Below are positions 1 through 64,000 of a stretch of DNA of 64,000 nt, piece by piece (position 1 is the first letter of the stretch; each line of letters starts with the position of its first letter). The notes beneath the pieces are model-generated. The model did no database searches and was not told the origin of the DNA. It saw only the letters and a list, made by a program, of their open reading frames with translations. This stretch comes from Pontibacter russatus (GTDB lineage: Bacteria; Bacteroidota; Bacteroidia; Cytophagales; Hymenobacteraceae): positions 992,001 through 1,056,000 of the forward strand of contig NZ_CP047984.1 in NCBI RefSeq assembly GCF_009931655.1, given 5' to 3'. Made by a program: the position numbers and the translations under genes.

Positions 1-42
1 GGCAAACTGGCAATCAAGAATTATACAGCTAACGCGCAGTAG
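1..42 (+). CDS. rpmF: 50S ribosomal protein L32, C-terminal fragment
   Basis: Reading from base 1 gives GKLAIKNYTANAQ followed by TAG at 40-42. This resembles the end of bacterial L32, where a GYYRGK-type segment is followed by a short variable tail, and L32 sits directly upstream of plsX in many bacteria. Only 13 residues are visible, so the call rests on the tail similarity and the position 51 bases before plsX. Confidence 0.6.
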   Translation, partial: GKLAIKNYTANAQ

Positions 43-93
43 CACACCGCCTGCTTTAGCTTTAGTTCTGTATAATCCCAAATACCCCCTTAA

Positions 94-1035
94 ATGAGAA
101 TTGCTTTAGACGCCATGGGCGGTGATTTTGCACCTGAGGCTGTTGTGAAGGGTGCAATGCTGGCTGCCCAGGAGCTTAAGAATGGTGAAGTCATCCTCCT
201 CCTCGGGAAGGAGGAGGCCCTTCATGCACTGCTCAGCGAGTACGGTTACACAGGCAGCAACATCTCGGTGGTACATGCCCCGCAGGTAATTGAGATGGGC
301 GAGCACCCCACCAAAGCACTCACGCAGAAACCCGACTCCAGCATTGCCCTTGGGTATGGCCTGTTAAAGGCGCAGAAAGCCGATGCCTTCTGCAGTGCCG
401 GCAACACCGGCGCCATGCTGGTGGGCGCCATGTTCAGTGTGAAGGCGGTGGAAGGGGTACTGCGGCCGTCCATAGCCAGCTTTGTTCCGAAGTTGAGCGG
501 CGGGCTGGGCGTTATTCTGGACGTAGGGGCTAATGCAGACTGCAAGCCGGAGGTGCTGGAGCAGTTCGGCGAGTTGGGTTCTATCTACGCCAAGTACGTG
601 CTAGGCATCCAGAACCCGAAGGTGGGCCTCATGAACCTGGGCGAGGAAGAAGGCAAAGGCACCGTGAACACGCAGGCCGCGCACCAGCGCCTGAAGCAGA
701 ACAAGGACATTAACTTTATCGGCAACATCGAGGGGCGCGATATTTTCAATGATAAAGCCGATGTCATCGTTTGTGACGGCTATACCGGCAACATCATCGT
801 GAAAATGGCCGAGTCGCTATATGATATCCTGCACGAAAAAGGCATTCACGACCCCTTCTTCGACAAGTTCAACTACGAGGCGGAAGGCGGCAGCCCCATC
901 CTGGGCATCAACGGCAACGCCGTAATCGGCCATGGCGTGTCGAGCCCCCAGGCCATATGCAACATGGTGCTGCTGGCCCAGAAGATGGCGGCCTCCAGGA
1001 TATCGGAACGTTTCAGGAAAAATTACAGCGCATAG
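94..1035 (+). CDS. plsX: Phosphate acyltransferase PlsX
   Basis: PlsX converts acyl-ACP and phosphate to acyl-phosphate, the acyl donor for the first step of phospholipid synthesis, at the cytoplasmic face of the membrane. The protein begins [20 protein letters not shown], the family signature, and carries the conserved SAGNTGAML and [11 protein letters not shown] segments. Its 313 residues match Bacteroidota homologues. It follows rpmF closely and precedes fabH, the standard lipid-synthesis order, so co-transcription is likely. Confidence 0.97.
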
Positions 1036-1179
1036 CAGCCCACCCCGGCACGTGATGCGCCTTTCAGTTTTTGGCATAGTCTGCATCGGTTATTCTTTTA
1101 TGGAACCGGACAGGTTATGCCAATTATTTTTTACTAAATTGCCCCCCTTGAAACCTAAACAACCTAAGAAGTATATAAA

Positions 1180-2178
1180 ATGAGTAAAATTACTGCTGCC
1201 ATAACGGGCGTGAGTGGCTATGTCCCGGAATATGTGCTCACCAACAAAGAGTTGGAGACAATGGTCGAGACAAACGATGAATGGATCACCTCCCGCACCG
1301 GCATCAAGGAAAGGCGTATTCTGAAAGGGGAGAACATGGGCACCTCCCACATAGCCGTTCCAGCAGTGAAAGAACTCCTGAAGAAAACGAATACCAGGCC
1401 CGAAGAGGTAGACCTGCTGATTTGCGCCACCACCACCCCGGATATGGTCTTCCCGGCGACGGCCAACCTCATCACGGCCGAGGTAGGCGCCGTGAACGCC
1501 TTCGGCTACGACCTGCAGGCCGCCTGCTCCGGCTTCCTGTTCGCTCTGGCCACGGGCGCGAAGTTCGTGGAGTCCGGGCAGTACAAGAAAGTTATCATTG
1601 TGGGGGCAGATAAAATGTCTTCCATCGTGGATTATACCGACCGCACTACCTGCATCATCTTCGGCGACGGCGGCGGCGCCGTGATGCTGGAGCCAAACAC
1701 AGAAGGTTTGGGCATACAGGACGCTATCCTGAAGTCTGACGGCACCGGAGCACCGTTCCTGCACATGAAGGCCGGTGGCAGCCGCAAACCGGCCACCATC
1801 GAAACGGTGCAGGCGCGCGAGCATTACGCGTACCAGGAGGGCCAGCAGGTGTTTAAATTCGCTGTAAAGGGCATGGCCGACGTGTCGGCGGAGATTATTG
1901 AGCGCAACCACCTGACCGGCGACGATGTGGCCTGGCTGGTGCCGCACCAGGCAAACAAGCGCATCATTGAGGCTACTGCCAACCGCATGGGCCTCAGCAA
2001 CGACAAGGTGATGCTCAACATCCACAAATACGGCAACACCACCAGCGGCACCATTCCGCTCTGCCTGTGGGAGTACGAGCGCCAGATGAAGAAAGGTGAC
2101 AACATCATCCTGGCAGCCTTCGGCGGCGGCTTTACCTGGGGGGCCATCTACCTGAAGTGGGCCTACGACACAAAATAA
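1180..2178 (+). CDS. fabH: 3-oxoacyl-ACP synthase III (KAS III)
   Basis: FabH condenses an acyl-CoA primer with malonyl-ACP to start fatty-acid elongation. The catalytic triad is visible: Cys116 in AACSGFL, His256 in VPHQANK and Asn286 in KYGNTTSG; a GDGGGAVML glycine-rich loop is also present. The length of 332 residues is normal. It lies 144 bases after plsX on the same strand and is followed by a hairpin terminator. The efp/accB genes that often follow fabH in relatives are not here. Confidence 0.97.
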
Positions 2179-2261
2179 GAACCCAAATCATATATAAGGC
2201 GGCTCCTGAAGAGCTACCTTATATATAGCTGCCGCAGAGAAGCGCTATGCCATATATAACC

Positions 2262-2299
2262 AAAAAGCCCACCGCTTATATATAGGCGGCGGGCTTTTT
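2262..2299. terminator. Rho-independent terminator after fabH
   Basis: The arms AAAAAGCCCACCGC and GCGGCGGGCTTTTT pair with one G-T wobble around a TTATATATAG loop. A-rich and T-rich flanks on both sides suggest it may act bidirectionally, ending fabH and the converging membrane-protein gene. Confidence 0.85.
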
Positions 2300-2321
2300 A
2301 GTTTATATATTACAGATTTGG

Positions 2322-2681
2322 CTATAACAGGGAGTACATCAGAACAGCTATTATGGTTAGAGCTATCGCTCTGCATATATGCCTCCCTCTTCTACTCTCG
2401 CTTCCAAAGTTGGAGACAATCTTTTTGTAACGTTCGTTACTTACGAAGGTAAAATAGTTTACCGCTTCAAGTATTATATAGGCAACAACGAATAAAACTA
2501 CCGTTTGAGGCAACGTTAGGACATTTACCCCAAGAAGAGATATACATATCTTAAAAATCAGAAGGGCCTGAAATAAGCTTAAGAGATGACTCGCCCCAAA
2601 AGGCAAATCATAGTTACCTGTTGTGCATACCAGGTCATAGCATCTATAGTAGATATAGTGATATGGACTATTGGTTCTCAA
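2322..2681 (-). CDS. Hypothetical small membrane protein
   Basis: This 119-residue reading frame is visibly more AT-rich than its neighbours. It holds two hydrophobic stretches at about residues 33-55 and 60-75 and a third at the C-terminus, so an integral membrane protein with two or three spans is likely. No family was recognised. It converges on fabH across the terminator. Its composition suggests either a recent acquisition or a spurious frame. Confidence 0.45.
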   Translation of the reverse strand: MRTNSPYHYIYYRCYDLVCTTGNYDLPFGASHLLSLFQALLIFKICISLLGVNVLTLPQTVVLFVVAYIILEAVNYFTFVSNERYKKIVSNFGSESRRGRHICRAIALTIIAVLMYSLL

Positions 2682-2706
2682 TTCAAAGACCTTCTATTTC
2701 ACCCAA

Positions 2707-3675
2707 CTACGGCATATAGGAAACATCCACCCTGAATTTTGGATCCACAGCGCCCAGCTTCTGGTAAGCTTTTTTAGAGATGCGCACAAGCACGTTCTCA
2801 TTCTCCCCGGTTTGCGGCAGCTTGCCGATGACGCGCACGTACACCACCTGGCCGTTCATGGCGTTTTTCACCTGCATAATAGTGCCCACCGGCGCTGATT
2901 TATGCAGCGCGAGGTACTTATTCGTGTCTGCCTTCGGGTCAATCATCTCGGCCATGCCGCTCTCCATGATTTTTTTCACGCCAGACACCGTTTCCTCAAC
3001 GGCTTCCTCCGCCTCGGCGACTGGCTCAGAAGCCGGACCGGCAGATGCCGGGCTCGTTGTTGCCGCAGTATTCGTGCCTGTGGCGGCTGTCGCTACGCTC
3101 TCCGTTGCCCGCGGTTTGGTCATCTCATCATCGGCCTCCGGCACATATACTGGCTTTTTGGTGGGCGCTGCGCCCCCTTTGCCCACCACCAGGCTCGTGC
3201 CGGTGCTGATGCTGTTGTCCGTCAGGTTGTTCCAGCGGCGGATGTCTTCCACGGACACGCCATACATCTTCGAGATGGAGTAGAGCGTTTGGCGCGCCTC
3301 CACGGTGTGCAGCTTGTTGCCGCTCGTGCTGACGGTGTAGGTACGGCTGCTGACCGCTGGCGCGGCAGGCACGGCCTTTGCCGTAGAGGCCACGGCATTG
3401 GCGGTAGCGGATTTGCGGGGAATCAACACAATCTCCCCTATTTTGATAGTAGTCTGTACACTGGGGTTTGCCTCCACAATCTGCGACACAGGCACATTGT
3501 ACATCCGGGACAGGGCATACAGGGTTTCTTTCGGATCCACTTTGTGCTGCACATACAGCTTCCCGTTCTTACGCTCCACCCCCACCGAATCGCGGAAAGC
3601 CGTGACACCGGCGGCGCTGGCCGAAAAAGAAAGGACGGGTGCAACGACAAGCGTAATTAAAAATGATCGTACCAT
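2707..3675 (-). CDS. LysM-domain cell-wall protein with C-terminal barrel-like domain
   Basis: A signal peptide (MVRSFLITLVVAPVLSFSASA) directs export. Two LysM modules follow at about residues 43-87 (HKVDPKETLYALSRMY) and 122-166 (HTVEARQTLYSISKMYGV); LysM binds peptidoglycan glycan chains. A low-complexity Thr/Ala/Pro linker leads to a C-terminal domain of about 65 residues with GTIMQVKNAMNGQVVYVRVI, resembling the double-psi barrel of RlpA/Spr-type wall proteins. I infer a periplasmic peptidoglycan-associated role. Confidence 0.85.
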   Translation of the reverse strand: MVRSFLITLVVAPVLSFSASAAGVTAFRDSVGVERKNGKLYVQHKVDPKETLYALSRMYNVPVSQIVEANPSVQTTIKIGEIVLIPRKSATANAVASTAKAVPAAPAVSSRTYTVSTSGNKLHTVEARQTLYSISKMYGVSVEDIRRWNNLTDNSISTGTSLVVGKGGAAPTKKPVYVPEADDEMTKPRATESVATAATGTNTAATTSPASAGPASEPVAEAEEAVEETVSGVKKIMESGMAEMIDPKADTNKYLALHKSAPVGTIMQVKNAMNGQVVYVRVIGKLPQTGENENVLVRISKKAYQKLGAVDPKFRVDVSYMP

Positions 3676-3688
3676 GGCTAAAAAATTA

Positions 3689-4465
3689 CTATGCTAAAAG
3701 CCGGTATACCTCCAGGATGACCCTATCCCTCACGAAGTATAATCCGTCCATAAAGATAAAAAAAGTATCTGAACCGATTCCACTTAATCCGCCAGCGAGC
3801 TGCTCTTTTAAGCATAGCCTGCCTTCCGAGTTGAATACAGCCAGCATGTTTTGCAGGGTGTTGTCTGCGGCGCGCACGTAGTAGCTCACCACCAGCGCCG
3901 TGGCAGTCTCGGCGTACTCGATGGCCTGCGTGGCCCCGGCCATATGCTGCGCTTCCAGGAACTGCCGCACCTGGGCAAAGTACTCCTCCCCCTCCCTGTA
4001 TAAGCTTGGGTAGACGGCCTGACTGTAACGCACGGGGTAATACTGCGCCACCGCCTCCGCTGCCTGCTGTTGCGGAATGCCGGTCTGCAGTTGCTTTCCC
4101 GTGCCGGGCTGAAGCAGACAGAAAGCAGCCTCCGGCGTAGCGGCCGTGTAGGCCAGCAGCCCATGCAACGCTAAGCCATAGTAAGCAAGTTCCTTTTCTT
4201 CCCAGGCTATTTCTGCGGTGGCCGCCTCCACGGCTGTGATGCCTTTGTGCTGCCCCATTTTGCAGTCGCCGTAGCCGTGAAGGTATATATAACCGGCGTG
4301 TGCGTCCTCCAGCCCCTGCCACCACGCCTGCCCCTGCTGCAAGGGCAGCTGCCTGATACCGAACTCTGCGATGTCGAAAGTGTAAAAATTCGCCAGCAGC
4401 AAATCGGGGTCGCGCACCTCCACGGCCAGGCGGCGTGCGGTAGTGTCGAGGCGGATGCGCCACAC
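3689..4465 (-). CDS. DUF4905-like protein of unknown function
   Basis: The 258-residue protein (core RRLAVEVRDPDLLLANF, then GLEDAHAGYIYLHGYGD, ending RDRVILEVYRLL) resembles the DUF4905 proteins found beside NfeD-type genes in Cytophagales; its function is unknown. The only standard start in frame is GTG at 4465. The frame stays open a further 20 codons upstream and encodes a plausible family N-terminus (QFIYDFGAPV), so the true start may be a rare ATT/ATA codon or a small frameshift may be present. It is divergent from the NfeD gene. Confidence 0.6.
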   Translation of the reverse strand: MWRIRLDTTARRLAVEVRDPDLLLANFYTFDIAEFGIRQLPLQQGQAWWQGLEDAHAGYIYLHGYGDCKMGQHKGITAVEAATAEIAWEEKELAYYGLALHGLLAYTAATPEAAFCLLQPGTGKQLQTGIPQQQAAEAVAQYYPVRYSQAVYPSLYREGEEYFAQVRQFLEAQHMAGATQAIEYAETATALVVSYYVRAADNTLQNMLAVFNSEGRLCLKEQLAGGLSGIGSDTFFIFMDGLYFVRDRVILEVYRLLA

Positions 4466-4563
4466 CGGCGCGCCAAAATCGTATATAAACTGTAGCGGAA
4501 GAATATGCGGTGGATTTTTAGTATCTTATTGCCAGCTAAAGCCTTCAACCAGCTCCCAAATTT

Positions 4564-5916
4564 ATGAAAACCTATCCAAAGCAACAGTATGCGCCAGCGC
4601 TGTACCTGCTCCTCGTTTTCCTGCTGGCTCCTTTTATTTCATCAGCACAAAACAGGCCAAAGGTTTTTGTGATGGAGATAGAGTCTGAGATAGACCCGCG
4701 CACCAACCGCTACTCTGAGATAGCCTTCGACGCAGCCACGGCGGCCGGCGCAGACCATGTGCTGCTGGTGCTGGACACGTTTGGCGGCGCCCTGAACGAT
4801 GCCGACGAGATACGGAAGCGCATCCTGAATTACCCGAAACCGGTTTACGTGTTCATCGACAACAACGCGGCCTCCGCGGGCGCGCTCATCTCCCTTGCCT
4901 GCGACAGCATCTATATGTCGCCGGGCTCCAACATTGGCGCTGCCACCGTGGTGGGAGCCGACGGGGCCGCCGCTCCGGGAAAATACCAGAGCTATATGCG
5001 CTCCATCATGCGCTCCACGGCAGAAGCGAACGGGCGTGACCCACATATGGCCGAGGCGATGGTGGAAGCCAGCGTGGACAGCACGCTCTCTGCCGGGCAG
5101 GTGCTGACGCTGACGACCTCAGAAGCCCTGAAATATGATTTTTGTGACGGCGTGGCCGAAGACGTGGAGGGAGTGCTGGCGGAACTGAACCTGCAGAATG
5201 CCGAGATCATTCGCTTCGAGCCCAGCGCCACCGACACCATCATCTCCTTTTTCCTGAACCCCTTCATCAGCGGCATCCTGCTGCTGATCATCATCGGCGG
5301 GCTCTATTTCGAGCTGCAGACGCCGGGCATCGGCTTCCCGTTGTTTGCCGCTGTGCTGGCGGGCATCCTCTACCTCGTGCCTTACTACCTGAGCGGGCTG
5401 GCGGAAAACTGGGAAATCCTTATGTTCGTGGCAGGTTTCATCCTGATCATGCTAGAGGTGTTCGTCATCCCCGGATTTGGCATTACGGGCATCAGCGGCA
5501 TTCTGCTGGTGCTCTGCTCGCTGGTACTGATGATGGTGAACAACTACAACTTTGACTTCACGTTCGTGCCCTCCGACCAGCTCCTGAAAAGCCTTATCTC
5601 CGTCGTGGCGGGCGTGGCGGGTGCGGGCATGGCGATTGCCTTCGCCTGGAACCGCCTGGCGAACAGCAAAGCGATGGATGGTGTGGTGCTCCGGAACAGC
5701 TTCCACAGCAAGGAGGGGTATCGTTCGGCTAACTCTGCGGATCACCTGGTGGGCAAAACGGGGCTGGCGCACACCCGCATGACTCCCTCCGGCCGCGTGA
5801 TGATAGATGACACAATTTACGACGCCCAGGCCCGCGACGGCTACATAGAGAAAGGCGAAGCCGTGCAGGTAATAGACCAGAGCACTTTTTCGCTGCGCGT
5901 AAAGAAGGTAAGCTAA
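4564..5916 (+). CDS. NfeD-family membrane-bound ClpP-class serine protease
   Basis: The N-terminal signal/anchor (residues 5-28) is followed by a ClpP/crotonase-fold protease domain. The nucleophile is probably Ser104 in NNAASAGALIS, with Lys140 a candidate general base. From about residue 225 there are four to five hydrophobic segments, then a C-terminal NfeD OB-fold with GKTGLAHTRMTPSGRVMI. Full-length NfeD proteins of about 450 residues pair with stomatin-like proteins in membrane quality control; no stomatin gene is adjacent here. Confidence 0.9.
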   Translation: MKTYPKQQYAPALYLLLVFLLAPFISSAQNRPKVFVMEIESEIDPRTNRYSEIAFDAATAAGADHVLLVLDTFGGALNDADEIRKRILNYPKPVYVFIDNNAASAGALISLACDSIYMSPGSNIGAATVVGADGAAAPGKYQSYMRSIMRSTAEANGRDPHMAEAMVEASVDSTLSAGQVLTLTTSEALKYDFCDGVAEDVEGVLAELNLQNAEIIRFEPSATDTIISFFLNPFISGILLLIIIGGLYFELQTPGIGFPLFAAVLAGILYLVPYYLSGLAENWEILMFVAGFILIMLEVFVIPGFGITGISGILLVLCSLVLMMVNNYNFDFTFVPSDQLLKSLISVVAGVAGAGMAIAFAWNRLANSKAMDGVVLRNSFHSKEGYRSANSADHLVGKTGLAHTRMTPSGRVMIDDTIYDAQARDGYIEKGEAVQVIDQSTFSLRVKKVS

Positions 5917-5947
5917 AGGGCCATATATAAGTTACGCCCGGAAAGCA

Positions 5948-6775
5948 TTAGGGAAGCCGGTACACAAGAGCAACGCCGCCCGCTCCCTCGAAATAGAAAG
6001 GCGTTATGCCCAACTGCTGCCTTTCCTTCAGGGCGCCAGCAATCTTGCGCTGCAAAAAGGGATATACCAGGTAAGCCACCTCAGCCGAGAGTATGCCTAT
6101 GCCTGCCCCGGCCAGCACGTCGGAGAGCCAGTGCCGGTCGTTGAGAATGCGAAGGGCACCGGTAGCGGTAGCAAAAGAATAGCCTGCCACACTGTACCAG
6201 ACACTCCTGCCCCCATACTCGTGGTGGAAAAAAGTGGCATAGGCAAACGCGGTGCTGGTATGGGCCGACGGAAAAGCATCGTCATTGTGGCCGTCAGGGC
6301 GGTTTACCCGAGTCAGGGTTTTGAGGTTGTTGGTCAGTGTCCTGTTCAGGAAGTAGGTCATCCCGAGCAGCACGGCCTGTTCCGTGAAATGGTGCCTGCC
6401 CTCTACTCCCGAAATATTAAGCCCTACTGCCAGCAGCACCGGCGCAAATGCAGTATGGTCATCCAGGGTAGTATTGAAATCGGGGAAATTGCGCTGCACC
6501 GCACTCCGGAGCCCCCGGCTTCCCTCAAAAAGGCCTTCATCGTCCATGTGGGTGACGCCCCACCCGATGAGAAGGCTTGGCACGATGGCTTTGCGCACAA
6601 GCGGCGGCACACTCCTGTACGCTCTGGTCACGAACGAACTGGAGTCGGCCTGTGGCAGCGGCACCGCCAGTGCAACACTATCGGCGGCCAGCGTTTTTTG
6701 TTGTTGCGCCCAGCCCTGAAACGCACATAACAAGAAGATAAGAGGGAGTATGGTTGCCTGCATATAAGTTGTCAT
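5948..6775 (-). CDS. PAP2-family membrane-associated phosphatase
   Basis: A signal peptide (residues 1-23) precedes a PAP2 domain with all three phosphatase motifs: Lys152 with Arg159-Pro160, PSAH at 169-172, and Arg209 with His215 and Asp219 in RILNDRHWLSD. The family dephosphorylates phosphatidate, undecaprenyl diphosphate or lipid A at the outer face of the inner membrane; the substrate cannot be read from sequence. It converges on the NfeD gene with a 31-base gap. Confidence 0.9.
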   Translation of the reverse strand: MTTYMQATILPLIFLLCAFQGWAQQQKTLAADSVALAVPLPQADSSSFVTRAYRSVPPLVRKAIVPSLLIGWGVTHMDDEGLFEGSRGLRSAVQRNFPDFNTTLDDHTAFAPVLLAVGLNISGVEGRHHFTEQAVLLGMTYFLNRTLTNNLKTLTRVNRPDGHNDDAFPSAHTSTAFAYATFFHHEYGGRSVWYSVAGYSFATATGALRILNDRHWLSDVLAGAGIGILSAEVAYLVYPFLQRKIAGALKERQQLGITPFYFEGAGGVALVYRLP

Positions 6776-6897
6776 TAGCTTATAATCATTTGCTTCTAAA
6801 GCAATCTTACCTCCTGATTTTGAAGAAAAGCTGTAGTAACCTATATGCCTGAAAGGCGCGGACTATTTCATTTTAATATAACCTGAAAACACTTTAT

Positions 6898-7230
6898 ATG
6901 TACAACCGCCTTCTGCTTGCCCCGCTGCTGTTTTTTGCTGCTTGCCAGTCCGCAGCCACACACGAAACCGGCCATGAAACGGCCACCGCCACCCTGCTCT
7001 GGACGGGCGAGGTAGCGGCAGACGGCTGCGGCTTTGAGGTGCTGATAGACGGGAAGAAATACCTGCCGGAAAACGAAGACGCCATCGATGCGGCCTACAA
7101 GCAACAGGACAGCACGCAGGTGCAACTGGAGTATGTACTGCTGCCGGAGCCCATCGACCGGCGGTGCGGCATGCTGCCACAGCCCAGGGTGATGGAGGCC
7201 ATACGGATAGTGTCCATCGCGCAGCCATAA
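6898..7230 (+). CDS. Small lipoprotein, paralogue 1
   Basis: The signal peptide ends in a lipobox (FFAACQ, Cys16), so it should be a lipid-anchored exported protein. The mature part carries LLWTGEVAADGCGFEVLIDG, KKYLPENEDAI and an Ile-rich C-terminus. The 7304-7639 product shares this layout, so the two are tandem paralogues. No named family was recognised. Paired cysteines (ADGCGF and DRRCGM) could form a disulfide. Confidence 0.75.
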   Translation: MYNRLLLAPLLFFAACQSAATHETGHETATATLLWTGEVAADGCGFEVLIDGKKYLPENEDAIDAAYKQQDSTQVQLEYVLLPEPIDRRCGMLPQPRVMEAIRIVSIAQP

Positions 7231-7303
7231 AGTAAGTGTCGCAGAGCAGGCGCATGCAACCTATTAGTCAGAACCAGCCTCTTCCATATATAACCTATAC
7301 CAG

Positions 7304-7639
7304 ATGCCAAGCCTGTCTCTCCTGCGCCTTTCAATGCTGTTGTCCCTGCTGCTGCTTGCCTCCTGCGGCAAGGACGGGGAAGAAACCTTCACCACAGAAA
7401 TAGTAGAGGCCACCCTTGTGTGGACGGGCGACTATGCTGTGGACGGCTGCGGCTATATCCTGTATATAGGCGGCGTACAACACAAGCCCACCAATGAGCA
7501 GCACATCCCGGACAGTTACAAATCCGCCTCTTCCACGGAGGTAGAGGCACGCATCCTCATGTATGGCAAAAAAGTGAATGCGTGCATGTCGGGCGCCAGT
7601 ATGAACAGCATCAAGGTAGTATCCCTGCGCGCGCTGTGA
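7304..7639 (+). CDS. Small lipoprotein, paralogue 2
   Basis: The protein is an exported lipoprotein by its signal peptide and lipobox (LLASCG, Cys21). The mature domain repeats the layout of the upstream gene: LVWTGDYAVDGCGYILYIGG, then KPTNEQHIPDSYKS, then a Cys (NACMSG) and an Ile-Lys-Val-Val-Ser end. The shared pattern L-x-W-T-G-x-x-x-x-D-G-C-G and both cysteine positions mark a tandem duplication. Function unknown. Confidence 0.75.
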   Translation: MPSLSLLRLSMLLSLLLLASCGKDGEETFTTEIVEATLVWTGDYAVDGCGYILYIGGVQHKPTNEQHIPDSYKSASSTEVEARILMYGKKVNACMSGASMNSIKVVSLRAL

Positions 7640-7781
7640 GGAATACATAGAAGTTAAAGGCCGCCCGCGTGTCAGGTATGCAGGCACAGGATTTTTGTGT
7701 TGCTCCCAGCGCATTGTCAATAATTCAGGAATGGAGATACTTCCAGGGATGGCGGGGATTGATTTCGTCTGGATATATGGT

Positions 7782-7813
7782 ATATATAGCATCACCCCAC
7801 ACCTGCTATATAT
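7782..7813. repeat. AT-rich hairpin in the gap before kdsB
   Basis: ATATATAGCA (7782-7791) and TGCTATATAT (7804-7813) form a perfect 10-bp stem. The surrounding gap 7640-7943 shows no convincing gene. There is no U-run, so it is a weak terminator at best. Confidence 0.5.
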
Positions 7814-7892
7814 GGCGGAAGCCAGAGGGGTACTTTCATCTACAGCGATCAGTGCATTTCATTGCTACACTCGGAATTCGCAATTAGTAACG

Positions 7893-7900
7893 TATATTTG
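7893..7900 (+). promoter_or_regulatory. Bacteroidota -7 promoter element for kdsB
   Basis: TATATTTG matches the TAnnTTTG consensus exactly and lies 43 bases before the kdsB ATG. No clear TTG -33 element is seen at the usual spacing. Confidence 0.5.
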
Positions 7901-7943
7901 AGACAGCAGCCTGGAGGCGCTGCAGCAAACAGAAAGAATAACT

Positions 7944-8681
7944 ATGGACGCTATAGGCATCATTCCGGCACGCTACGCCAGCACCCGCTTTCCCGGCAAA
8001 CCCCTGACCAACATCCAGGGCAAGAGCATGATCCAGCGGGTATATGAGCAGGCAAAGCAGGCCGACCTGGCAGACGTGCTGGTAGCCACCGACGATGAGC
8101 GCATACGGGAGCATGTGGAAAGCTTTGGAGGAAAGGCGGTGATGACGGCCACGCACCACCAGAGCGGCACCGACCGCTGCTTCGAGGCCTATAAACTGCA
8201 CGACGTGCCGTACGAGTATATCATCAACATCCAGGGAGACGAGCCCTTCATACGGCCGGAGCAGATAAACCTGGTGGCCTCCTGTTTCTCAAAACCGCAG
8301 ACACAACTGGCAACGCTCATCAAGAAGATACATACCCCGGAAGAGCTTTTTAACGTGAACGCACCCAAGGTCGTCATCAACCAGGCCAGCGAAGCCCTTT
8401 ACTTTAGCCGCCAGCCCATTCCCTACTGCCGCAATGTGCCGAACGATATATGGCCCCGGCAGCACACCTATTACAAGCACATCGGCATATATGGCTACCG
8501 GGCAGACATCCTGGAGCAGATTACGCAGTTGCCGCCATCCGCGCTGGAACTGGCGGAGTCGCTGGAGCAGCTGCGCTGGCTTGAAAACGGCTTCCGCATC
8601 ACCACCGCCCTTACCGAGTTCGAGACTATCGGCATCGACACCCCCGAAGACCTGCTCAAAGTGCTGCCCCACCTTATATAA
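7944..8681 (+). CDS. kdsB: 3-deoxy-manno-octulosonate cytidylyltransferase (CMP-KDO synthetase)
   Basis: KdsB activates KDO with CTP for lipid A-core assembly in the cytoplasm. The start MDAIGIIPARYASTRFPGKP is the nucleotide-binding signature of the family, followed by VLVATDDERI, HQSGTDR and NIQGDEPFI. The 245 residues are full length. The enzyme implies a KDO-containing lipopolysaccharide. It is monocistronic by layout, with its own -7 element. Confidence 0.97.
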   Translation: MDAIGIIPARYASTRFPGKPLTNIQGKSMIQRVYEQAKQADLADVLVATDDERIREHVESFGGKAVMTATHHQSGTDRCFEAYKLHDVPYEYIINIQGDEPFIRPEQINLVASCFSKPQTQLATLIKKIHTPEELFNVNAPKVVINQASEALYFSRQPIPYCRNVPNDIWPRQHTYYKHIGIYGYRADILEQITQLPPSALELAESLEQLRWLENGFRITTALTEFETIGIDTPEDLLKVLPHLI

Positions 8682-8739
8682 TTACGACTTCCGAATTACG
8701 AATGAAAACAAATCCTATAATTCGGAATTCGTAATTAAA

Positions 8740-9087
8740 TCATCCTCCCGCTTTTTTGGCTTTGTAGCCAGCGGCCTGCAACACCTGCAGGGCTTTGTCG
8801 CGGAAGTCGCCCTGTATCAGGATTTCCCCATCCTTGGCGGAGCCGCCTACGCCGCACTTGCTTTTCAGCATTTTACCCAGCTCTTTCAGGTCCTCGTCGG
8901 TGCCCACGAAGCCCGCGATAAGCGTCACCTGCTTGCCACCCCGTGCTTTCTTGTCGAGCATCACCTTCAGGTTCTGCTGCTGTGGCGGCAGGGTTTCGGC
9001 GGCGGGCTCCTGCTCGTACTCATAGTTAAAGTCAGAGCTAGTGGAGTATACCACTCCCTGCCGGCCCTTCTTGTTCTTGTCTTTCAT
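8740..9087 (-). CDS. SUI1/eIF1-family (YciH-like) translation factor
   Basis: The 115-residue protein has a disordered N-terminus and a SUI1 domain from about residue 38 ([21 protein letters not shown], then [20 protein letters not shown]). Bacterial YciH-type proteins resemble eIF1 and are thought to influence start-codon selection. The ATG overlaps the stop of the upstream lipid-kinase gene as ATGA (9084-9087), so translation is probably coupled. The frame stays open upstream, but this ATG gives the expected family length. Confidence 0.9.
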
Positions 9088-9980
9088 ACCAGGTTGATTT
9101 GAGGTGTAACTATTTTCAGCGACAGCGGCTGTATCTGCACGTCGAAGGCCGACGCTTTGCCCATATACTCGCCATCGGCATGAAACATCATCGGCTCCTC
9201 CGTCTCCACCTGTACGTGCGTGGTTTTGAAATACTCGGCGCTGTCGGCGTGGGCCAGTTGGTTGGTGAGCATGCTGTAGCTCAGGTTCAGGGCCTTGATG
9301 ATGTCCAGTTTGCGCACCAGGCACACGTCCAGCAGACCATCCTGTATATCGGCCTCCGGGGCTATATAGGCGTTGTTGCCGTACTGGGCGGCGTTGGCAA
9401 AGGCCATCACGAAGCAATGGGTGTCTATCACTGCGCCGTTGATGCTTGCCTTCACGGGCAGGTGCCTGTAGTTGCGGACCTCCTTCATCACCAGTTCCAC
9501 GTAGCTCTGCAGCCCCCGCTTTGTGCTGCCCGCAAACACCGAGCTGATATAGGCGTCGAAGCCGATGCCGGCCGTGGTGACGAACAGGTGCCCGTTGATG
9601 CTGCCGCTGTCGATGGTGGTGATGTGGCCCTGGTTAAGCACCCGCAGCGCCCCGTCGACCGCCATCGGCACTTGCAGGTGGCGCGCCAGTCCGTTGCCGG
9701 AGCCTCTGGGCAGAATGGCCAGTGCCGTTTCGGTGTGCAGCAGACCGCGCGCCACCTCATTCACAGTGCCGTCGCCCCCCACCGCCACTACCATGGCGCA
9801 GCCGCATCGGGCTGCCTCACCGGCCAGCTCAGGGGCGTGGCCGGCACGCTCGGTATAGACCACCTCATGGCTGAACTTCCCGTGGTCGAGGTGCGCCTGT
9901 ATCTGCGCCGCCACGTCCTGTTTGTTTCTGGGGCCGGAGGTGGGGTTGATGATGAACCGGATATGGGGGCGTTTGCTCAT
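9084..9980 (-). CDS. Diacylglycerol/lipid kinase family protein (YegS/DgkB-like)
   Basis: These enzymes phosphorylate diacylglycerol or related lipids. The N-terminus [20 protein letters not shown] contains the NPxSG nucleotide-binding motif, followed by [13 protein letters not shown] (GGDGT) and [14 protein letters not shown], all diagnostic. I chose the ATG at 9980 over an upstream one at 10052 because the longer form would translate a perfect hairpin and adds no family sequence. It ends in a 4-base overlap with the SUI1-like gene. Confidence 0.92.
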
Positions 9981-10022
9981 AGTGCTCGGGTTGGGGCTAT
10001 GCACAAAATTACCCATTCCGAT

Positions 10023-10070
10023 GAAATAGTAAAGCACGAAGTGGCGTAGCACTTCGTGCTTTACTATTTC
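10023..10070. repeat. Perfect 21-bp stem-loop between lipid kinase and stress-protein genes
   Basis: The arm 10023-10043 (GAAATAGTAAAGCACG then AAGTG) is exactly complementary to 10050-10070 around a GCGTAG loop. It ends in repeated CCGAATT blocks. It may terminate the universal stress gene (minus strand), but its length and perfect pairing are unusual for a simple terminator. Confidence 0.75.
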
Positions 10071-10168
10071 AAATTCCGAATTCCGAATTATATATGGGGA
10101 TGAGCAAAAGCTATCAAAGATACCTGATAGCCAGAACCACTCCTCTTATATAGCTCCTGCCTCTGCGC

Positions 10169-11017
10169 TTACTTCAGTTGGAAAGTAAGCACGGGGATGG
10201 TGGTATGGTTCACCAGGTCTTCGGCGATGCTGCCGCTGAGCAGGTGCGCAAGGCCGGTCCGGCCGTGTGTCGCCATCATAATGAGGTCGGCGCGTATGTC
10301 CTGCGCAAACTGCAGAATGCCGTCTTCCTCAACAGTGTCGTTGTAGATGTTGATGCTGTAGTTCTGCAGGCCGTAACGCTTGGCCGCATCCTCCAGTTTC
10401 CGGTACAGGTTTCCGCTCGACTCAAAGGCGCCCGGGGTGTTAATATAGACGAGGTGAAGCCGCGCCCCGAACAGCTCCTGGAAAGTCTTGAAGCGCTGCA
10501 TCGCCTGGCCCGCCTCCCGCTTAAAGTCGGAGGCCAGCACTATTTCCCGCACGTCAAATTCAGGCTGCCTGTTCTTCACCGTCAGCACGGGGCAATCGGC
10601 GGTACGCACCACTTTCTCGGTGTTAGATCCGATCAGAAACTCATCCAGGCCGCTGCTGCCCTTCGAGCCCATCACCACCAGGTCCACCGCGTCTTTCTGT
10701 ATGGTGCGCTTTATCTTGTTGATAGGTTTGTCCACGTCCACTTCCTGCACCACCTCCACCCCATCGTGTGGCACTGCGCCAATCAGCTTTATCATCTGTT
10801 TCTTGGTTGCCTCCAGCAACTGCAGCACGTATACCTGCTGCATACCGTCCGGGGTATTAATGTCGCCTGTCGCGCTGAAGTCGGGAACATAGGGTGCTTC
10901 CACCACATGCAGCAGTTTGATGGCGGCGCCTGTGCGGCGGGCGATAGCCACGGCCACCTCAAAGGCATTACGTGCCTCCTCCGAAAAATCAGTGGGTACT
11001 AAAATTCTCTTCATCAT
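10169..11017 (-). CDS. Universal stress protein, tandem UspA domains
   Basis: Two UspA domains are fused. Domain 1 (about 1-147) has MKRILVPTDFSEEARNAFE and MGSKGSSGLDEFLIGS; domain 2 (about 155-282) has MATHGRTGLAHLLSGS. Both keep the G-x2-G-x9-G-(S/T) ATP-binding loop, so both may bind ATP. Two-domain forms are common in Bacteroidota, and a second one lies at 47237-48178. The initial ATG is at 11017; ATG at 11014 is equally possible. Confidence 0.93.
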   Translation of the reverse strand: MMKRILVPTDFSEEARNAFEVAVAIARRTGAAIKLLHVVEAPYVPDFSATGDINTPDGMQQVYVLQLLEATKKQMIKLIGAVPHDGVEVVQEVDVDKPINKIKRTIQKDAVDLVVMGSKGSSGLDEFLIGSNTEKVVRTADCPVLTVKNRQPEFDVREIVLASDFKREAGQAMQRFKTFQELFGARLHLVYINTPGAFESSGNLYRKLEDAAKRYGLQNYSINIYNDTVEEDGILQFAQDIRADLIMMATHGRTGLAHLLSGSIAEDLVNHTTIPVLTFQLK

Positions 11018-11115
11018 AGTCGGTGCTTTAAAAGTTTTAGAAGCGTAATGTATACCGTTTTTCTTATATATGCGATGACATTAGTCAGTTAACATACGGC
11101 CTTCTCCACTATTTA

Positions 11116-11165
11116 TATATAAAGCGAAAGCCCATCCTGTGCAGGGCGGGCTTTCGCTTTATATA
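11116..11165. terminator. Terminator downstream of gap
   Basis: TATATAAAGCGAAAGCCC and GGGCTTTCGCTTTATATA pair perfectly around a short loop. It lies 23 bases past the gap stop, and its symmetrical A/T ends suit termination on either strand. Confidence 0.85.
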
Positions 11166-11187
11166 CAGGCAGATATGTGCTAAAGCC

Positions 11188-12273
<1,086 letters not shown>

Positions 12274-12309
12274 TTACGTTTAAACTGAAAAAAAATACAG
12301 CCCAAAGTT

Positions 12310-12338
12310 TTGCAGCTTCTCAAAGAGCCGTATATTTG
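12310..12338 (+). promoter_or_regulatory. Promoter of tRNA-Glu
   Basis: TTG at 12310-12312 and TATATTTG at 12331-12338 match the Bacteroidota -33/-7 consensus with an 18-base spacer. The tRNA begins 35 bases further on, consistent with a short 5' leader. Confidence 0.75.
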
Positions 12339-12372
12339 CACCGTCAATCAGGAAAACGAGCGACACAAACAA

Positions 12373-12447
12373 GGCCCGTTCGTCTAGGGGTTAGGACGCC
12401 AGATTTTCATTCTGGTAACAGGGGTTCGATTCCCCTACGGGCTACCA
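12373..12447 (+). tRNA. tRNA-Glu (UUC)
   Basis: The cloverleaf is complete: acceptor GGCCCGT pairs with ACGGGCT, the anticodon stem CCAGA/TCTGG encloses TTTTCAT with anticodon TTC, the T-arm has GGTTCGATTCC, and CCA is encoded at 12445-12447. The 3' half is overlapped antisense by the serine recombinase reading frame, which marks this tRNA as an integration target. Confidence 0.95.
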
Positions 12448-14245
12448 AGAGGGAAAAGTCAGTTTCAACACTGCTTTTCCCTCTCTCTTTTTGCCCCATT
12501 TTCTGTGAAATCTCGCTGGCAAGGCCGAAAAAAGAGTTGACGCGGGTGGTTCGATAAGCCTCTTTTTCACGGTCATACTGCACTCCTTCCGGGAACACCA
12601 ACGCTTGCAGCCTTCTCCGCTTGGAAGCATCTGAGTTTCGCCATGACAATGAGAGGGTTAGCATCATTTTCAGGCCTTTTTCAAGCAGCATTTGATGGTT
12701 CGATAAGGGTCCCGATAACTTTTCGATACTTGCCTCTACTTCGCGCTCCTCTACCTTCAGCTCTCCGCCGAACTTCTGAAATATTTCCCGCTCAATCTCC
12801 CCGTAAGCATAGCGTCGCTCCAGCGTCTCATATCGCTTTTTCAATTCTGACAGCTGCAGCTTCAGCCTTTTCTCCTCCTGCTCGTGGTCCTGGCTCAGGC
12901 GTTTGAACACCTGCGACATCATCTCCTGCACCTGCGGCAAGAGGATAGGGTCCACCTGGTACTCCTGCAGCAGGTCTTCATACAGCTCGTGCATCTTGCC
13001 CGCATTGCGGTTCAGGCAGCAGCCTTTGGTGTTGCACTTGTAGTAGTGGATGCCCTTCTTCTTCATCTCGTAGCCCGTGAGCGGCTTTTGGCAGCTGCCG
13101 CACCTGATGTGGTGGCGCAATGGCAGCTGTTCGTCCTCCTTCACCTGGGTGTAGCCGTGGGCGTTCTGCGCCTGCAGCCCGTTCACCCGCAGGAATGTAT
13201 CCCTGGACACCAGCGGCTCGTGCCTGCCTTCTATTACCTCGCCCTCCTCCAGCAGGCCGTGGGTGATGAGGCCGCAGTAAAACGGGTTGCGGAAGATCTT
13301 GGTCAGCGTCTGGTTGTAGAGCGCGAGGCCCTGCGCCTTTAGCCGCTGGATGATGTCGGTGTTGGAGAGGCCCTGCTCCGCCTTCAGCTGAAAGGCCAGG
13401 CGTATCAGCTTGCCCTGTTTGTTGGCCTTTATCACCTGCTCGCCGTTCACCTTCAGCTGGTCATAGCCCATGGGGGCCTTGCCCACCAGGTAGCCTTTCC
13501 TCACTTTGGCCTCCATACCGGCCACGCACTTCTCCCGCCGCTGGTCGTTGTCGAACTGGGAGAAAAGGAACTGGATGTTCTGCTGCAGCTTGCCTGAGGC
13601 CGTCATCGTGTCCACCGGCTGGGTGACGGCCACCACCGCGATGCCCAGCTGCGAGAGCTGGTCTGTGATGTAGATGGCGTTGGAGCCCGAGCGGGAGAAG
13701 CGGTCGTGGGAGTAGACGATGATGTAGCCCACGCGCAGGCGGCTCTTCCTCACAAAGTCGAGCATGAGCTGGAAGTGCTTCCGCTCGTCGTTCTTGGCGC
13801 TCTCGTAGGTGCCCCCGAAGGTCTGCGCCACCTCGTAGCCGTGGCGCTCGGCGTAGAGGCGGCAGCGCTCCAGCTGCGTCTCCAGGCTCTGGTTGGTCTC
13901 GGCCTGCTCCTTGGTGGAGACGCGGGTGTAGATGACGGCCACCTTGCCCCGGGCAGCGGCCTTGCTTTTCTTTTTTCCGATCTGCTGCGGTCGTGCGAAG
14001 ATGCTCAGCTCGTTGCCCGCTGTTGCTCCCGTGTTGCTGGCCGTTGCTCTCGTGTTGTCGCCTGTTGCTTTCTTGTTGCTGGCTGTTGCTCTCGTGTTGC
14101 TCATCGTTGCTTTTATGTTGCGCTGGCGTTGCGCTTTTGTTGCCGCGACGTTGCCCGGTGTTGCTCTCGTGTTGCTGGCTGTTGTGCTGCAATTGCCCTT
14201 TGCGCCTGCTTTGTCTTTTTTCATCGTCTTATGACCTGTTGCCAC
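12407..14245 (-). CDS. Large serine recombinase (resolvase/invertase family integrase)
   Basis: The catalytic resolvase domain starts at about residue 101 (KVAVIYTRVSTKEQ, nucleophile Ser110), followed by YSHDRFSRSGSNA, a Recombinase domain, a zinc-ribbon (CGSCQKPL then CNTKGCC) and a coiled-coil region of about residues 430-500. This is the layout of phage/ICE large serine integrases. The last 13 codons (ending RRGIEPLLPE) lie antisense in tRNA-Glu, so integration at the tRNA supplies the C-terminus. An unusual N-terminal extension of about 95 residues has heptapeptide repeats. ATG at 14224 is an alternative start. Confidence 0.92.
   Translation of the reverse strand: MATGHKTMKKDKAGAKGNCSTTASNTRATPGNVAATKAQRQRNIKATMSNTRATASNKKATGDNTRATASNTGATAGNELSIFARPQQIGKKKSKAAARGKVAVIYTRVSTKEQAETNQSLETQLERCRLYAERHGYEVAQTFGGTYESAKNDERKHFQLMLDFVRKSRLRVGYIIVYSHDRFSRSGSNAIYITDQLSQLGIAVVAVTQPVDTMTASGKLQQNIQFLFSQFDNDQRREKCVAGMEAKVRKGYLVGKAPMGYDQLKVNGEQVIKANKQGKLIRLAFQLKAEQGLSNTDIIQRLKAQGLALYNQTLTKIFRNPFYCGLITHGLLEEGEVIEGRHEPLVSRDTFLRVNGLQAQNAHGYTQVKEDEQLPLRHHIRCGSCQKPLTGYEMKKKGIHYYKCNTKGCCLNRNAGKMHELYEDLLQEYQVDPILLPQVQEMMSQVFKRLSQDHEQEEKRLKLQLSELKKRYETLERRYAYGEIEREIFQKFGGELKVEEREVEASIEKLSGPLSNHQMLLEKGLKMMLTLSLSWRNSDASKRRRLQALVFPEGVQYDREKEAYRTTRVNSFFGLASEISQKMGQKERGKSSVETDFSLLVARRGIEPLLPE
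14012..14176 (-). repeat. Degenerate 21-bp tandem repeats in the recombinase N-terminus
   Basis: About seven units encode variants of the heptad N-T-R-A-T-A-S (residues 24-78 of the recombinase). At DNA level the plus strand repeats GTTGCTCTCGTGTTGCTGGC-like blocks. The region is Asn/Thr/Ala/Lys-rich and probably disordered. Confidence 0.8.
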
Positions 14246-14564
14246 TGTTTATACTGCTTTTCACTCGTTCATCGCCTGGTTTACCCTCCCAGGACAGCAT
14301 CTCGTACACCAGGCAGGAGAGGCGGAGCATCTGCTCCACCATGTCCCCCGCCTCCGTCTCAGTCAGGCCGGTGTAGCCCGGCGTGGCCAGGAGCTTTGCC
14401 ACATGGTACAGCCGTAGTTGCTCATCCTGCTTTACTTTCTGGTAGAGCCCCTCTTCCTCCACTGGCGTTTGGGAGCCTTCTGCCTGTACTAACTGCTTTC
14501 GTGATGCTTGTTGCTTTTGATTTTGCTTTACATTTTGTCTTTGGGTTTTGTGATTTACATTCAC
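14229..14564 (-). CDS. Hypothetical protein upstream of recombinase
   Basis: This 111-residue protein has a Gln/Lys-rich N-terminus (MNVNHKTQRQNVKQNQKQQA) and a more ordered C-terminal half (LYHVAKLLATPGYTGLTETE). It overlaps the recombinase start by 17 bases, implying one transcript. No family was recognised. The position suggests an accessory factor for the recombinase, but that is only context. Confidence 0.6.
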   Translation of the reverse strand: MNVNHKTQRQNVKQNQKQQASRKQLVQAEGSQTPVEEEGLYQKVKQDEQLRLYHVAKLLATPGYTGLTETEAGDMVEQMLRLSCLVYEMLSWEGKPGDERVKSSINSGNRS

Positions 14565-14696
14565 GGAGATTATAAGAATATCCGCACTTGTCTGAGTTCT
14601 TCAGTTAGAATGCCAATTGAGTGAATGTCCTGAGTGCTTCAGTGACTTTTAATTGACCACTAAATGCAGAAGAGTGGGAATACAGCGTAGGGAGGA

Positions 14697-15605
14697 TTAG
14701 AGCCTTGTTCGTTGGGCTTCCTCAAAGGTGAGCTGTGTTCCGTTCTGCGTTTTCATGGTGATGGTGCTGTAATCGCGGGTGCCTAGAATCTGGGCGATTT
14801 CTTTCTTCTGCTTGTCCGAGAGCTGCTTGTCTACTTTCGTGATCAAGTCAGCCCTGCGTTTGTTGCCCTTTTTGGAGAACTTAATGGTCAGTTCCTTTAC
14901 ATCGCCGTTGCGCATGGCCCTTAGCACCTCATTCTCTTCCCTTGTCAGGATAGGGATCTTTGCTATGAACTGCGCTTTTGTCTCATCGTTGAGGAACTGG
15001 AAGAAATAATGGCTGAGCGGGAGGGTGATGTGGGGCTCGCTCAGGTCAGGCTTGCTTTTGATCTCATACTCGCTCCAGACAACTACCCTGCTATCGGTAA
15101 AGATGTAGATATAGGTGTTGGAGCGATAAAGAAAATGTGCCAGCACGATCAGGGAGAAGCGATAGGGAATGAAAGTGTTTCCTCGCTTCATGTTCTCCAA
15201 GATTTCTGCAAACTCCCCATCCGTCAGGGGCCGTTGAGCTTCTTTTTCCACGTTTCTTCTCAGCTCCGCCTCATCACTATCGCTATATTCCACGCCCGCC
15301 ATGAAGTCCTCCTCAAAGAGATAGTCCTTTACAGCGGCAATGGTCTCTAAGGGAAGGCCAAAGACCCGAAGGTCTTTCACGATCTGCAGCCAGAGGTACT
15401 GGATAAAATCAAAATACAGCTTCTTGCCGTCCTCTTCTGAATCGGGGACAATGCCCAGGCTGCGCCAGTTGTTGTGCACCCGTGAAGTAACGCCCGCGTC
15501 TTTGAGTGTGAACTGCCTGTAGCGCAGGTTCTCCAGCAGCTCCATGGCATAGTCGGAAGTACACTCTTCAACCGGGATGTCTAATGCAAGATATCTTTCT
15601 TCCAT
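14697..15605 (-). CDS. MerR-like putative regulator of the element
   Basis: The N-terminal 110 residues resemble a MerR-type winged helix: FTLKDAGVTSRVHNNWRSLG, then KKLYFDFIQYLWLQIVKDLR and FGLPLETIAAVKDYLFEED. The remaining two thirds (including YIYIFTDSRVVVWSEYEIK and a basic stretch KKGNKRRADLITKVDKQL) are unrecognised. An exact TAnnTTTG promoter lies 18 bases upstream, and the gene is divergent from the primase-helicase, so it may regulate both directions. The MerR assignment is by pattern only. Confidence 0.6.
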   Translation of the reverse strand: MEERYLALDIPVEECTSDYAMELLENLRYRQFTLKDAGVTSRVHNNWRSLGIVPDSEEDGKKLYFDFIQYLWLQIVKDLRVFGLPLETIAAVKDYLFEEDFMAGVEYSDSDEAELRRNVEKEAQRPLTDGEFAEILENMKRGNTFIPYRFSLIVLAHFLYRSNTYIYIFTDSRVVVWSEYEIKSKPDLSEPHITLPLSHYFFQFLNDETKAQFIAKIPILTREENEVLRAMRNGDVKELTIKFSKKGNKRRADLITKVDKQLSDKQKKEIAQILGTRDYSTITMKTQNGTQLTFEEAQRTRL

Positions 15606-15622
15606 GTTAAATTAATTTTACT

Positions 15623-15630
15623 CAAATGTA
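15623..15630 (-). promoter_or_regulatory. -7 element of the MerR-like gene
   Basis: On the minus strand the sequence is TACATTTG, an exact TAnnTTTG match, 18 bases before the ATG at 15605. The leader would be very short. Confidence 0.6.
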
Positions 15631-15650
15631 AAGGAATTAAATATATTCTG

Positions 15651-15658
15651 TATACTTG
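15651..15658 (+). promoter_or_regulatory. Candidate -7 element of the primase-helicase gene
   Basis: TATACTTG differs from TAnnTTTG at one position and lies about 90-125 bases before the possible starts. It is back to back with the divergent promoter. Confidence 0.4.
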
Positions 15659-15748
15659 CACCGTAATTAATTTTAACCTAACGTCAAATATGAACCCGGC
15701 AACCCTATGATATGAATAGGCCCGAGGTTCCCCCTTCAAAATGTATAA

Positions 15749-18700
15749 GTGACCATCCACAAAGATGCACAGGCCATGGGAATGGCCTTGCATGAACCCC
15801 GCTCCACCTCCAGGAGCGGAGGCAGTAAAACCAAAGGCTGCCCTGAATCATTTTTTCACCCTCAACCGGAGCTGCCAGGCGCAGACGATTTATTAACAGA
15901 TTCTAACACCCTACAGGTGTTGCAGGAGTACTTCCCCCATTTCAGGAAGCTCCGCGCTGTTTTCCGGACCCAGCACTCCACGCGGGTAAACATCTACCCC
16001 TACAAAGGGATTTACCTGGTCAAGGACTTCACCGGAAAGGAATTCGGTGATGACACAGCCCGCAATGCGCTCCAGGTAATCCAGTTTTACCACAACTGCG
16101 ATTTCAAGGAGGCGCTTGCTATTTTAGCCGCCAGGCTTGGCTATACCTCCACTGGGACACAGTCTCCACAACGAAGCCCAGTCCCGCGCCCGCCTGTCCC
16201 AGTTGGGACAGAGAAAGAGACAGAGGCGGCGCAGGTAAGCGCCGCGCTTTGGGACAGGGTAACACAGGATTTCAGATCAAACTTTCACCGCTTCGCCCTG
16301 TCCCAGGGCGTGACAGAAGCGCACCTGAAGAAATGGCACGTTGGCTCCTCCTCCGGAGGCAGCGCCATACTTACTGTCTTTGGCCACCGGGACACGGGCG
16401 GAGCCTATGTCAACCTGAAGCACTTTGCCTATACGCCCAGCGGCAGCAGAGACAAGGAAAGGAAGCCCTTCTACCTCAAGAACCCAGCCGGTAAAAAATA
16501 CGGGCAGTGCCTCTACGGCATCCACCTCCTGCGGGAAGGCGTGCCGGTCGTGCTGGTGGAGTCAGAGAAGACGGCTGTACTGGCCAGCTTCTTTTACCCC
16601 CAGTTCGACTTTGTCTCCACTGGCGGGGCTTCTTCCTTAAGCAAAGAGAAGGCAGAGGCGCTGAAAGGCAAATCCGGCTACGTGTTGGTGGATGCAGACA
16701 GCACCGGCCGCTCGCTGGGCACCTACCGGATGCTGAAGAAGCACCAGCTTGACTTTACCCCGGTGGATCTGTTCCCTCTTCGCGCGGATGGCTACGACCT
16801 GGCGGATGCGTTGCGGGACGGGCTGCGGCCAGATATCACAGAGTGGCGCTTCCAACTGAGGCCAGAAGCCAAAGGGCCTGACTACACGCTGCATGTGAAC
16901 CGCTACATCGGGGAGCAGGCTGCATCGCTTGTCAATTACATTCAGCAGCACGGCAAGGTCTTGCTCAAAGCCAGAACGGGAACAGGCAAGACCACATTCG
17001 CCCTGGAAGAACTGGCACGTCGCGTTCGTGGCCGCGTCATCATCCTGGAGCCGCTGACTGTCATCGTGGATGCCATTGCCAGGAGCAGGTACGGGGAGAT
17101 AGCCGTCATCAAGCAGGGAGCCACGCACGAGGATGTGCAAACGGCCCTGCACAGCAAGATAACCGTCTGCACCTATGACAGCTTTGCCAAAATGCCCCCT
17201 GCTGCGGATGATGATTTGATTATCTGTGACGAGGTGCATGAGCTTCTCTCCGGGTATGGCATGCCTGACAAGCGCTCCAAGTACGAGTACCTCTTCAGGC
17301 AACTGCTGGCGGCAAGAAACGTGCTTTGCATCTCGGCTACGCCTCCGGAGTTTTTGCGGGAATACGGCTTCAAGTACGTGGAGGTAAAGGCGGGGCAGTC
17401 AAACAAGCTGCTGCTTACCCCCATCACCTACAAAGGCAAGATTCAGCACGAGCTTGCCAGGCTGCTTCCCACGCTGGACTTTGCTGGCTACCAGTATCTG
17501 ATCCGGCTCAACAACCTAAAGCACATCGAGCAGATAGTTGGGAGTTTCAAAGGACTTGCAGCCGGGCAGATAGCGGTGCTGAGTTCTGGTTCGAAGGGCG
17601 TGGCCGGGAGCGTGTACCAGGCTATAACTGAAACGAAGCATATTCCGGAAAACGTCCGCCTCATCTTCACCACATCCCTCATCGACTGTGGCGTGGACAT
17701 CTATAACCAGCACCTGCGGGTGATAGTGGCAGAGCATGAGAACGAGCACCTGAGCCTTTCCAACACCCTGCAGTTCATGGCCCGTGCCCGCAGGATTCCC
17801 CTGTTGCCGGTGACGGTGTACAAGCAGGAGCGAAAAGGAAGAGACTTTGACGGCGAGGCCGCCTATCGGGACATCCTGGAGTTTGCGCAACAGGAACGTC
17901 TCTTTCTGAACACTCTCAGCGACCGGTACCAGGAGCTGACCCCCTACCTTCCCACCGGCTCCTATGCCTACAGGGAGACGGCCAAGTACTGCAGATACGA
18001 GGCGGCAACGAAGCGCTATGAGGTAAACAGGCTGCTCATTCACTTTGAAGTGGAGCAGGCAGCCATCCGGAGCACGGCAACAGCCGGTTTCTTCAGCCAG
18101 CTGGCAGCGCAAGGGCATATCGTGATGCAGGATTCCCGGCAGGTGAAGGTGGAAAAGACACCGGAGTCAGAGGAGCTTGACAAGGCAGCCAACGCCGCCA
18201 GGCAACTAATCGAAGAAGAGGCCCTGGCGCTCCTGGAAAAAGGCTGTCCCACCACCACCTACACCGCGCTGCATCACGCCACCAGAGACCTGGAGCTGCG
18301 CAAGCAGATTGTGCGGCTAGGCTACGATGTGCGGGTAAACGAGGAGGCAAGCCAGCTGCAGGAAGCACACCAATACCTGTTTACCAGCAAACCAGCGCTG
18401 GTAGTCCTCAAAAACTACCTTAAGCTGCAGGAAAGGGGCACTGTCCCTGAAGAGATAGTGTCCCTGATGCGCGAGCACAAGGGAGCCCGCAAGTTCGGCG
18501 ACCTGCTCAACAGGATGGACACCTATGGCAGGATAAAGCACTACGGGCGCCTTTCTCCTGCCGATAAACGGGACGTGGAGCGGATAATGCGACACAAGCA
18601 GGCAATAGCGGACAAGGTTACCGAATCAACTTCTATTAATAATAAAATAGGCAATCGGGTAACCGCCGGCACCATTACCGCCGTGGTGAACAGCGACCGC

Positions 18701-18880
18701 GCCCTTGCCATAAAGCTCTCCAAGGACAAGGCCATGCAGCTCTTTCACCTTCTCTTTGAAGCTGACACGGTCGTCGTCAAGGAAAACGGCAGGGCAGTGA
18801 AGTATTTCGGTGTTGTGGCCGATAAAACCAGGGCCATACTGGCTGACGGCATTGCTGCCGGGGCAGCTGTGGCCGCATGA
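15749..18880 (+). CDS. Primase-helicase-like protein (Toprim-like plus DEAD/DEAH helicase)
   Basis: The N-terminal 130 residues resemble a primase-associated domain without zinc cysteines (VNIYPYKGIYLVKDF). Toprim-like segments follow at about 267 (VVLVESEKTAVLAS) and 311 (YVLVDADSTGRS). A helicase core has Walker A at about 408 (ARTGTGKTT), DEVH at about 494 (LIICDEVHELL) and CISATPPEF. The C-terminal 350 residues are unassigned. I infer a replication/mobilisation initiator of the element. The frame opens with GTG; ATG at 15776 or 15782 is more typical for this phylum. Confidence 0.75.
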   Translation: MTIHKDAQAMGMALHEPRSTSRSGGSKTKGCPESFFHPQPELPGADDLLTDSNTLQVLQEYFPHFRKLRAVFRTQHSTRVNIYPYKGIYLVKDFTGKEFGDDTARNALQVIQFYHNCDFKEALAILAARLGYTSTGTQSPQRSPVPRPPVPVGTEKETEAAQVSAALWDRVTQDFRSNFHRFALSQGVTEAHLKKWHVGSSSGGSAILTVFGHRDTGGAYVNLKHFAYTPSGSRDKERKPFYLKNPAGKKYGQCLYGIHLLREGVPVVLVESEKTAVLASFFYPQFDFVSTGGASSLSKEKAEALKGKSGYVLVDADSTGRSLGTYRMLKKHQLDFTPVDLFPLRADGYDLADALRDGLRPDITEWRFQLRPEAKGPDYTLHVNRYIGEQAASLVNYIQQHGKVLLKARTGTGKTTFALEELARRVRGRVIILEPLTVIVDAIARSRYGEIAVIKQGATHEDVQTALHSKITVCTYDSFAKMPPAADDDLIICDEVHELLSGYGMPDKRSKYEYLFRQLLAARNVLCISATPPEFLREYGFKYVEVKAGQSNKLLLTPITYKGKIQHELARLLPTLDFAGYQYLIRLNNLKHIEQIVGSFKGLAAGQIAVLSSGSKGVAGSVYQAITETKHIPENVRLIFTTSLIDCGVDIYNQHLRVIVAEHENEHLSLSNTLQFMARARRIPLLPVTVYKQERKGRDFDGEAAYRDILEFAQQERLFLNTLSDRYQELTPYLPTGSYAYRETAKYCRYEAATKRYEVNRLLIHFEVEQAAIRSTATAGFFSQLAAQGHIVMQDSRQVKVEKTPESEELDKAANAARQLIEEEALALLEKGCPTTTYTALHHATRDLELRKQIVRLGYDVRVNEEASQLQEAHQYLFTSKPALVVLKNYLKLQERGTVPEEIVSLMREHKGARKFGDLLNRMDTYGRIKHYGRLSPADKRDVERIMRHKQAIADKVTESTSINNKIGNRVTAGTITAVVNSDRALAIKLSKDKAMQLFHLLFEADTVVVKENGRAVKYFGVVADKTRAILADGIAAGAAVAA
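16153..16305. repeat. Cluster of TGGGACAG/CTGTCCCA motifs in the helicase gene
   Basis: TGGGACA occurs at 16153, an 18-bp palindrome CTGTCCCAGTTGGGACAG at 16194-16211, TGGGACAG at 16250 and CTGTCCCA at 16298. The same octamer recurs at 19060-19141 in the HTH gene. The spacing is irregular, so this may be a set of protein-binding sites or iteron-like elements within coding sequence. Confidence 0.6.
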
Positions 18881-18922
18881 ACTTAAAACCAATTTCTAAC
18901 CAACAATCAATTTTCAGCACCC

Positions 18923-19624
18923 ATGAAACAAGAGAATTTATTTGCCCAAGTGCAGCAGCTGCACGAAAGAGGCTATTCCATCAGAAGTATTGCCGGGTTA
19001 ACAGGCATCAGCAAGTCCAGCGTAGGCAGAATGGTAAAGGAAATACAGGGTTTAGGCCCTGGGACAGCAGCAGGGACGCGTCCCGCGCCTGTCCCGGATA
19101 GGGCTGGGGCTCCCGGTGGGACAGTTGCAGCGGCTGTCCCAAAGGCATCCAGGGACATCTACGGTACTTTAGAAAATGATGATTTCAACACTGTGGTACT
19201 TAAACGACTGCTGGAAAAGCAGGAAAACCCTTATATAAGGAATGTCTTGAGGAGTCAATATATGGTAAATCTATATGAAAGCTATCAAGATTTATTAAGC
19301 TGTATGCTCTATTTACTGACAGAGGGCTTCAAAAAGGAGGAGCTGGCGCACTCGCAAATAAAATGGATGCATCAGGAGGTAAAGCATTTTATGGATTGCA
19401 GCATACGTGTCTGCTCGTATTGCGGTGCAAGTTACAGGGAGCTTTTCATTGCCCATGTGTTGGAAAAAATCAGCAGTTTCCTGGAACAGCAGCCGGAATT
19501 TGAGTCTACTGTACGAGGGCTAAAGTTAAGTGCAACTGCTGATTTAGAGCTGTTTATAATGAAAGTTCAGTATCTTGACATCTGTACCCCCGGGATTATG
19601 AGATGCTATACATTAATGATTTGA
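18923..19624 (+). CDS. HTH-domain protein of the element, function unknown
   Basis: Residues 1-42 form a resolvase/transposase-type helix-turn-helix (ERGYSIRSIAGLTGISKSSV, then GRMVKEIQ). A Gly/Ala/Pro-rich linker at about 43-75, rich in TGGGACAG DNA motifs, leads to a 150-residue C-terminal domain with a cysteine cluster (CSIRVCSYCG). It lies 42 bases after the helicase gene on the same strand, so it is probably its partner in replication or control. Confidence 0.65.
   Translation: MKQENLFAQVQQLHERGYSIRSIAGLTGISKSSVGRMVKEIQGLGPGTAAGTRPAPVPDRAGAPGGTVAAAVPKASRDIYGTLENDDFNTVVLKRLLEKQENPYIRNVLRSQYMVNLYESYQDLLSCMLYLLTEGFKKEELAHSQIKWMHQEVKHFMDCSIRVCSYCGASYRELFIAHVLEKISSFLEQQPEFESTVRGLKLSATADLELFIMKVQYLDICTPGIMRCYTLMI
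19060..19141. repeat. Second cluster of TGGGACAG motifs
   Basis: TGGGACAG at 19060 and 19117, CTGTCCCG at 19089 and CTGTCCCA at 19134 lie in the linker-coding part of the HTH gene; the last two TGGGACA-type motifs form an inverted repeat. Confidence 0.6.
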
Positions 19625-19676
19625 ATGAATTGCAACAATAATTTTGGCTGATTACTTTACAAACAGTAAAGTAGGC

Positions 19677-19716
19677 AACAGCAGGGGCTACCATATTGGT
19701 AGCCCCTGCTGTTTTA
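19677..19716. terminator. Terminator after the HTH gene
   Basis: A perfect 17-bp stem (AACAGCAGGGGCTACCA and its complement at 19697-19713) with a TAT loop is followed by TTTTAG. It separates the element's replication genes from the cassette array. Confidence 0.85.
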
Positions 19717-19800
19717 GCGTAATACAGCCCATAAACATTTCAAAATTTAAGCACAATGACCAGAAAGCAAGAAGAACTTTAGAATTTAGCTTAGATTTCT

Positions 19801-19905
19801 GAGGGATTCCGGCCTTGGGACAGCAGCTTGGACGCATCACGTGCCTGACCCAGATAATGTTGGGACACCGGGACAGCTTCAGCATGCGTCCCAGAGACAG
19901 GTCAG
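19801..19905 (+). pseudogene. Decayed partial copy of the HTH gene linker region
   Basis: The sequence GGGACAGCAGC, then GACGCATCACGTGCCTGACC and GGGACAGCTTCAGC, aligns base by base with about 95 bases of the HTH gene starting at 19055, with scattered substitutions and a small deletion. Only the linker-coding part is present, with no HTH. Confidence 0.55.
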
Positions 19906-20105
19906 CATAATAGAAGCTTACTGCCGATTGAAAAGTTGAAAGCTGTGTCTGGCTCTGGTCCTGCAAACGTAGTGGCTACACATTCTTCATTAGGTGCGCC
20001 CGTGCTACTTACCACTTCTTTCTCAGCTTCGTGCACTACTTCTATTTGCTGCTTTGAAGCGCAATCAGTGAAAAGTAAGAAGAGAAGTAAGTACAAGTTC
20101 TTCAT
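19902..20105 (-). CDS. Putative small lipoprotein, terminal cassette
   Basis: The 67-residue frame begins MKNLYLLLFLLFTDCASKQQ, a plausible lipoprotein signal with Cys15, followed by a charged segment. It starts just downstream of attC site 1 like the other cassette genes. Its 3' end runs into the decayed HTH copy and no attC follows, so the cassette is probably truncated and the last ~25 residues may be junk. Confidence 0.4.
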   Translation of the reverse strand: MKNLYLLLFLLFTDCASKQQIEVVHEAEKEVVSSTGAPNEECVATTFAGPEPDTAFNFSIGSKLLLC

Positions 20106-20117
20106 AATTCTAATTGC

Positions 20118-20182
20118 AGGTAAACGGCCGCGTGCTTAAGATGCCGAAGCGTTAGCGAGGTAACTTAAGCATTGTGTTGTAC
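20118..20182 (-). other. attC-like site 1
   Basis: Core ends are AGGTAAAC (20118-20125) and GTTGTAC (20176-20182). The inner stem GTGCTTAAG/CTTAAGCAT encloses GAAGCGTTAGCGAGG, a loop sequence shared with sites 4 and 7. The GTTGTAC core is complementary to GTACAAC of site 2. Confidence 0.8.
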
Positions 20183-20192
20183 TTTGTAGTTC

Positions 20193-20585
20193 TTAATAAA
20201 TACCTGTTGTTTTAGTACCCCAGCCTTTGTCAAGCTCTTTACAGAACTCAATAGAGTGAGGCTTTAACTTTCTTGTGAACCTTACTATTGGGAAGTTTCT
20301 TTCGCCATCACTATTGGTGATGTTTTCCAGAAATTCATACTTGACTGCCCAACGTACTTTATCATTTCCTTCTATCAGCATTTGTTCTGCAAAGTCAGCA
20401 AGCTTAGTTACATCTTCTTCTGTTCCGCTTTTTATTTTATCAAAGGCAAGTGAGGAGAATTGAGCCATTTCTAAACCAAATTCATACTCGTTGTCTCCCC
20501 AAAAACCCCTGTGTTTTTCAAGCTTGTCCTTGAACTCAGGAAAAAGCTTTAGCATAATCTTTATACTATCTTGTTCGCTTATCAC
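20193..20585 (-). CDS. Cassette gene, hypothetical protein (130 aa)
   Basis: The protein MISEQDSIKIMLKLFPEFKD is soluble and acidic, with a central helical region (AQFSSLAFDKIKSGTEEDV) and VRWAVKYEFLENITNSDGE. No named family could be assigned with confidence; the size and style resemble small immunity-type proteins. It fills the cassette between sites 1 and 2, its stop lying 11 bases from the core. The AT-rich composition differs from the backbone. Confidence 0.7.
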   Translation of the reverse strand: MISEQDSIKIMLKLFPEFKDKLEKHRGFWGDNEYEFGLEMAQFSSLAFDKIKSGTEEDVTKLADFAEQMLIEGNDKVRWAVKYEFLENITNSDGERNFPIVRFTRKLKPHSIEFCKELDKGWGTKTTGIY

Positions 20586-20611
20586 TCCTGTTTTTCTATG
20601 ATTTCTATAAA

Positions 20612-20663
20612 GTACAACGGTTTGGCTATGGCGCGTTTTATTGCGCTATAGCTTTTGTTGTGC
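20612..20663 (-). other. attC-like site 2
   Basis: A 52-bp site with GTACAAC (20612-20618) and GTTGTGC (20657-20663) cores, and stem GCTATGGCGC/GCGCTATAGC around a TTTTATT loop. GTTGTGC is the reverse complement of GCACAAC at site 3. Confidence 0.85.
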
Positions 20664-20669
20664 GATCGT

Positions 20670-21746
20670 TTACTTTATTTCCACTGGCTTCATTTTATAC
20701 GCTCTTTCGCTGTCCTCCAAATCCATTTGATAAACCCTAATACCCTTGGCTCTTGCGATTCTGATTAAAGATCGTTTGTTCTCATCAGATATTTTATGGC
20801 CCAAATAGATTTCTTTTGGTTTGATATTTGGGAAATGGGTATGGTCGGGTTTCTGTTCATCGAGATTATTGCCGGTTTGTCGGATTATTCTCCATTCCTT
20901 TTCATAAGCCCAATCATTTGATTTGAAAAGTAAAGATTTGTAATAAAACAGCTTATCGTAGAAAGGATATGGAAATTTTAAACCCAAATGACGAAAGAAG
21001 TCATCCATAAAATGAAATTCAACATAGTATGTAGCATCATACCTTTTGTCAGAATAGAGTACAGGAAATATCTTATTATCAACGAATAGGCTACCCATTG
21101 TTTTTCCTTGTCCTATGTCTATAATATACATTGATTTAAAATCATAATTCAAAGCGAATCCAGTATGATTTGCGCTGTAATGAGTCCACATTAGGGTTAT
21201 GTCTACTTTTTCGCTGAAACAGGCAACTAAGGAGGCTTCTTTAATGCTCTTTTTTGCTAAGTCGGTTATTAAGTCAATCCGGTATTTATGATATCTGTTT
21301 TGAATTTCTATATGTTCAGGGGCTAAAAGGATGGGAGAGCCATTATGAGTTGCATTTTTGAGTATTCTATTAACGAAGTCTTGCCCAAACCACTCTTCCA
21401 CTTGTTTTCTATATTTAGTGCTCTTCAACAGTTTTTCTATATGCTCAAAACTATATTCAGGACTTACACTTTTTAGTTTGTTTAAAATTTTTTTCTTATC
21501 AACAAACAGAAGCGAGTCATGAGGATCATTAAAGGTTAATGGTTTCGAAAGCCAAAGTTGATCATTTTCAAATGCAGAAATATGGTTTTCCGTACAACTC
21601 CTGTAGCGAAAGAGACTACTAGGGGTTATTTTTTTGCAATACCCAAAGAGATCAGAAACAATCTTGCATTCCGCTTTCTGTTCCATATCATCAGGAATTT
21701 CAATTCCCATGATATATTGTTCAAACTTGTTTCGGATATCTTTCAT
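20670..21746 (-). CDS. Cassette gene, DUF2971-family protein
   Basis: The N-terminal half has the DUF2971 pattern: SLFRYRSCTENHISAFENDQ, LWLSKPLTFNDPHDS, and later LMWTHYSANHTGFALNYDFK, followed by EWRIIRQTG and a closing PKEIYLGHKIS. Function is not established for the family. I placed the start at ATG 21746 (MKDIRNKFEQ), since the longer frame opens with TTG inside attC site 3. Its stop is 7 bases from the site 2 core. Confidence 0.85.
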   Translation of the reverse strand: MKDIRNKFEQYIMGIEIPDDMEQKAECKIVSDLFGYCKKITPSSLFRYRSCTENHISAFENDQLWLSKPLTFNDPHDSLLFVDKKKILNKLKSVSPEYSFEHIEKLLKSTKYRKQVEEWFGQDFVNRILKNATHNGSPILLAPEHIEIQNRYHKYRIDLITDLAKKSIKEASLVACFSEKVDITLMWTHYSANHTGFALNYDFKSMYIIDIGQGKTMGSLFVDNKIFPVLYSDKRYDATYYVEFHFMDDFFRHLGLKFPYPFYDKLFYYKSLLFKSNDWAYEKEWRIIRQTGNNLDEQKPDHTHFPNIKPKEIYLGHKISDENKRSLIRIARAKGIRVYQMDLEDSERAYKMKPVEIK

Positions 21747-21758
21747 TTTATCAATGCT

Positions 21759-21810
21759 GCACAACGGTTGGGCTAAAGCACGCCTTGGTGAGCTTTAGCT
21801 TGGGTTAGGC
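21759..21810 (-). other. attC-like site 3
   Basis: Cores GCACAAC (21759-21765) and GTTAGGC (21804-21810) bound a stem GGCTAAAGC/GCTTTAGC. The end of the 21795-22472 gene lies inside this site: the GTTAGGC core encodes its residues Pro-Asn. Confidence 0.85.
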
Positions 21811-22472
21811 TTTGTGGTTTTTGACTCTAAATATTTTTCGAAGTTGAACTGTCCAGAATTGACTGCCTCTACAAATTGCCTGAGGCTGTTGCTAAGTAGC
21901 TCAATTTCATAAGGGTCATGTATCAAGCCGAAGACTTTACCATCGCCGTCAATACAGAGATAGTTTCCATCTTCTAAATCCTTTATCTGGTAGTAGGCCT
22001 TTCCGTTCACTTCGATTTCGGAGAGGTCTTCGAGGTCAAGCTGCTCGGATTTTAGATTTCCTACAATTTTGGCCAGCTTATCATTTTGGATAAGTACTTC
22101 CTTCAGTTGTGACACATCAATCTGGTAGCCTTTTAACTTGGTGATGTCCTTCTCGAATGCAAACCCACAGAACAAACCATCAGACACTATAAAGCTAAAA
22201 TCATAAGAGTTTCCACCTTCTGTAATCTTTATATTTTTTACCTCAAACCCAATCCCTTTTATCATTGAACGGTCTGCTTGTGCCGGGTCAAAGCCGATGG
22301 AATAATGGTTTGCTGGCATGGAGTAGTTGACAGAGTATCTTCTATATAATCCCTTAGTCAATCCCTCTAATAAGAAACCATATCGCTGTGGAAGTTGAGA
22401 AAACAGGTAATGGAAGAAAGCCAGTGATTTTCCTTCAATTTTCCAGCTTGTTTTCTTAAAGAGTCCAAACAT
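21795..22472 (-). CDS. Cassette gene, hypothetical protein with SUKH-like C-terminus
   Basis: The 225-residue protein starts MFGLFKKTSWKIEGKSLAFF. Near the C-terminus GNYLCIDGDGKVFGLIHDPYE and LRQFVEAVNSGQFN look like the end of SMI1/KNR4 (SUKH) proteins, a superfamily common among toxin-immunity proteins. The rest does not match a family I recognise, so an immunity role is a weak inference. The final codons lie within attC site 3. Confidence 0.7.
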   Translation of the reverse strand: MFGLFKKTSWKIEGKSLAFFHYLFSQLPQRYGFLLEGLTKGLYRRYSVNYSMPANHYSIGFDPAQADRSMIKGIGFEVKNIKITEGGNSYDFSFIVSDGLFCGFAFEKDITKLKGYQIDVSQLKEVLIQNDKLAKIVGNLKSEQLDLEDLSEIEVNGKAYYQIKDLEDGNYLCIDGDGKVFGLIHDPYEIELLSNSLRQFVEAVNSGQFNFEKYLESKTTKPNPS

Positions 22473-22488
22473 TATAAATTTCTATAGA

Positions 22489-22554
22489 GCCTAACGGTTT
22501 GTACAGCCTAAGCCCGCAGCGTAGCAAGGGTTAAGGCTGTACAAACCGTTAGGC
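22489..22554 (-). other. attC-like site 4 (near-perfect palindrome)
   Basis: GCCTAACGGTTTGTACAGCC and its exact complement (22535-22554) form a 20-bp perfect stem, ending in GCCTAAC and GTTAGGC cores. The loop contains GCAGCGTAGCAAGGGTTA, close to site 7. This is the most attC-like site by eye. Confidence 0.92.
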
Positions 22555-22563
22555 TTTGTTTTT

Positions 22564-23178
22564 TTACAATTCTATCAAATCATAAGATTCTGAAAAATAG
22601 AAGTCAATGTTTTTTTCTTCCCAAAAGAAACCATCCGTAAAATCTCTAAAACCAAACCAATTGTCAATGGCCGCAATTATTAGGTTCTTATCTTTAGTTT
22701 GAAGCCTAATTCCGACATCAACAACATTACCATATTCTTCCAAAAAGTGAATTCCATTTGAAAGGCTGGGTTTCACCATTATTTCCTCTTCAGTGGAAAA
22801 TCCTGAAGAAATTAGATTCTCAATAGTTTTGTTAGTTGCTTCGCTACCAAAATTTACTGTTATATACTCCTTATCAATCTGGCCCCAATAAATAATAGTT
22901 TTTAGGATTTGAATTCTATCTATAGTAATGTAATCGGCAATAATTCTGTCGGAATCATTTAGTATTAACTTTTCACTGATTAGCTCTGGTCTGGTGAATT
23001 TAATTTCTTGGCTTCCTGACTTGCTAATTCCATTCTCCAATTCCATAGAAAACAAAATGTAGTAAGTCCCAAAGTCAAGGATATAATAAGTGAAATTATA
23101 AATTACTCTTTCTGCCGTTTTACCAATTAGTTGTTTTAAGATTTGCCTTTCAGCTTCGGAGTATTCTAATCTTTTCAT
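22564..23178 (-). CDS. Cassette gene, hypothetical protein (204 aa)
   Basis: The protein (MKRLEYSEAERQILKQLIGK) is a soluble, aromatic-rich alpha/beta protein with YYILDFGTYYILFSMELENG and a C-terminal WFGFRDFTDGFFWEEKNIDF. No family was recognised. It sits between sites 4 and 5, its stop 10 bases from the core, with the low GC typical of the array. Confidence 0.75.
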   Translation of the reverse strand: MKRLEYSEAERQILKQLIGKTAERVIYNFTYYILDFGTYYILFSMELENGISKSGSQEIKFTRPELISEKLILNDSDRIIADYITIDRIQILKTIIYWGQIDKEYITVNFGSEATNKTIENLISSGFSTEEEIMVKPSLSNGIHFLEEYGNVVDVGIRLQTKDKNLIIAAIDNWFGFRDFTDGFFWEEKNIDFYFSESYDLIEL

Positions 23179-23203
23179 TAATCATTTCTTAACTTTAAAT
23201 TAT

Positions 23204-23256
23204 GCCTAACGTACTGGGCTAAGGCACGCTTCAGTGTGCTTTAGGTGTGGTTGGTA
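23204..23256 (-). other. attC-like site 5
   Basis: Cores GCCTAAC (23204-23210) and GTTGGTA (23250-23256); stem CTAAGGCAC/GTGTGCTTTAG with a bulge. GTTGGTA is complementary to TACCAAC at site 6. Confidence 0.82.
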
Positions 23257-23298
23257 GTAGGAATTATAATGTCAACCAGCAGTGGATATCTGATTACA

Positions 23299-23646
23299 TT
23301 ATAAATATTTTATCAATTGAGCCTTTACGGTTATTCCATCACCGGCTCCTTTGATGTCTTCTGTGGTTAAATCATAAAAGATTACAGCATCGGCTCCAAC
23401 CGATTTAGCCTTTGTAATCATTTCTTTTTTTATAATTTCTGGATCATATTCTATAAACTTATCGTTTGTCATTCTCCCAATTACCTTGTATTCTTTCTTT
23501 ACTTCTTTTACATCATAATAGAGATCAACTGAAGTTGAAGGCTGATAAGATTCGCCCAAATAATGGATGATAGGTCCGCTACATGAGGTATGTATCAAAC
23601 AAATCAATATACCAATTGTAATTAAAAGCAAATTTCTATTCTTCAT
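23299..23646 (-). CDS. Cassette gene, small lipoprotein
   Basis: Starting at ATG 23646 (MKNRNLLLITIGILICLIHT) the protein has a lipoprotein signal with lipobox HTSC, then a domain of about 90 residues: DVKEVKKEYKVIGRMTNDKF and KKEMITKAKSVGADAVIFYD. The alternating V-x-G-A-D-A-V strand recalls small YbjQ-like or surface-antigen-like folds, but this is only a resemblance. A longer frame starting at 23709 would read through attC site 6 and is rejected. Confidence 0.75.
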   Translation of the reverse strand: MKNRNLLLITIGILICLIHTSCSGPIIHYLGESYQPSTSVDLYYDVKEVKKEYKVIGRMTNDKFIEYDPEIIKKEMITKAKSVGADAVIFYDLTTEDIKGAGDGITVKAQLIKYL

Positions 23647-23672
23647 GGAAATTTTAATAATATTCTTATTAC

Positions 23673-23741
23673 TACCAACGGCCTCGTGTAAAAAGCGTTG
23701 ACATCCCAAAGGGTGGCAATGGTTTTTATACCTTGTTAGCA
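23673..23741 (-). other. attC-like site 6
   Basis: Cores TACCAAC (23673-23679) and GTTAGCA (23735-23741); stem built from GTAAAAA, TTG and CATCCC paired with GGGTG, CAA and TTTTTAT. The TGCTAAC core on the minus strand contains the TAA stop codon of the 803-residue cassette gene. Confidence 0.82.
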
Positions 23742-26147
23742 GTTGTTTTTATTCTGTTGTTTGTTTGTCTGTATTGCTTCATTTCGTTTCTTCATTTCCT
23801 CTTGCCATAGTTCACTTTGTATTTCTCCCCAAGTTTTTATATTTAAATGCCTTTTTACCGAAAACTCACATAAATTTCCAATCCAGTCGTTGTATATGTG
23901 AAAAGGTTTAGAGTCTTCTTTGTACTCTGAAAAATGATTCCAAAAATCATTTGGTAGCAGTTCTTTAGCAGTTAAAATAAGGACTGGATTTGTTGGCCGG
24001 TGCCCAATGCCAGTTCTAAAATGATTCACAACTTTTAGGATTTCTGCTTTTTCATACTCTGTTAACTCGTTATTTAGTGTTGCAAATGTCAAAATTGAAT
24101 TAGGAAATTCAGTTCCTAATTCAATCATTCTGTCAGCATCGTTAGATGTGAAGTTTTTGTATGTTTTACATTCGCAAAAAATCAAATCAGGCGGAATACT
24201 GTCTCTGTGCTTTTCTTGAAGCATAACAGCAAGATCAACTTCTTTTATTTTTTTATTTTTTTCAAGTTCAAAACCAATAAGTGCAGACATATTTCCTGAA
24301 GTGTCGGCAAATTCATGGTTAAACAATTTAAGAGTTAAAAATACAGTTATAACACCACCAACTTTATTGTTCTTGCTGAAAGGCCCAATTCCACGGTAAG
24401 CCCATTTTATTTCGGTTGGTTGATGCATTGGCAGACTAAAGTTATTTCTGCAAATAGCACAAGTCATTGTTTCTGTTAACTCGGACGGAAGGTAAAAAGA
24501 GTGCTGATGGCAAACTTCACACTGTAGAATTGACCCAAATTCAATTATCTTATTTTCTATTATTCTTTTAATGTAAGAGTTGACTTGTTCATTATTATTA
24601 ATCTTCAAACTTTTTTTTATTTCTCCAACTAATTGAGGATGATAAACGGTTTTACCGTCCTCAATCAACGCAAGTATATTAAGTGAAGCTTTGTTTTGTA
24701 AAAAATACGAACCTTGTATACCACCAATATTTTTTAATACTTCATTTGCTAAACGACCATTTGAGGTTTCGTTTAGTTTATTTCCGCTCTTGGAAAAATA
24801 GACTTTAAAAAAATCTTTAGCTTTTGGAATAAAGAAACGCACCTCATCATCCTCCCGTCTAGCATAGTGACTTAAACCTGTTTTAGATAATCGCCATTTA
24901 TTTCGACCAAAAGAATGGGTCAATCTTATCCAGTCAATTGTTTCTATGCCATATATCAGCCCTGCATCGTTTAAATATTCATCAAAATAACTAAACGTGA
25001 GGTTTACTTTATGTGAAGCTATAAGATTATAATTGTATTTAAGTTTGAATGGTAAGTGGTCGGTTGCGAATTTCACATGATTTTCTTGGACTTCTACTTG
25101 CAAATAAGATGAATTAATTTGTGTTTTCCCGCAGAGAACTTTGTCAGCTTCTAATACAGACCTTTCCCCAGACCAAAATCTGGGAAACCAGCCTTGAAAT
25201 GCAAAATTCAGATTACCCCCAATTTTTTTCTGTACTTCCTGAAGCTTTTGCTCAATCTTTTGTATTTGTTCAGGTGTTATTGTGGCGCTGAATTGATAAT
25301 TTATCAGTGAGAAACTTTCGGAATTATTTAATTTAGACGCACTAAACCTTTCTATAAATCCACTAAAATATAGATTATCTAATTGGCTAAGCGGTATTGG
25401 AACAATACTCCAGCCTAGAGCTCTTAGATTCCAATAATTAATAAGGTCGTTTAACCTTGCTTCGTTTAGAAAATAAATACCTTCGCCCTTAAACCAATGT
25501 CTTTCAGGAAATGAGTTTATTTCTTCTATATTAATATCTAACGAGCTAATATTTTCATTTGGAAAATGGTCAGCAATGTTGTCAAAAGTTATTTCGGGCT
25601 GTTCGAAATATGAATAGGAGTTTAACTGATTACCTATTTCTTTTTGAAAGCTATCTACAAAACAACCAATAAAAGACTTTAAAAATAATCCCGAATTTTG
25701 TGTATCGGGAAGCAAAAGCTTTAAATTATCATTCCTTACAAACTTAAACTCTGTTTCAATGATGTGAGAAATTAGTTGAGGAACGATTATTCCATATTGA
25801 ATTTCTCCTTTTTCTGTATTAGAAAGAAAGTCTTCAATTGTTAGTAAAGTTCTGTCACCAATTAATGTCTTAATGTATTCTACATCCAAAGAACTGTCAT
25901 AAAGAATAAGATCGGGATCAAAATTTTCTATTGTGTTTTGGTAGTAATCTAAAGCATCATATTCTATTGCATATTCATTTTTAAATTCGTTCGGTAAAAC
26001 TGAATGAAGTGGTAAAATTGGGCTGAAAATTCCTCCCCAATATGAAAATGCAATTTTGACTGCTCGTTCAAATTTGCTCTCAGAATTAGGCTCAATTAGA
26101 AAAAAAAATTTTATTGGTGATACTGTCTGATTTACGCCTATTGTCAT
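23736..26147 (-). CDS. Cassette gene, 803-aa zinc-ribbon and PD-(D/E)xK-like protein
   Basis: The first 500 residues are unrecognised (MTIGVNQTVSPIKFFFLIEP). A four-cysteine zinc ribbon lies at about 542-571 (CEVCH, then CAICRNN). About 65 residues later EVDLAVML and LIFCECKTYKNFTS fit the acidic and E-x-K parts of a PD-(D/E)xK nuclease fold, ending in SILTFATLN and helical segments. I infer a nucleic-acid-targeting, possibly antiphage, protein; this is not demonstrated. It is the largest cassette, its stop codon built into the attC core. Confidence 0.7.
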   Translation of the reverse strand: MTIGVNQTVSPIKFFFLIEPNSESKFERAVKIAFSYWGGIFSPILPLHSVLPNEFKNEYAIEYDALDYYQNTIENFDPDLILYDSSLDVEYIKTLIGDRTLLTIEDFLSNTEKGEIQYGIIVPQLISHIIETEFKFVRNDNLKLLLPDTQNSGLFLKSFIGCFVDSFQKEIGNQLNSYSYFEQPEITFDNIADHFPNENISSLDINIEEINSFPERHWFKGEGIYFLNEARLNDLINYWNLRALGWSIVPIPLSQLDNLYFSGFIERFSASKLNNSESFSLINYQFSATITPEQIQKIEQKLQEVQKKIGGNLNFAFQGWFPRFWSGERSVLEADKVLCGKTQINSSYLQVEVQENHVKFATDHLPFKLKYNYNLIASHKVNLTFSYFDEYLNDAGLIYGIETIDWIRLTHSFGRNKWRLSKTGLSHYARREDDEVRFFIPKAKDFFKVYFSKSGNKLNETSNGRLANEVLKNIGGIQGSYFLQNKASLNILALIEDGKTVYHPQLVGEIKKSLKINNNEQVNSYIKRIIENKIIEFGSILQCEVCHQHSFYLPSELTETMTCAICRNNFSLPMHQPTEIKWAYRGIGPFSKNNKVGGVITVFLTLKLFNHEFADTSGNMSALIGFELEKNKKIKEVDLAVMLQEKHRDSIPPDLIFCECKTYKNFTSNDADRMIELGTEFPNSILTFATLNNELTEYEKAEILKVVNHFRTGIGHRPTNPVLILTAKELLPNDFWNHFSEYKEDSKPFHIYNDWIGNLCEFSVKRHLNIKTWGEIQSELWQEEMKKRNEAIQTNKQQNKNNC

Positions 26148-26196
26148 TTCTTATTTTCGTATTGTTAATTGTGTTATTAGCTTGTGTTAAAATAGC

Positions 26197-26261
26197 TGCT
26201 AACGTGCTTGTACAGCCGAAGCCTGAAGCGTAGCGAGGGTTAGGGCTGTATCTTGTTACCT
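26197..26261 (-). other. attC-like site 7
   Basis: Cores TGCTAAC (26197-26203) and GTTACCT (26255-26261); inner stem TACAGCC/GGCTGTA enclosing GAAGCGTAGCGAGGGTTA, nearly identical to the loop of site 4. Confidence 0.88.
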
Positions 26262-26265
26262 GCTT

Positions 26266-27222
26266 TTATTTTTCTTCCGAGTTTACTTTAATATGATTCA
26301 GCACTCTCTCATGGATTTGATGGATGATAAAATCACTCCAAGGTCGCCAATATAGTGCAGGCTTAATATTATGGTAGTACCAAGTTGTCCCTTCTAATTT
26401 TGTCTGTCCGTTGGGTAGTGCTGTCAGTTTGAACTGCCCCTGTTTAGATACAAAATAATCGTGCAAGTGAGGTGCGTTAATATCCCAGAAGCTAATCTCT
26501 TTCATTGGCTCAGGCTGTTCTACTACGTCAAATTTTAGTAGCCTTGGCTCATCCCATACCGTTACGGGTTCTACAAAGCTGCCTGTTGTAAAATTGCAAT
26601 GGCGAACTGCGCCAACACCACTGCCTTCAATCCTTGCGTTGATAGGATAGGCTATACCTGTTTTAAAAATAAATTCAGTTGGCTCATCAAGTTCTGGAAA
26701 CTCAATTACATTTTTCCAGACAGTCTCTGGAGAAGCATTGATTACAATTGAAGTAACGACAGAAGAAAGGTGAGGCTCTTGTTCCTTTTCTATGAAGGCC
26801 ATAGTCGGAATTGAGGCCATGACTATTAGAATTATCGGTGCTGAGCTATTCGGAGCTTTAGAGATAATTTCATGCCCGAAAAAGCTACCCATCCATGTAA
26901 GTAGTACAGCTATTGGAGCCGCCATTGCAATGCAAATTAGACCTTCTATCGCGAAGGCCATTAGCCCTAAACTAAAGATTATAAGAGTCAGAAAGGCAAT
27001 GTTTCGTGATTCCTTGTATGTTACAGTTCTGTTGTATCCGAATAATATTGTTGAAGCTAAACCTATGAGCAATGGAGTTAAAATGAAAAGAGCAATTCCA
27101 TATTCCCCAATCCCATAGATTCCCCAAACAGTCAATGGTCCAGCCAACAGAATAGTTAAGGCTACAGAAAGCCACCTTCTCTTTTTTCTATCTGTTGACA
27201 ATATCTTATTGAGAAAACTCAT
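26266..27222 (-). CDS. Cassette gene, membrane protein with SRPBCC domain
   Basis: The N-terminal 150 residues contain four to five transmembrane segments (LSVALTILLAGPLTVWGIYG; IALFILTPLLIGLAST; ILIVMASIPTMAF). A SRPBCC/START-like domain follows from about 160 (SIVINASPETVWKNVIEFPE, VGAVRHCNFTTGSFVEPV, TKLEGTTWYYHNIKP). Such domains bind hydrophobic ligands. The stop lies 5 bases from the site 7 core. Confidence 0.8.
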   Translation of the reverse strand: MSFLNKILSTDRKKRRWLSVALTILLAGPLTVWGIYGIGEYGIALFILTPLLIGLASTILFGYNRTVTYKESRNIAFLTLIIFSLGLMAFAIEGLICIAMAAPIAVLLTWMGSFFGHEIISKAPNSSAPIILIVMASIPTMAFIEKEQEPHLSSVVTSIVINASPETVWKNVIEFPELDEPTEFIFKTGIAYPINARIEGSGVGAVRHCNFTTGSFVEPVTVWDEPRLLKFDVVEQPEPMKEISFWDINAPHLHDYFVSKQGQFKLTALPNGQTKLEGTTWYYHNIKPALYWRPWSDFIIHQIHERVLNHIKVNSEEK

Positions 27223-27234
27223 AATTGTAATTGC

Positions 27235-27366
27235 AGGTAACGGTTTACGGCTTTGCGATGTGGCGGCATTTTAGCACAAAAGTTCAATAGAATTACTGAT
27301 GTTGAATCTTGCACAAATGTTTCATAGTAGCACTTCACCCGCCATATTGCAAAACCGATGTTATGC
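27235..27366 (-). other. attC-like site 8 (long form)
   Basis: Cores AGGTAAC (27235-27241) and GTTATGC (27360-27366). The stem CGGCTTTGCGATGTGGCGG pairs with CCGCCATATTGCAAAACCG with three mismatches, leaving a large central loop; at 132 bp it is the longest site. GTTATGC is complementary to GCATAAC at 28250. Confidence 0.8.
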
Positions 27367-27403
27367 GGTCGGCTTTCGATTTCAGTCAGTTTTATCATTG
27401 TCT

Positions 27404-27610
27404 TTAACAGCAATTTGTCCCGGCTTGAATGGATGGACATTTCACTGTTCCATAGCTACAAAATACACAACAGTCGCCCTGTTTTGGCTTTAATACCTTT
27501 TTGCAGCTTTCGCACTCGTAAAAATATTGGCAAGCGTCTGTCGGCATAGTTTCTTCTTTCTTATGTCCACATTCAGGGCAAGTGATAGTTGATTGCAGGA
27601 TTATGTTCAT
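27404..27610 (-). CDS. GDCCVxC-type small zinc-ribbon protein
   Basis: The 68-residue protein MNIILQSTITCPECGHKKEE has a CPECG knuckle, CESCKK, and the signature GDCCVFCSYGTVKCP. This domain is often encoded beside mercury-transport genes. Its ATG overlaps the merTP stop (ATGA at 27607-27610), so the two form a coupled operon inside one cassette. A role in mercury or soft-metal handling is inferred from cysteine content and neighbour. Confidence 0.85.
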   Translation of the reverse strand: MNIILQSTITCPECGHKKEETMPTDACQYFYECESCKKVLKPKQGDCCVFCSYGTVKCPSIQAGTNCC

Positions 27611-28206
27611 TTTATTTCTTTTTTGTCGGTTACGGAATAGCCTGTTTTAGTTATGGCTTTTTCTATCTCTTGAATGTCGGTTTGAGTTCTATCAAATTCT
27701 ATGATTGCGTTGCCGTTGTCGTAAGAAACATTCGTCTTAATTATTCCTGTCAGTTTATTTACTTCGTGATTTACGTTTTCTTCACAACCTGCACAAGTCA
27801 TTCCGTTAATTGTAAATTCTGCTGTTTTAATGTTTGATTGGTCGGTTATGATTGTTTGACTTTCTGTCTTTGGAAAGAATATGTGGACATAACTTGGAAA
27901 CGCAAGCATCAGTCCTGCAAAAACTGTTACGAAACCCAAAAACTTTTTTGTCTGAATAAAGGGTGTTTTTTCAGTTGTGTCGCAGCAGTCAATTTGTTTT
28001 TGAGGTTTCAGTTTTTGATACCAAGCAAACGCAAGAACCAAAACTGTCAAGCCAATTAAATATGGTCTGAATGGGTCAAGCCAAGAGAAAGTAGAAGCAA
28101 GTCCACTTGTTCCAGCCAACAGAGCCAAAACAGGTGTAATGCAGCATAGTGATGCCGAAATTGCTGTCAAAAGTCCAAGTCCTGCAAGTTTATTATCTGA
28201 TTTCAT
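27607..28206 (-). CDS. merTP: Mercuric transport fusion protein MerTP
   Basis: The MerT part (residues 1-125) has three transmembrane segments with the paired cysteines ASLCCITPVLALLAG in the first helix and QIDCCDTTE in the loop. The C-terminal HMA domain (about 130-199) has the metal-binding motif GMTCAGCEENV, replacing periplasmic MerP. It should move Hg(II) inward; no merA reductase is visible in the window, which is odd. First cassette of the array. Confidence 0.93.
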   Translation of the reverse strand: MKSDNKLAGLGLLTAISASLCCITPVLALLAGTSGLASTFSWLDPFRPYLIGLTVLVLAFAWYQKLKPQKQIDCCDTTEKTPFIQTKKFLGFVTVFAGLMLAFPSYVHIFFPKTESQTIITDQSNIKTAEFTINGMTCAGCEENVNHEVNKLTGIIKTNVSYDNGNAIIEFDRTQTDIQEIEKAITKTGYSVTDKKEIK

Positions 28207-28249
28207 TTTCTTACTGTCAATGTCGTTGGTTGTTGTCTTTTAAGCTGCC

Positions 28250-28394
28250 GCATAACTATGGTATATACGGAAGTCTATTCGGCTTATCTGCACTATGTGT
28301 GGAGGTAGGTTTACCTGTTTGAGCAGGTTCCTTCCCACAATGCACACTTTAAAAAGGCCTCCCGTGTATACTGTATAGCTAATATAGTTCTTTC
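28250..28394 (-). other. Candidate attI / first cassette junction
   Basis: GCATAAC at 28250-28256 complements the GTTATGC core of site 8, marking where the first cassette begins. The remaining ~140 bases up to the recombinase stop carry no gene. They contain an imperfect inverted repeat (CTATGGTATATACGG with CCGTGTATACTGTATAG), so this junction is structured rather than a simple sequence. Confidence 0.6.
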
Positions 28395-29852
28395 CTACAG
28401 ATTGTCAAGCGGGCTCACGATTTTATCCAGCGCATGCATCGTCACGTGCGTGTAGACCTCGGTGGTCTTGCTGCTCCTGTGGCCGAGCAGCACCTGGATG
28501 TAACGCAGGTCCGTCCCCTGCTCGAGCAAATGGGTGGCAAACGAGTGGCGGAGCGTGTGAGGCGTTACTTTCGCCTTGATGCCGGCCCTTTCGACACAGG
28601 CCCTGAACACATTCCGCGTGCTGTCCACGGTGTACTGGCCCCCAAACTGCCCCTCAAAGAGCCACTCCTTCGGCTTGTAGGCTTTATAGTAGGACCTCAG
28701 GTTCTCCAAAAGCTTCTGCGAGAGCAGCGTCGTGCGGTCCTTTTTGCCCTTGCCTCCCCTGATAAACAGCAGGTTCCGTTCCGACTGCACGTCGCTGATC
28801 CGCAGGTTGACGACCTCTCCTATCCGCAATCCACCGGCGTAGAGCAGCTGCAGCAGGCAGCGGTGCTTGATATTGTCGGTGGCTGAGAGGATCCTGGCCA
28901 CCTCCTGCTTGCTGAGCACAGTGGGCAGCCGCTCGGGTTTCTCGGGGCGCTCCACGTTGCGCAGCTGCACCTCGTGCCGCCCCAGCACGCGCTGGTAGTA
29001 GAACTTGACGGCGTTGATCGACTGGTTCACGAATGAGCAGGAATAGGCGCCTGCCTGCACCATCTGCCGGTGATAGCAGTTGATCTCCTCCTCGGAGAAG
29101 GCATTCACCTGCTCCAGGCCTCTGTCTCTGTGGCTGTTCAGGAAGCGCAGCAAAAGCGAGTGGTAAGAGCGGATAGTGTTCAGGGAGTAATTGAGCAGGA
29201 AGAGCTTCTCCAGGTAATCGATCGGGCAGGTGATGTAGCCCGGCCCCTTCTTGTAGGTCTGCTCCCAGAGCCTGCGCAGCAGCACCACGTCGCGCACCAC
29301 CAGCTCCTGGCTCAGCCACAGCCAGCCGACGCCCTCCAGCTCCTCGGCCAGGGCCTGTATGTGCTGCCCGCCCTCCGGGATGGCGAAGCACTTCTGTACC
29401 CGCTGCCAGGCGGCCAGCCTGCTGTATTTGAGCGTCTCGTACACCTGCTGGCTGTATCGGAAGGTAACGCTTATAACCGTTTTGTTTTCCTCCACCAACA
29501 TCGGCTGGAGCTTCACCACCGGCAGGTCGGGCAGCTTCTGGAGCGGCTCCCCCTGCTGCCCTCCTGCCAAAACCGGAACAAGCTTACTGGGTTTCAGCCT
29601 TTTGGGGCGGTACAGGTAGCGCGTGTTCACCTGTGCCAGCCCCTGGAAGTGGCCGAAAGTCATCTCGATGCTTTGCGGGCTGTGGCTCATCACAAAGCAC
29701 TTGTAGGTCTTGCTGTATTTGATCCAGGATGCCTCCTTTAGCCGCTTAACAATAAAAGGGTTAGGCTTATGCCAAAGGCGAATGAACTGTTTTCCCTCAT
29801 GCTCAAGCGCGTTCAGGTATAGAACGGGGGCCATGTGGTAGGTCTGCTGCAT
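28395..29852 (-). CDS. Tyrosine recombinase with duplicated N-terminal module (integron-integrase candidate)
   Basis: The C-terminal 300 residues are a XerC/D-type recombinase: SAM-like core-binding domain (LNYSLNTIRSYHSLLLRFLN), then catalytic Arg in GGLRIGEVV, Lys in GKGKKDR, HTLRHSFATHLLEQG, LLGHRS and the nucleophile in TTEVYTHV. The N-terminal ~200 residues hold two similar modules (around SWIKYSKTYKCFVM and AAWQRVQKCFAIPE). The IntI-specific insertion between the Lys and HxxR motifs is not seen. I chose ATG 29852; the longer frame from 30062 overlaps the divergent gene. It abuts the cassette array in the same orientation. Confidence 0.88.
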   Translation of the reverse strand: MQQTYHMAPVLYLNALEHEGKQFIRLWHKPNPFIVKRLKEASWIKYSKTYKCFVMSHSPQSIEMTFGHFQGLAQVNTRYLYRPKRLKPSKLVPVLAGGQQGEPLQKLPDLPVVKLQPMLVEENKTVISVTFRYSQQVYETLKYSRLAAWQRVQKCFAIPEGGQHIQALAEELEGVGWLWLSQELVVRDVVLLRRLWEQTYKKGPGYITCPIDYLEKLFLLNYSLNTIRSYHSLLLRFLNSHRDRGLEQVNAFSEEEINCYHRQMVQAGAYSCSFVNQSINAVKFYYQRVLGRHEVQLRNVERPEKPERLPTVLSKQEVARILSATDNIKHRCLLQLLYAGGLRIGEVVNLRISDVQSERNLLFIRGGKGKKDRTTLLSQKLLENLRSYYKAYKPKEWLFEGQFGGQYTVDSTRNVFRACVERAGIKAKVTPHTLRHSFATHLLEQGTDLRYIQVLLGHRSSKTTEVYTHVTMHALDKIVSPLDNL

Positions 29853-29900
29853 AGCTTCGGGGGTTATTTTTAAGCAAATTAAACCCCGCCTGTTACCCAC

Positions 29901-29958
29901 CCGTTTTCTGAAACACATAAGTGCGTTTATAAACGCAACTATACGTTTCAAAAAACGG
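29901..29958. promoter_or_regulatory. 58-bp coaxial double palindrome between divergent genes
   Basis: An outer inverted repeat CCGTTTTCTGAAAC / GTTTCAAAAAACGG (13 of 14 positions) and an inner perfect palindrome TGCGTTTATAAACGCA share the same centre, separated by 7-base spacers. It lies between the recombinase and the zinc-ribbon gene, as expected for a shared operator or a recombinase-binding site. Confidence 0.75.
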
Positions 29959-29966
29959 ATGTTTCG

Positions 29967-30341
29967 ATGAAAGAGGAAAAACAGTGCCCCCAGTGCGGCA
30001 ACACGCTGAGCGGAAGGTCGGACAAGCGCTTCTGCTCCAATCAGTGCCGGGCGCAGGCCCACAACGCCGACAGGCGCCAGAACAGCGGCGAGCAGCTCAT
30101 CCTGAGCATCAACGCTATCCTGCGACGCAACCGCACCCTCTTAAAGCAGGCCAGCCCGCAGGGCAAAACCACCACTTACCGGCAGGTGCTCGAAATGGCC
30201 GGTTTCGACTTCCGCCACTTCACCCACACCTATCGCACCAAAAACGGCAATACGTACCAGTTTTGTTACGACTACGGCTACCTGCTGCTCGAGGAGGAGA
30301 AGGTGCTTATTGTCAACTGGCAGCCTTACATGGAGAAGTGA
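29967..30341 (+). CDS. Zinc-ribbon (DUF2116-like) protein
   Basis: The N-terminus MKEEKQCPQCGNTLSGRSDK followed by RFCSNQCRAQAHN forms a four-cysteine zinc ribbon typical of the small DUF2116-like proteins of Bacteroidota. The C-terminal 80 residues (LLKQASPQGKTTTYRQVLEM, YDYGYLLLEEEKVLIVNWQP) form a small conserved domain of unknown function. Divergent from the recombinase across a large palindrome, so co-regulation is plausible. Confidence 0.8.
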   Translation: MKEEKQCPQCGNTLSGRSDKRFCSNQCRAQAHNADRRQNSGEQLILSINAILRRNRTLLKQASPQGKTTTYRQVLEMAGFDFRHFTHTYRTKNGNTYQFCYDYGYLLLEEEKVLIVNWQPYMEK

Positions 30342-30382
30342 GCTATACCTCTACGATCTCCCAAAAAGCCTCTAAAGCAGCA

Positions 30383-30427
30383 AAATCACTGTGGATAAGG
30401 TTCGATAATTCCATCCTTAGGTCTACA
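30383..30427 (+). repeat. 45-bp direct repeat, copy 1 (tRNA 3'-half-like)
   Basis: Matches 36456-36500 at 41 of 45 positions. It contains TCACTGTGGATAAGGTTCGA and ends GGTCTACA. With small gaps it resembles the tRNA-Glu 3' half (TCATTCTGGTAACAGG, GGTTCGAT, CTACCA), and it is followed by a terminator hairpin, as copy 2 is. Confidence 0.7.
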
Positions 30428-30432
30428 GCAGT

Positions 30433-30469
30433 AAAAAAGCCGCTCCACATTAAATGGAGCGGCTTTTTT
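30433..30469. terminator. Bidirectional terminator
   Basis: AAAAAAGCCGCTCCA and TGGAGCGGCTTTTTT pair perfectly around CATTAAA. It separates the zinc-ribbon gene from the convergent macroglobulin-like gene. Confidence 0.92.
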
Positions 30470-30492
30470 GGTTCGATAAATTTCCCCTACGG
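30470..30492 (+). other. Candidate decayed attR
   Basis: GGTTCGAT followed, after AAATT, by TCCCCTACGG: 18 bases of the tRNA-Glu T-arm/acceptor sequence with a 5-base insertion. It may be the scar of the right element end. Confidence 0.4.
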
Positions 30493-30509
30493 TTGCTTTA
30501 TGCATTCGA

Positions 30510-33500
30510 CTATTCCACTTTTACCTGCTTCAGACCTGTCCTGCCATAGAAGGTCGGGAAGTACATGAGCTCTGCCTTGGCAGGATTTATAGTAAAAGTG
30601 CCATTGTAGCGCGGCAGCAGCTTGATGGTGTATTGATGCTTGCCTTTGGGTAGCTTGCCACAGAAGATGCTTACTTTGCTTCGGCGGTACTCGCGATGCT
30701 CTTCGTAAGCACCTCTTCCTGTTTTTTCCCCATAAGAACAGCTGGCTGGTATGGGCACCTCAACCATCACATACTCCGCATCGGCTCTTACCTCAACCTC
30801 CACCAGCATTTCCATCGGGGCTCCGGCTTTCAATGGCGCGCCTTCTTTTATACCTTTTAATGATGTCTTTACCACAAAATCCTTGTCTGCGGCCTTTGGT
30901 TCGCTGTTCCAAATGGTTTGGAAGGCAGTAAGGTAAACAGGCAGATTCCCTTGCTTTTTCACTGTCAGCGGCTGAGAGGCAACAAAGGTGGTATCTGCAC
31001 GGTAGTTCTTTGCCTCAAACGCAATGGCCCCAGCGAAAGCCAGCTTGTTTGCTGCAAGGGTTGGCTTTTCTGCAGATTCCTGCAGCAGGTCCGGCAGCAG
31101 GGTTTCGAGCACACGTGCCGATTCATAGGTGTTGCGCCAATGGCCTGTGCCGCGCTCGCTCAACAAATACGCCCTGATTTGCGCCAGCTCGCGCTCGTAG
31201 TTGCCCAGGTTACGCAGAATCTTGTATGCCAGTAGCGTATTAGAGATGTTGTTATTGAAAAGGCTCCACTTTTTATCACCCCAATACAGGCCGCCCAGCA
31301 TGGTTTGCTGCTTATACTTCTGCAGTGTGTCCAGCTGCACCGGCAAGTCGTGCTGCTGCTGTAGCAAGATCAGGCGCAGCCTTTCTTCCAGGTTCAGGTG
31401 CTTCTGTTTGCTTAGCTCCTTTAGATAGCGCGGGTAGTCCACTTCGGCTTTAAGCTGATGCAGGGTTTCCAAGGCCGTAATTTTCTCGAAAGTATGGTTT
31501 CCTTCCAGTACATACACCAGGTAGTCTTTCAGTTCTTCCTCTTTATAGTTTGGATTGTAACCTTCTTGCTTGGCCATCAACAGCGCCTGGCTGGCATGGC
31601 TCGTGATCCAGGCATAAGCAGGGCCTTGCTCCCACCAGGTCCAGGCACCGTTATGGAGCTGCGTCTTTTCCAGATGCCGCACCAGCTTCTTCACCATGCG
31701 CTCGTGCTCAAACTCCTGCCCCAGCTGCTTACGGATACGCTGCTCCAACAACAGGGCCATCAGCTTAGAGGCGGCCTGCTCGCTGCACCAGTACTCATAC
31801 TTGTGCAGGTGGTCAATTTCGTCCAGCATCACCTGCAGCAAATCGCTTTGGGTGCGCAGAGTTACCGGCCCCAACGCAGGGTCAAAGTTCAGAGTAAAGC
31901 TGGTGTCTGCGTAAAGCGGCAGGAACTGGCCGACGGTTTCTTCCACGCCCTTAGGAAAGATGCTGAGATAACGCTTTTCACCGTCAGCCATACCGCCTTG
32001 CTTCTGCAGACTGTACAGCACCTCCACGGAGTCCGGCGCCAAAGCGGGGGCTGTTATCAAAACGGTGTCTGTTAAGCTTCTTGTCAGGGTTCTTGTCGCT
32101 TCTTTCGCTTTTTTGCCTCCTACTTCAAACGTAGTGGTCACGACGGCTGAGTCCGGGAGGTAGTTGAGCGCCTTGCCCACCACATAGGCCTTATCGCCCT
32201 CCACCAAAAAGCGCGGCAGGTGTAGCGTGGCCATCATCGCCTTAAAGGATTTGATGTTGGTGGAGTAGATGCCGCTGTTTCTGCGGTGGTCCATGGCCAG
32301 AACAAACGTGTTCCAGCTGGTGATGTCGTCTGGAAATTTTGCCGTAAAGGAAACCTCTCCCTGCTTGTTGGTCACCAGGCGGGACTGCCAGATGGCATAG
32401 TCAGAGAAGTTGTTTCGGATAGAGTTGGCTTGCGTCGGCTGGTCCAGGTTGGCACCTAGGGGGAAATCTGCCATTAACTTGCCTTTGTCGGTGGTGATGA
32501 TGATGACACCGGCTCTGGCAACCGCTCCGTACAAGGCAGTTGCCTCCTCACCTTTCAATACTTTCGTGCTCGTAATGCCTGCAATATCCCCCTGCGAACC
32601 GCTGTATGGCACCCCGTCCACAATAATCAGCGGCTTGGCATCCTCCGCTTTCATACTTATACTTGAAACACTGCGAATTTGCACACCAGCTGCGGTTCCC
32701 TGTAAGGCAGTAGCCACTGTATTAGCCACCGTGTACTTGTGCTGCTGCACCCCATAGCCTGTCACGACCACCTCCTGCAACTGCTGAAAGTCGAGTTCTA
32801 ACATAGCATTAATCCTGGACTGCCGCTGAATTTTTTCTTCCAGCGTTGTATAGCCGATAAACCGGAAAGAAAGGGTGCCCTGCGCAGGTGCATAAAGCTT
32901 GTAGTACCCTCGCTCGTCGGTGGTGGTGCCTACATTGGAGCCCTCCACGACGACAGTAACACCGGGCAGCGGCTCCCCCGATTCCTTATCAGTAACCACG
33001 CCTGAAACAGCGTGCGTGAACTGCTCTAAACCATTGGTATAGGTATAAGTGGTGGCGTTGGCGGTCTGCAGCTGTTGCTGAAGTTCCCTGGCTGTTTGTT
33101 TCGCCGTTTTCCTGAGTGAGTCTATCTTCGTTTCCACCAGTTGCCGTAGGTACTCACTTTCGGTGGATGCCTGCTTTACATCAGCAGCACCGAAGTACAG
33201 CTGCACTTGCCCGTTTGGTTTCACGTTTACGACTGTCGCAACGAAGTCTCCGTTTGTAAAGGCAAGGGTTAAGTTATATTTGTCGGGCTTCAGGTTATAC
33301 AAAACACTATTTTCGGGTGCGTATACCTGCAGCGAGTCAGGCCTCCCGTTTGTATGCAGAAAAACAAGGTTTACCCGTTGCTTTATCTCATCACCTAGTT
33401 GCCAGCCTATCCTACCCATGCCTGCAGCTATTTCATGCCTTCTGTTCTTTTCATACACCTTGTTGAGGTAGTACTGGCGCTGTGCGGCTTCCCATGCTTC

Positions 33501-36353
33501 ACTTATTTTGTGCTCGGTTAGCACTTGTTGGTGCAGCAGCACTGCGCTATGGTCAGACTTGTTCCAATAAGGCAAGGCTCCCAAATGCAGGGGAAAAGGC
33601 TGCTCCCGCATTTTCAGCAGGCTTGGCTCAAAATGGTAGCTATAGCCTGGCTCCATCATGAAATTGGTCCTGAAGCTGTTTAGCCTCACATACTGCATCC
33701 AGTCCGGGCTGAAGGGCCCGACCAATAATCTTTCTTCGCCTCTTTGAAAATAACTTTGCCGGGGAATACTTTCGAGCAACTGGATCTTATTGCCCTGCTT
33801 TAGGTAAGACGTAGGTTCATCGTAAGCTTTCTCCACGAAAAAGAGGTATCTGAAAAGCTTTCGCTGTTCTTCTGAGGTTAAGGCAAGTTTGTTAGCAGGA
33901 TGTGCAAACTTGTTAGAGGCAGCCGTGATGTCGGCGCTGACCACCAGGCGCTTTTGGTGCTGCAGGTACAGACTGTCCAGCGTGATTAGTTTATCAGCAG
34001 TGCGCAGTTCAAGGGTATGGTAACCGCTATCGGCTGCAAAGGCATAGGCGTTTAACGCGTCAGTCTTGGAAAAGTATACCGGCACTTCGTCCAGGTAAAT
34101 CACATGCACCGGCACCACCCTGCCCGAGTCCACCACAAACGGGGAAACCTGCGTGATGCTGTCGGCATTAAAAGCATGCTCTGTGAAAAAGCCAGCTTTA
34201 GGGTATAAAAAGTTATAGTATTCGATGCTGTCCAGCCCCATGCGTTGGCTCCAGTAGGTCCAATCGAGTGGTTTTTTACCGCTGAGGCTCTCTTCATCTG
34301 CCGTAACGCGGCGTACGGGTTTCTGGGGTTTATACTTGTCCCACGAAGGCAGGTCGGGCGTGTTTGGCTCCTTAAACTTAGAGGTGATGGCATAGGCCGT
34401 CAGGTCTACCTTTTCTACCGGATTTCCATTGGTATCCGTCACCGCAATTTTCAGGCTTGCCTCCTGCCCCGGGTATACTACCTGTGGCGTTTGCAGGTCT
34501 ATGGTAAGCTGATGCCTGCGCAGGGGCAATGCTTCCTCTTTTTTATGCACCGCACCGGCCCAAACATAATGCACCGCTACAAAATATGGCTTGGCGCCAT
34601 TTGCCTTTTGCCTGAACGTATAGCTTTCTTCCTTGCCTTCGCCGCGCGCCACTAGTTTATCACCACGGTACACAAAGTACCAATACGGAAGCTTTCGCGG
34701 GTTTTGCACGGCTATATAAAGCGAGTCGGTAGTCCGGAGAGTTTGAAGGTTGAACCGGGCCTCTTCCTGCTCCAGATCGGCATCATCAAAGAAATCTCCT
34801 GCCTCCACCCTGTAACCGCTGGCGTAGGGGTTCAGCGGCACGCGCGACGGCAACGTCAGCTTCTCAGTTGTAATGGCATCATAGTCTGCGTTGTTGGCCG
34901 TCAGTGTTGCTTCTTTATGCTTTGAGCTGCTGCCCTCCAGGTACTGCACCAGCAAGCTGTCCTGCAGCAATGTTATCTTCAGGCTCCCGCTCGTGTGATT
35001 GTACCTGGCGTGCTGAGATTTTTGCGTGCGCTCGTTGCTGCTGTTTAGAAAAGAGGCCTGCACCTGATAGTTTATACTTGCTTTCGGGAAGATGCTGTCT
35101 GGTAGTAAAATATTGGTTTCCCCTACTGCGTCCAGCGGCTGCCGGTGTCTCCAAAGCGTGTCCGGCACAAACACCTGAGGCTGTTTGCTTTGTAGCACCA
35201 GGGCCGTGGTCACAACCAGTTCTACCCTGGTGTCCAGGAGGTTCATGCCGTTGGCGTTGGTGCCGCGCACTTTTACCCTGTTTTCCTGCCCGGTCTGGTG
35301 TTCTTCCCGCTCCAGGGCCAGGGTATACTCATTTTCATTTAGCTCATAATCCTCGTACCTGAATGAACCGCTAAGATACTCCTCCTCATGCTTTCCGATT
35401 TTGTGTAGGCTGATGCTATACTGCCGGTCCAGGCTAAGCTTCAGGCTGTCGTGAAGTATAAAATATCCCTCGTAAGCACCCTCTTTATATGGTGCCACCT
35501 CGGTTATCTTTTTGGCGGGGACGTTGTAGCCATACAGTTTCAGCTGCGCCTTTCCGTGTACCGGCTTTCCGTTTTTATCTACCACAAAGGCCTTATACTT
35601 TACTGTGTCACCAGGCTGGTACATGGGTTTATTCGTGACCAGGTAGCCCCTGTAGTTCCCTGCGTTTCTCGACCTACTGTACTGGGCATCGAACACAGCG
35701 AACACCCGCCTGACCCAACCCTGCGGCTGCTGCCACCGAACCGACTTGTAAGCATCGTAGAAGGGCCGCCAGAAATAGTAGATAGGCGCAAAGTGCGTCA
35801 TCTTGCTGATAAAGCTGCGCTTGTAGTAACCCTCCTCTTGCTCGAACGTTTGGTAGAGCAACACCCCTTTCCATTTTACCGTTACAAGCCCCTCCTTAGG
35901 GTTATGCCGGAGGCGGTAAGTTTTTGTCTTCTCGTCGAAGTCCGCTTTTTTGCAATTTACCTGCACTTCTGCATCGGTTATGGTATTTCCGAGGCTGTCG
36001 TGCACCAGGATGGCCAAAGCCGGTTTAACCTGTAGAAGCTTCACTGCCACCTGGGCAACCGTCTGCAGGCTGTAAACTAAATCTGCCTCGCTGCTGTGCA
36101 CGTACAGGTAGTGGCCGTAAGGCAGCTGCTTACCGTAATAGGTGTTAGTCGTAAACGAGTCTACGGGAGTATGGAAGTATGACGGGCCTACCACCGCTGT
36201 ACTTAAGTCGTACATGGCTTTCGCCTCTTTGTCAGAAATCCTGAAAATGTATGTATAGGGACTGCCGGTGCGGAAGCGTTCTACTTTGGTTTGGGCGGCA
36301 CAGCAGAAGGAGCAAAGCAGCAGCACGAGAGCAAGTATAAGTAGTTTTGTCAT
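30510..36353 (-). CDS. Alpha-2-macroglobulin-like protein with carboxypeptidase-regulatory and TonB-plug domains
   Basis: A signal peptide (residues 1-20) leads to MG2-type repeats (about 238, VTNKPMYQPGDTVKYKAFV). In the middle are a CarboxypepD_reg-like domain (about 1115-1175, SGVVTDKESGEPLPGVTVVV) and a SusC-like TonB plug (about 1196-1300, EVVVTGYG, IIVDGVPYSG, ATALYGAVARAGVIIITT). The A2M domain follows (about 1315) with a CSEQ thioester-like motif near 1522. At 1947 residues it is probably an envelope-anchored protease-trapping or wall-maintenance protein; no beta-barrel is seen. Confidence 0.85.
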   Translation of the reverse strand: MTKLLILALVLLLCSFCCAAQTKVERFRTGSPYTYIFRISDKEAKAMYDLSTAVVGPSYFHTPVDSFTTNTYYGKQLPYGHYLYVHSSEADLVYSLQTVAQVAVKLLQVKPALAILVHDSLGNTITDAEVQVNCKKADFDEKTKTYRLRHNPKEGLVTVKWKGVLLYQTFEQEEGYYKRSFISKMTHFAPIYYFWRPFYDAYKSVRWQQPQGWVRRVFAVFDAQYSRSRNAGNYRGYLVTNKPMYQPGDTVKYKAFVVDKNGKPVHGKAQLKLYGYNVPAKKITEVAPYKEGAYEGYFILHDSLKLSLDRQYSISLHKIGKHEEEYLSGSFRYEDYELNENEYTLALEREEHQTGQENRVKVRGTNANGMNLLDTRVELVVTTALVLQSKQPQVFVPDTLWRHRQPLDAVGETNILLPDSIFPKASINYQVQASFLNSSNERTQKSQHARYNHTSGSLKITLLQDSLLVQYLEGSSSKHKEATLTANNADYDAITTEKLTLPSRVPLNPYASGYRVEAGDFFDDADLEQEEARFNLQTLRTTDSLYIAVQNPRKLPYWYFVYRGDKLVARGEGKEESYTFRQKANGAKPYFVAVHYVWAGAVHKKEEALPLRRHQLTIDLQTPQVVYPGQEASLKIAVTDTNGNPVEKVDLTAYAITSKFKEPNTPDLPSWDKYKPQKPVRRVTADEESLSGKKPLDWTYWSQRMGLDSIEYYNFLYPKAGFFTEHAFNADSITQVSPFVVDSGRVVPVHVIYLDEVPVYFSKTDALNAYAFAADSGYHTLELRTADKLITLDSLYLQHQKRLVVSADITAASNKFAHPANKLALTSEEQRKLFRYLFFVEKAYDEPTSYLKQGNKIQLLESIPRQSYFQRGEERLLVGPFSPDWMQYVRLNSFRTNFMMEPGYSYHFEPSLLKMREQPFPLHLGALPYWNKSDHSAVLLHQQVLTEHKISEAWEAAQRQYYLNKVYEKNRRHEIAAGMGRIGWQLGDEIKQRVNLVFLHTNGRPDSLQVYAPENSVLYNLKPDKYNLTLAFTNGDFVATVVNVKPNGQVQLYFGAADVKQASTESEYLRQLVETKIDSLRKTAKQTARELQQQLQTANATTYTYTNGLEQFTHAVSGVVTDKESGEPLPGVTVVVEGSNVGTTTDERGYYKLYAPAQGTLSFRFIGYTTLEEKIQRQSRINAMLELDFQQLQEVVVTGYGVQQHKYTVANTVATALQGTAAGVQIRSVSSISMKAEDAKPLIIVDGVPYSGSQGDIAGITSTKVLKGEEATALYGAVARAGVIIITTDKGKLMADFPLGANLDQPTQANSIRNNFSDYAIWQSRLVTNKQGEVSFTAKFPDDITSWNTFVLAMDHRRNSGIYSTNIKSFKAMMATLHLPRFLVEGDKAYVVGKALNYLPDSAVVTTTFEVGGKKAKEATRTLTRSLTDTVLITAPALAPDSVEVLYSLQKQGGMADGEKRYLSIFPKGVEETVGQFLPLYADTSFTLNFDPALGPVTLRTQSDLLQVMLDEIDHLHKYEYWCSEQAASKLMALLLEQRIRKQLGQEFEHERMVKKLVRHLEKTQLHNGAWTWWEQGPAYAWITSHASQALLMAKQEGYNPNYKEEELKDYLVYVLEGNHTFEKITALETLHQLKAEVDYPRYLKELSKQKHLNLEERLRLILLQQQHDLPVQLDTLQKYKQQTMLGGLYWGDKKWSLFNNNISNTLLAYKILRNLGNYERELAQIRAYLLSERGTGHWRNTYESARVLETLLPDLLQESAEKPTLAANKLAFAGAIAFEAKNYRADTTFVASQPLTVKKQGNLPVYLTAFQTIWNSEPKAADKDFVVKTSLKGIKEGAPLKAGAPMEMLVEVEVRADAEYVMVEVPIPASCSYGEKTGRGAYEEHREYRRSKVSIFCGKLPKGKHQYTIKLLPRYNGTFTINPAKAELMYFPTFYGRTGLKQVKVE

Positions 36354-36455
36354 AGCATGGCTGGGTGAAGCATAAATATACTAATATATATTAATGATTC
36401 TTTATATAGTACCTCAACCAACTACTGAACTTCTATATATTCCTCTAAGGAGGAC

Positions 36456-36500
36456 AAATCACTGTGGATAAAGTTCGATAATTCACTCCTTCGGTCTACA
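36456..36500 (+). repeat. 45-bp direct repeat, copy 2
   Basis: This is the partner of 30383-30427 and lies beyond the 5' end of the macroglobulin-like gene. Differences are four substitutions. It ends CCTTCGGTCTACA and is followed by a terminator hairpin, as in copy 1. Confidence 0.7.
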
Positions 36501-36502
36501 TG

Positions 36503-36535
36503 AAAGGCCCTCAGCAGCAGCTAAGGGCCTTTTTT
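36503..36535 (+). terminator. Terminator-like hairpin after repeat copy 2
   Basis: AAAGGCCCT and AAGGGCCTTT pair around CAGCAGCAGCT and are followed by TTTT. There is no gene upstream on the plus strand except the repeat, so it may belong to a small transcript or a lost gene. Confidence 0.6.
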
Positions 36536-36733
36536 ATGACCTTCAGACACTATTCGGACACTAATTTCTTTCTCCCCCCATTCTCTCCCTTACCGATACT
36601 GCTTTTTTTGGAGGCGAGTAGGATTTCTCCGCTTCACATACTGCCAGAGCTTTTATGAAATTAGGTAAAACCACCCTCGGCAGCTGTCCCCACCAGACAA
36701 GAGAGGACTTACTTCAAGCTATAGTCATTGACA

Positions 36734-37627
36734 TTACCTGTTGCAGAAAGAGATTGTAAAGTTTCGCGGAAGAGCAGGCATCAATAACTGCTGAACCCAG
36801 CTGGCTGCCCAATTCATCTTGCCTGCCAGCAGATTAAATTCAGAGAAGATAATCTGCTCAAGTTCACTCTTGTCTGCAATCCAGCCTTTCTGGCTAATCC
36901 TGTATTTTAGCTGCTTCCATATTGTCTCAATCGGGCTCAAATCAGGGGCATAGGGCAGGCTGTTGACCAGGTAAATCTGCAGCCTTCCTGCCAGGCGCTC
37001 GACAGCCCCCGTTTTATGGGCAGGCAAGTTATCCCACAGCAGAACGACTGCCTGGTAATCGGCATTAGCCTGCCTGATGAGTGGCAGGACCCGCAGCATT
37101 TCTTGCTCAGAGGAAGTGGCAATCTCCAGGGATATTGACTGCCCCTGCAGGGCGTAAAACCCAAAGGTGTTCTGTTTGACCTTCTCTGTGTTCACTCTTC
37201 TTTTGGCCTTCTTGTGAAAGGACCACAACCTGGCCGTGTTTGCCTGCAAATAAGTGCCTGTTTCATCTGCCAGTCCTATGGCTACCGCCTCCAAAGGAAT
37301 CTGCTGCAGCAGCAAAGCGTCAAAGGTAGCCTGCAGGCGTTGCTGTAACCGCTCTTCAGCTGTTTCACTGCGGCGGTAGTCCACCGGTTGCGGTTTATAG
37401 TGGCACATGCCCATCCCGTGCAGTACCCTCCGCAGATGCCGCGGGCAATAACGAACACCAAGCCGCTCCGCCAGCAGGGAGGTGACCTGCCCCAGCGTCC
37501 AGAACCGTTGCTCGCTGGCAAGAACTGCCCTGAGTTCCTGCTGTGCAGCGGCATCAAGCCTGCGTCCTGCTCCTCCCCCTTCTCCCTGCCTGTTTACAAG
37601 CCCGTCTTCTTTTTTTATTCCAGTCAC
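36734..37627 (-). CDS. IS630 transposase, catalytic part
   Basis: The DDE domain is intact: first Asp in GLADETGTYLQ, second in VVLLWDNLPAHKTG, and the Glu in YAPDLSPIETIWKQLKYRIS, the IS630/Tc1-mariner D-D-E signature. An N-terminal winged HTH (LAERLGVRYCPRHLRRVLH) precedes it. The upstream frame joins at an A-run (AAAAAAAG on the minus strand at 37610-37618), a typical slippery site for programmed frameshifting. Confidence 0.92.
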   Translation of the reverse strand: MTGIKKEDGLVNRQGEGGGAGRRLDAAAQQELRAVLASEQRFWTLGQVTSLLAERLGVRYCPRHLRRVLHGMGMCHYKPQPVDYRRSETAEERLQQRLQATFDALLLQQIPLEAVAIGLADETGTYLQANTARLWSFHKKAKRRVNTEKVKQNTFGFYALQGQSISLEIATSSEQEMLRVLPLIRQANADYQAVVLLWDNLPAHKTGAVERLAGRLQIYLVNSLPYAPDLSPIETIWKQLKYRISQKGWIADKSELEQIIFSEFNLLAGKMNWAASWVQQLLMPALPRNFTISFCNR

Positions 37628-37787
37628 CTATCCAATCATAGATGGTGCGCTCACTAACCCCTGTAAGAGTGGCTACCTGCTGGACATTGCCTATTTGGGA
37701 AACTAACCGAAGCACGATGGCCTTGCTGTCTGAATGATGGCTGCTGTAGCTGTTGATAAACTTCTCCAGACGTTCGGGTTCTTCCAC
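37554..37787 (-). CDS. IS630 transposase, N-terminal HTH part
   Basis: The 77-residue frame has a helix-turn-helix (KAIVLRLVSQIGNVQQVATL, then TGVSERTIYDWIGDWNKKRR). It is read in a different frame from the catalytic part and overlaps it by 74 bases including the slippery A-run, so a fused transposase is probably made by ribosomal slippage. Confidence 0.85.
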   Translation of the reverse strand: MEEPERLEKFINSYSSHHSDSKAIVLRLVSQIGNVQQVATLTGVSERTIYDWIGDWNKKRRRACKQAGRRGRSRTQA

Positions 37788-37910
37788 CTTGTGCGCATCT
37801 CAAGTAAAGTTTTGTACTGCTACTTTAACGTTCTGCAGCAGGTGTTGTCACTCACTATAATGATATTTACAAAATCAACCCGCATTATACGCCTTTAAGC
37901 AGGCTGCCGC

Positions 37911-37963
37911 TTTACTTAAAACAGCAATCGCCTCATTGAGAGGCGATTGCTGTTTTAAGTAAA
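37911..37963. terminator. Strong bidirectional hairpin
   Basis: TTTACTTAAAACAGCAATCG plus CCTC pairs with its exact complement around ATTGA: a 24-bp perfect stem. It lies 54 bases past the SnoaL-like gene stop and next to the IS. Confidence 0.8.
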
Positions 37964-38016
37964 ACTCTTTTGTACTGCTGGTTGCGGCTCTTTAGGAGCC
38001 TGCTTTACAACAGAAG

Positions 38017-38436
38017 CTATCTTGCTACTTGAGCTCGAATATCTGACTGATCAAAATGAGCACGCTTTTCTATAATCTTTCCATCCTTTATGGTCAGCAA
38101 CATAAATAAGGAAAAGCGAACATGATTGCCTTTAGGCTCTACACCAAAAACAGGAGCGCTGTTATGCGGGCCTTCAAAAATCATATAAGCTGCCACTTTA
38201 TCGTTTTCAGCGAGTAGCTCATGTATTCGCATCGTAAAGCCTTTGAAAGCATCAAAGTTCTTTTTCTCAGATTCCACGAAACCTTCAGCTCCTTTGATGG
38301 GGCTGTCAACCTGAAAGTAGAAAACAAAATCTTCGTGACAATAACTGGCTACCGTGTCGTAATCCTCTTTCTCCAACGCGTCATAAAACTGACGAACGAG
38401 CTCCTTGTTATCTTCCGTATTCATTTGGTGATGCAA
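38017..38436 (-). CDS. SnoaL-like / NTF2-fold protein
   Basis: The 139-residue protein (NKELVRQFYDALEKEDYDTV, ASYCHEDFVFYFQV, FTMRIHELLAENDKVAAYMI, GKIIEKRAHFDQ) fits the nuclear-transport-factor-2-like SnoaL fold used by small cyclases, isomerases and stress proteins. The substrate is not predictable. The gene begins 4 bases after the MBL hydrolase stop, so they share an operon. ATG at 38424 is an alternative start. Confidence 0.85.
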   Translation of the reverse strand: MHHQMNTEDNKELVRQFYDALEKEDYDTVASYCHEDFVFYFQVDSPIKGAEGFVESEKKNFDAFKGFTMRIHELLAENDKVAAYMIFEGPHNSAPVFGVEPKGNHVRFSLFMLLTIKDGKIIEKRAHFDQSDIRAQVAR

Positions 38437-38439
38437 AGC

Positions 38440-39228
38440 TTAAAGTGAGATTAATTGTCCGTCTTCAGGAATGATCACCTTGTCTTCAATGCCATTTTCC
38501 TTTACAAAGTCTTTGAGTTCCTTTCTGCTTAGAACACTGTGGTTCACTGCCTCCATATGAACAGCTATAATGGTAGCGTTAGGTAGCATCTTATTAATTT
38601 TAAGGATGTCATCTTTCCCCATGATAACGGCCCCTAAACCGTCATTCTCAAAGCTTGCAAGTCCAGCATTAACCACCACAACATCCGGCTGCCAAGTTTC
38701 TAGGTTATTCTCTACCTCGTCAATCCAGATCGTATCTCCCAGGAAGTAGATAGACTTTTCATTTTCTGCATTGAAATAGAACCCTGATGCCTTACCAAGG
38801 ACTTCAGCTACCTCAGGAATGGAATAGGCGGTATCTGTGCCATGTTGGCAATGCGTTTTCTTGAAATTCAACCCTTCAAAGTTTGCGTCCTCCCCCAACG
38901 CTTCTACATTGGTAAACCCCTGCGATTTAATAACCTTCGCATCGTCTTCATTCTGCGCCAAAACCTTTATATCTTTGGGCAGGACCTGCACTGCCACTTC
39001 GTCCCAATGGTCAGGGTGTAGGTGCGATACCAGAACGGCATCTACATCAAGCAGACTCTCTGGCTTGACAGGCATTTCAGCCAAAGGGTTTCTCAACTCT
39101 GAATTGGCTGTACCTGGAAACCCAGGGTATCTTCCTTTCTCAGCAAACATAGGGTCCATTAATATTTTCTTGTCTGCATAGTTTAAAACAGCGGTCGCAT
39201 TTCTGATAAACTGAATGTTTGATGCCAT
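38440..39228 (-). CDS. Metallo-beta-lactamase-fold hydrolase (UlaG-like)
   Basis: The MBL metal motif is VLVSHLHPDHWDEV, with further candidate ligands in HCQHGTDT, YFLGDTIWIDE and AVHMEAVNHS. The N-terminus MASNIQFIRNATAVLNYADK and the size of 262 residues match UlaG-like metal-dependent hydrolases of unknown substrate. An exact TAnnTTTG promoter lies 25 bases upstream. The AraC-type gene just upstream is a plausible regulator. Confidence 0.9.
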   Translation of the reverse strand: MASNIQFIRNATAVLNYADKKILMDPMFAEKGRYPGFPGTANSELRNPLAEMPVKPESLLDVDAVLVSHLHPDHWDEVAVQVLPKDIKVLAQNEDDAKVIKSQGFTNVEALGEDANFEGLNFKKTHCQHGTDTAYSIPEVAEVLGKASGFYFNAENEKSIYFLGDTIWIDEVENNLETWQPDVVVVNAGLASFENDGLGAVIMGKDDILKINKMLPNATIIAVHMEAVNHSVLSRKELKDFVKENGIEDKVIIPEDGQLISL

Positions 39229-39252
39229 AACTTATCTTCTAATTGTTTGATA

Positions 39253-39260
39253 CAAAGGTA
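39253..39260 (-). promoter_or_regulatory. -7 promoter element of the MBL/SnoaL operon
   Basis: TACCTTTG on the minus strand matches TAnnTTTG exactly, 25 bases before the ATG. Confidence 0.6.
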
Positions 39261-39296
39261 CCTGGTCAACTAAAAAGGTTTTCTACCCGTTATAGC

Positions 39297-40208
39297 TTAA
39301 TTGCTACCTTTTTGATAAGCGGCTATGAATTCGGAAGTGGTCATGCCGGTTTGGTTCTTGAAAAACCGCATGAGGTGGTTGGGCTCTGAGTAACCCAGTC
39401 CATAGGAGATTTCGCCGATACTTTTGTCAGAGTAGAGCAGCTCGTTCTTTATTTCTGTCAGTAGCCGCTGCTTGAGGAGTTCCACAGCGGTCAGATTGAA
39501 CTGCTTTTTGACAGCTGCATTCAGTGTGATACGGCTTACGCCCAGCAGTTCTGCATAATCATTTATACGCTGTGTCTTTTTGATATGTGATTCCATCAGT
39601 TTCTTAAAGGCATAAGCGTGATTGGAAGCATCAACCTGAAAAGGCAAATTGTTTTGAAGCGCATACTCCCGATTCAGGCGCTGCAATAAATAATAAATCA
39701 ACGAGCGAATAATATGGGCGCTATCCATATTAGGCTGAACCAGTTCTGACTTAATCTCTGTCAGTATGTTACAAATGCTCTGGACTTGCTGGCTGGAAGC
39801 GATAAGAACAAGAGAATGGTCGTGCTGGTAGAAATATAGCAGGCGGTAAGTAAACAACTTGTCGGTGAAGAACTCATTTAAAAAGTCCTCCTGAAAAATC
39901 AGGATGGTAAAATCTAAAAGGGGCAGGTTAACATCCCACTTCTTTTTCTGAAAAGGGGAAACAAACAGTATCGTATTGTCCTCAATATCAATCCGCTTAT
40001 CATCTAAAAGAAGTTGGCCATTCCCCCTTTTAAAGACCAAGACTTCAAAATAGTCTGCGTTGTGAACAGACGAAAGTAAATATTCGCTTGCCACGTCTGC
40101 ACCGTTTATGGCATTGATTAGAAAATCAACCCCGCATTCTGTTTTATTGAACTTGATAGTTTTCAAACTTTCAAATTTCCCTCTTCTAAGAGGCTGTTTT
40201 GATTTCAT
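39297..40208 (-). CDS. AraC-family transcriptional regulator, 5' end rewritten by an IS
   Basis: The C-terminal two HTH motifs are present (INDYAELLGVSRITLNAAVK and KSIGEISYGLGYSEPNHLMR, then FFKNQTGMTTSEF) behind a cupin-like sensor domain. The ATG at 40208 lies inside the left end of the IS5-type element, which supplies MKSKQP. Related regulators typically start MKTIKF-like; here that codon is TTG (LKTIKFNKTECGVDF, about residue 15). The gene may still be expressed from the IS-borne ATG or the TTG. Confidence 0.88.
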   Translation of the reverse strand: MKSKQPLRRGKFESLKTIKFNKTECGVDFLINAINGADVASEYLLSSVHNADYFEVLVFKRGNGQLLLDDKRIDIEDNTILFVSPFQKKKWDVNLPLLDFTILIFQEDFLNEFFTDKLFTYRLLYFYQHDHSLVLIASSQQVQSICNILTEIKSELVQPNMDSAHIIRSLIYYLLQRLNREYALQNNLPFQVDASNHAYAFKKLMESHIKKTQRINDYAELLGVSRITLNAAVKKQFNLTAVELLKQRLLTEIKNELLYSDKSIGEISYGLGYSEPNHLMRFFKNQTGMTTSEFIAAYQKGSN

Positions 40209-40733
40209 TTGTTGAGTTTCTTAAGTATGATGTGTATCATGGCTACTTGTATCATGGTCTCGGCTGATTTGGTTGAGTACTCGTAGTCTTTGGAGAGCCT
40301 TCGGTAGAGTTTGAGCCAGCCGAAGGTCCGCTCCACAATCCACCGCTTCGGCAATGCGGCAAAAGCCTTCTTGTGTATGCGGCTGACGATCTCAAGCCTC
40401 CAGCCCAGGTGGCGGAAGGTGCTCCTCACCCAGTCCCGCATGGCTACCCCGCTGTAGCCCTGGTCAGCGAAAAAGAGCTTCAGCCAGCTGAAATCCGCTT
40501 TCCTGGAGGCTGCCCTGCCCAGCAGCCACCTGCCCCCCCTGCCGCTCCTGGACATCGGCCCGGTGCACGACAAGGGCAATCAGCAGCCCCAGGGTGTCGA
40601 CCATCAGGTGCCGCTTGCGCCCTTTTATCCTCTTGGCCGCGTCATAGCCCCTCTGCCGCCCTGCTGCACGGTCTTCACACTCTGTGAGTTCACGATACCC
40701 ACGCTGGGTGAATCCTGCTAGCCGTTCTTGCAC
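40205..40733 (-). pseudogene. IS5-type transposase ORF B, frameshifted
   Basis: The catalytic part is split over two frames: GRKRHLMVDTLGLL (first Asp) ends at about 40540, and RWLLGRAASRKADFSWLKLF, FADQGYSG and RWIVERTFGWLKLYRR continue in another. The switch coincides with a C7 run at 40533-40539, so it is either an indel at a homopolymer or a sequencing error. All DDE residues survive across the frames. Confidence 0.8.
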
Positions 40734-40993
40734 CTCACTCCCTTGTGGAGGTAGTCATGGAGCAAATCCCAAAGACCGCTGCGCCGCCATCTGCGGTAAT
40801 AGTGGTACACTGTCTGCCAGGGCGGAAAGCCCAGCGGCATCAGGCGCCACTGAATGCCCCCTTTGCTCACGTAGAAGATGGCCTCAAGGATGCTGCGCAG
40901 CGGCCAGAAACGCTTGCGGTGCAGCATTTCATCCTCTAAAATCTTTTCGATATATTGCCATCGGGTGTCGGTTAAGTCACTTGGGTAAGCCAT
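40718..40993 (-). CDS. IS5-type transposase ORF A
   Basis: The 91-residue N-terminal protein (MAYPSDLTDTRWQYIEKILE, LRSILEAIFYVSKGGIQWRL, MPLGFPPWQTVYHYYRRW) is the DUF4096-type domain of IS427-like transposases. It overlaps ORF B by 16 bases, as expected for a frameshift-joined pair. Confidence 0.9.
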   Translation of the reverse strand: MAYPSDLTDTRWQYIEKILEDEMLHRKRFWPLRSILEAIFYVSKGGIQWRLMPLGFPPWQTVYHYYRRWRRSGLWDLLHDYLHKGVRCKNG

Positions 40994-41212
40994 AAATCTG
41001 TAAACTTTTCTTACCCAACAACCGGCACCTGCTTTTTATCCGACTAAATCAAAACAGCCTCTAAGTAATACAGGTCTTTTTAGAGCTAATAGCTCAAATC
41101 AACTACATTCCGGATTTTCGGGGGGAGTTCAGCAGATTACATTTCAAATTACTTTGTCGCAAACCACCCCTCTTTTGTCAGGTTGGCACCTCATTGGATT
41201 AGGATTATCCTG

Positions 41213-41220
41213 CTAAATTT
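41213..41220 (+). promoter_or_regulatory. -7 promoter element of the SRPBCC/VOC operon
   Basis: TAAATTTG matches TAnnTTTG exactly, 36 bases before the ATG at 41257; a TTG lies 17 bases upstream. Confidence 0.55.
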
Positions 41221-41256
41221 GTAATATTAATTCTTCTATCACTTAGCTCTTTGACT

Positions 41257-42144
41257 ATGGAAAGCACAGCAGAAAAAACCATTATCACAGTAGAAACCAC
41301 CATTCATGCGCCAGTAGAGAAAACATGGCAGTTCTGGACCGAACCTCAACACATCACCCAATGGAATAATGCGTCTGACGACTGGCATACCCCCAAGGCA
41401 GAAAATGATCTGCGCGAGGGCGGCAGTTTCACTTCCCGCATGGAAACCAAAGACGGCAGTATGGGGTTTGATTTTGCCGGTACCTACACCACCGTGAAAG
41501 AGCACGAGCGCATAGAGTATACCATGGAGGACGGAAGAAAAGTGCGGATAATGTTCGCTTCCAACGGCAACGTAACCCATGTGACGGAAACCTTTGATGC
41601 TGATAACAGCCACCCGGCAGAGATGCAGCGGGCGGGTTGGCAGGCCATCCTCGATAATTTCAAAAAATACGTGGAAGCCTCAGGCAAATCGAAAACCCTG
41701 CACTACGAAATAACCATCCAGGCTCCTGCCGAAAAAGTTTACCGCACCATGCTGGATAAAAAGCATTATCGCGAATGGGCCGCAGAATTCAACCCCACAT
41801 CGCATTACGAAGGCTCCTGGGACAAAGGCGCTAAAATCCTGTTCCTGGGATCAGACAAAGACGGGAATACCGGAGGGATGGTGAGCAGGATAAAGGAGAA
41901 TATCCCCAGCAAATTTGTGAGCATCGAACACCTGGGAATCGTGCAGCACGGTGCCGAAATCACCAGCGGACCAGAAGTAGAAGGCTGGGCAGGCGCTTTG
42001 GAGAACTATACCTTTTCTGAGACAGAGAGCGGAACCCTGCTTTCCGTTAACACCGACACGAACCAGGAGTTTGAGGCCTATTTTTCAGAAACCTGGCCCA
42101 AAGCCCTGCAGAAACTCAAGGCTATCTGTGAAGCAGAAGCATAA
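41257..42144 (+). CDS. Tandem AHSA1/SRPBCC-domain protein
   Basis: Two AHSA1-type ligand-binding domains are fused: domain 1 (about 8-140) with ETTIHAPVEKTWQFWTEPQH, domain 2 (about 150-295) with YEITIQAPAEKVYRTMLDKK. I used ATG 41257 rather than the in-frame TTG six bases earlier. It heads a same-strand run with two VOC-family genes, a common association in Bacteroidota; the specific ligand is unknown. Confidence 0.88.
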   Translation: MESTAEKTIITVETTIHAPVEKTWQFWTEPQHITQWNNASDDWHTPKAENDLREGGSFTSRMETKDGSMGFDFAGTYTTVKEHERIEYTMEDGRKVRIMFASNGNVTHVTETFDADNSHPAEMQRAGWQAILDNFKKYVEASGKSKTLHYEITIQAPAEKVYRTMLDKKHYREWAAEFNPTSHYEGSWDKGAKILFLGSDKDGNTGGMVSRIKENIPSKFVSIEHLGIVQHGAEITSGPEVEGWAGALENYTFSETESGTLLSVNTDTNQEFEAYFSETWPKALQKLKAICEAEA

Positions 42145-42182
42145 ATCCCTCAAAATAAAGTTTTAACCTTCAAAGCAAAACG

Positions 42183-42617
42183 ATGGCATCAGTAAGCACC
42201 TACCTCAATTTCACAAACCAGACCGAAGCAGCCTTTAACTTCTACAAATCCGTGTTCGGCACCGACTTTATCGGAAACATTGCCCGCTTCGGCGACATCC
42301 CTCCCTCTGTCGGTATGCCGTCTATACCGGAAGCCGACAAAAACCTGGTAATGAACGTCGCCCTTCCGATCCTGGGCGGGCACATCCTGATGGGCACGGA
42401 CGCGCCTGAGTCGATGGGTTTCCGGTTAAGGAATGGCAACAATGTGTACATAACCCTGCACCCAGACTCCCGCCAGGAAACCGACCGCTTGTTCGAAGCC
42501 CTTTCGGAAGGCGGCAAAGTGGAACAGGAACTGCAGGACATGTTCTGGGGCGACTATTATGGCAGTTGCCAGGACAAATTTGGTGTGCAATGGATGTTTA
42601 ACTGCGATCAAAAATAA
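42183..42617 (+). CDS. VOC-family (PhnB-like) protein
   Basis: The glyoxalase/VOC fold is indicated by YLNFTNQTEAAFNFYKSVFG, VMNVALPILGGHILMGTDAP and the C-terminal WGDYYGSCQDKFGVQWMFNC. PhnB-like proteins lack an assigned reaction. 38 bases after the SRPBCC gene and 6 before the next VOC gene, so part of one operon. Confidence 0.9.
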   Translation: MASVSTYLNFTNQTEAAFNFYKSVFGTDFIGNIARFGDIPPSVGMPSIPEADKNLVMNVALPILGGHILMGTDAPESMGFRLRNGNNVYITLHPDSRQETDRLFEALSEGGKVEQELQDMFWGDYYGSCQDKFGVQWMFNCDQK

Positions 42618-42623
42618 CCGGTT

Positions 42624-43463
42624 ATGACACACGAACTATATCCCTGCCTTTGGTTTGACGGCACCGCAAAAGAAGCGGCCGAGCTATATCTGGCAGCTTT
42701 CAAAAATTCTAAAATTACATCCGATACCCCTTTGGTAGTGACCCTTGAGCTGGGCGGGCAAAAATTCATGGGGCTGAACGGAGGCCCTATGTTTACTCCC
42801 AATCCTTCCATTTCTTTTTATGTAGTCTGCGAAACGGCAAGCGAGATGGAACAGGCCTGGGCCAGCTTATCCGAAGGTGGAAAGGTGCTGATGCCTTTAG
42901 ATAAATACCCCTGGAGCGAGCAGTACGGCTGGGTGCAGGACAAATTCGGGGTGAGTTGGCAACTGGCCCTGGATAAGCTGGAAAATGTGGGGCAGAAATT
43001 CACGCCATCCCTAATGTTTACTGGCCAGCAGGCAGGCAAAGCCGAAGAGGCCATCCAATTTTATACCTCCCTGTTTGACAATTCTTCTATCGTGGGCATC
43101 CTGAGATATAATACCCAGGACCAGGACGTGGAAGGCACCGTGAAGCATGCGCAGTTCAAGCTGGGGCAACAGGTGTTCATGGCCATGGACAGTTCCTATC
43201 CGCATGACTTTGGCTTCAATGAGGGCATTTCCCTGGTCATTCTCTGCGACACACAGGCAGAGATTGACTACTATTGGGATAAACTAACCGAAGGGGGCCT
43301 GGAAGTGCAATGCGGCTGGCTCAAAGACAGGTATGGCGTGTCGTGGCAGGTGGTTCCTGCCGTGCTGGAACAACTGATGCGCGAGCCGGAAAAAGCCTCC
43401 CGCACCACGCAGGCCTTTATGAAAATGAAAAAGCTTGATATCCAGCAACTGGTGGATGCCTGA
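42624..43463 (+). CDS. Two-domain VOC-family (PhnB-like) protein
   Basis: Two VOC modules in tandem: the first with LYPCLWFDGTAKEAAELYLA and WVQDKFGVSWQL, the second with TPSLMFTGQQAGKAEEAIQF and WLKDRYGVSWQVVPA. This matches the 3-demethylubiquinone-9 3-methyltransferase-named PhnB family, whose name does not imply that activity. Last gene of the operon before a terminator. Confidence 0.9.
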   Translation: MTHELYPCLWFDGTAKEAAELYLAAFKNSKITSDTPLVVTLELGGQKFMGLNGGPMFTPNPSISFYVVCETASEMEQAWASLSEGGKVLMPLDKYPWSEQYGWVQDKFGVSWQLALDKLENVGQKFTPSLMFTGQQAGKAEEAIQFYTSLFDNSSIVGILRYNTQDQDVEGTVKHAQFKLGQQVFMAMDSSYPHDFGFNEGISLVILCDTQAEIDYYWDKLTEGGLEVQCGWLKDRYGVSWQVVPAVLEQLMREPEKASRTTQAFMKMKKLDIQQLVDA

Positions 43464-43532
43464 GGCAGCGGCCAAAGCCTGCCCCTCCTTCGGCCCTTGT
43501 TTTACTTTCAAAGCTGGCTATTGACCAGGTAT

Positions 43533-43571
43533 AGCAAAGAGCCGCCCAGGTTTGTGCGGCTCTTTGCTTTT
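43533..43571. terminator. Terminator of the SRPBCC/VOC operon
   Basis: AGCAAAGAGCCGC and GCGGCTCTTTGCT pair perfectly and are followed by TTTT. Confidence 0.9.
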
Positions 43572-44100
43572 AACGCTTAGGGAGCCCCGGTAGCCCTTTG
43601 TGGCTCATAAAAACAATGTCGTAGCGACGGTCACAAAAGAGACCCCCAAGCTTCTGGATAGGAGCAGGTGTTTTCACCCAGCTCGATGTTTCCGTATTAA
43701 AACTCCCCAATTGCTGCAGTTCCAAGTCTTGTTCATCCGTTAACAGTTCAATTCCAATTGCCGTAGCCATACCAACCGCGCAATTTTCCGGTTCTTGTTG
43801 TTTCCTTGATTCCAGGGCCTGCCGGTGATGGCAAGCACTTCAGCGGCCTCTGGGACTTTCCGCCGAGCGATCATAAAAGATGCATTTGCCGGTCGCTTTA
43901 TTGTGGCGTTCAACACCCGATTCGCCACCGGTTCTTTCCATTTATCCAGCGACCACAGCCTCTCCGGATCAGCTTCAGGTTTTGCCAGTACACTGGCCCA
44001 TTGCAGTCCCTGATGGCGATTCACGCTTTTCTTAAAATTGGTTTTATATGCTGGGTAGTTCTTCGCACTGTTCGGTAGACAAAGCTTTTCTGGTTTCCAT
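43570..44100 (-). pseudogene. Decayed DUF4256 gene
   Basis: Pieces of one DUF4256 protein lie in different frames: METRKALSTEQCEEL at 44100 ends in a stop; NRHQGLQWASVLAKPEADPE and RLWSLDKWK follow in a second frame; the middle is scrambled; then MATAIGIELLTDEQDLELQQ, TSSWVKTP and CDRRYDIVF in a third. Several frameshifts and a truncated C-terminus make it nonfunctional. Intact DUF4256 proteins have about 190 residues. Confidence 0.8.
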
Positions 44101-44358
44101 AGTCTTAAATGTGTGATATTGGCTTGTTCAAAACCCTTCGCCTATATTGCCAAAATTGACATAATATGCTATTTAATTAACAATTTTAGGCGCATGCGAT
44201 GGAGAGACAGCGTCGGAAGAATATCATACAATAGACTGTTAGCCATATGCTAAACATTTCGTTTGGAAACATCGGGTTTTATAATTAAACTGGCAGTATA
44301 TATCACTCAGGTAATCAAAGAAAGCCTTCTCCTATATAAACCTCAAAAAACGGACCCC

Positions 44359-45459
44359 ATGACACTTACCCCCTCCCGCCGCGACGTCCTGAAAAGCCTT
44401 GCCTTAGGCAGTGCCGCCGCTCTGTTTTCACCACATGCGCTACTGGCGGCCACACGCCAGCAAAAAGACCGCCTCGGCGTGGCGCTGGTGGGCCTGGGCT
44501 ATTACAGCACCGATTTGCTGGCACCCGCCCTGCAGCAGACGAAGAATTGCTACCTCGCCGGTATTGTGACGGGTACGCCCTCCAAGGCCGAGGAGTGGAA
44601 AAAGAAGTACAACATCCCCGACAAGAACATATATAACTACCAGACTTTCGACCAGATTGCCAATAACCCGGATATAGATGTGGTGTACGTGGTGCTGCCC
44701 CCGTCCATGCACCGCGAGTACACGGTGCGGGCGGCCAATGCCGGCAAGCATGTGTGGTGCGAGAAACCGATGGCCATGACGGAGCAGGAGTGCCGGGAGA
44801 TGATTGCTGCCTGCAGCAAGAACAAGAAAAAGCTGGCGATTGGTTACCGCCTGCAGCACGAGCCCAACACGCAGGAGTACATGCGCATCGTGAACCAGAA
44901 GCTGCTGGGCAAGGTGAAGCAGGCAAGCTGCGGCGCCGGCTACCGCGAGAACCGCACAAACCACTGGAAACAAACAAAGGAACTGGGCGGGGGCGCGCTC
45001 TACGACATGGGCGTATATGCCATACAAGGTGCGCGGCTGGGTACAGGCCTGGAACCCATCGCCATTGCATCGGCGAAAATTTCCACTACGCGCCCGGAGA
45101 TATACACCAACATTGACGAGACAACGGTGGCGAAGCTCGAGTTTCCGGGTGGGGTGGTCGCCGACATCAAGACTAGTTTTGGTGAGAACATCAACTACCT
45201 GAACATCGCCTGCGAGAAAGGGGAAATCAAGATGGAGCCGTTCCAGGCCTATGCCGGTGTGAAAGGAACTAGTCCGCTCGGAGAAATCAACCACCCTTAC
45301 GAGGTGCCGTGGCAGCAGGCAAAGCAAATGGACGACAATGCCATGGCTATCATGCAGAACAAGCCGATGCTGGTGCCAGGCGAGGAAGGCCTCCGCGACA
45401 TCCGGATTGTGGAAGCGATCTATAAAGCCGCAGAGTCGGGCCAGCGCGTGAAGGTATAG
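44359..45459 (+). CDS. Gfo/Idh/MocA-family oxidoreductase, Tat-exported
   Basis: The ATG at 44359 gives a twin-arginine signal (TPSRRDVLKSLALGSAAALF) and a 366-residue protein; the longer frame adds no family sequence. The Rossmann fold starts LGVALVGLGYYSTDLLAPAL, and the catalytic EKP motif is WCEKPMAMTEQE. This resembles periplasmic glucose-fructose-oxidoreductase-like enzymes acting on sugars with bound NAD(P). The nearby isomerase-like gene also has a Tat-type signal. Confidence 0.93.
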   Translation: MTLTPSRRDVLKSLALGSAAALFSPHALLAATRQQKDRLGVALVGLGYYSTDLLAPALQQTKNCYLAGIVTGTPSKAEEWKKKYNIPDKNIYNYQTFDQIANNPDIDVVYVVLPPSMHREYTVRAANAGKHVWCEKPMAMTEQECREMIAACSKNKKKLAIGYRLQHEPNTQEYMRIVNQKLLGKVKQASCGAGYRENRTNHWKQTKELGGGALYDMGVYAIQGARLGTGLEPIAIASAKISTTRPEIYTNIDETTVAKLEFPGGVVADIKTSFGENINYLNIACEKGEIKMEPFQAYAGVKGTSPLGEINHPYEVPWQQAKQMDDNAMAIMQNKPMLVPGEEGLRDIRIVEAIYKAAESGQRVKV

Positions 45460-45516
45460 GGTCAGGTGATTTCCTATACACAAGAAGCAAGCGCTCTTTT
45501 TGCACATTCCATATAT

Positions 45517-45558
45517 GCAGGCCCCTCTGCAGCTTCTCCATGCTGCAAAGGGGCCTGC
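45517..45558. terminator. Terminator after the Gfo/Idh/MocA gene
   Basis: GCAGGCCCCTCTGCAGC and GCTGCAAAGGGGCCTGC pair at 16 of 17 positions; the following run TTTC is weak. Confidence 0.7.
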
Positions 45559-45663
45559 TTTCGGAAAGCCGCAGGGAGTTTACTGATTAATTTATCTAAA
45601 GAGGATAAAGGGCCCTGTCGGAATGCACCTGCCTCCTGGGCAGACATTCTCCATTGCCTTCTT

Positions 45664-45711
45664 TCTGAGTATATACCTTAGTCCGAAAGGCTAGGTATAT
45701 ACTCAGAAATT
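45664..45711. repeat. Long hairpin in the gap before the isomerase gene
   Basis: TTTCTGAGTATATACCT (45664-45680) and AGGTATATACTCAGAAA (45695-45711) are exact complements; the 14-base loop can pair further (AGTCC/GGCT around GAAA). It lies about 100 bases before the 45809 start codon. Confidence 0.7.
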
Positions 45712-45808
45712 AATTGAAAGCAGCCAACCCCCTGCGGAAGGTCCGGTCCTTTTATGATCATCCATTTATTGTTACCTTAGCTCTACTGCCACTTACGCCA
45801 TCTCCCAC

Positions 45809-46834
45809 ATGAACAAAAGACGTACTTTTCTTAAAAACGCCACAGCACTTGCGGTAGCCGGAATGCTCCCTGCCACCAACGCCCGGGCCGCCGCAGGCGC
45901 GCCGAAGCAAAAGGAAATCGGCATCCAGACCTATTCGATCCGTCGCCAGTTGAAGCAGGACATGGTGGGTTCGCTGAAAGCCCTGAAGGACATTGGCTTC
46001 TCGCATGTGGAGCTATATGGCTATGAGCAGCAGGGCAAGAAAGGTGCTGTCTTGGGCTATTCGTTAAAGGAGTATCAAAAGATGTTGGATGACATTGGCC
46101 TCAAGCCTACCAGTTCGCACCTGGAACCTCCGCTGAAAAGCTTTTACAAATTCGGTGACGGCGGAGGAACCGGCAAAGGAGAGCGCAGCATACAGGTTGA
46201 AACATATACCCGCGAAAACACCAATGCTATTCTTGAGTTCTGGAAACGGGCCATTGCTGACCATCATGAGTTGGGAGTTCCTGTGATGGTGCAGCCCGCC
46301 ATGCCCCTCGTCAACACGCTGGATGATGCAAAGCTGGTCTGTGACATCTTCAACCAGACAGGGGAACTGGCCAGAGAGGCAAACATGCGCTGGGGCTACC
46401 ATAATCATAGCGCGGAGTTTAAGCGGATTGGCGTGAAGCGGGGCGAGGATTGGTCGCCGGAGATGGAAATTACCGGGGACAGCTACCCCAGCGAGATTTT
46501 CTATGATTTTCTTTTGACGAACACGGATCCTGACCTGGTGTTTTTTGAGATGGACGTGTATTGGGCGGTAATGGGACAGTGCGACCCGGTTACCTATTTC
46601 AGGCGGTACCCCGGGCGCTTTCCCCTCCTGCACATCAAAGACCGGGACGTGCTGGGCTCGACAGGGTTCATGAATTTCGAGAACATCTTTACCGCCGGTT
46701 ACGCTTCCGGAGGCCTGGAAAGGTATTATGTGGAGCTGGAATACCCCAACCCTGCCACCAGTGCGTCTCCTTCACAAATGGAATCAGTCAGGAAGTCCTA
46801 TGCGTATGTGGCCAAATCCGAATTTGTGAAATAG
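45809..46834 (+). CDS. Sugar phosphate isomerase/epimerase-like TIM-barrel protein, exported
   Basis: A Tat-like signal (MNKRRTFLKNATALAVAGML) is followed by an AP-endonuclease-2/xylose-isomerase-like barrel: KEIGIQTYSIRRQLKQDMVG, GFSHVELYGYEQQGKK, MRWGYHNHSAEFKR and FFEMDVYWAVMGQCDPV, ending RFPLLHIKDRDV. The His/Glu/Asp pattern supports a metal site. It probably acts with the upstream oxidoreductase on sugars in the periplasm; the substrate is unknown. Confidence 0.9.
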   Translation: MNKRRTFLKNATALAVAGMLPATNARAAAGAPKQKEIGIQTYSIRRQLKQDMVGSLKALKDIGFSHVELYGYEQQGKKGAVLGYSLKEYQKMLDDIGLKPTSSHLEPPLKSFYKFGDGGGTGKGERSIQVETYTRENTNAILEFWKRAIADHHELGVPVMVQPAMPLVNTLDDAKLVCDIFNQTGELAREANMRWGYHNHSAEFKRIGVKRGEDWSPEMEITGDSYPSEIFYDFLLTNTDPDLVFFEMDVYWAVMGQCDPVTYFRRYPGRFPLLHIKDRDVLGSTGFMNFENIFTAGYASGGLERYYVELEYPNPATSASPSQMESVRKSYAYVAKSEFVK

Positions 46835-47126
46835 GGCGCGGGTGGTTTCCATTGCGATATAGCGCTATGCAATTCTATATCAGTAACCTTACCATGAACA
46901 TGCTCTGTCTATAAAAGCATTTCGCATTGGGATGTATGGCGCCCTTATGTATGTATCACCTAAAGCCTTGTGCCCTTTTATTTAACTGCCGCTATACCAA
47001 AAGTAATGCAGTTTAAAGCGTCTCCCTTCGGGGGCAAGAACGTTTCTTGCTGGGCCATGCCGGTTTGTGGCGCATATATGGCGCGGGCTTCCCCGCCCGT
47101 GTCTGCAAAGGCCCTATTGTCCACAT

Positions 47127-47166
47127 GCACTGCCCAGGCTGCATTTATATATGGCCTGGGCAGTGC
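47127..47166. terminator. Hairpin in the gap 46835-47236
   Basis: GCACTGCCCAGGC and GCCTGGGCAGTGC pair perfectly around TGCATTTATATATG. The rest of this 402-base gap between the isomerase and stress-protein genes shows no convincing gene. Confidence 0.6.
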
Positions 47167-47236
47167 CTAAGCTGCGGATTAAAATGGATGAACTTCCGGA
47201 ATGGCAGCGTGAGTGATACAGGCAGCGAACACCTTA

Positions 47237-48178
47237 CTACAGACTCAAGGCCTCCTCCTCTGCGTCTGCAGCCCGAAGTAAAATGCTGGACGGCAGCGCC
47301 AGCAGCGGCACGGACGGATAGGCTGTTATCTTCCCGGTTATGCTTTTGCCGAGCAGCCGCTCAAAGAAGGTGTGCTTTTGCGGAATCAATACCAACAGGT
47401 CGGCCCGCTGCTCCTTTATATACTCCTGGATACCAGCTGCCACATCCTCCCGCAGGTCGAAAGATACGTTGTAGCTCACATCCCGGAAGTTTCTGCTTAG
47501 CGCCTCCAGGGCTCCCTGTGCCTCGAACTCTTCAAACTGCTTCTCAGTGCGGTACAGGTGCAGCACCTGTAACTTCGGTTGAAACGGCTCCATAAAGTCC
47601 CGGAGAAGATGCAGGTCGGTGCGGGCATTGACATGGTGCAGATCTGCAGCAAACAGCACAGACCCGAACCCTTTGTATATAGCCCCCTTCGGCACCGCCA
47701 GGACAGGAACATTGCTTTCCTGCATGACGGAGATCGTGGTGCTGCCGAGCAGCGCCTGGCTTAGCGCCTCCCCTTCCTGCATCCCCATCACCACCAAGTC
47801 AGCTTTATACAGCCGGATGGCCCGCATGATCTGCTCAAAGGCGCCTCCCATCCTGGTGACACAGGAAATTTTAATGCCATTGAAGTCTGGAATGGTTCTG
47901 TCGGTGCCAGTACCGGTGATAGTACTTGACTGGGAGGCATATGCCTGCGCAGCAAGCTGCCTGGCGTCTTCAGCGAAGCTCTCCAGTTCCTTCGCCTTGC
48001 CCTCCTCCAGCGCCATCACCACGTCTGCGGCATCATAAGCCGCCGGGGGAGACACAATGGGGAAAAATGCGTGAAAGGCGATCACATCCATACCTGCCAC
48101 CCTGGCAATCTCCAGGGCGTAGGTCAGGATGTTCAGCGAATTATCGGAGTAGTCGATTGGCACTAATATGGTTTTCAT
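47237..48178 (-). CDS. Universal stress protein, tandem UspA domains
   Basis: Domain 1 starts MKTILVPIDYSDNSLNILTY and has VVMGMQEGEALSQALLGS; domain 2 starts FGSVLFAADLHHVNARTDLH and has VLIPQKHTFFERLLGKS. The G-x2-G motifs are weaker than in the 10169-11017 paralogue, so ATP binding is less certain. Length of 313 residues is typical for Bacteroidota two-domain UspA. It appears monocistronic. Confidence 0.92.
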   Translation of the reverse strand: MKTILVPIDYSDNSLNILTYALEIARVAGMDVIAFHAFFPIVSPPAAYDAADVVMALEEGKAKELESFAEDARQLAAQAYASQSSTITGTGTDRTIPDFNGIKISCVTRMGGAFEQIMRAIRLYKADLVVMGMQEGEALSQALLGSTTISVMQESNVPVLAVPKGAIYKGFGSVLFAADLHHVNARTDLHLLRDFMEPFQPKLQVLHLYRTEKQFEEFEAQGALEALSRNFRDVSYNVSFDLREDVAAGIQEYIKEQRADLLVLIPQKHTFFERLLGKSITGKITAYPSVPLLALPSSILLRAADAEEEALSL

Positions 48179-48542
48179 GGCGGCTCAGTCTGATATATGG
48201 GAGCACTTGCCAGAGCATGCATACGCAGGCTCTGAAGTACAGTATAAATTTACCCCAAAAGACCTGGAAAAGAGATGGGCTATGTCATTAGCAAAGATGA
48301 TTCTCATCAGTTTAAGCCCTCCTCCCTGAATTGCAGCAGCTGTAAGGCCACAAGGTGCTGCCTTCCCACACAGGCGGCAGGAACACCAGAAGCCCCCAAC
48401 CGACACGCCCATACAGAATGGCGCATGTCAGTGAGTTCAGGCTGTGCCATATATAACCGGCTGGTTCTTTGAAAACGGGAGGAAGAATATAGGCTAAGCC
48501 TTTGTGCTTTTATATATACCGCCCATGCGCCACGCTATTAGG

Positions 48543-48738
48543 ACTTACGCAAAAGTTACAAGCAGTGAAAGAAAGTCCCTCTTTGAAGGGGGTAGGGGGA
48601 TGAGAGGCGGCTGGAAGTGCCCAAGCTGCACTGGCTTGACAATAAATAGCTTCAAATACAGCCCTTATACAATTGTCCATAGGTGTTGTCATCCCCCCCG
48701 CCCCCTTCAAAGGGGGACAAAGATTGTCTTGCGTAAGT
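48543..48738. mobile_element. MITE-like palindromic element
   Basis: Terminal repeats ACTTACGCAA (48543-48552) and TTGCGTAAGT (48729-48738) are exact, and inner arms TCCCTCTTTGAAGGGGG / CCCCCTTCAAAGGGGGA with TAGGGGGATGA / TCATCCCCCC also pair. At 196 bp with no gene it resembles a nonautonomous miniature transposable element. The target duplication may be GTA/TAC-like but is unclear. Confidence 0.7.
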
Positions 48739-48871
48739 ACTATCTATACAGGTATGCAGACAAAATCAATTCAAGCCACGCACCCTCTACCACCCTTAGG
48801 ATGACATGATAGTTTATACTAAACCTGTACCAGTACTTACATCATCTATGGGGTAGCGCACTTGCGGGGCC

Positions 48872-49288
48872 TTAAAAGATTTCCTCCACCCATACCTTCC
48901 GGGCAACCCCCACCCCCATAAGGTTTCCCTCGCCGCCGCCCCTTAGCAGGACGGCCACGTTCTGCCCCTGCTGCAGCTCGCTCAGGCTGATGGTTTGCCC
49001 GTCCGTATCCACAATCTGGGTGGTCGGCAGCACCAGCACGTAGGCCCTGTTGTAGCGGGAGTACTGCGAAGGGAAACCGTCCACCTCCAGCATGACCTGC
49101 CCCTGGTCGTAGTGCCTCCTGATGATGCTTCCCCGTATATCCACCCGCTGGGGTGCCAGGCTTCCGTTTTCTGTAGTTGCCGTGCCGCTGCCTGTCGTGG
49201 CGGCGCCGGTCTGGCAACCGCTCATCCATGCGCTGGCGGCCAGCAGGCAAAGGGCCATCAGACATTTTCTTATATCATTCATCTTCAT
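48872..49288 (-). CDS. Hypothetical lipoprotein
   Basis: The signal peptide ends in lipobox WMSGC (MKMNDIRKCLMALCLLAASA). The mature part has a Thr/Gly-rich spacer and a domain with DIRGSIIRRHYDQGQVMLEV, YVLVLPTTQIVDTDGQTISL and GQNVAVLLRGGG, reminiscent of a small OB/beta-barrel fold. No family was recognised. ATG at 49282 is an alternative start. Confidence 0.75.
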   Translation of the reverse strand: MKMNDIRKCLMALCLLAASAWMSGCQTGAATTGSGTATTENGSLAPQRVDIRGSIIRRHYDQGQVMLEVDGFPSQYSRYNRAYVLVLPTTQIVDTDGQTISLSELQQGQNVAVLLRGGGEGNLMGVGVARKVWVEEIF

Positions 49289-49445
49289 ATGCTTATGCTA
49301 TACATTCCTTCTTTTTATAACGGTGTTAGGCGCAGAGGGGATATATAAATGCGCAGGCGGGTAGTCTGCCTCTATGGATTGCCTCCGGCTGTAACGGCTA
49401 TGCCGACGCTTCACCTCGTATACACATATAAGCTTAACTTGCCTC

Positions 49446-50333
49446 ATGAAGCTCTCAGCAACAGAACGGCTGCCTGTACAGGACCTGCTCAACCAGAAGG
49501 CATTGACGGTGATGCCCCTCGAAACCTACGCGAGTGAGCTGTCGGAGGTGCCGCACTGCCACGACGCCTATATGGTTATGTATGTGCAGGAGACCAGGGG
49601 CGGCGACCACCTGATTGATTTTCTGCGCTATCCCCTGCAGGCCGACCGGGTGTTCCTGCTCCGGCCGGGACAGGCGCACCAGCGGGAGTCGCGCCAGGAA
49701 AAGGGCGTGCTCATATCCTTCTCGGAGAGATTCCTGCAGTCGACGGGCATTCGGGCGCACGACGCCTTCGTTATCTTCAGCTCGGTATACCAGCACCCCT
49801 ACCTCGACCTGAACTACAAGCTGAAAACTGTTTTTGAGGAACTGGTGAGCCTGATGGTAAAGGAACTGCAGGAGCCCGCGCCGGATGAGGCCATTTTGTC
49901 GCGGTACCTGTACATTCTGCTGCAGTACCTGCTGCGGGAGTGCCACGTACAAATCGGGAAAATCACACCCGCACGGCACAGCGAGCGCCTCTTCCGCCTC
50001 AGCGGCCTGGTGGAGGACCATTACCGGGAGCACCGCAGCATCAGCTTTTACGCCGACGCCCTTGGCATCACGCCCAAGCACCTGAACAGCCTCTGCCGGC
50101 AGTACCTGCACACCACCGTGGCCGATATGCAGCACGAGCGGCTTGTGGTGGAGAGCAAGCGCCTGCTTTTCTTCAGCAGCCTGTCTGTAAAAGAGATTGC
50201 CTTCCAGTTGGGCTTTGAGGATGCGTCTTATTTTGTCCGCTTCTTCAAGCGAATGACGGGGAGCACGCCGTCGCAGCTGCGCCAGGGAGGTTCCGAAAGT
50301 ACCGTCCTTGCCGCTGAAAGTCCAGTCGGGTGA
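49446..50333 (+). CDS. AraC-family transcriptional regulator
   Basis: The N-terminal cupin-like sensor (LSEVPHCHDAYMVMYVQETR, RVFLLRPGQAHQRES) is followed by the double HTH: ISFYADALGITPKHLNSLCR and LSVKEIAFQLGFEDASYFVR, FFKRMTGSTPSQLRQ. It precedes an exporter gene by 38 bases on the same strand, so the exporter is the likely target. Confidence 0.92.
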   Translation: MKLSATERLPVQDLLNQKALTVMPLETYASELSEVPHCHDAYMVMYVQETRGGDHLIDFLRYPLQADRVFLLRPGQAHQRESRQEKGVLISFSERFLQSTGIRAHDAFVIFSSVYQHPYLDLNYKLKTVFEELVSLMVKELQEPAPDEAILSRYLYILLQYLLRECHVQIGKITPARHSERLFRLSGLVEDHYREHRSISFYADALGITPKHLNSLCRQYLHTTVADMQHERLVVESKRLLFFSSLSVKEIAFQLGFEDASYFVRFFKRMTGSTPSQLRQGGSESTVLAAESPVG

Positions 50334-50371
50334 GCGCGGCGCTGCCGTAGCTTTGCAGAAATGATTTCGAT

Positions 50372-51328
50372 ATGCAGGCTAACAGCAATCTGAAGGCGAT
50401 AGCACTGGGCTCCGCAGCCTGTGTCTTTTTCAGCTCCACCTATATCCTCAACAGTTTTCTCTCGTCGAGGGGAGGGCACTGGGCCTGGACGACCGGACTG
50501 CGCACCACGTTCCTGGTGCTGCTGCTCCTGGCTGTGCTGGCGGCGAAGGGGCAGCTTGGGCAGCTGTTGCGGGTGATGCGGCAGAACCTGCGGGTATGGC
50601 TTGTGTGGGGTGGCGTGGCTTTCGGCCTGTCATACATCTTCCTGACCTGTGCGGCCTCCTTCGGCCCCGGGTGGCTGGTGGCAGGCGTGTTCCAATTCAC
50701 GATAGTGGCCGGCATCCTCCTCTCGCCTTTTCTGTACAAAGACCACCGCGCGAAAGTACCGCTGCGGGCCCTGCTGCTCTCCCTGCTGATAATGGCGGGC
50801 ATTGCGTGTATGCAGTGGAGCCAGCGGAACGGCAGCTACACCCCGCACCAGCTGTGGTGGTGCATCGGGCTGGTGATGCTGGCGGCGTTTGCCTGGCCCC
50901 TCGCTAACCGGAAATTGCTGCTGCACGTGGAAGAGGAAGGCCATTCCCTCAGCGCCATGCAGCGCGTGGCCGGCACGGCTTTGGGCAGCCTCCCGGTACA
51001 ACTCATGCTGCTGCTGTATGGTTATTTTCAGGTTGGCCTGCCGGGGCAGGGGCAGCTCCTGACGGTGTTTCTTATCTCTTTGAGCTCCGGTGTGGTGGGC
51101 TGTATCCTGTTCTTCAAGGCCATGCACCTGGCCCGTTCCAGCGCTGCCTCGCTGGCGGCGGTGGAGGCCACGCAATCTATTGAGATACTGGTCACGGTAA
51201 TCGGGGAGGTACTGCTCTTGGGTGTCTCCTGGCCCAACTGGCTTGGCAACCTCGGTATGCTGCTTATCATCTGCGGGCTGGTGCTGTACACGGTGCCGTC
51301 GCGGCAAAAGGCGCTGCAGGTTACGTAA
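50372..51328 (+). CDS. EmrE-like (DMT superfamily) multidrug-efflux membrane protein
   Basis: Ten hydrophobic segments across 318 residues (e.g. LRTTFLVLLLLAVLAA, LWWCIGLVMLAAFAWPLANR, ILVTVIGEVLLLGVSWPNWL) fit the two-repeat DMT/EamA layout and, by length and style, the multidrug resistance efflux transporter family. The substrate is unknown. It probably forms an operon with the AraC-type regulator upstream. Confidence 0.88.
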   Translation: MQANSNLKAIALGSAACVFFSSTYILNSFLSSRGGHWAWTTGLRTTFLVLLLLAVLAAKGQLGQLLRVMRQNLRVWLVWGGVAFGLSYIFLTCAASFGPGWLVAGVFQFTIVAGILLSPFLYKDHRAKVPLRALLLSLLIMAGIACMQWSQRNGSYTPHQLWWCIGLVMLAAFAWPLANRKLLLHVEEEGHSLSAMQRVAGTALGSLPVQLMLLLYGYFQVGLPGQGQLLTVFLISLSSGVVGCILFFKAMHLARSSAASLAAVEATQSIEILVTVIGEVLLLGVSWPNWLGNLGMLLIICGLVLYTVPSRQKALQVT

Positions 51329-51350
51329 AGCTTATATAGCTGAACCCAGG

Positions 51351-52436
51351 CTACTTTAAATAAACGGTTTTCCCCGAAGCCGCTGACGCTTTGGCAGCCT
51401 CCAGAATTTCCACGGCCGTAACGTTGAGGGGCAGGCCATACAGGTCGTTCTTTTCAAGCGCCAACTGGCCGCTCACCACCGAAGCTAGGAAAGAAAACGG
51501 GTCGGTGTAAGGCGCAGGGCGCGGCTCCAGCATTATTGCCTTTTCCGGTGCCTTTTCTTCCAGCCGCTGGCGCACCGTTGTCGCGTCCACTGCAACGGCG
51601 TAACCGTCAGTCCCATATACTTCCATGTCCTTGCGGGAGAAGGGCCAGTTCCAGGAGGCCTGGATGACGCACTGGGCTTTGGGGTACTGCAGGACGATGG
51701 TGGCCTCGTCGTCCACTTGCTTATATATGGCGGGCTTGTTCTGGTGGGCTACCGCCGTGACGGAAACAGGTCTTACGCCCTCCATCAGCCAGGTCATCAG
51801 GTTGGCCCCATAGCATCCGAAATCCATCAGGGCTCCGGCCCCGTTTTTCATAGGGTCGGTCAGAATCTCCAGGAACTCATCGCTCACCCCAATTTCCTTC
51901 GGCCCCTGGTGCCCGTCGTTCACCATCACCTTCCGGACCTCCCCCAGCTTCCCCTCGTCCAGCAGCTTTTTCACGTGCTGGTTGCTGGCGTACCACGACG
52001 TCTCAAAGTTAGTCAGCACATGGATGTTGTTTTTCTGGGCGAGCGCCTGTATTTCTTTCGCATCAGCCAGGGTGGTGGCAAGCGGCTTCTCCACCATCAC
52101 ATGGATTTTCCGGGGCGCGCAGGCCCTGACCACCGCAACATGGTCGCTGATGGCGCCGAAGGCAGAGACGGCCTCGGGCTTTGCCTGGTCCAGCATCTTG
52201 CCAAGGTCATCGAAGAACAGCTTCTGGTCGAGTTTGTAGCGTTTGACATACCGGGCGGCTAGTTCCTGGTTGGGCTCATATATCCCTACCAGTACGATGT
52301 CCTTTTTGCCGGGCCTGTTGAATATCCAGTCTACGTGGCCGTGGCTCAGGCCCGCCACCGCCACCCTTACCGGCGACTGGGCAAAGGCGGGCGTAAGAAA
52401 TAACATGCCGAGAAGGCTGAAAAGGAGATAATGCAT
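51351..52436 (-). CDS. Gfo/Idh/MocA-family oxidoreductase, Sec-exported
   Basis: A Sec signal (MHYLLFSLLGMLFLTPAFAQ) precedes the Rossmann domain (VRVAVAGLSHGHVDWIFN), and the EKP motif is HVMVEKPLATTLADAKE. The C-terminal domain has GALMDFGCYGANLMTWL and VIQASWNWPFSRKDMEVYG. At 361 residues it is full length. It is divergent in sequence from the 44359-45459 enzyme, so probably a different sugar substrate. Confidence 0.92.
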   Translation of the reverse strand: MHYLLFSLLGMLFLTPAFAQSPVRVAVAGLSHGHVDWIFNRPGKKDIVLVGIYEPNQELAARYVKRYKLDQKLFFDDLGKMLDQAKPEAVSAFGAISDHVAVVRACAPRKIHVMVEKPLATTLADAKEIQALAQKNNIHVLTNFETSWYASNQHVKKLLDEGKLGEVRKVMVNDGHQGPKEIGVSDEFLEILTDPMKNGAGALMDFGCYGANLMTWLMEGVRPVSVTAVAHQNKPAIYKQVDDEATIVLQYPKAQCVIQASWNWPFSRKDMEVYGTDGYAVAVDATTVRQRLEEKAPEKAIMLEPRPAPYTDPFSFLASVVSGQLALEKNDLYGLPLNVTAVEILEAAKASAASGKTVYLK

Positions 52437-52842
52437 GTGCTGTCGTTTCGGGTTATACCATTAAAGCAAGGTACGCAGAGGCGCTTATACGCTGCTTCTC
52501 TCCACAAGGTATAAGATTTGCATGTATGTTAGTATCGAGGCAGCACCAGTTTATATATAAAATGCGTCAGAATGGAAGCAACCAGCAGGAAACCCGGTAA
52601 CACTATATACATAGCTGACGCACAGAGAGCCTGTTGCCGGAGAAGCGCGCTGTTTGGGCTTATAGGACGCAAACGAAATGCAACTTGCCATAAGTGATTC
52701 GGCGGGAAAGATAGATACCCCGTAGTTTGCGATGCTACCGGAAGGGTTTCTGCCCCTGCTTTTGAAAGATGGGAACGAGCCGCTGGAACGGGCGTTATAT
52801 ATACCTGCTCCATTTGCGCAATTGTTAAGTACCCGGGGCTTC
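52437..52842. other. Gap with no convincing gene
   Basis: The only sizeable frames lack codon structure or a family match. Short TATATA tracts are present at 52549 and 52797. I see no RNA gene or terminator. Confidence 0.5.
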
Positions 52843-53256
52843 TCAGTCCACGGAAAGGAGCCAGGCCTCCGCCTCGGCGTCTTCGTTAAACATCCTGACT
52901 TCGAACTCGTTGTCTATCTGCCGGACCAGGTTCTCGATGGTGATCATGGCAAAGATGCTGGAGGGCACCACCTGCGCCAGGTACCGCAGTCCGGCGGCCC
53001 GCATCTGGGGAGCCCACTCCTGCTCGGCCCACTCCAGGGCCATGTCCCAGGAGCCGACCACGTTTTTGTTGCTGTTGAGCAGCCTAGTGTAGGGCTTCTC
53101 CTTCATCATCTCCAGCAGTTTTGTGCCGCCTTCCTTCACCGTCTCCACCGACTGCACCCCGAACCACTGCGCATATATAAACGCGTTGCCTTCCATTCTC
53201 CTGGCAGTGAAAAACACATCGCCATATACCTTTTTTAACGTTACCTGCTCTTCCAT
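52843..53256 (-). CDS. Hypothetical protein (SpoIIAA/STAS-like fold possible)
   Basis: The 137-residue protein MEEQVTLKKVYGDVFFTARR continues FIYAQWFGVQSVETVKEGGT, YTRLLNSNKNVVGSWDMALE, WAEQEWAPQMRAAGLRYLAQ. This pattern (strand, long helix, Asn-Asp-x4-G-x-W) is common in a family of single-domain proteins of Hymenobacteraceae that resemble STAS folds. Function unknown. Confidence 0.8.
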   Translation of the reverse strand: MEEQVTLKKVYGDVFFTARRMEGNAFIYAQWFGVQSVETVKEGGTKLLEMMKEKPYTRLLNSNKNVVGSWDMALEWAEQEWAPQMRAAGLRYLAQVVPSSIFAMITIENLVRQIDNEFEVRMFNEDAEAEAWLLSVD

Positions 53257-53455
53257 TTTTCCGGCTATCCTAAAGCCTTTACGTGAAGCAGCACCATAAA
53301 GCTACTCCCTATATAGAGAAACGTGATTAAATAGTATTTGGCTGTGATTATATAGAAAATAAGTTTCATGCAAATGGTTTGGAGCTAGTAGCGGCTGTCT
53401 CTGAGAAAGGTATGGGAGTACGTAGTTTATTTCACAAGTAACGGTGCGAGCTACA

Positions 53456-53485
53456 AGCCTTATCCTATTCCATAACTTTTCACAA
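53456..53485 (-). repeat. Flanking repeat, inverted copy
   Basis: On the minus strand it reads AAAAGTTATGGAATAGGATA then AGGCT, the same motif as the copies at 53615 and 56408. The gap 53257-53733 has no gene. Confidence 0.7.
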
Positions 53486-53614
53486 ACGAAGATTATAGTC
53501 ATCAATTCTCGGTTTTAATGACAATGCAGGGTCATTTCTGGGATATTTTGATTGCTAGTGGTCGATTATCAACTTCTTTTTCTGAAAGCCTTTTAAACGC
53601 AGTTGATTTAAGGT

Positions 53615-53660
53615 CCTTTTCAGAAAAGATATGGAACAGGATAAGGCTCCAGCGTGGGTG
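53615..53660 (+). repeat. Flanking repeat, left direct copy
   Basis: CCTTTTCAGAAAAGATATGG, then AACAGGATAAGGCTCCAGC. It lies 75-120 bases before the HD/Hsp90-like gene and matches the copy downstream of it. Confidence 0.7.
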
Positions 53661-53733
53661 CTATATAATCAATTTTATATGTTGCAAATTCTAAATGTTT
53701 TAGTAAATTTAATTAAATGCTAAAATAAACATT

Positions 53734-56184
53734 ATGACCGCTACAATTTCGGATTTATATCAAGAGGAAGTCAGACTAAGACTAAATAATAGTACAATAT
53801 ACTTGAAACTTGTTGAAAATTGCCAAACTGGCAGGGACAATGGATGTCAAGGCTTGCTTAATCTTGTCCATGAAGCGGTACATTATTGTTACCACCGCAG
53901 TAAACTTGTACTAAAGTATATGGGTGAGTTTACTTTACATGATGGAGAACATCTGTTTAGGGTACTTCGACTGATGGGGGCATTACTCCCAGACGAAACC
54001 TTAAATAAACTTTCTAATCCTGAGCTAGCATTATTAATCTTAACCGCATTTTTTCATGATATAGGTATGTCTCCGTCTGAACAGGATGTTAGAAGTTGGC
54101 TTAAGATATGGAATAATGAGCTTCCAACAGCACAAGAACTAGAGGAGCACGAGAAGTATGTACGGTTTAGAAATGGAAAGCTTATACAAGTAAATGATAT
54201 AAATTATCTAAAGTCACAAGGGAAACATGCACAAGCTGAACTAGTAGAAAAATACTTAATAAGTGAGTATATAAGAATCACCCACGCCAACCGTGTTATA
54301 GAAATTTTGGAGAAAGAATGGCTATATAAAATTAGATACAAAGATATTGATCTAACTACTGAACTGGCCTTGTTATGCAAAAGTCATAACGAAGATGCAA
54401 TCAAATTACTTGATATAGATCATTCCATTGTTGCTGGTCAAGAAACCTTTATTTGTCTTCCTTTTATTGGAGTATTACTACGACTTGCTGATATCTTGGA
54501 TTTTGATGGTAATAGAACTCCTAAAGTTCTGTTTGCACATCTCGGTGTAAAAGATCCCGTTTCACTTATAGAATGGGCTAAACATAGATCAGTTGAAGCA
54601 TGGACAATTTCTGGTGAAAAGATAGCATATAATGCTACTTGTAATCACCCTGCCATTGAAGCTTCAATAAGGAAATTCTGCGATTATATTGATTATGAAT
54701 TATCAGCCTGTACAGGTGTTTTAAACAACCTTCATGATTCAGTGCGAAATCCTTTCCCCAGTTATTATCGCATACCCTTACCGAGCAATGTAGAACGTTC
54801 AAAAATCAACGCGAAAAAAGATATTGCTGGTAATCCAATTTATTTGTATCGCGATACAAAATTCACGCTTAATAAGGAGCAAATAATTGACATATTAATG
54901 GGTACTAAACTCTATGGGCAGCCTAGTGTTGCTCTAAGGGAATTGATCCAAAATTCAGTAGATGCATGCAAGCTTCGCCAAAAGATGGAAGAAAGCTGGG
55001 ACAATACTGGTTATATTCCGAAGATTTCAATTAAGTTTTATAAGGAGGGTAATAATACTTTTTTAGAAGTAGATGATAATGGAGTAGGTATGGACCAAGA
55101 TATTATAGATAAGTTTTACTCAAAGGTTGGTACCTCATATTATACATCAAGTGACTTTTTGGACCTAAAATCCAGTCTTAAGTCCTCTTTCATTCCTACT
55201 TCTCGATTTGGTATTGGTATATTATCTTGCTTTATGATTACGGACAGTATTGAAGTAGAGACCAAGAGACTTTACGAAGCTCATAGTTCAGGTGTACCAT
55301 TATCAGTTACAGTTGTAGGCCAAGAAAGCATTTTCTATATTAAAAACGGTTCAAGAAGGCATCCCGGAACTTCTACAAAGTTGCAACTAAGACAAAATAA
55401 CCCTTGGGCACATTCACCATCTGGACAGATCTTAAACTTTATTATTCAAACAGTTCCGTTCCCACCATTTGATTTACATATAACTTGCTTTGACAAAAGT
55501 TACGTTCACACTGTTCAGTCTCCTAAAGAAATCAAGTTTGATAGCCACCAAGATATGAATTGGTTGCAGAATGATGAAAAAATTAGAGATTTTAGATTAG
55601 AATTTGATGGAGAGGAAGGAATAACTGGTGCATGTATTGTTGCAATTCTTGAAGAGAATGAAATGCCAGTCGCAAGTCTGAGCTCCACATCCAAAGAAAT
55701 TAAAGTTGAGGATGAGCAGTTCCTACTCAAAACTCATTGGAATGTAGAGGTCAATCGTATTTCAAAGAAAGTTCAGACTATTGAATGGGATTCTGCACAA
55801 GGAAAAACGGCAGTAAAAGAACTACCAGTTTATTATCGAGAATCTAGATCAAAGTTATCCCTTCATGGGATAGAGATACCAATGTCTATCTTTTCTCATT
55901 GGATGGGACAAATTTATCTTCATGCAAAAGTTCATTGGCCAATTAGCGTATTGATAAATATAAATATTGGGGGAAACCGCGACATCAACCTCAATTCAGC
56001 TAGAACAGAAATATTAATTGATGAAAAATGGGTCGGCTTTGAGGAAAAGCTTATAGAACTAATTTTGATCGGTATAAGAAAATCTGTGGATCAAAACTAT
56101 TGGAGGAAGCTAAAAGTGGAATTAAATAATAACCAATTCAAAGCCAATCATCAGAAATTTTTAAATATCATGAATAGGATTTAG
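53734..56184 (+). CDS. HD-domain and Hsp90-like (GHKL) ATPase fusion protein
   Basis: The N-terminal ~320 residues carry HD-phosphohydrolase-like motifs: LHDGEHLFRVLR at about 69, FFHDIGMSP at about 110, and ADILDFDGNRTP at about 250. The following ~350 residues have Hsp90-type ATPase motifs: ALRELIQNSVDACKLRQ (about 402-418, the Asn box), EVDDNGVGMDQ (about 447) and RFGIGILSCFM (about 491-501). Such HD+Hsp90-like fusions occur in bacterial conflict systems. The gene is AT-rich, stands alone and is flanked by repeats, suggesting recent transfer. Confidence 0.82.
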   Translation: MTATISDLYQEEVRLRLNNSTIYLKLVENCQTGRDNGCQGLLNLVHEAVHYCYHRSKLVLKYMGEFTLHDGEHLFRVLRLMGALLPDETLNKLSNPELALLILTAFFHDIGMSPSEQDVRSWLKIWNNELPTAQELEEHEKYVRFRNGKLIQVNDINYLKSQGKHAQAELVEKYLISEYIRITHANRVIEILEKEWLYKIRYKDIDLTTELALLCKSHNEDAIKLLDIDHSIVAGQETFICLPFIGVLLRLADILDFDGNRTPKVLFAHLGVKDPVSLIEWAKHRSVEAWTISGEKIAYNATCNHPAIEASIRKFCDYIDYELSACTGVLNNLHDSVRNPFPSYYRIPLPSNVERSKINAKKDIAGNPIYLYRDTKFTLNKEQIIDILMGTKLYGQPSVALRELIQNSVDACKLRQKMEESWDNTGYIPKISIKFYKEGNNTFLEVDDNGVGMDQDIIDKFYSKVGTSYYTSSDFLDLKSSLKSSFIPTSRFGIGILSCFMITDSIEVETKRLYEAHSSGVPLSVTVVGQESIFYIKNGSRRHPGTSTKLQLRQNNPWAHSPSGQILNFIIQTVPFPPFDLHITCFDKSYVHTVQSPKEIKFDSHQDMNWLQNDEKIRDFRLEFDGEEGITGACIVAILEENEMPVASLSSTSKEIKVEDEQFLLKTHWNVEVNRISKKVQTIEWDSAQGKTAVKELPVYYRESRSKLSLHGIEIPMSIFSHWMGQIYLHAKVHWPISVLININIGGNRDINLNSARTEILIDEKWVGFEEKLIELILIGIRKSVDQNYWRKLKVELNNNQFKANHQKFLNIMNRI

Positions 56185-56407
56185 TGTTCTAATAGCTATA
56201 GTTTCACCCCCCTATTGTTCAGACTTTCCACACCAGCGCGATCTTATAGCTTATGTTATTTCATTATATCCTCAAAGTTTCTCCTCTTGTAAGAATAATG
56301 TTACGAGCTAAAAGCTCGCATCAGCAACGGCATATATAAAATATGTTATGCTGGAGAGAAAGAGCTGTTTTATATATTACCCAGTACTAAAAGCCACCCA
56401 ATTCCGG

Positions 56408-56455
56408 CCTTTTGTAAAAGAGTTATGGAACAGCATAAGGCTGGGAGCTAGTGCC
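56408..56455 (+). repeat. Flanking repeat, right direct copy
   Basis: CCTTTTGTAAAAGAGTTATG, then GAACAGCATAAGGCTGGGAG. It closes the AT-rich island about 220 bases after the HD/Hsp90-like gene. Confidence 0.7.
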
Positions 56456-56481
56456 AGCAGGATTATTATATTACAATAGCC

Positions 56482-57159
56482 TTACCCCATATCTACTTTC
56501 GGAGGCATAAGGCTTGCCAGATCATTTATGGTTACCTCCAGGTTGGCTTGCGCCTGCAAACGAAGCGAAAGTCCGTCCGGCTTCGGAACAAGGTCCTGCA
56601 CCGTCACTGCGGCTACGGCACCATTCAGTTTTAGCCCTTTCAGTTCAAGGCCCTGCGCCAGTTGGCTGTTCACTTTTTGCAGTTCTGCCGCGATGATGGC
56701 TTTCAGGTCAACCCTGGCCTTTTGGATGATCTGGCTGTAGGCCACTTTGTTCACCAGCACCTCCAGCGCCGTGTTGTAAAACCCACTGGAGGTAGCAGAC
56801 TCCACCGAAAACTGCTGCACATAGAGTTGCTGGGAGGCATTGTCGTAGGCCAGGGCAACCGAGGCGTAGAGCTCAACCTTATCCCGTTTTAGCACCGTAC
56901 GCAGAATGCTCAGCTGCACCCGCAGCAGCACGTTATATATGCCTCCGCTGCTCCCGGTTATCCCTACATCCAGCACGCGGGCATACGGGTTTTCCGGAGC
57001 ACCCCCTTCTGATTTTGGGATATATTCACCTACCAACTGCTGCTGCAGCACCCCCTCCAAGGCTGCATAAGTTACTGTGAAAGGAATATCCAATTGTACA
57101 GAGTTTTCCATAGGGTCAAGTTTAGGAAGCAGTTCGCAGGCAACAGCCTTTTCATCCAA
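56482..57159 (-). CDS. DUF4403-like protein
   Basis: The 225-residue protein has NSVQLDIPFTVTYAALEGVL, VLLRVQLSILRTVLKRDKVE, LYASVALAYDNASQQLYVQQ, and a C-terminal LSLRLQAQANLEVTI. This resembles DUF4403, a lipid-binding (SMP/BPI-like) domain of unknown role. No signal peptide is seen and the protein is shorter than most DUF4403 proteins, so it may be one repeat unit. Confidence 0.65.
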   Translation of the reverse strand: MDEKAVACELLPKLDPMENSVQLDIPFTVTYAALEGVLQQQLVGEYIPKSEGGAPENPYARVLDVGITGSSGGIYNVLLRVQLSILRTVLKRDKVELYASVALAYDNASQQLYVQQFSVESATSSGFYNTALEVLVNKVAYSQIIQKARVDLKAIIAAELQKVNSQLAQGLELKGLKLNGAVAAVTVQDLVPKPDGLSLRLQAQANLEVTINDLASLMPPKVDMG

Positions 57160-57457
57160 CGAATAAGGCAGGTGGCCGTCGGTGCTCCTGCTGTGCCTTC
57201 TGGTTAAAGCTGCTTAAAGATAAGCAATAGTATATATAACCAAGCAGAACAGCCGTCGCCTTTCGGCAACAGCCGTTTTATATATAAGATATATGGCTGC
57301 AAATGACACCTGATTCCGCGGTTGGAGTAGTACGAGGTGTCGCCTGAACTGCCACTGACTGATTTCACTGGTTCTGCAATAAGAGCGAAAGTCCGGCAGC
57401 CTGCAAAGCCGAGGTTTCCGCAGCGCTATGTCCCGGCGCTCCGCTAATTGTTGTGCG

Positions 57458-58519
57458 CTAAGGCTTCTTTGCCTTTCCCGGCGCCATTTCATTGTCGCCC
57501 AGCTCCTGGCCGAAATCAGGCATGCCCTCCGCAGTCCATTTCAGTACCCTGGCACGGGTGTGGCGGTTGGGGTCGTACAGCGGCTCGCCGTCGATGGCCT
57601 TATAGTCGCGGGCATGGTAGAGCATGATGTCGGTCTTGCCATCCTCAGCCACGGTAAAGCTGTTGTGCCCCGGGCCGAAGCGTTTGAGTTTTTCGTTGGA
57701 GTAAAAGACGGGCTCGGGCAGCTTGTGCCAGGAGGCAGGGTCGAGCAGGTCGGCATCCGCATCGGCCCAAAGCAAACCCAAAGCGTAGTTGGCGTCGGTG
57801 GCGCTGGCCGAGAAGGTGACAAACACTTTCCCGTTGCGGACAAGCACTGCCGGCGCCTCGTTCACATAATGCCCCTGTCTTTCCCACGCATGTTCGGGTA
57901 CCGAAATCACTACCTGTCTGTCGGCGAGGGTGGTCGGACTGGTCATTTCGGCGATATATAGGCCCGTGTTCACCTCCTTGTCGGATGCACGGTCTACCCA
58001 TATCATGTAGCGCTGCCCCTTGTGCTCGAACGTGGTGGCATCGAGGGTGAATTCATTCCTATCGCTCACGATCTCCCCTTCCTCTGTCCATTCGCCCTTG
58101 GTGGGGTCTTCTGAAGGGTTCGAAAGTGCGTATTTGCGTATCGCCCATTTATCCCCGGCCGATCCGGCTGCAAAGTAGATATACCATTTCCCGTCTATCC
58201 TGTGCAGTTCAGGCGCCCAGATGTGGTTGGCCATAGGCCCCTGCTTGTGCTTGCGCCATACCACCACCGGTTGCGCGTCTTTGATGCCATTGATGGTTTT
58301 GGACTTGCGGATCTCGATGCGGTCATATTCGGGCACCGTGGCGATAAAACAGTAGGTGCCGTCCTCCGCTTTCCACACATGCGGGTCCGCCCTTTGCAAG
58401 GCAATCGGGTTATCGAACTTGTGTTTTTTCAGCTTCTGCGCGTTGGCTGTCATTCCGCTAAAAATAAGCGTCAGCACAAGAAGGAGTTTTAAGATTCTTA
58501 TAGCGTTCATGTCATTCAT
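57458..58519 (-). CDS. Glycoside hydrolase family 43-like arabinofuranosidase/xylosidase
   Basis: From ATG 58519 (MNDMNAIRILKLLLVLTLIF) a signal peptide leads to a five-bladed propeller: ALQRADPHVWKAEDGTYCFI (catalytic-base-type Asp), NHIWAPELHRIDGKWYIYFA (the general acid is the Glu of APELH), and FTLDATTFEHKGQRYMIWVD. This is typical of exported GH43 enzymes acting on arabinan or xylan side chains. The upstream 90 codons of the frame add no signal and are left out. Confidence 0.9.
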   Translation of the reverse strand: MNDMNAIRILKLLLVLTLIFSGMTANAQKLKKHKFDNPIALQRADPHVWKAEDGTYCFIATVPEYDRIEIRKSKTINGIKDAQPVVVWRKHKQGPMANHIWAPELHRIDGKWYIYFAAGSAGDKWAIRKYALSNPSEDPTKGEWTEEGEIVSDRNEFTLDATTFEHKGQRYMIWVDRASDKEVNTGLYIAEMTSPTTLADRQVVISVPEHAWERQGHYVNEAPAVLVRNGKVFVTFSASATDANYALGLLWADADADLLDPASWHKLPEPVFYSNEKLKRFGPGHNSFTVAEDGKTDIMLYHARDYKAIDGEPLYDPNRHTRARVLKWTAEGMPDFGQELGDNEMAPGKAKKP

Positions 58520-58736
58520 ACTGGTGGTAAGTAAAAAAGCCTGCTGGGTTCTCGGCCTGATAAAATAAGTGTAAAAAACACTCTTATACAAAAAAACTGC
58601 GGGGCAAGGCGAAACCAGGATAGCGGAGGCAGTAGCAGAGCGGTTTAGCCTGTATAGGCTTAGGGGCACAAAGCGCATGGGGCATGCCCACAGACAGGGA
58701 CAGGATGAGACAGCAAGGCTACTGTATATATAACCA

Positions 58737-58776
58737 AACAGAACAGCCCTTGCCAAAAGGCAACGGCTGTTCTGTT
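58737..58776. repeat. Long hairpin downstream of the charged-protein gene
   Basis: AACAGAACAGCC / GGCTGTTCTGTT with inner TTGCC / GGCAA around AAAA gives a nearly continuous 17-bp stem, preceded by TATATATAACC. A diverged relative (AGCAGAACAGCCG) lies at 57242, also after TATATATAACC, so this is a small repeat family. It probably ends the 58800-59435 gene. Confidence 0.75.
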
Positions 58777-58799
58777 GATTCATCTAAAATCCGGCTGGC

Positions 58800-59435
58800 T
58801 TAAAAATCGCTGCGGAGCCGGTGCTTTGCACGCCAGTTGTCGTCGTAGTCGTCGCGGTCGCGGCTGAACCAGTCGCCGCCAGGTACGCCATAGCTGCCTT
58901 CGTGGTCGTTGTCTCTGCGGTAGCGGTGGGAGCTGCCGTAGTCGTTCCGGGAGGAAGGATAGCTGTCCTGCCGGCCCCTGTCGCTGCCGTAATCATCCAT
59001 GTTATAGGTACTGTACCCACCGGAGTTGCCATATCCCTCGCGGCTGCTGCTGTACTGACGGCCTCTGTCCCAGTCGTTGCTGTGCCTCTCGCGGTCTTCC
59101 CCATACACATTTCGGTTGCTGCTGAACCTGTCGCGGTCGCGGCTGAAATAATCAGAGTAATCCCGATCCCGGTCGCGGTCATTCCACTGGCTCGCGGCGT
59201 AATTTCCGTAGCCACGGCTTTCGCGCCTGCGATGCTCCTGGGTAGCGCCCGTGCTGCCCTCGTGGAAGGTGTGCGGTATGTGGTCGTTGCCCTGGAAGCC
59301 TCTCTCGCGGAGGTACTCCTGCTCAAACTGATCTGTCAGGTTTCTGGCAGCATGATAATGCTCGTCGTTCCTGCCGTAGCCCTCGTAGGGCCCGTAGAAG
59401 TCGCGGTTGTCCCAATTTCTCTCTCGTCTGTCCAT
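58800..59435 (-). CDS. Arg/Asp/Tyr/Gly-rich disordered protein
   Basis: The 211-residue protein is strongly charged and low-complexity: repeated RDRDRD, SRDRDR, YGSDRGRQ and GNSGGYS segments, an N-terminal MDRRERNWDNRDFYGPYEGY and a C-terminal GDWFSRDRDDYDDNW. No globular domain is recognised; it resembles intrinsically disordered stress-type proteins of Hymenobacteraceae. The opposite strand also stays open (58821-59477) but its Val/Ala-rich frame looks like a shadow. Confidence 0.75.
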   Translation of the reverse strand: MDRRERNWDNRDFYGPYEGYGRNDEHYHAARNLTDQFEQEYLRERGFQGNDHIPHTFHEGSTGATQEHRRRESRGYGNYAASQWNDRDRDRDYSDYFSRDRDRFSSNRNVYGEDRERHSNDWDRGRQYSSSREGYGNSGGYSTYNMDDYGSDRGRQDSYPSSRNDYGSSHRYRRDNDHEGSYGVPGGDWFSRDRDDYDDNWRAKHRLRSDF

Positions 59436-59529
59436 AGTTCTGATTTAGGTTTGGTTACAGTTTCACTTCCTTTATAAACGATTTTGAATTTTTCCGGTTT
59501 AGTTATGCCTGCATAGGAGGTGCTGCGAG

Positions 59530-59660
59530 CCCATATAGCCTGTTTTTTGGCAAATAGTTCCTCGTGCCTGCCCTGCTCCACGATGCAGCCCTGCATCAGG
59601 TCTTTCAGGCTCGCCTGTATCAGGCTTTCGCACTCGGTGTGCAAGTTGGAGGTGGCTTTT
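59530..59660 (-). pseudogene. Fragment of an ABC-exporter gene with an internal deletion
   Basis: The reading TECESLIQASLKDLMQGC then IVEQGRHEELFAKKQ copies the ABC exporter's end (60927-62675) but lacks about 24 residues (RTTFVIAHRLST through QGR). In the intact gene the deleted block is bounded by two copies of GCGGCCCTG, and the fragment has one GCAGCCCTG there, so recombination between the 9-bp repeats explains the loss. Confidence 0.75.
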
Positions 59661-60005
59661 CTATATAGGCTGCTATGTGTTTACGGTATTTAACCCTGTA
59701 AATTATTTCCTTTGCCATATAAAATTGATTTAAAATAATCTTTATATAATTCAAACGTATATATTGTATCATTAGGCAGCCAATGTCGCAAATGTAAACT
59801 TTGCCTGCATTGCGTAGAGGACCTGAGTCATGAGCATGGCCTTCTTTTACAGACGTCTGATATAGTTAGCTTCCCCATAAACCTTTACCCTAGCTCCCCG
59901 GCATTTCTAATACCCAAATGCCCTCCTGCCCCTGTGCCATATCTTCGTATGGCCTTCCCGTGAGCCTTCATGAACATCAACAATTTATATTCACAATTTA
60001 AGATC
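59661..60005. other. AT-rich gap, no gene seen
   Basis: The 345-base stretch contains an AT-rich segment at 59690-59770, with no clear promoter consensus, RNA or gene. Confidence 0.45.
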
Positions 60006-60557
60006 ATGAAAAATTTGATACGAATCGCTTGGTTTATTGCCCCGGCACTGCTTGTCATTACCTCCTGCGAACCGGTTGAGGAGGTTACCCCAGCAGGTCC
60101 TGATATGTCCACAGAAAATACGCTGAACGCTTCATCACGTCCTATTATATATAAAGTCAAAGAACAGATTGATTTTAGTGAGCAAGAGGCTTACTTTTTC
60201 ACCGGATGTAACGATGACCTCTTGAAGATTACAGATGGGATCTTGCGCATTAACTATACCATAACAGAACATAAGGATAAAGTCACATTTCAATACCACT
60301 CTAATACCTCTAACTTCAGGTTGCTGGACGAAACTATGGGTATGGCATATGTAGGCAGTTGGGTAGATAATTACAAAGAAAGCTTCAATCTCTATAATTT
60401 TTACCCCTACACGGTGAAGGAAACAATTAACCTCGTGTTCACAACCCCTGGAAAAGGAAACAACATCAAGATAAAGGCTGACCTTCGCATCAGGATTGAT
60501 GCAAACGGAAACATCAAAACCTATATAGATAACTATAGAATTGACTGCCAAAAGTAG
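60006..60557 (+). CDS. Hypothetical lipoprotein
   Basis: Starting at ATG 60006 (MKNLIRIAWFIAPALLVITS) the signal ends in lipobox VITSC. The mature ~160 residues are beta-rich (DGILRINYTITEHKDKVTFQ, YHSNTSNFRLLDETMGMAYV) with no recognised family. More AT-rich than its neighbours. Cys pairs at GCND and DCQK could form a disulfide. Confidence 0.75.
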   Translation: MKNLIRIAWFIAPALLVITSCEPVEEVTPAGPDMSTENTLNASSRPIIYKVKEQIDFSEQEAYFFTGCNDDLLKITDGILRINYTITEHKDKVTFQYHSNTSNFRLLDETMGMAYVGSWVDNYKESFNLYNFYPYTVKETINLVFTTPGKGNNIKIKADLRIRIDANGNIKTYIDNYRIDCQK

Positions 60558-60926
60558 AAAGTTGGGAAACAGGAAGGTTGCTTTTCCTGAGCATGAACAT
60601 GCTAAAAGATACAGGTATCGTTATCCGTTCACTACATAATTAGCTTTTAAATCAAGCAACGCACCCTTCATAGAAGGAAAGTCAATATATAAGCCCAACC
60701 AAGACGATTTAACTGCTGCCTTTATGATATGGTACCAAAAAGCTTTAAAAATCAGCAACTCTAAACAGGTTCAACATTTGATGCAGATGGGGAAGTAACT
60801 ATAAAGTTCGAAATTTATAGGGCCGAATGTCAGCAATAAAATAAAAATTTATAGATCAGCCTGACGCATCTTATGCCCATAGGGCTTCAGATACGGCGAT
60901 ATATGCCAGCAGCAACTACAACTATC
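60558..60926. other. AT-rich gap, no gene seen
   Basis: The 369 bases after the lipoprotein gene hold no open frame of note and no clear hairpin. Confidence 0.5.
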
Positions 60927-62675
60927 TTATATCCTCGCCTGGTAGGTATATAACTGGTAATACCTCCCCTGTTTTTCCAGCAGTTCCTCGTGCCTGCCCT
61001 GCTCCACGATGCGGCCCTGCTCTATCACCAGTATCTGGTCAGCCTGGCGGATGGTGCTGAGGCGGTGGGCGATCACGAAGGTGGTGCGGCCCTGCATCAG
61101 GGTTTTGAGGCTGGCCTGTATCAGGCTCTCGCTCTCGGTGTCGAGGTTGGAGGTAGCCTCGTCCAGTATCAGGATGCGCGGATCGGCCAGGATGGCCCGG
61201 GCAATGGCGATGCGCTGCCGCTGCCCCCCCGACAGCTTCACGCCCCGCTCCCCTATCAGCGTGTCCAGCCCCTCCGGGAAGCGGTTCGTGAACTCCTGCA
61301 CGTGGGCGGCCTGCACGGCCTGCATCAGTTTTTCTTCGGTGGCGTTCGGGCGCGGGAAAAGGATGTTGTTCCGGATGGTGCCCTCAAACAGGAAATCGTC
61401 CTGCAGCACCACGCCCAGCTGGCTCCGGTAGCTTTGCAGGCTGATGGTTTGCAGGTCGTGCCCGTCAACCGTAATCATGCCGCTGTCGGGGTTAAGGAAG
61501 GAGGCGGCCAGCCCGGCTATCGTGGACTTTCCGGAGCCGGAGGTGCCGACCAGGGCCGTCACAGAACCGGCGGGTGCTTTAAAGCTGATTTCCTTCACCA
61601 CCTCTTTCCCGGCCTCGTAGGCAAAAGACACCCTGTCGAAAACCACATCACCCTCTATATGCTCCAGCTTCCGGGTGCGGTGGCCGCTGGCATCTTCCAG
61701 TGGCATGTTCAGGATTTCCTGGGTGCGGTCGAGCCCGGCAAAGGCCTCGGTAAACTGGCTGCCGATGTTGCTCATCTGCACAATCGGCGCTATCATAAAA
61801 CCCAGGTAAAGCGTGAAAGCCAGGAAATCCCCGAAGGTGAGGTCGCCCCCCATGATCAGGTAACCGCCGATGCCCATGATACCCGCCGACGCGAGGCCCA
61901 GCAGCAAAGTAGCCGCACTCGTCACGAAGCTGGTGGTGACCAGGCTTTCCTTCACATTCTGAAATAGCCGCGTGACGCCTGCCTCAAATGTACTGATCTC
62001 CTGCGCCTCCGCATTGAACCCCTTTATCACCCGCACCCCGCCCAGCGTCTCCGTCAGCCTGCCCGTCACCTCGGCGTTGATGACGCCGCGCTCCCGGAAG
62101 ATGGGCCGTATCTTCCCAAAGGCCTTCAGCGAGATGACCCCGAAAATAGCCACAGGCAGCAGGACAAACAGCGTCATTAGTGGGCTGATGACAATGAGCA
62201 GCACCAGGCAGATAAGCGAAGTCAGTACGCCGCCGATCATCTGGGCAAAGCCGGTCCCGACCAGGTTCCGCACGCCTTCCACGTCCGTCATAATCCGGGA
62301 CACCAGCTCGCCCGTCTTGGTATTGTCGAAGAAGCGGATGGGCAGCTGGATGATATGGCGCTGCACCTTGGCCCGCAGCTGCGAGATGAGGTGCTGCGCC
62401 TCCACACTCAGAATCTGGGTCAGGGCATAGGACGTGACCGACTGGATGACGATGGCGGCCGCCACGGCCATGATCAGCCATTTCAGCATGGTCATATCCC
62501 CGTTTGGGATCACATCGTCGATCAGGTACTTGCTGGCGCCCGGCAACACCAGCCCGGCCAGGCGGCTGATGATGATCAGCACCAGCCCGATAGCGAGGTA
62601 CTTCCTGCGGGGCCACACAATGGTTTTGAAAACCTGGCCTACGGTTACGTTCTTTAGTTTTTTAGATTCCGGCAT
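60927..62675 (-). CDS. ABC exporter, fused permease and ATPase (MsbA-like)
   Basis: The N-terminal 320 residues form the six-helix type I exporter domain (LAIGLVLIIISRLAGLVLPG, LICLVLLIVISPLMTLFVLL). The ATPase domain has Walker A GTSGSGKST (about 375-385), signature LSGGQRQRIAIARA, Walker B ILILDEATS and a switch His in IAHRLST. The class exports lipids or drugs as homodimers; the substrate is not predictable. A truncated copy of its end lies about 1.3 kb downstream. Confidence 0.95.
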   Translation of the reverse strand: MPESKKLKNVTVGQVFKTIVWPRRKYLAIGLVLIIISRLAGLVLPGASKYLIDDVIPNGDMTMLKWLIMAVAAAIVIQSVTSYALTQILSVEAQHLISQLRAKVQRHIIQLPIRFFDNTKTGELVSRIMTDVEGVRNLVGTGFAQMIGGVLTSLICLVLLIVISPLMTLFVLLPVAIFGVISLKAFGKIRPIFRERGVINAEVTGRLTETLGGVRVIKGFNAEAQEISTFEAGVTRLFQNVKESLVTTSFVTSAATLLLGLASAGIMGIGGYLIMGGDLTFGDFLAFTLYLGFMIAPIVQMSNIGSQFTEAFAGLDRTQEILNMPLEDASGHRTRKLEHIEGDVVFDRVSFAYEAGKEVVKEISFKAPAGSVTALVGTSGSGKSTIAGLAASFLNPDSGMITVDGHDLQTISLQSYRSQLGVVLQDDFLFEGTIRNNILFPRPNATEEKLMQAVQAAHVQEFTNRFPEGLDTLIGERGVKLSGGQRQRIAIARAILADPRILILDEATSNLDTESESLIQASLKTLMQGRTTFVIAHRLSTIRQADQILVIEQGRIVEQGRHEELLEKQGRYYQLYTYQARI

Positions 62676-62987
62676 ATATATAGGCGATACACTGGTTGCG
62701 TGCTGGCAGCCATTTTAAACCTATCCGAAAGGAACAGGAAGACGGTTAATTTCTGTCTAAAATCCCTTGGGATATTTCATGCATCAAATTACCATAAAAA
62801 AAGAAACTTCGCCTTCACCTCTTCCTCTTGAGCGTGCATTTCCACTTCAGTCTTTTTATATATAAACAGCCCGACCCCCAGCTAACATCATTGCCTCCTG
62901 CTGCACAATAAGCTACAGGAACGCGTATATAGCTTAAGCACAGCTGTATATAGCAATACACCTCATATCCTGCCTTTCTGATGTAAA
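62676..62987. other. Intergenic region between divergent genes
   Basis: The 312-base region separates the ABC exporter and the membrane protein. It contains TATATATA tracts at 62673 and 62858 and no gene. Confidence 0.5.
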
Positions 62988-63773
62988 ATGGACACCTCGA
63001 AGGAAATCATGTACGACCAGAACAGTATATTGATCGTAGCCATGCTGTTTCTTCTGATTCTGCTGGCGAATGAAGCGGGCTACCGCCTGGGCCACTACCA
63101 CCAGTCCAGAACCGACGACGATGTGAAGAACCACACCAACACCATACAGGCGGGCACCCTCGGCCTGCTGGCCCTGATACTCGGCTTCACGTTCAACATG
63201 GCGCTGCAACGCTACAACAGCCGGAGCCAGGCCGTTATACAGGAGTCGAGCGCAATCAGCACCGCCCTGCTCCGAACGGACCTCCTGCCGCAACCCTACG
63301 ACTCCATCACGCACGCTTTGCTGCGGAACTACATCAGCCTGCGGCTGGCCGTGAGCAACACCGGGCACGCGGGATTTCAGGAACAGCATGTTTTGAGCGA
63401 CGAAACGGAAAAGCTGCAAAAGATGCTCTGGATAATTGCGGTGCGGGCAGCGGAAGTCGATCCCCGTCCTGTCACGACGGGGTATTTTATCGATGCGCTG
63501 AACAGTATGATAGACGCCCACGGCGAGCGCAACGCCTTGCTCCAGCTGCATGTGCCGGAGGTGATTCTGTTCCTGCTGTTCATCGTCTTTATCATGTCCG
63601 GCTCGCTGATGGGCTACGCCAGCGGCCTGGGAAGAAGGAGAACCACTATTCCCACCATGATGATGACGTTCCTGATCTCGCTGGTTGTGTTCATCATCAT
63701 AGACCTGGACAGGCCGCAAAGGGGCATCATAAAAGTGAACCAGGAAAGTATGCTGCAACTGCAGCGGGAGTAA
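62988..63773 (+). CDS. DUF4239/bestrophin-like membrane protein
   Basis: Two N-terminal transmembrane segments (ILIVAMLFLLILLANEAGYR; TLGLLALILGFTFNMALQRY) and two C-terminal ones (VILFLLFIVFIMSGSLMGYA; MMMTFLISLVVFIIIDLD) enclose a cytoplasmic helical region of about 100 residues. This matches the layout of DUF4239 bestrophin-like proteins. ATG at 63009 is an alternative start. Ion-channel activity is unproven. Confidence 0.75.
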   Translation: MDTSKEIMYDQNSILIVAMLFLLILLANEAGYRLGHYHQSRTDDDVKNHTNTIQAGTLGLLALILGFTFNMALQRYNSRSQAVIQESSAISTALLRTDLLPQPYDSITHALLRNYISLRLAVSNTGHAGFQEQHVLSDETEKLQKMLWIIAVRAAEVDPRPVTTGYFIDALNSMIDAHGERNALLQLHVPEVILFLLFIVFIMSGSLMGYASGLGRRRTTIPTMMMTFLISLVVFIIIDLDRPQRGIIKVNQESMLQLQRE

Positions 63774-63841
63774 AAACCCAGAGCTTATATATGGACTGTT
63801 GGTGCCAGCATGAAAAGTATATATGGCCTATATGTATAGGC

Positions 63842-64000
63842 CTAATAAGCCAGCAGGCGGCCGCAGGCGATAACGGCCAGCCACACCACCATAGAACAGA
63901 CCGCTGCAGCCTTTGCGGCTCCAGGTGTTGGCCCGTGGAGCCACACGCCAGCAGTCTGGTATATATAGCGGTGAAAAACACCGGCATTGAGGCCGCCCAC
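63842..64000 (-). CDS. C-terminal end of a membrane protein (DUF6644-like), truncated by the window edge
   Basis: The minus-strand frame entering at 64000 reads VGGLNAGVFHRYIYQTAGVW, then VCSMVVWLAVIACGRLLAY and TAG at 63842. The N-A-x-V-F-H-R and V-x-C-G-R-L-x-A-Y pattern resembles small four-helix DUF6644-type membrane proteins of Hymenobacteraceae. Only 52 residues are visible. Confidence 0.55.
   Translation of the reverse strand: MGGLNAGVFHRYIYQTAGVWLHGPTPGAAKAAAVCSMVVWLAVIACGRLLAY

Follow-up and report, generated by a model that had tools for sequence, protein, structure and literature searches.

Evidence for a probable sedentary chromosomal integron in Pontibacter russatus with a proposed XerA-type integrase that lacks the IntI additional domain

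The additional domain (I2), which the literature treats as necessary, is considered a defining characteristic of integron integrases (PMC9668308) and is credited with having made single-strand recombination possible (PMC7790495), and integrases have been collected via this domain or via a profile of it (PMC2426708; PMC8352920). With IntegronFinder 2.0, one complete integron was reported in the Bacteroidetes proper, in Salinibacter (PMC9024848). Clusters of attC sites without an integron integrase are denoted CALINs. We found no description of integrons without the additional domain in the open-access literature; preprints and most subscription papers were outside the scope of this search, and priority is not certain. 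In Treponema integrons, intI is oriented in the same direction as the cassettes, and the integrases carry the additional domain, as far as is known. Archaeal XerA is a chromosome-dimer resolvase.

We analyzed a stretch of 64,000 nucleotides from Pontibacter russatus (hereafter, the window). Comparative evidence suggests that it very likely contains a sedentary chromosomal integron belonging to a class for which we could find no description, with a XerA-type integrase lacking I2; no recombination was observed. The locus was evaluated for a cassette array bounded by attCs, for attCs that are conserved imperfect hairpins, for an attI with a G|TT insertion point adjoining the integrase gene, and for an integrase that carries the additional domain and belongs to the IntI clade. 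The platform comprises the following features:

28395-29852, minus strand: XerA-type tyrosine recombinase of 485 amino acids, the proposed integron integrase, with N-terminal alpha/beta repeats (residues ~5-76 and ~105-180), a SAM-like domain, and a catalytic domain without the IntI insertion
28379-28408, minus strand: candidate cassette promoter (Pc), TTG-N19-TATATTAG, which spans the recombinase stop codon and reads into attI and the cassettes
28256-28299, minus strand: attI-like site CACATAGTGCAGATAAGCCGAATAGACTTCCGTATATACCATAG, with the crossover G|TT at 28256/28255
29967-30341, plus strand: zinc-ribbon protein of 124 amino acids, a conserved partner divergent from the integrase
29895-29960, no strand assigned: intergenic upstream region common to both genes, with the inverted repeat TGCGTTTATAAACGCA (sequence given directly) inside a larger repeat

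The initial annotation had described a recombinase that adjoins the array, is transcribed in the same direction as the cassettes, and is not a typical IntI. Each of these points is borne out: the recombinase gene and the cassettes are both on the minus strand, and the array starts, at the G|TT junction, 139 nt past the recombinase stop codon. The catalytic set that it had reported (R343, H432, R435, H458, and Y467) is complete and is invariant across the recombinase family, and the Pfam matches to Phage_integrase (residues 312-472) and to a SAM-like DNA-binding domain (~213-292) leave about 210 residues for the N-terminal extension that it had put at ~200. Also absent, as it had stated, is the IntI insertion between the catalytic motifs. 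In the recombinase, 58 residues separate GKGxKDR from HTLRH, versus 100 at true IntI loci and 65 in XerC/D-type proteins, and the IntI model TIGR02249 aligns in two pieces (model positions 7-179 and 244-315) that skip the IntI-specific stretch at positions 180-243. By both measures the recombinase fails the requirement for an additional domain, and its TIGR02249 score (210 bits) is below the cut-off of 265. The label 'XerD-like' is better replaced by 'XerA-like', as the sequence scores higher with the XerA-type model (NF040815; 213.9 bits) and with IntI (210 bits) than with XerD (188 bits). It falls narrowly under the curated NF040815 cut-off of 220 bits and does not qualify as XerC or XerD (186-188 bits versus cut-offs of 330-335).

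In an AlphaFold2 model, the two N-terminal repeats have one alpha/beta topology. They are also alike in sequence, at a level reached by only 0.05% of shuffles, and one repeat of this kind is present in many relatives. HARP (PF07443) was the best Pfam match in two relatives only (E about 0.001; 18.6-18.9 bits versus a gathering threshold of 25), and a Foldseek search of the PDB with the N-terminal part of the recombinase returned no significant match and was uninformative for that region. With sub-threshold sequence matches and no significant fold match, homology to HARP was not upheld, and the HARP-like character of the repeats is only a lead.

The initial annotation had called for a tree, and in the reconstructions the recombinase falls outside of IntI. 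IntI proteins form one clade (100/99 support) from which the recombinase is excluded, such that it does not meet the requirement for IntI-clade membership, and its group sits with XerA-like proteins; the separate Xer of the same genome groups with XerD, apart from the window recombinase. It is nonetheless conceivable that the recombinase is a true IntI that has secondarily lost the additional domain. TIGR02249 is among its best models (at 210 bits), its C-terminal SPLDNL resembles the end of IntI, and a clade of IntI and the whole new enzyme group is not rejected (p-AU = 0.142). However, a clade that joins IntI with the Hymenobacteraceae enzymes alone is rejected (p-AU = 0.0019), and a short spacing of 56-59 residues characterizes both the Bacteroidota group and XerA-like relatives of other phyla, wherever it is measurable. 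Derivation of the Hymenobacteraceae enzymes from IntI by loss of the insertion was therefore discarded, and we consider it quite unlikely that the window recombinase is a reduced IntI. The value of 0.142 means that one origin of integron function cannot be distinguished from two.

The sequence 3' of the recombinase gene reads CACATAGTGCAGATAAGCCGAATAGACTTCCGTATATACCATAG|TTATGCGG. An attI-like site is present just 3' of the gene in 36 homologous loci, with the junction about 125-155 nt past the stop codon, and the similarity between these loci stops at TAG|TT (two junctions read TAG|TG). A conserved site at which similarity ends in this way behaves as an insertion point, and the locus therefore satisfies the attI requirement. 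In locus pairs, the recombinase genes are 92-94% identical and the attI leaders are 83-85% identical, while 0% of the first 3 kb of the array is in common. Such unlike arrays behind near-identical platforms indicate turnover at attI. A sequence matching the Bacteroidota promoter consensus (TTG-N18..21-TAnnTT) crosses the recombinase stop codon in 28 of the 36 homologous loci versus 1.3% of random windows; we propose that it is the cassette promoter Pc, for which there are no transcription data.

The zinc-ribbon gene is divergent from and adjacent to the recombinase gene in all 37 of 37 close loci, and it has this arrangement, at 32-41% identity, in six Flavobacteriaceae/Saprospiraceae loci as well. 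Its product is possibly a regulator or accessory factor of the integrase. Long locus-specific inverted repeats separate the two genes in the window (29895-29966) and in homologous loci (e.g., CCGCGTTATTACCCGCGTATACACGTGTATACGCGGGTAATAACGCGG in L074), and these are candidate operators for the zinc-ribbon protein or the integrase, a function that is inferred. On the 5' side, most close pairs share little past the ~0.5 kb with the zinc-ribbon gene, which places the platform in differing contexts. The same pattern could be produced by a recombinase that mobilizes its own platform (zinc-ribbon gene and recombinase) as an integrative element, with the 3' site serving as attachment site and the cassettes arriving by other means. 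However, the sequence beyond G|TT consists of cassettes with heads that match their own attC tails rather than of chromosomal flank, and we recognized no second attachment site that would delimit an element, which leaves only the slightest chance that mobilization of the platform accounts for the locus.

Eight attC-terminated cassettes follow, with genes that run leftwards from 28206 in the recombinase's own direction, and imperfect hairpins flanked by ..YAAC and GTT.. lie between the cassette genes. The cassettes and their attCs are as follows:

27241-28255, minus strand: cassette 1, MerT+HMA transporter (27607-28206) and zinc-ribbon GDCC protein (27404-27610); head TTATGCGG, tail CCGCATAAC
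27232-27368, minus strand: attC of cassette 1, long (137-nt) Bacteroidia type; 115.2 bits, E 1.8e-22, site mostly in the training set
26203-27240, minus strand: cassette 2, 318-aa membrane/polyketide_cyc2 protein (26266-27222); head TTACCTGC, tail GCAGGTAAC
26194-26263, minus strand: attC of cassette 2; 51.1 bits (training site)
23679-26202, minus strand: cassette 3, 803-aa protein of unknown function (23736-26147)
23670-23743, minus strand: attC of cassette 3; 46.6 bits (training site)
23210-23678, minus strand: cassette 4, YbjQ-like lipoprotein (ORF 23299-23709, with the start probably at or near 23667, within the cassette)
23201-23258, minus strand: attC of cassette 4; 30.6 bits (training site)
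22495-23209, minus strand: cassette 5, 204-aa unknown protein (22564-23178); head TTAGGC, tail GCCTAAC
22486-22556, minus strand: attC of cassette 5; 34.4 bits, E 2e-5 (outside the training set)
21765-22494, minus strand: cassette 6, 225-aa protein with a weak SUKH-1 match (21795-22472)
21756-21812, minus strand: attC of cassette 6; 30.2 bits (outside the training set)
20618-21764, minus strand: cassette 7, DUF2971 protein (20670-21764); head TTGTGC, tail GCACAAC
20609-20665, minus strand: attC of cassette 7; 26.6 bits (outside the training set)
20125-20617, minus strand: cassette 8, 130-aa unknown protein (20193-20585); head TTGTAC, tail GTACAAC
20116-20184, minus strand: attC of cassette 8; 33.0 bits (outside the training set)
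19902-20124, minus strand: start of a ninth cassette with a 67-aa ORF (19902-20105); the cassette appears truncated at the array's distal end

Covariance models identified the eight attCs of the window, all on the minus strand, and no attC was recognized beyond the start of the ninth cassette (19902-20124). The attCs at 22486, 21756, 20609, and 20116 had no part in training and returned E-values of 2e-5 for the best and otherwise from 4.5e-5 to 0.0018. Those at 26194, 23670, and 23201 are training sequences and most of that at 27232 was used to train the long model, such that their scores are not independent. The head of a cassette (TTRRRY) is the reverse complement of its own tail (R'') because both derive from one circular molecule. 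We observed this match exactly over at least 6 nt in cassettes 1, 4, 5, 7, and 8 and over 7 nt in cassette 3. With eight attCs and heads that match their own tails, the locus meets the requirement for a cassette array. The attC of the first cassette is of the long type, the main type of the wider Bacteroidia loci, which suggests that cassette 1 was probably acquired from another lineage.

Other features of the window were noted. Direct repeats of 59 nt that are 85% identical (30369-30427 and 36442-36500) flank a 1947-aa gene (30510-36353), and two overlapping ORFs at 36734-37787 resemble parts of a frameshifted IS630-type transposase. A tRNA-Glu (12373-12447) overlaps the end of a gene for a 612-aa serine recombinase (12407-14245); this overlap (12373-14245) may mark the place where an element that extends toward the array's distal end integrated.

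Of the 27 homologous loci for which 3.5 kb of array was available, 24 have a first cassette with a tail that matches its own head over at least 8 nt, compared to 8.8% when heads were exchanged among loci. Head-tail chains averaged 4.5 cassettes per locus; dinucleotide shuffles gave 0.11 and 5' flanks 0.02. In L160, L162, L166, and L169, which served as positive controls, the head-tail test recovered first cassettes on the 5' side of canonical intI. A start-free version of the chain test was lenient, with 13 of 40 control flanks giving a chain of at least one, and counts were therefore taken from covariance models. The model built on 36 attCs yielded 270 matches in 43 loci; by table count, the 5' flank contained none of these, and all but 7 were located 3' of the recombinase and on the same strand as it. 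The long attC model had no match at control loci (true IntI, XerC/D, Patescibacteria, and Alphaproteobacteria). Chance attCs were ruled out by the shuffles, the swapped heads, the 5' flanks, and the control loci. A recurrent and apparently non-coding first cassette (TTGGCCGTGATTG... or TTAAATCCGTCATTG...) was noted after attI in L054, L061, L064, and L066 and at 5444 in L016; similar sequence occurs in several genomes, with no clear tail of its own.

Alignments of attCs fold as imperfect hairpins with compensatory changes at 7 of 9 pairs in the short type and at 15 of 16 in the long type (about 137 nt; the majority of attCs in the wider Bacteroidia loci), in agreement with the requirement for conserved imperfect hairpins. 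Position 24 is an invariant unpaired A in both types (T on the bottom strand) and resembles the extrahelical bases docked by I2 in canonical attC, although there are no functional data. These observations bear on an alternative chemistry, in which the same integron would rely on ordinary exchange of both strands between double-stranded attI and attC and not on a folded single-strand attC. XerA relatives act on double-stranded DNA. The recombinase has no I2, the element that docks extrahelical bases and to which the avoidance of second-strand exchange is attributed (PMC7790495). However, the strong covariation of the stems and the invariant unpaired A24 of both types are as expected for a folded-strand substrate, and the R'' and R' around one hairpin of the array need not match, the match being within the cassette. 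Two-strand exchange is thus rather unlikely but remains a serious possibility, and for the preferred reading, that the substrate of the recombinase is the bottom strand of attC in folded form, the inference is without direct evidence. Likewise, the suggestion that the N-terminal alpha/beta repeats, weakly HARP-like, recognize hairpin features in place of I2 is inferred and has no direct evidence.

The initial annotation had named two observations that would count against an integron built on such an enzyme, namely a canonical intI elsewhere in the genome and homologs of the recombinase that never adjoin attC arrays. Neither was encountered: the whole 4.97-Mb single-contig genome contains no TIGR02249 match above the cut-off, and adjacency to attCs recurs across Bacteroidota. 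The genome encodes a second integron (C1:4603578-4609200; L016 2500-8200) that comprises a 69% identical paralog, its own attI-like site, and its own cassettes, with attCs (models R1/R2) at 4643, 5316, 5953, 6519, 7246, and 8049. A third platform (C1:2361608; L019 ~560-1950) retains a recombinase remnant and an intact-looking attI-like site. A matching attI-like site thus follows all three recombinase copies in the same place, with a different cassette head after each. The last cassette of the second integron carries a toxin-antitoxin-like pair (HigB/HigA type), and the third platform has a single cassette with an OmpA-like gene and a weak attC at 1878-1947.

With a profile of the family, strong relatives were identified in 150 of 295 genomes of the class Bacteroidia (93 of 156 genera), whereas canonical IntI was identified in one of the 295. 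In the wider phylum sample, canonical IntI was found in 84 of 297 genomes, and every listed case but that one genome belongs to another class. From the 150, 40 loci were drawn, mainly for room for flanking sequence. Among the 32 loci with at least 2.3 kb of 3' flank, 29 adjoin attCs (table count): 26 have them 3' on the same strand, three (L236, L240, and L241) have them 5' and divergent, and in the other three none were found. The long attC model was trained partly on sites of these wider loci. L236, L240, L241, L114, and L121 belong to the same enzyme group and, with attCs 5' and divergent, have the classic integron layout. These members and the three loci without attCs count against the proposed reading. 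The association of recombinase and attCs also extends to named genomes of Flavobacteriaceae, Cyclobacteriaceae, Sphingobacteriales, Bacteroidales, and others. Several draft contigs (L056, L061, L066, L216, L228, L230, L233, and L239) stop within a few hundred bases on the 3' side of the recombinase, as would be expected if assembly fails in arrays, and counts from drafts are therefore lower bounds. In a Spirochaetota MAG (L122 10900-11780), a XerA-like recombinase has a head-tail match of 10 nt on its 3' side, along with a weak attC match; the enzyme class may extend beyond Bacteroidota.

These distributions also allow evaluation of whether the array is an ordinary CALIN, with cassettes inserted in trans by a canonical IntI that was lost or is plasmid-borne and with the XerA-like recombinase as an unrelated neighbor. 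Standard annotation rules require the additional domain and would label the array a CALIN, CALINs are common (PMC8618304), and nine genomes of the same genus carry attCs without a strong recombinase match. That no integron integrase is nearby is true by the IntI definition and false if the recombinase is itself the integrase. Within the family, attCs were detected genome-wide in all 65 of 65 genomes with the enzyme versus 12 of 86 without it, a comparison in which genera are clustered and that does not represent 151 independent points. The near absence of canonical IntI from Bacteroidia and the adjacency of attCs in 29 of the 32 testable members are difficult to reconcile with an unrelated neighbor. 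So are the family-wide retention of the attI-like site with the recombinase, where array similarity stops at G|TT, and the same arrangement at both full recombinase copies of the genome. We consider an ordinary CALIN very unlikely.

The array, the attI-like site, the cassette boundaries, the co-occurrence with the recombinase, the turnover of arrays in close relatives, the covarying hairpins, and the missing insertion are all evident from sequence. That the recombinase catalyzes the cassette reaction is a strong inference because the association is near-constant and there is no other candidate. In the proposed mechanism, the recombinase would insert circular gene cassettes at attI just 3' of its own gene, pairing attI with the folded attC of the circular cassette and cutting between G and TT of GTTRRRY. 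An inserted cassette would land beside Pc and be read from this Bacteroidota-type promoter spanning the end of the integrase gene, while attC x attC reactions would excise or shuffle cassettes. The divergent zinc-ribbon protein is presumed to be part of the platform. More tentatively, and without claiming an even chance for it, we suggest that integrons arose or were rebuilt a second time, from a XerA-type enzyme of Bacteroidota that uses folded single-strand attCs without I2 and recognizes hairpins via its N-terminal part, as the main system of Bacteroidia.

Integrons were previously thought to be almost absent from Bacteroidia, and the enzyme type described here is present in about half of the sampled genomes, mostly beside cassette arrays. 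If the class is real, then integrons that escape current searches or are labeled as CALINs occur in a large share of Bacteroidia, and an owner is found for a large pool of cassettes. A natural I2-less integrase would also make it possible to test how the use of attC hairpins by a tyrosine recombinase came about.

Compared to integrons of the IntI type, both sedentary chromosomal and mobile (IntI1/VchIntIA; PDB 2a3v), the system shares an attI beside the integrase gene, mostly single-gene cassettes terminated by attCs, the G|TTRRRY crossover, imperfect-hairpin attCs with covarying stems, and high cassette turnover. It differs in that the integrase lacks the additional/I2 domain, is outside of the IntI clade, and carries N-terminal alpha/beta repeats, and in that the integrase gene is usually co-oriented with the cassettes and has attI at its 3' end and a divergent zinc-ribbon partner. 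It works like an integron but fails two integrase-defining features (additional domain and IntI clade) and is thus not an IntI integron. Among proteins without the insertion, XerA-type recombinases (NF040815; PDB 4a8e, 5hxy) have the closest catalytic domain but, unlike them, the enzyme described here is linked to attI/attC arrays and carries N-terminal repeats. The HARP domain (PF07443, SMARCAL1) has a similar W..P motif, although its matches are sub-threshold and homology is not shown. Archaeal integrons also have attI downstream of intI, but their integrases carry the additional domain (PMC9668308). Finally, whereas CALIN is the label that current rules would give, the arrays described here adjoin a conserved recombinase and an attI-like site.
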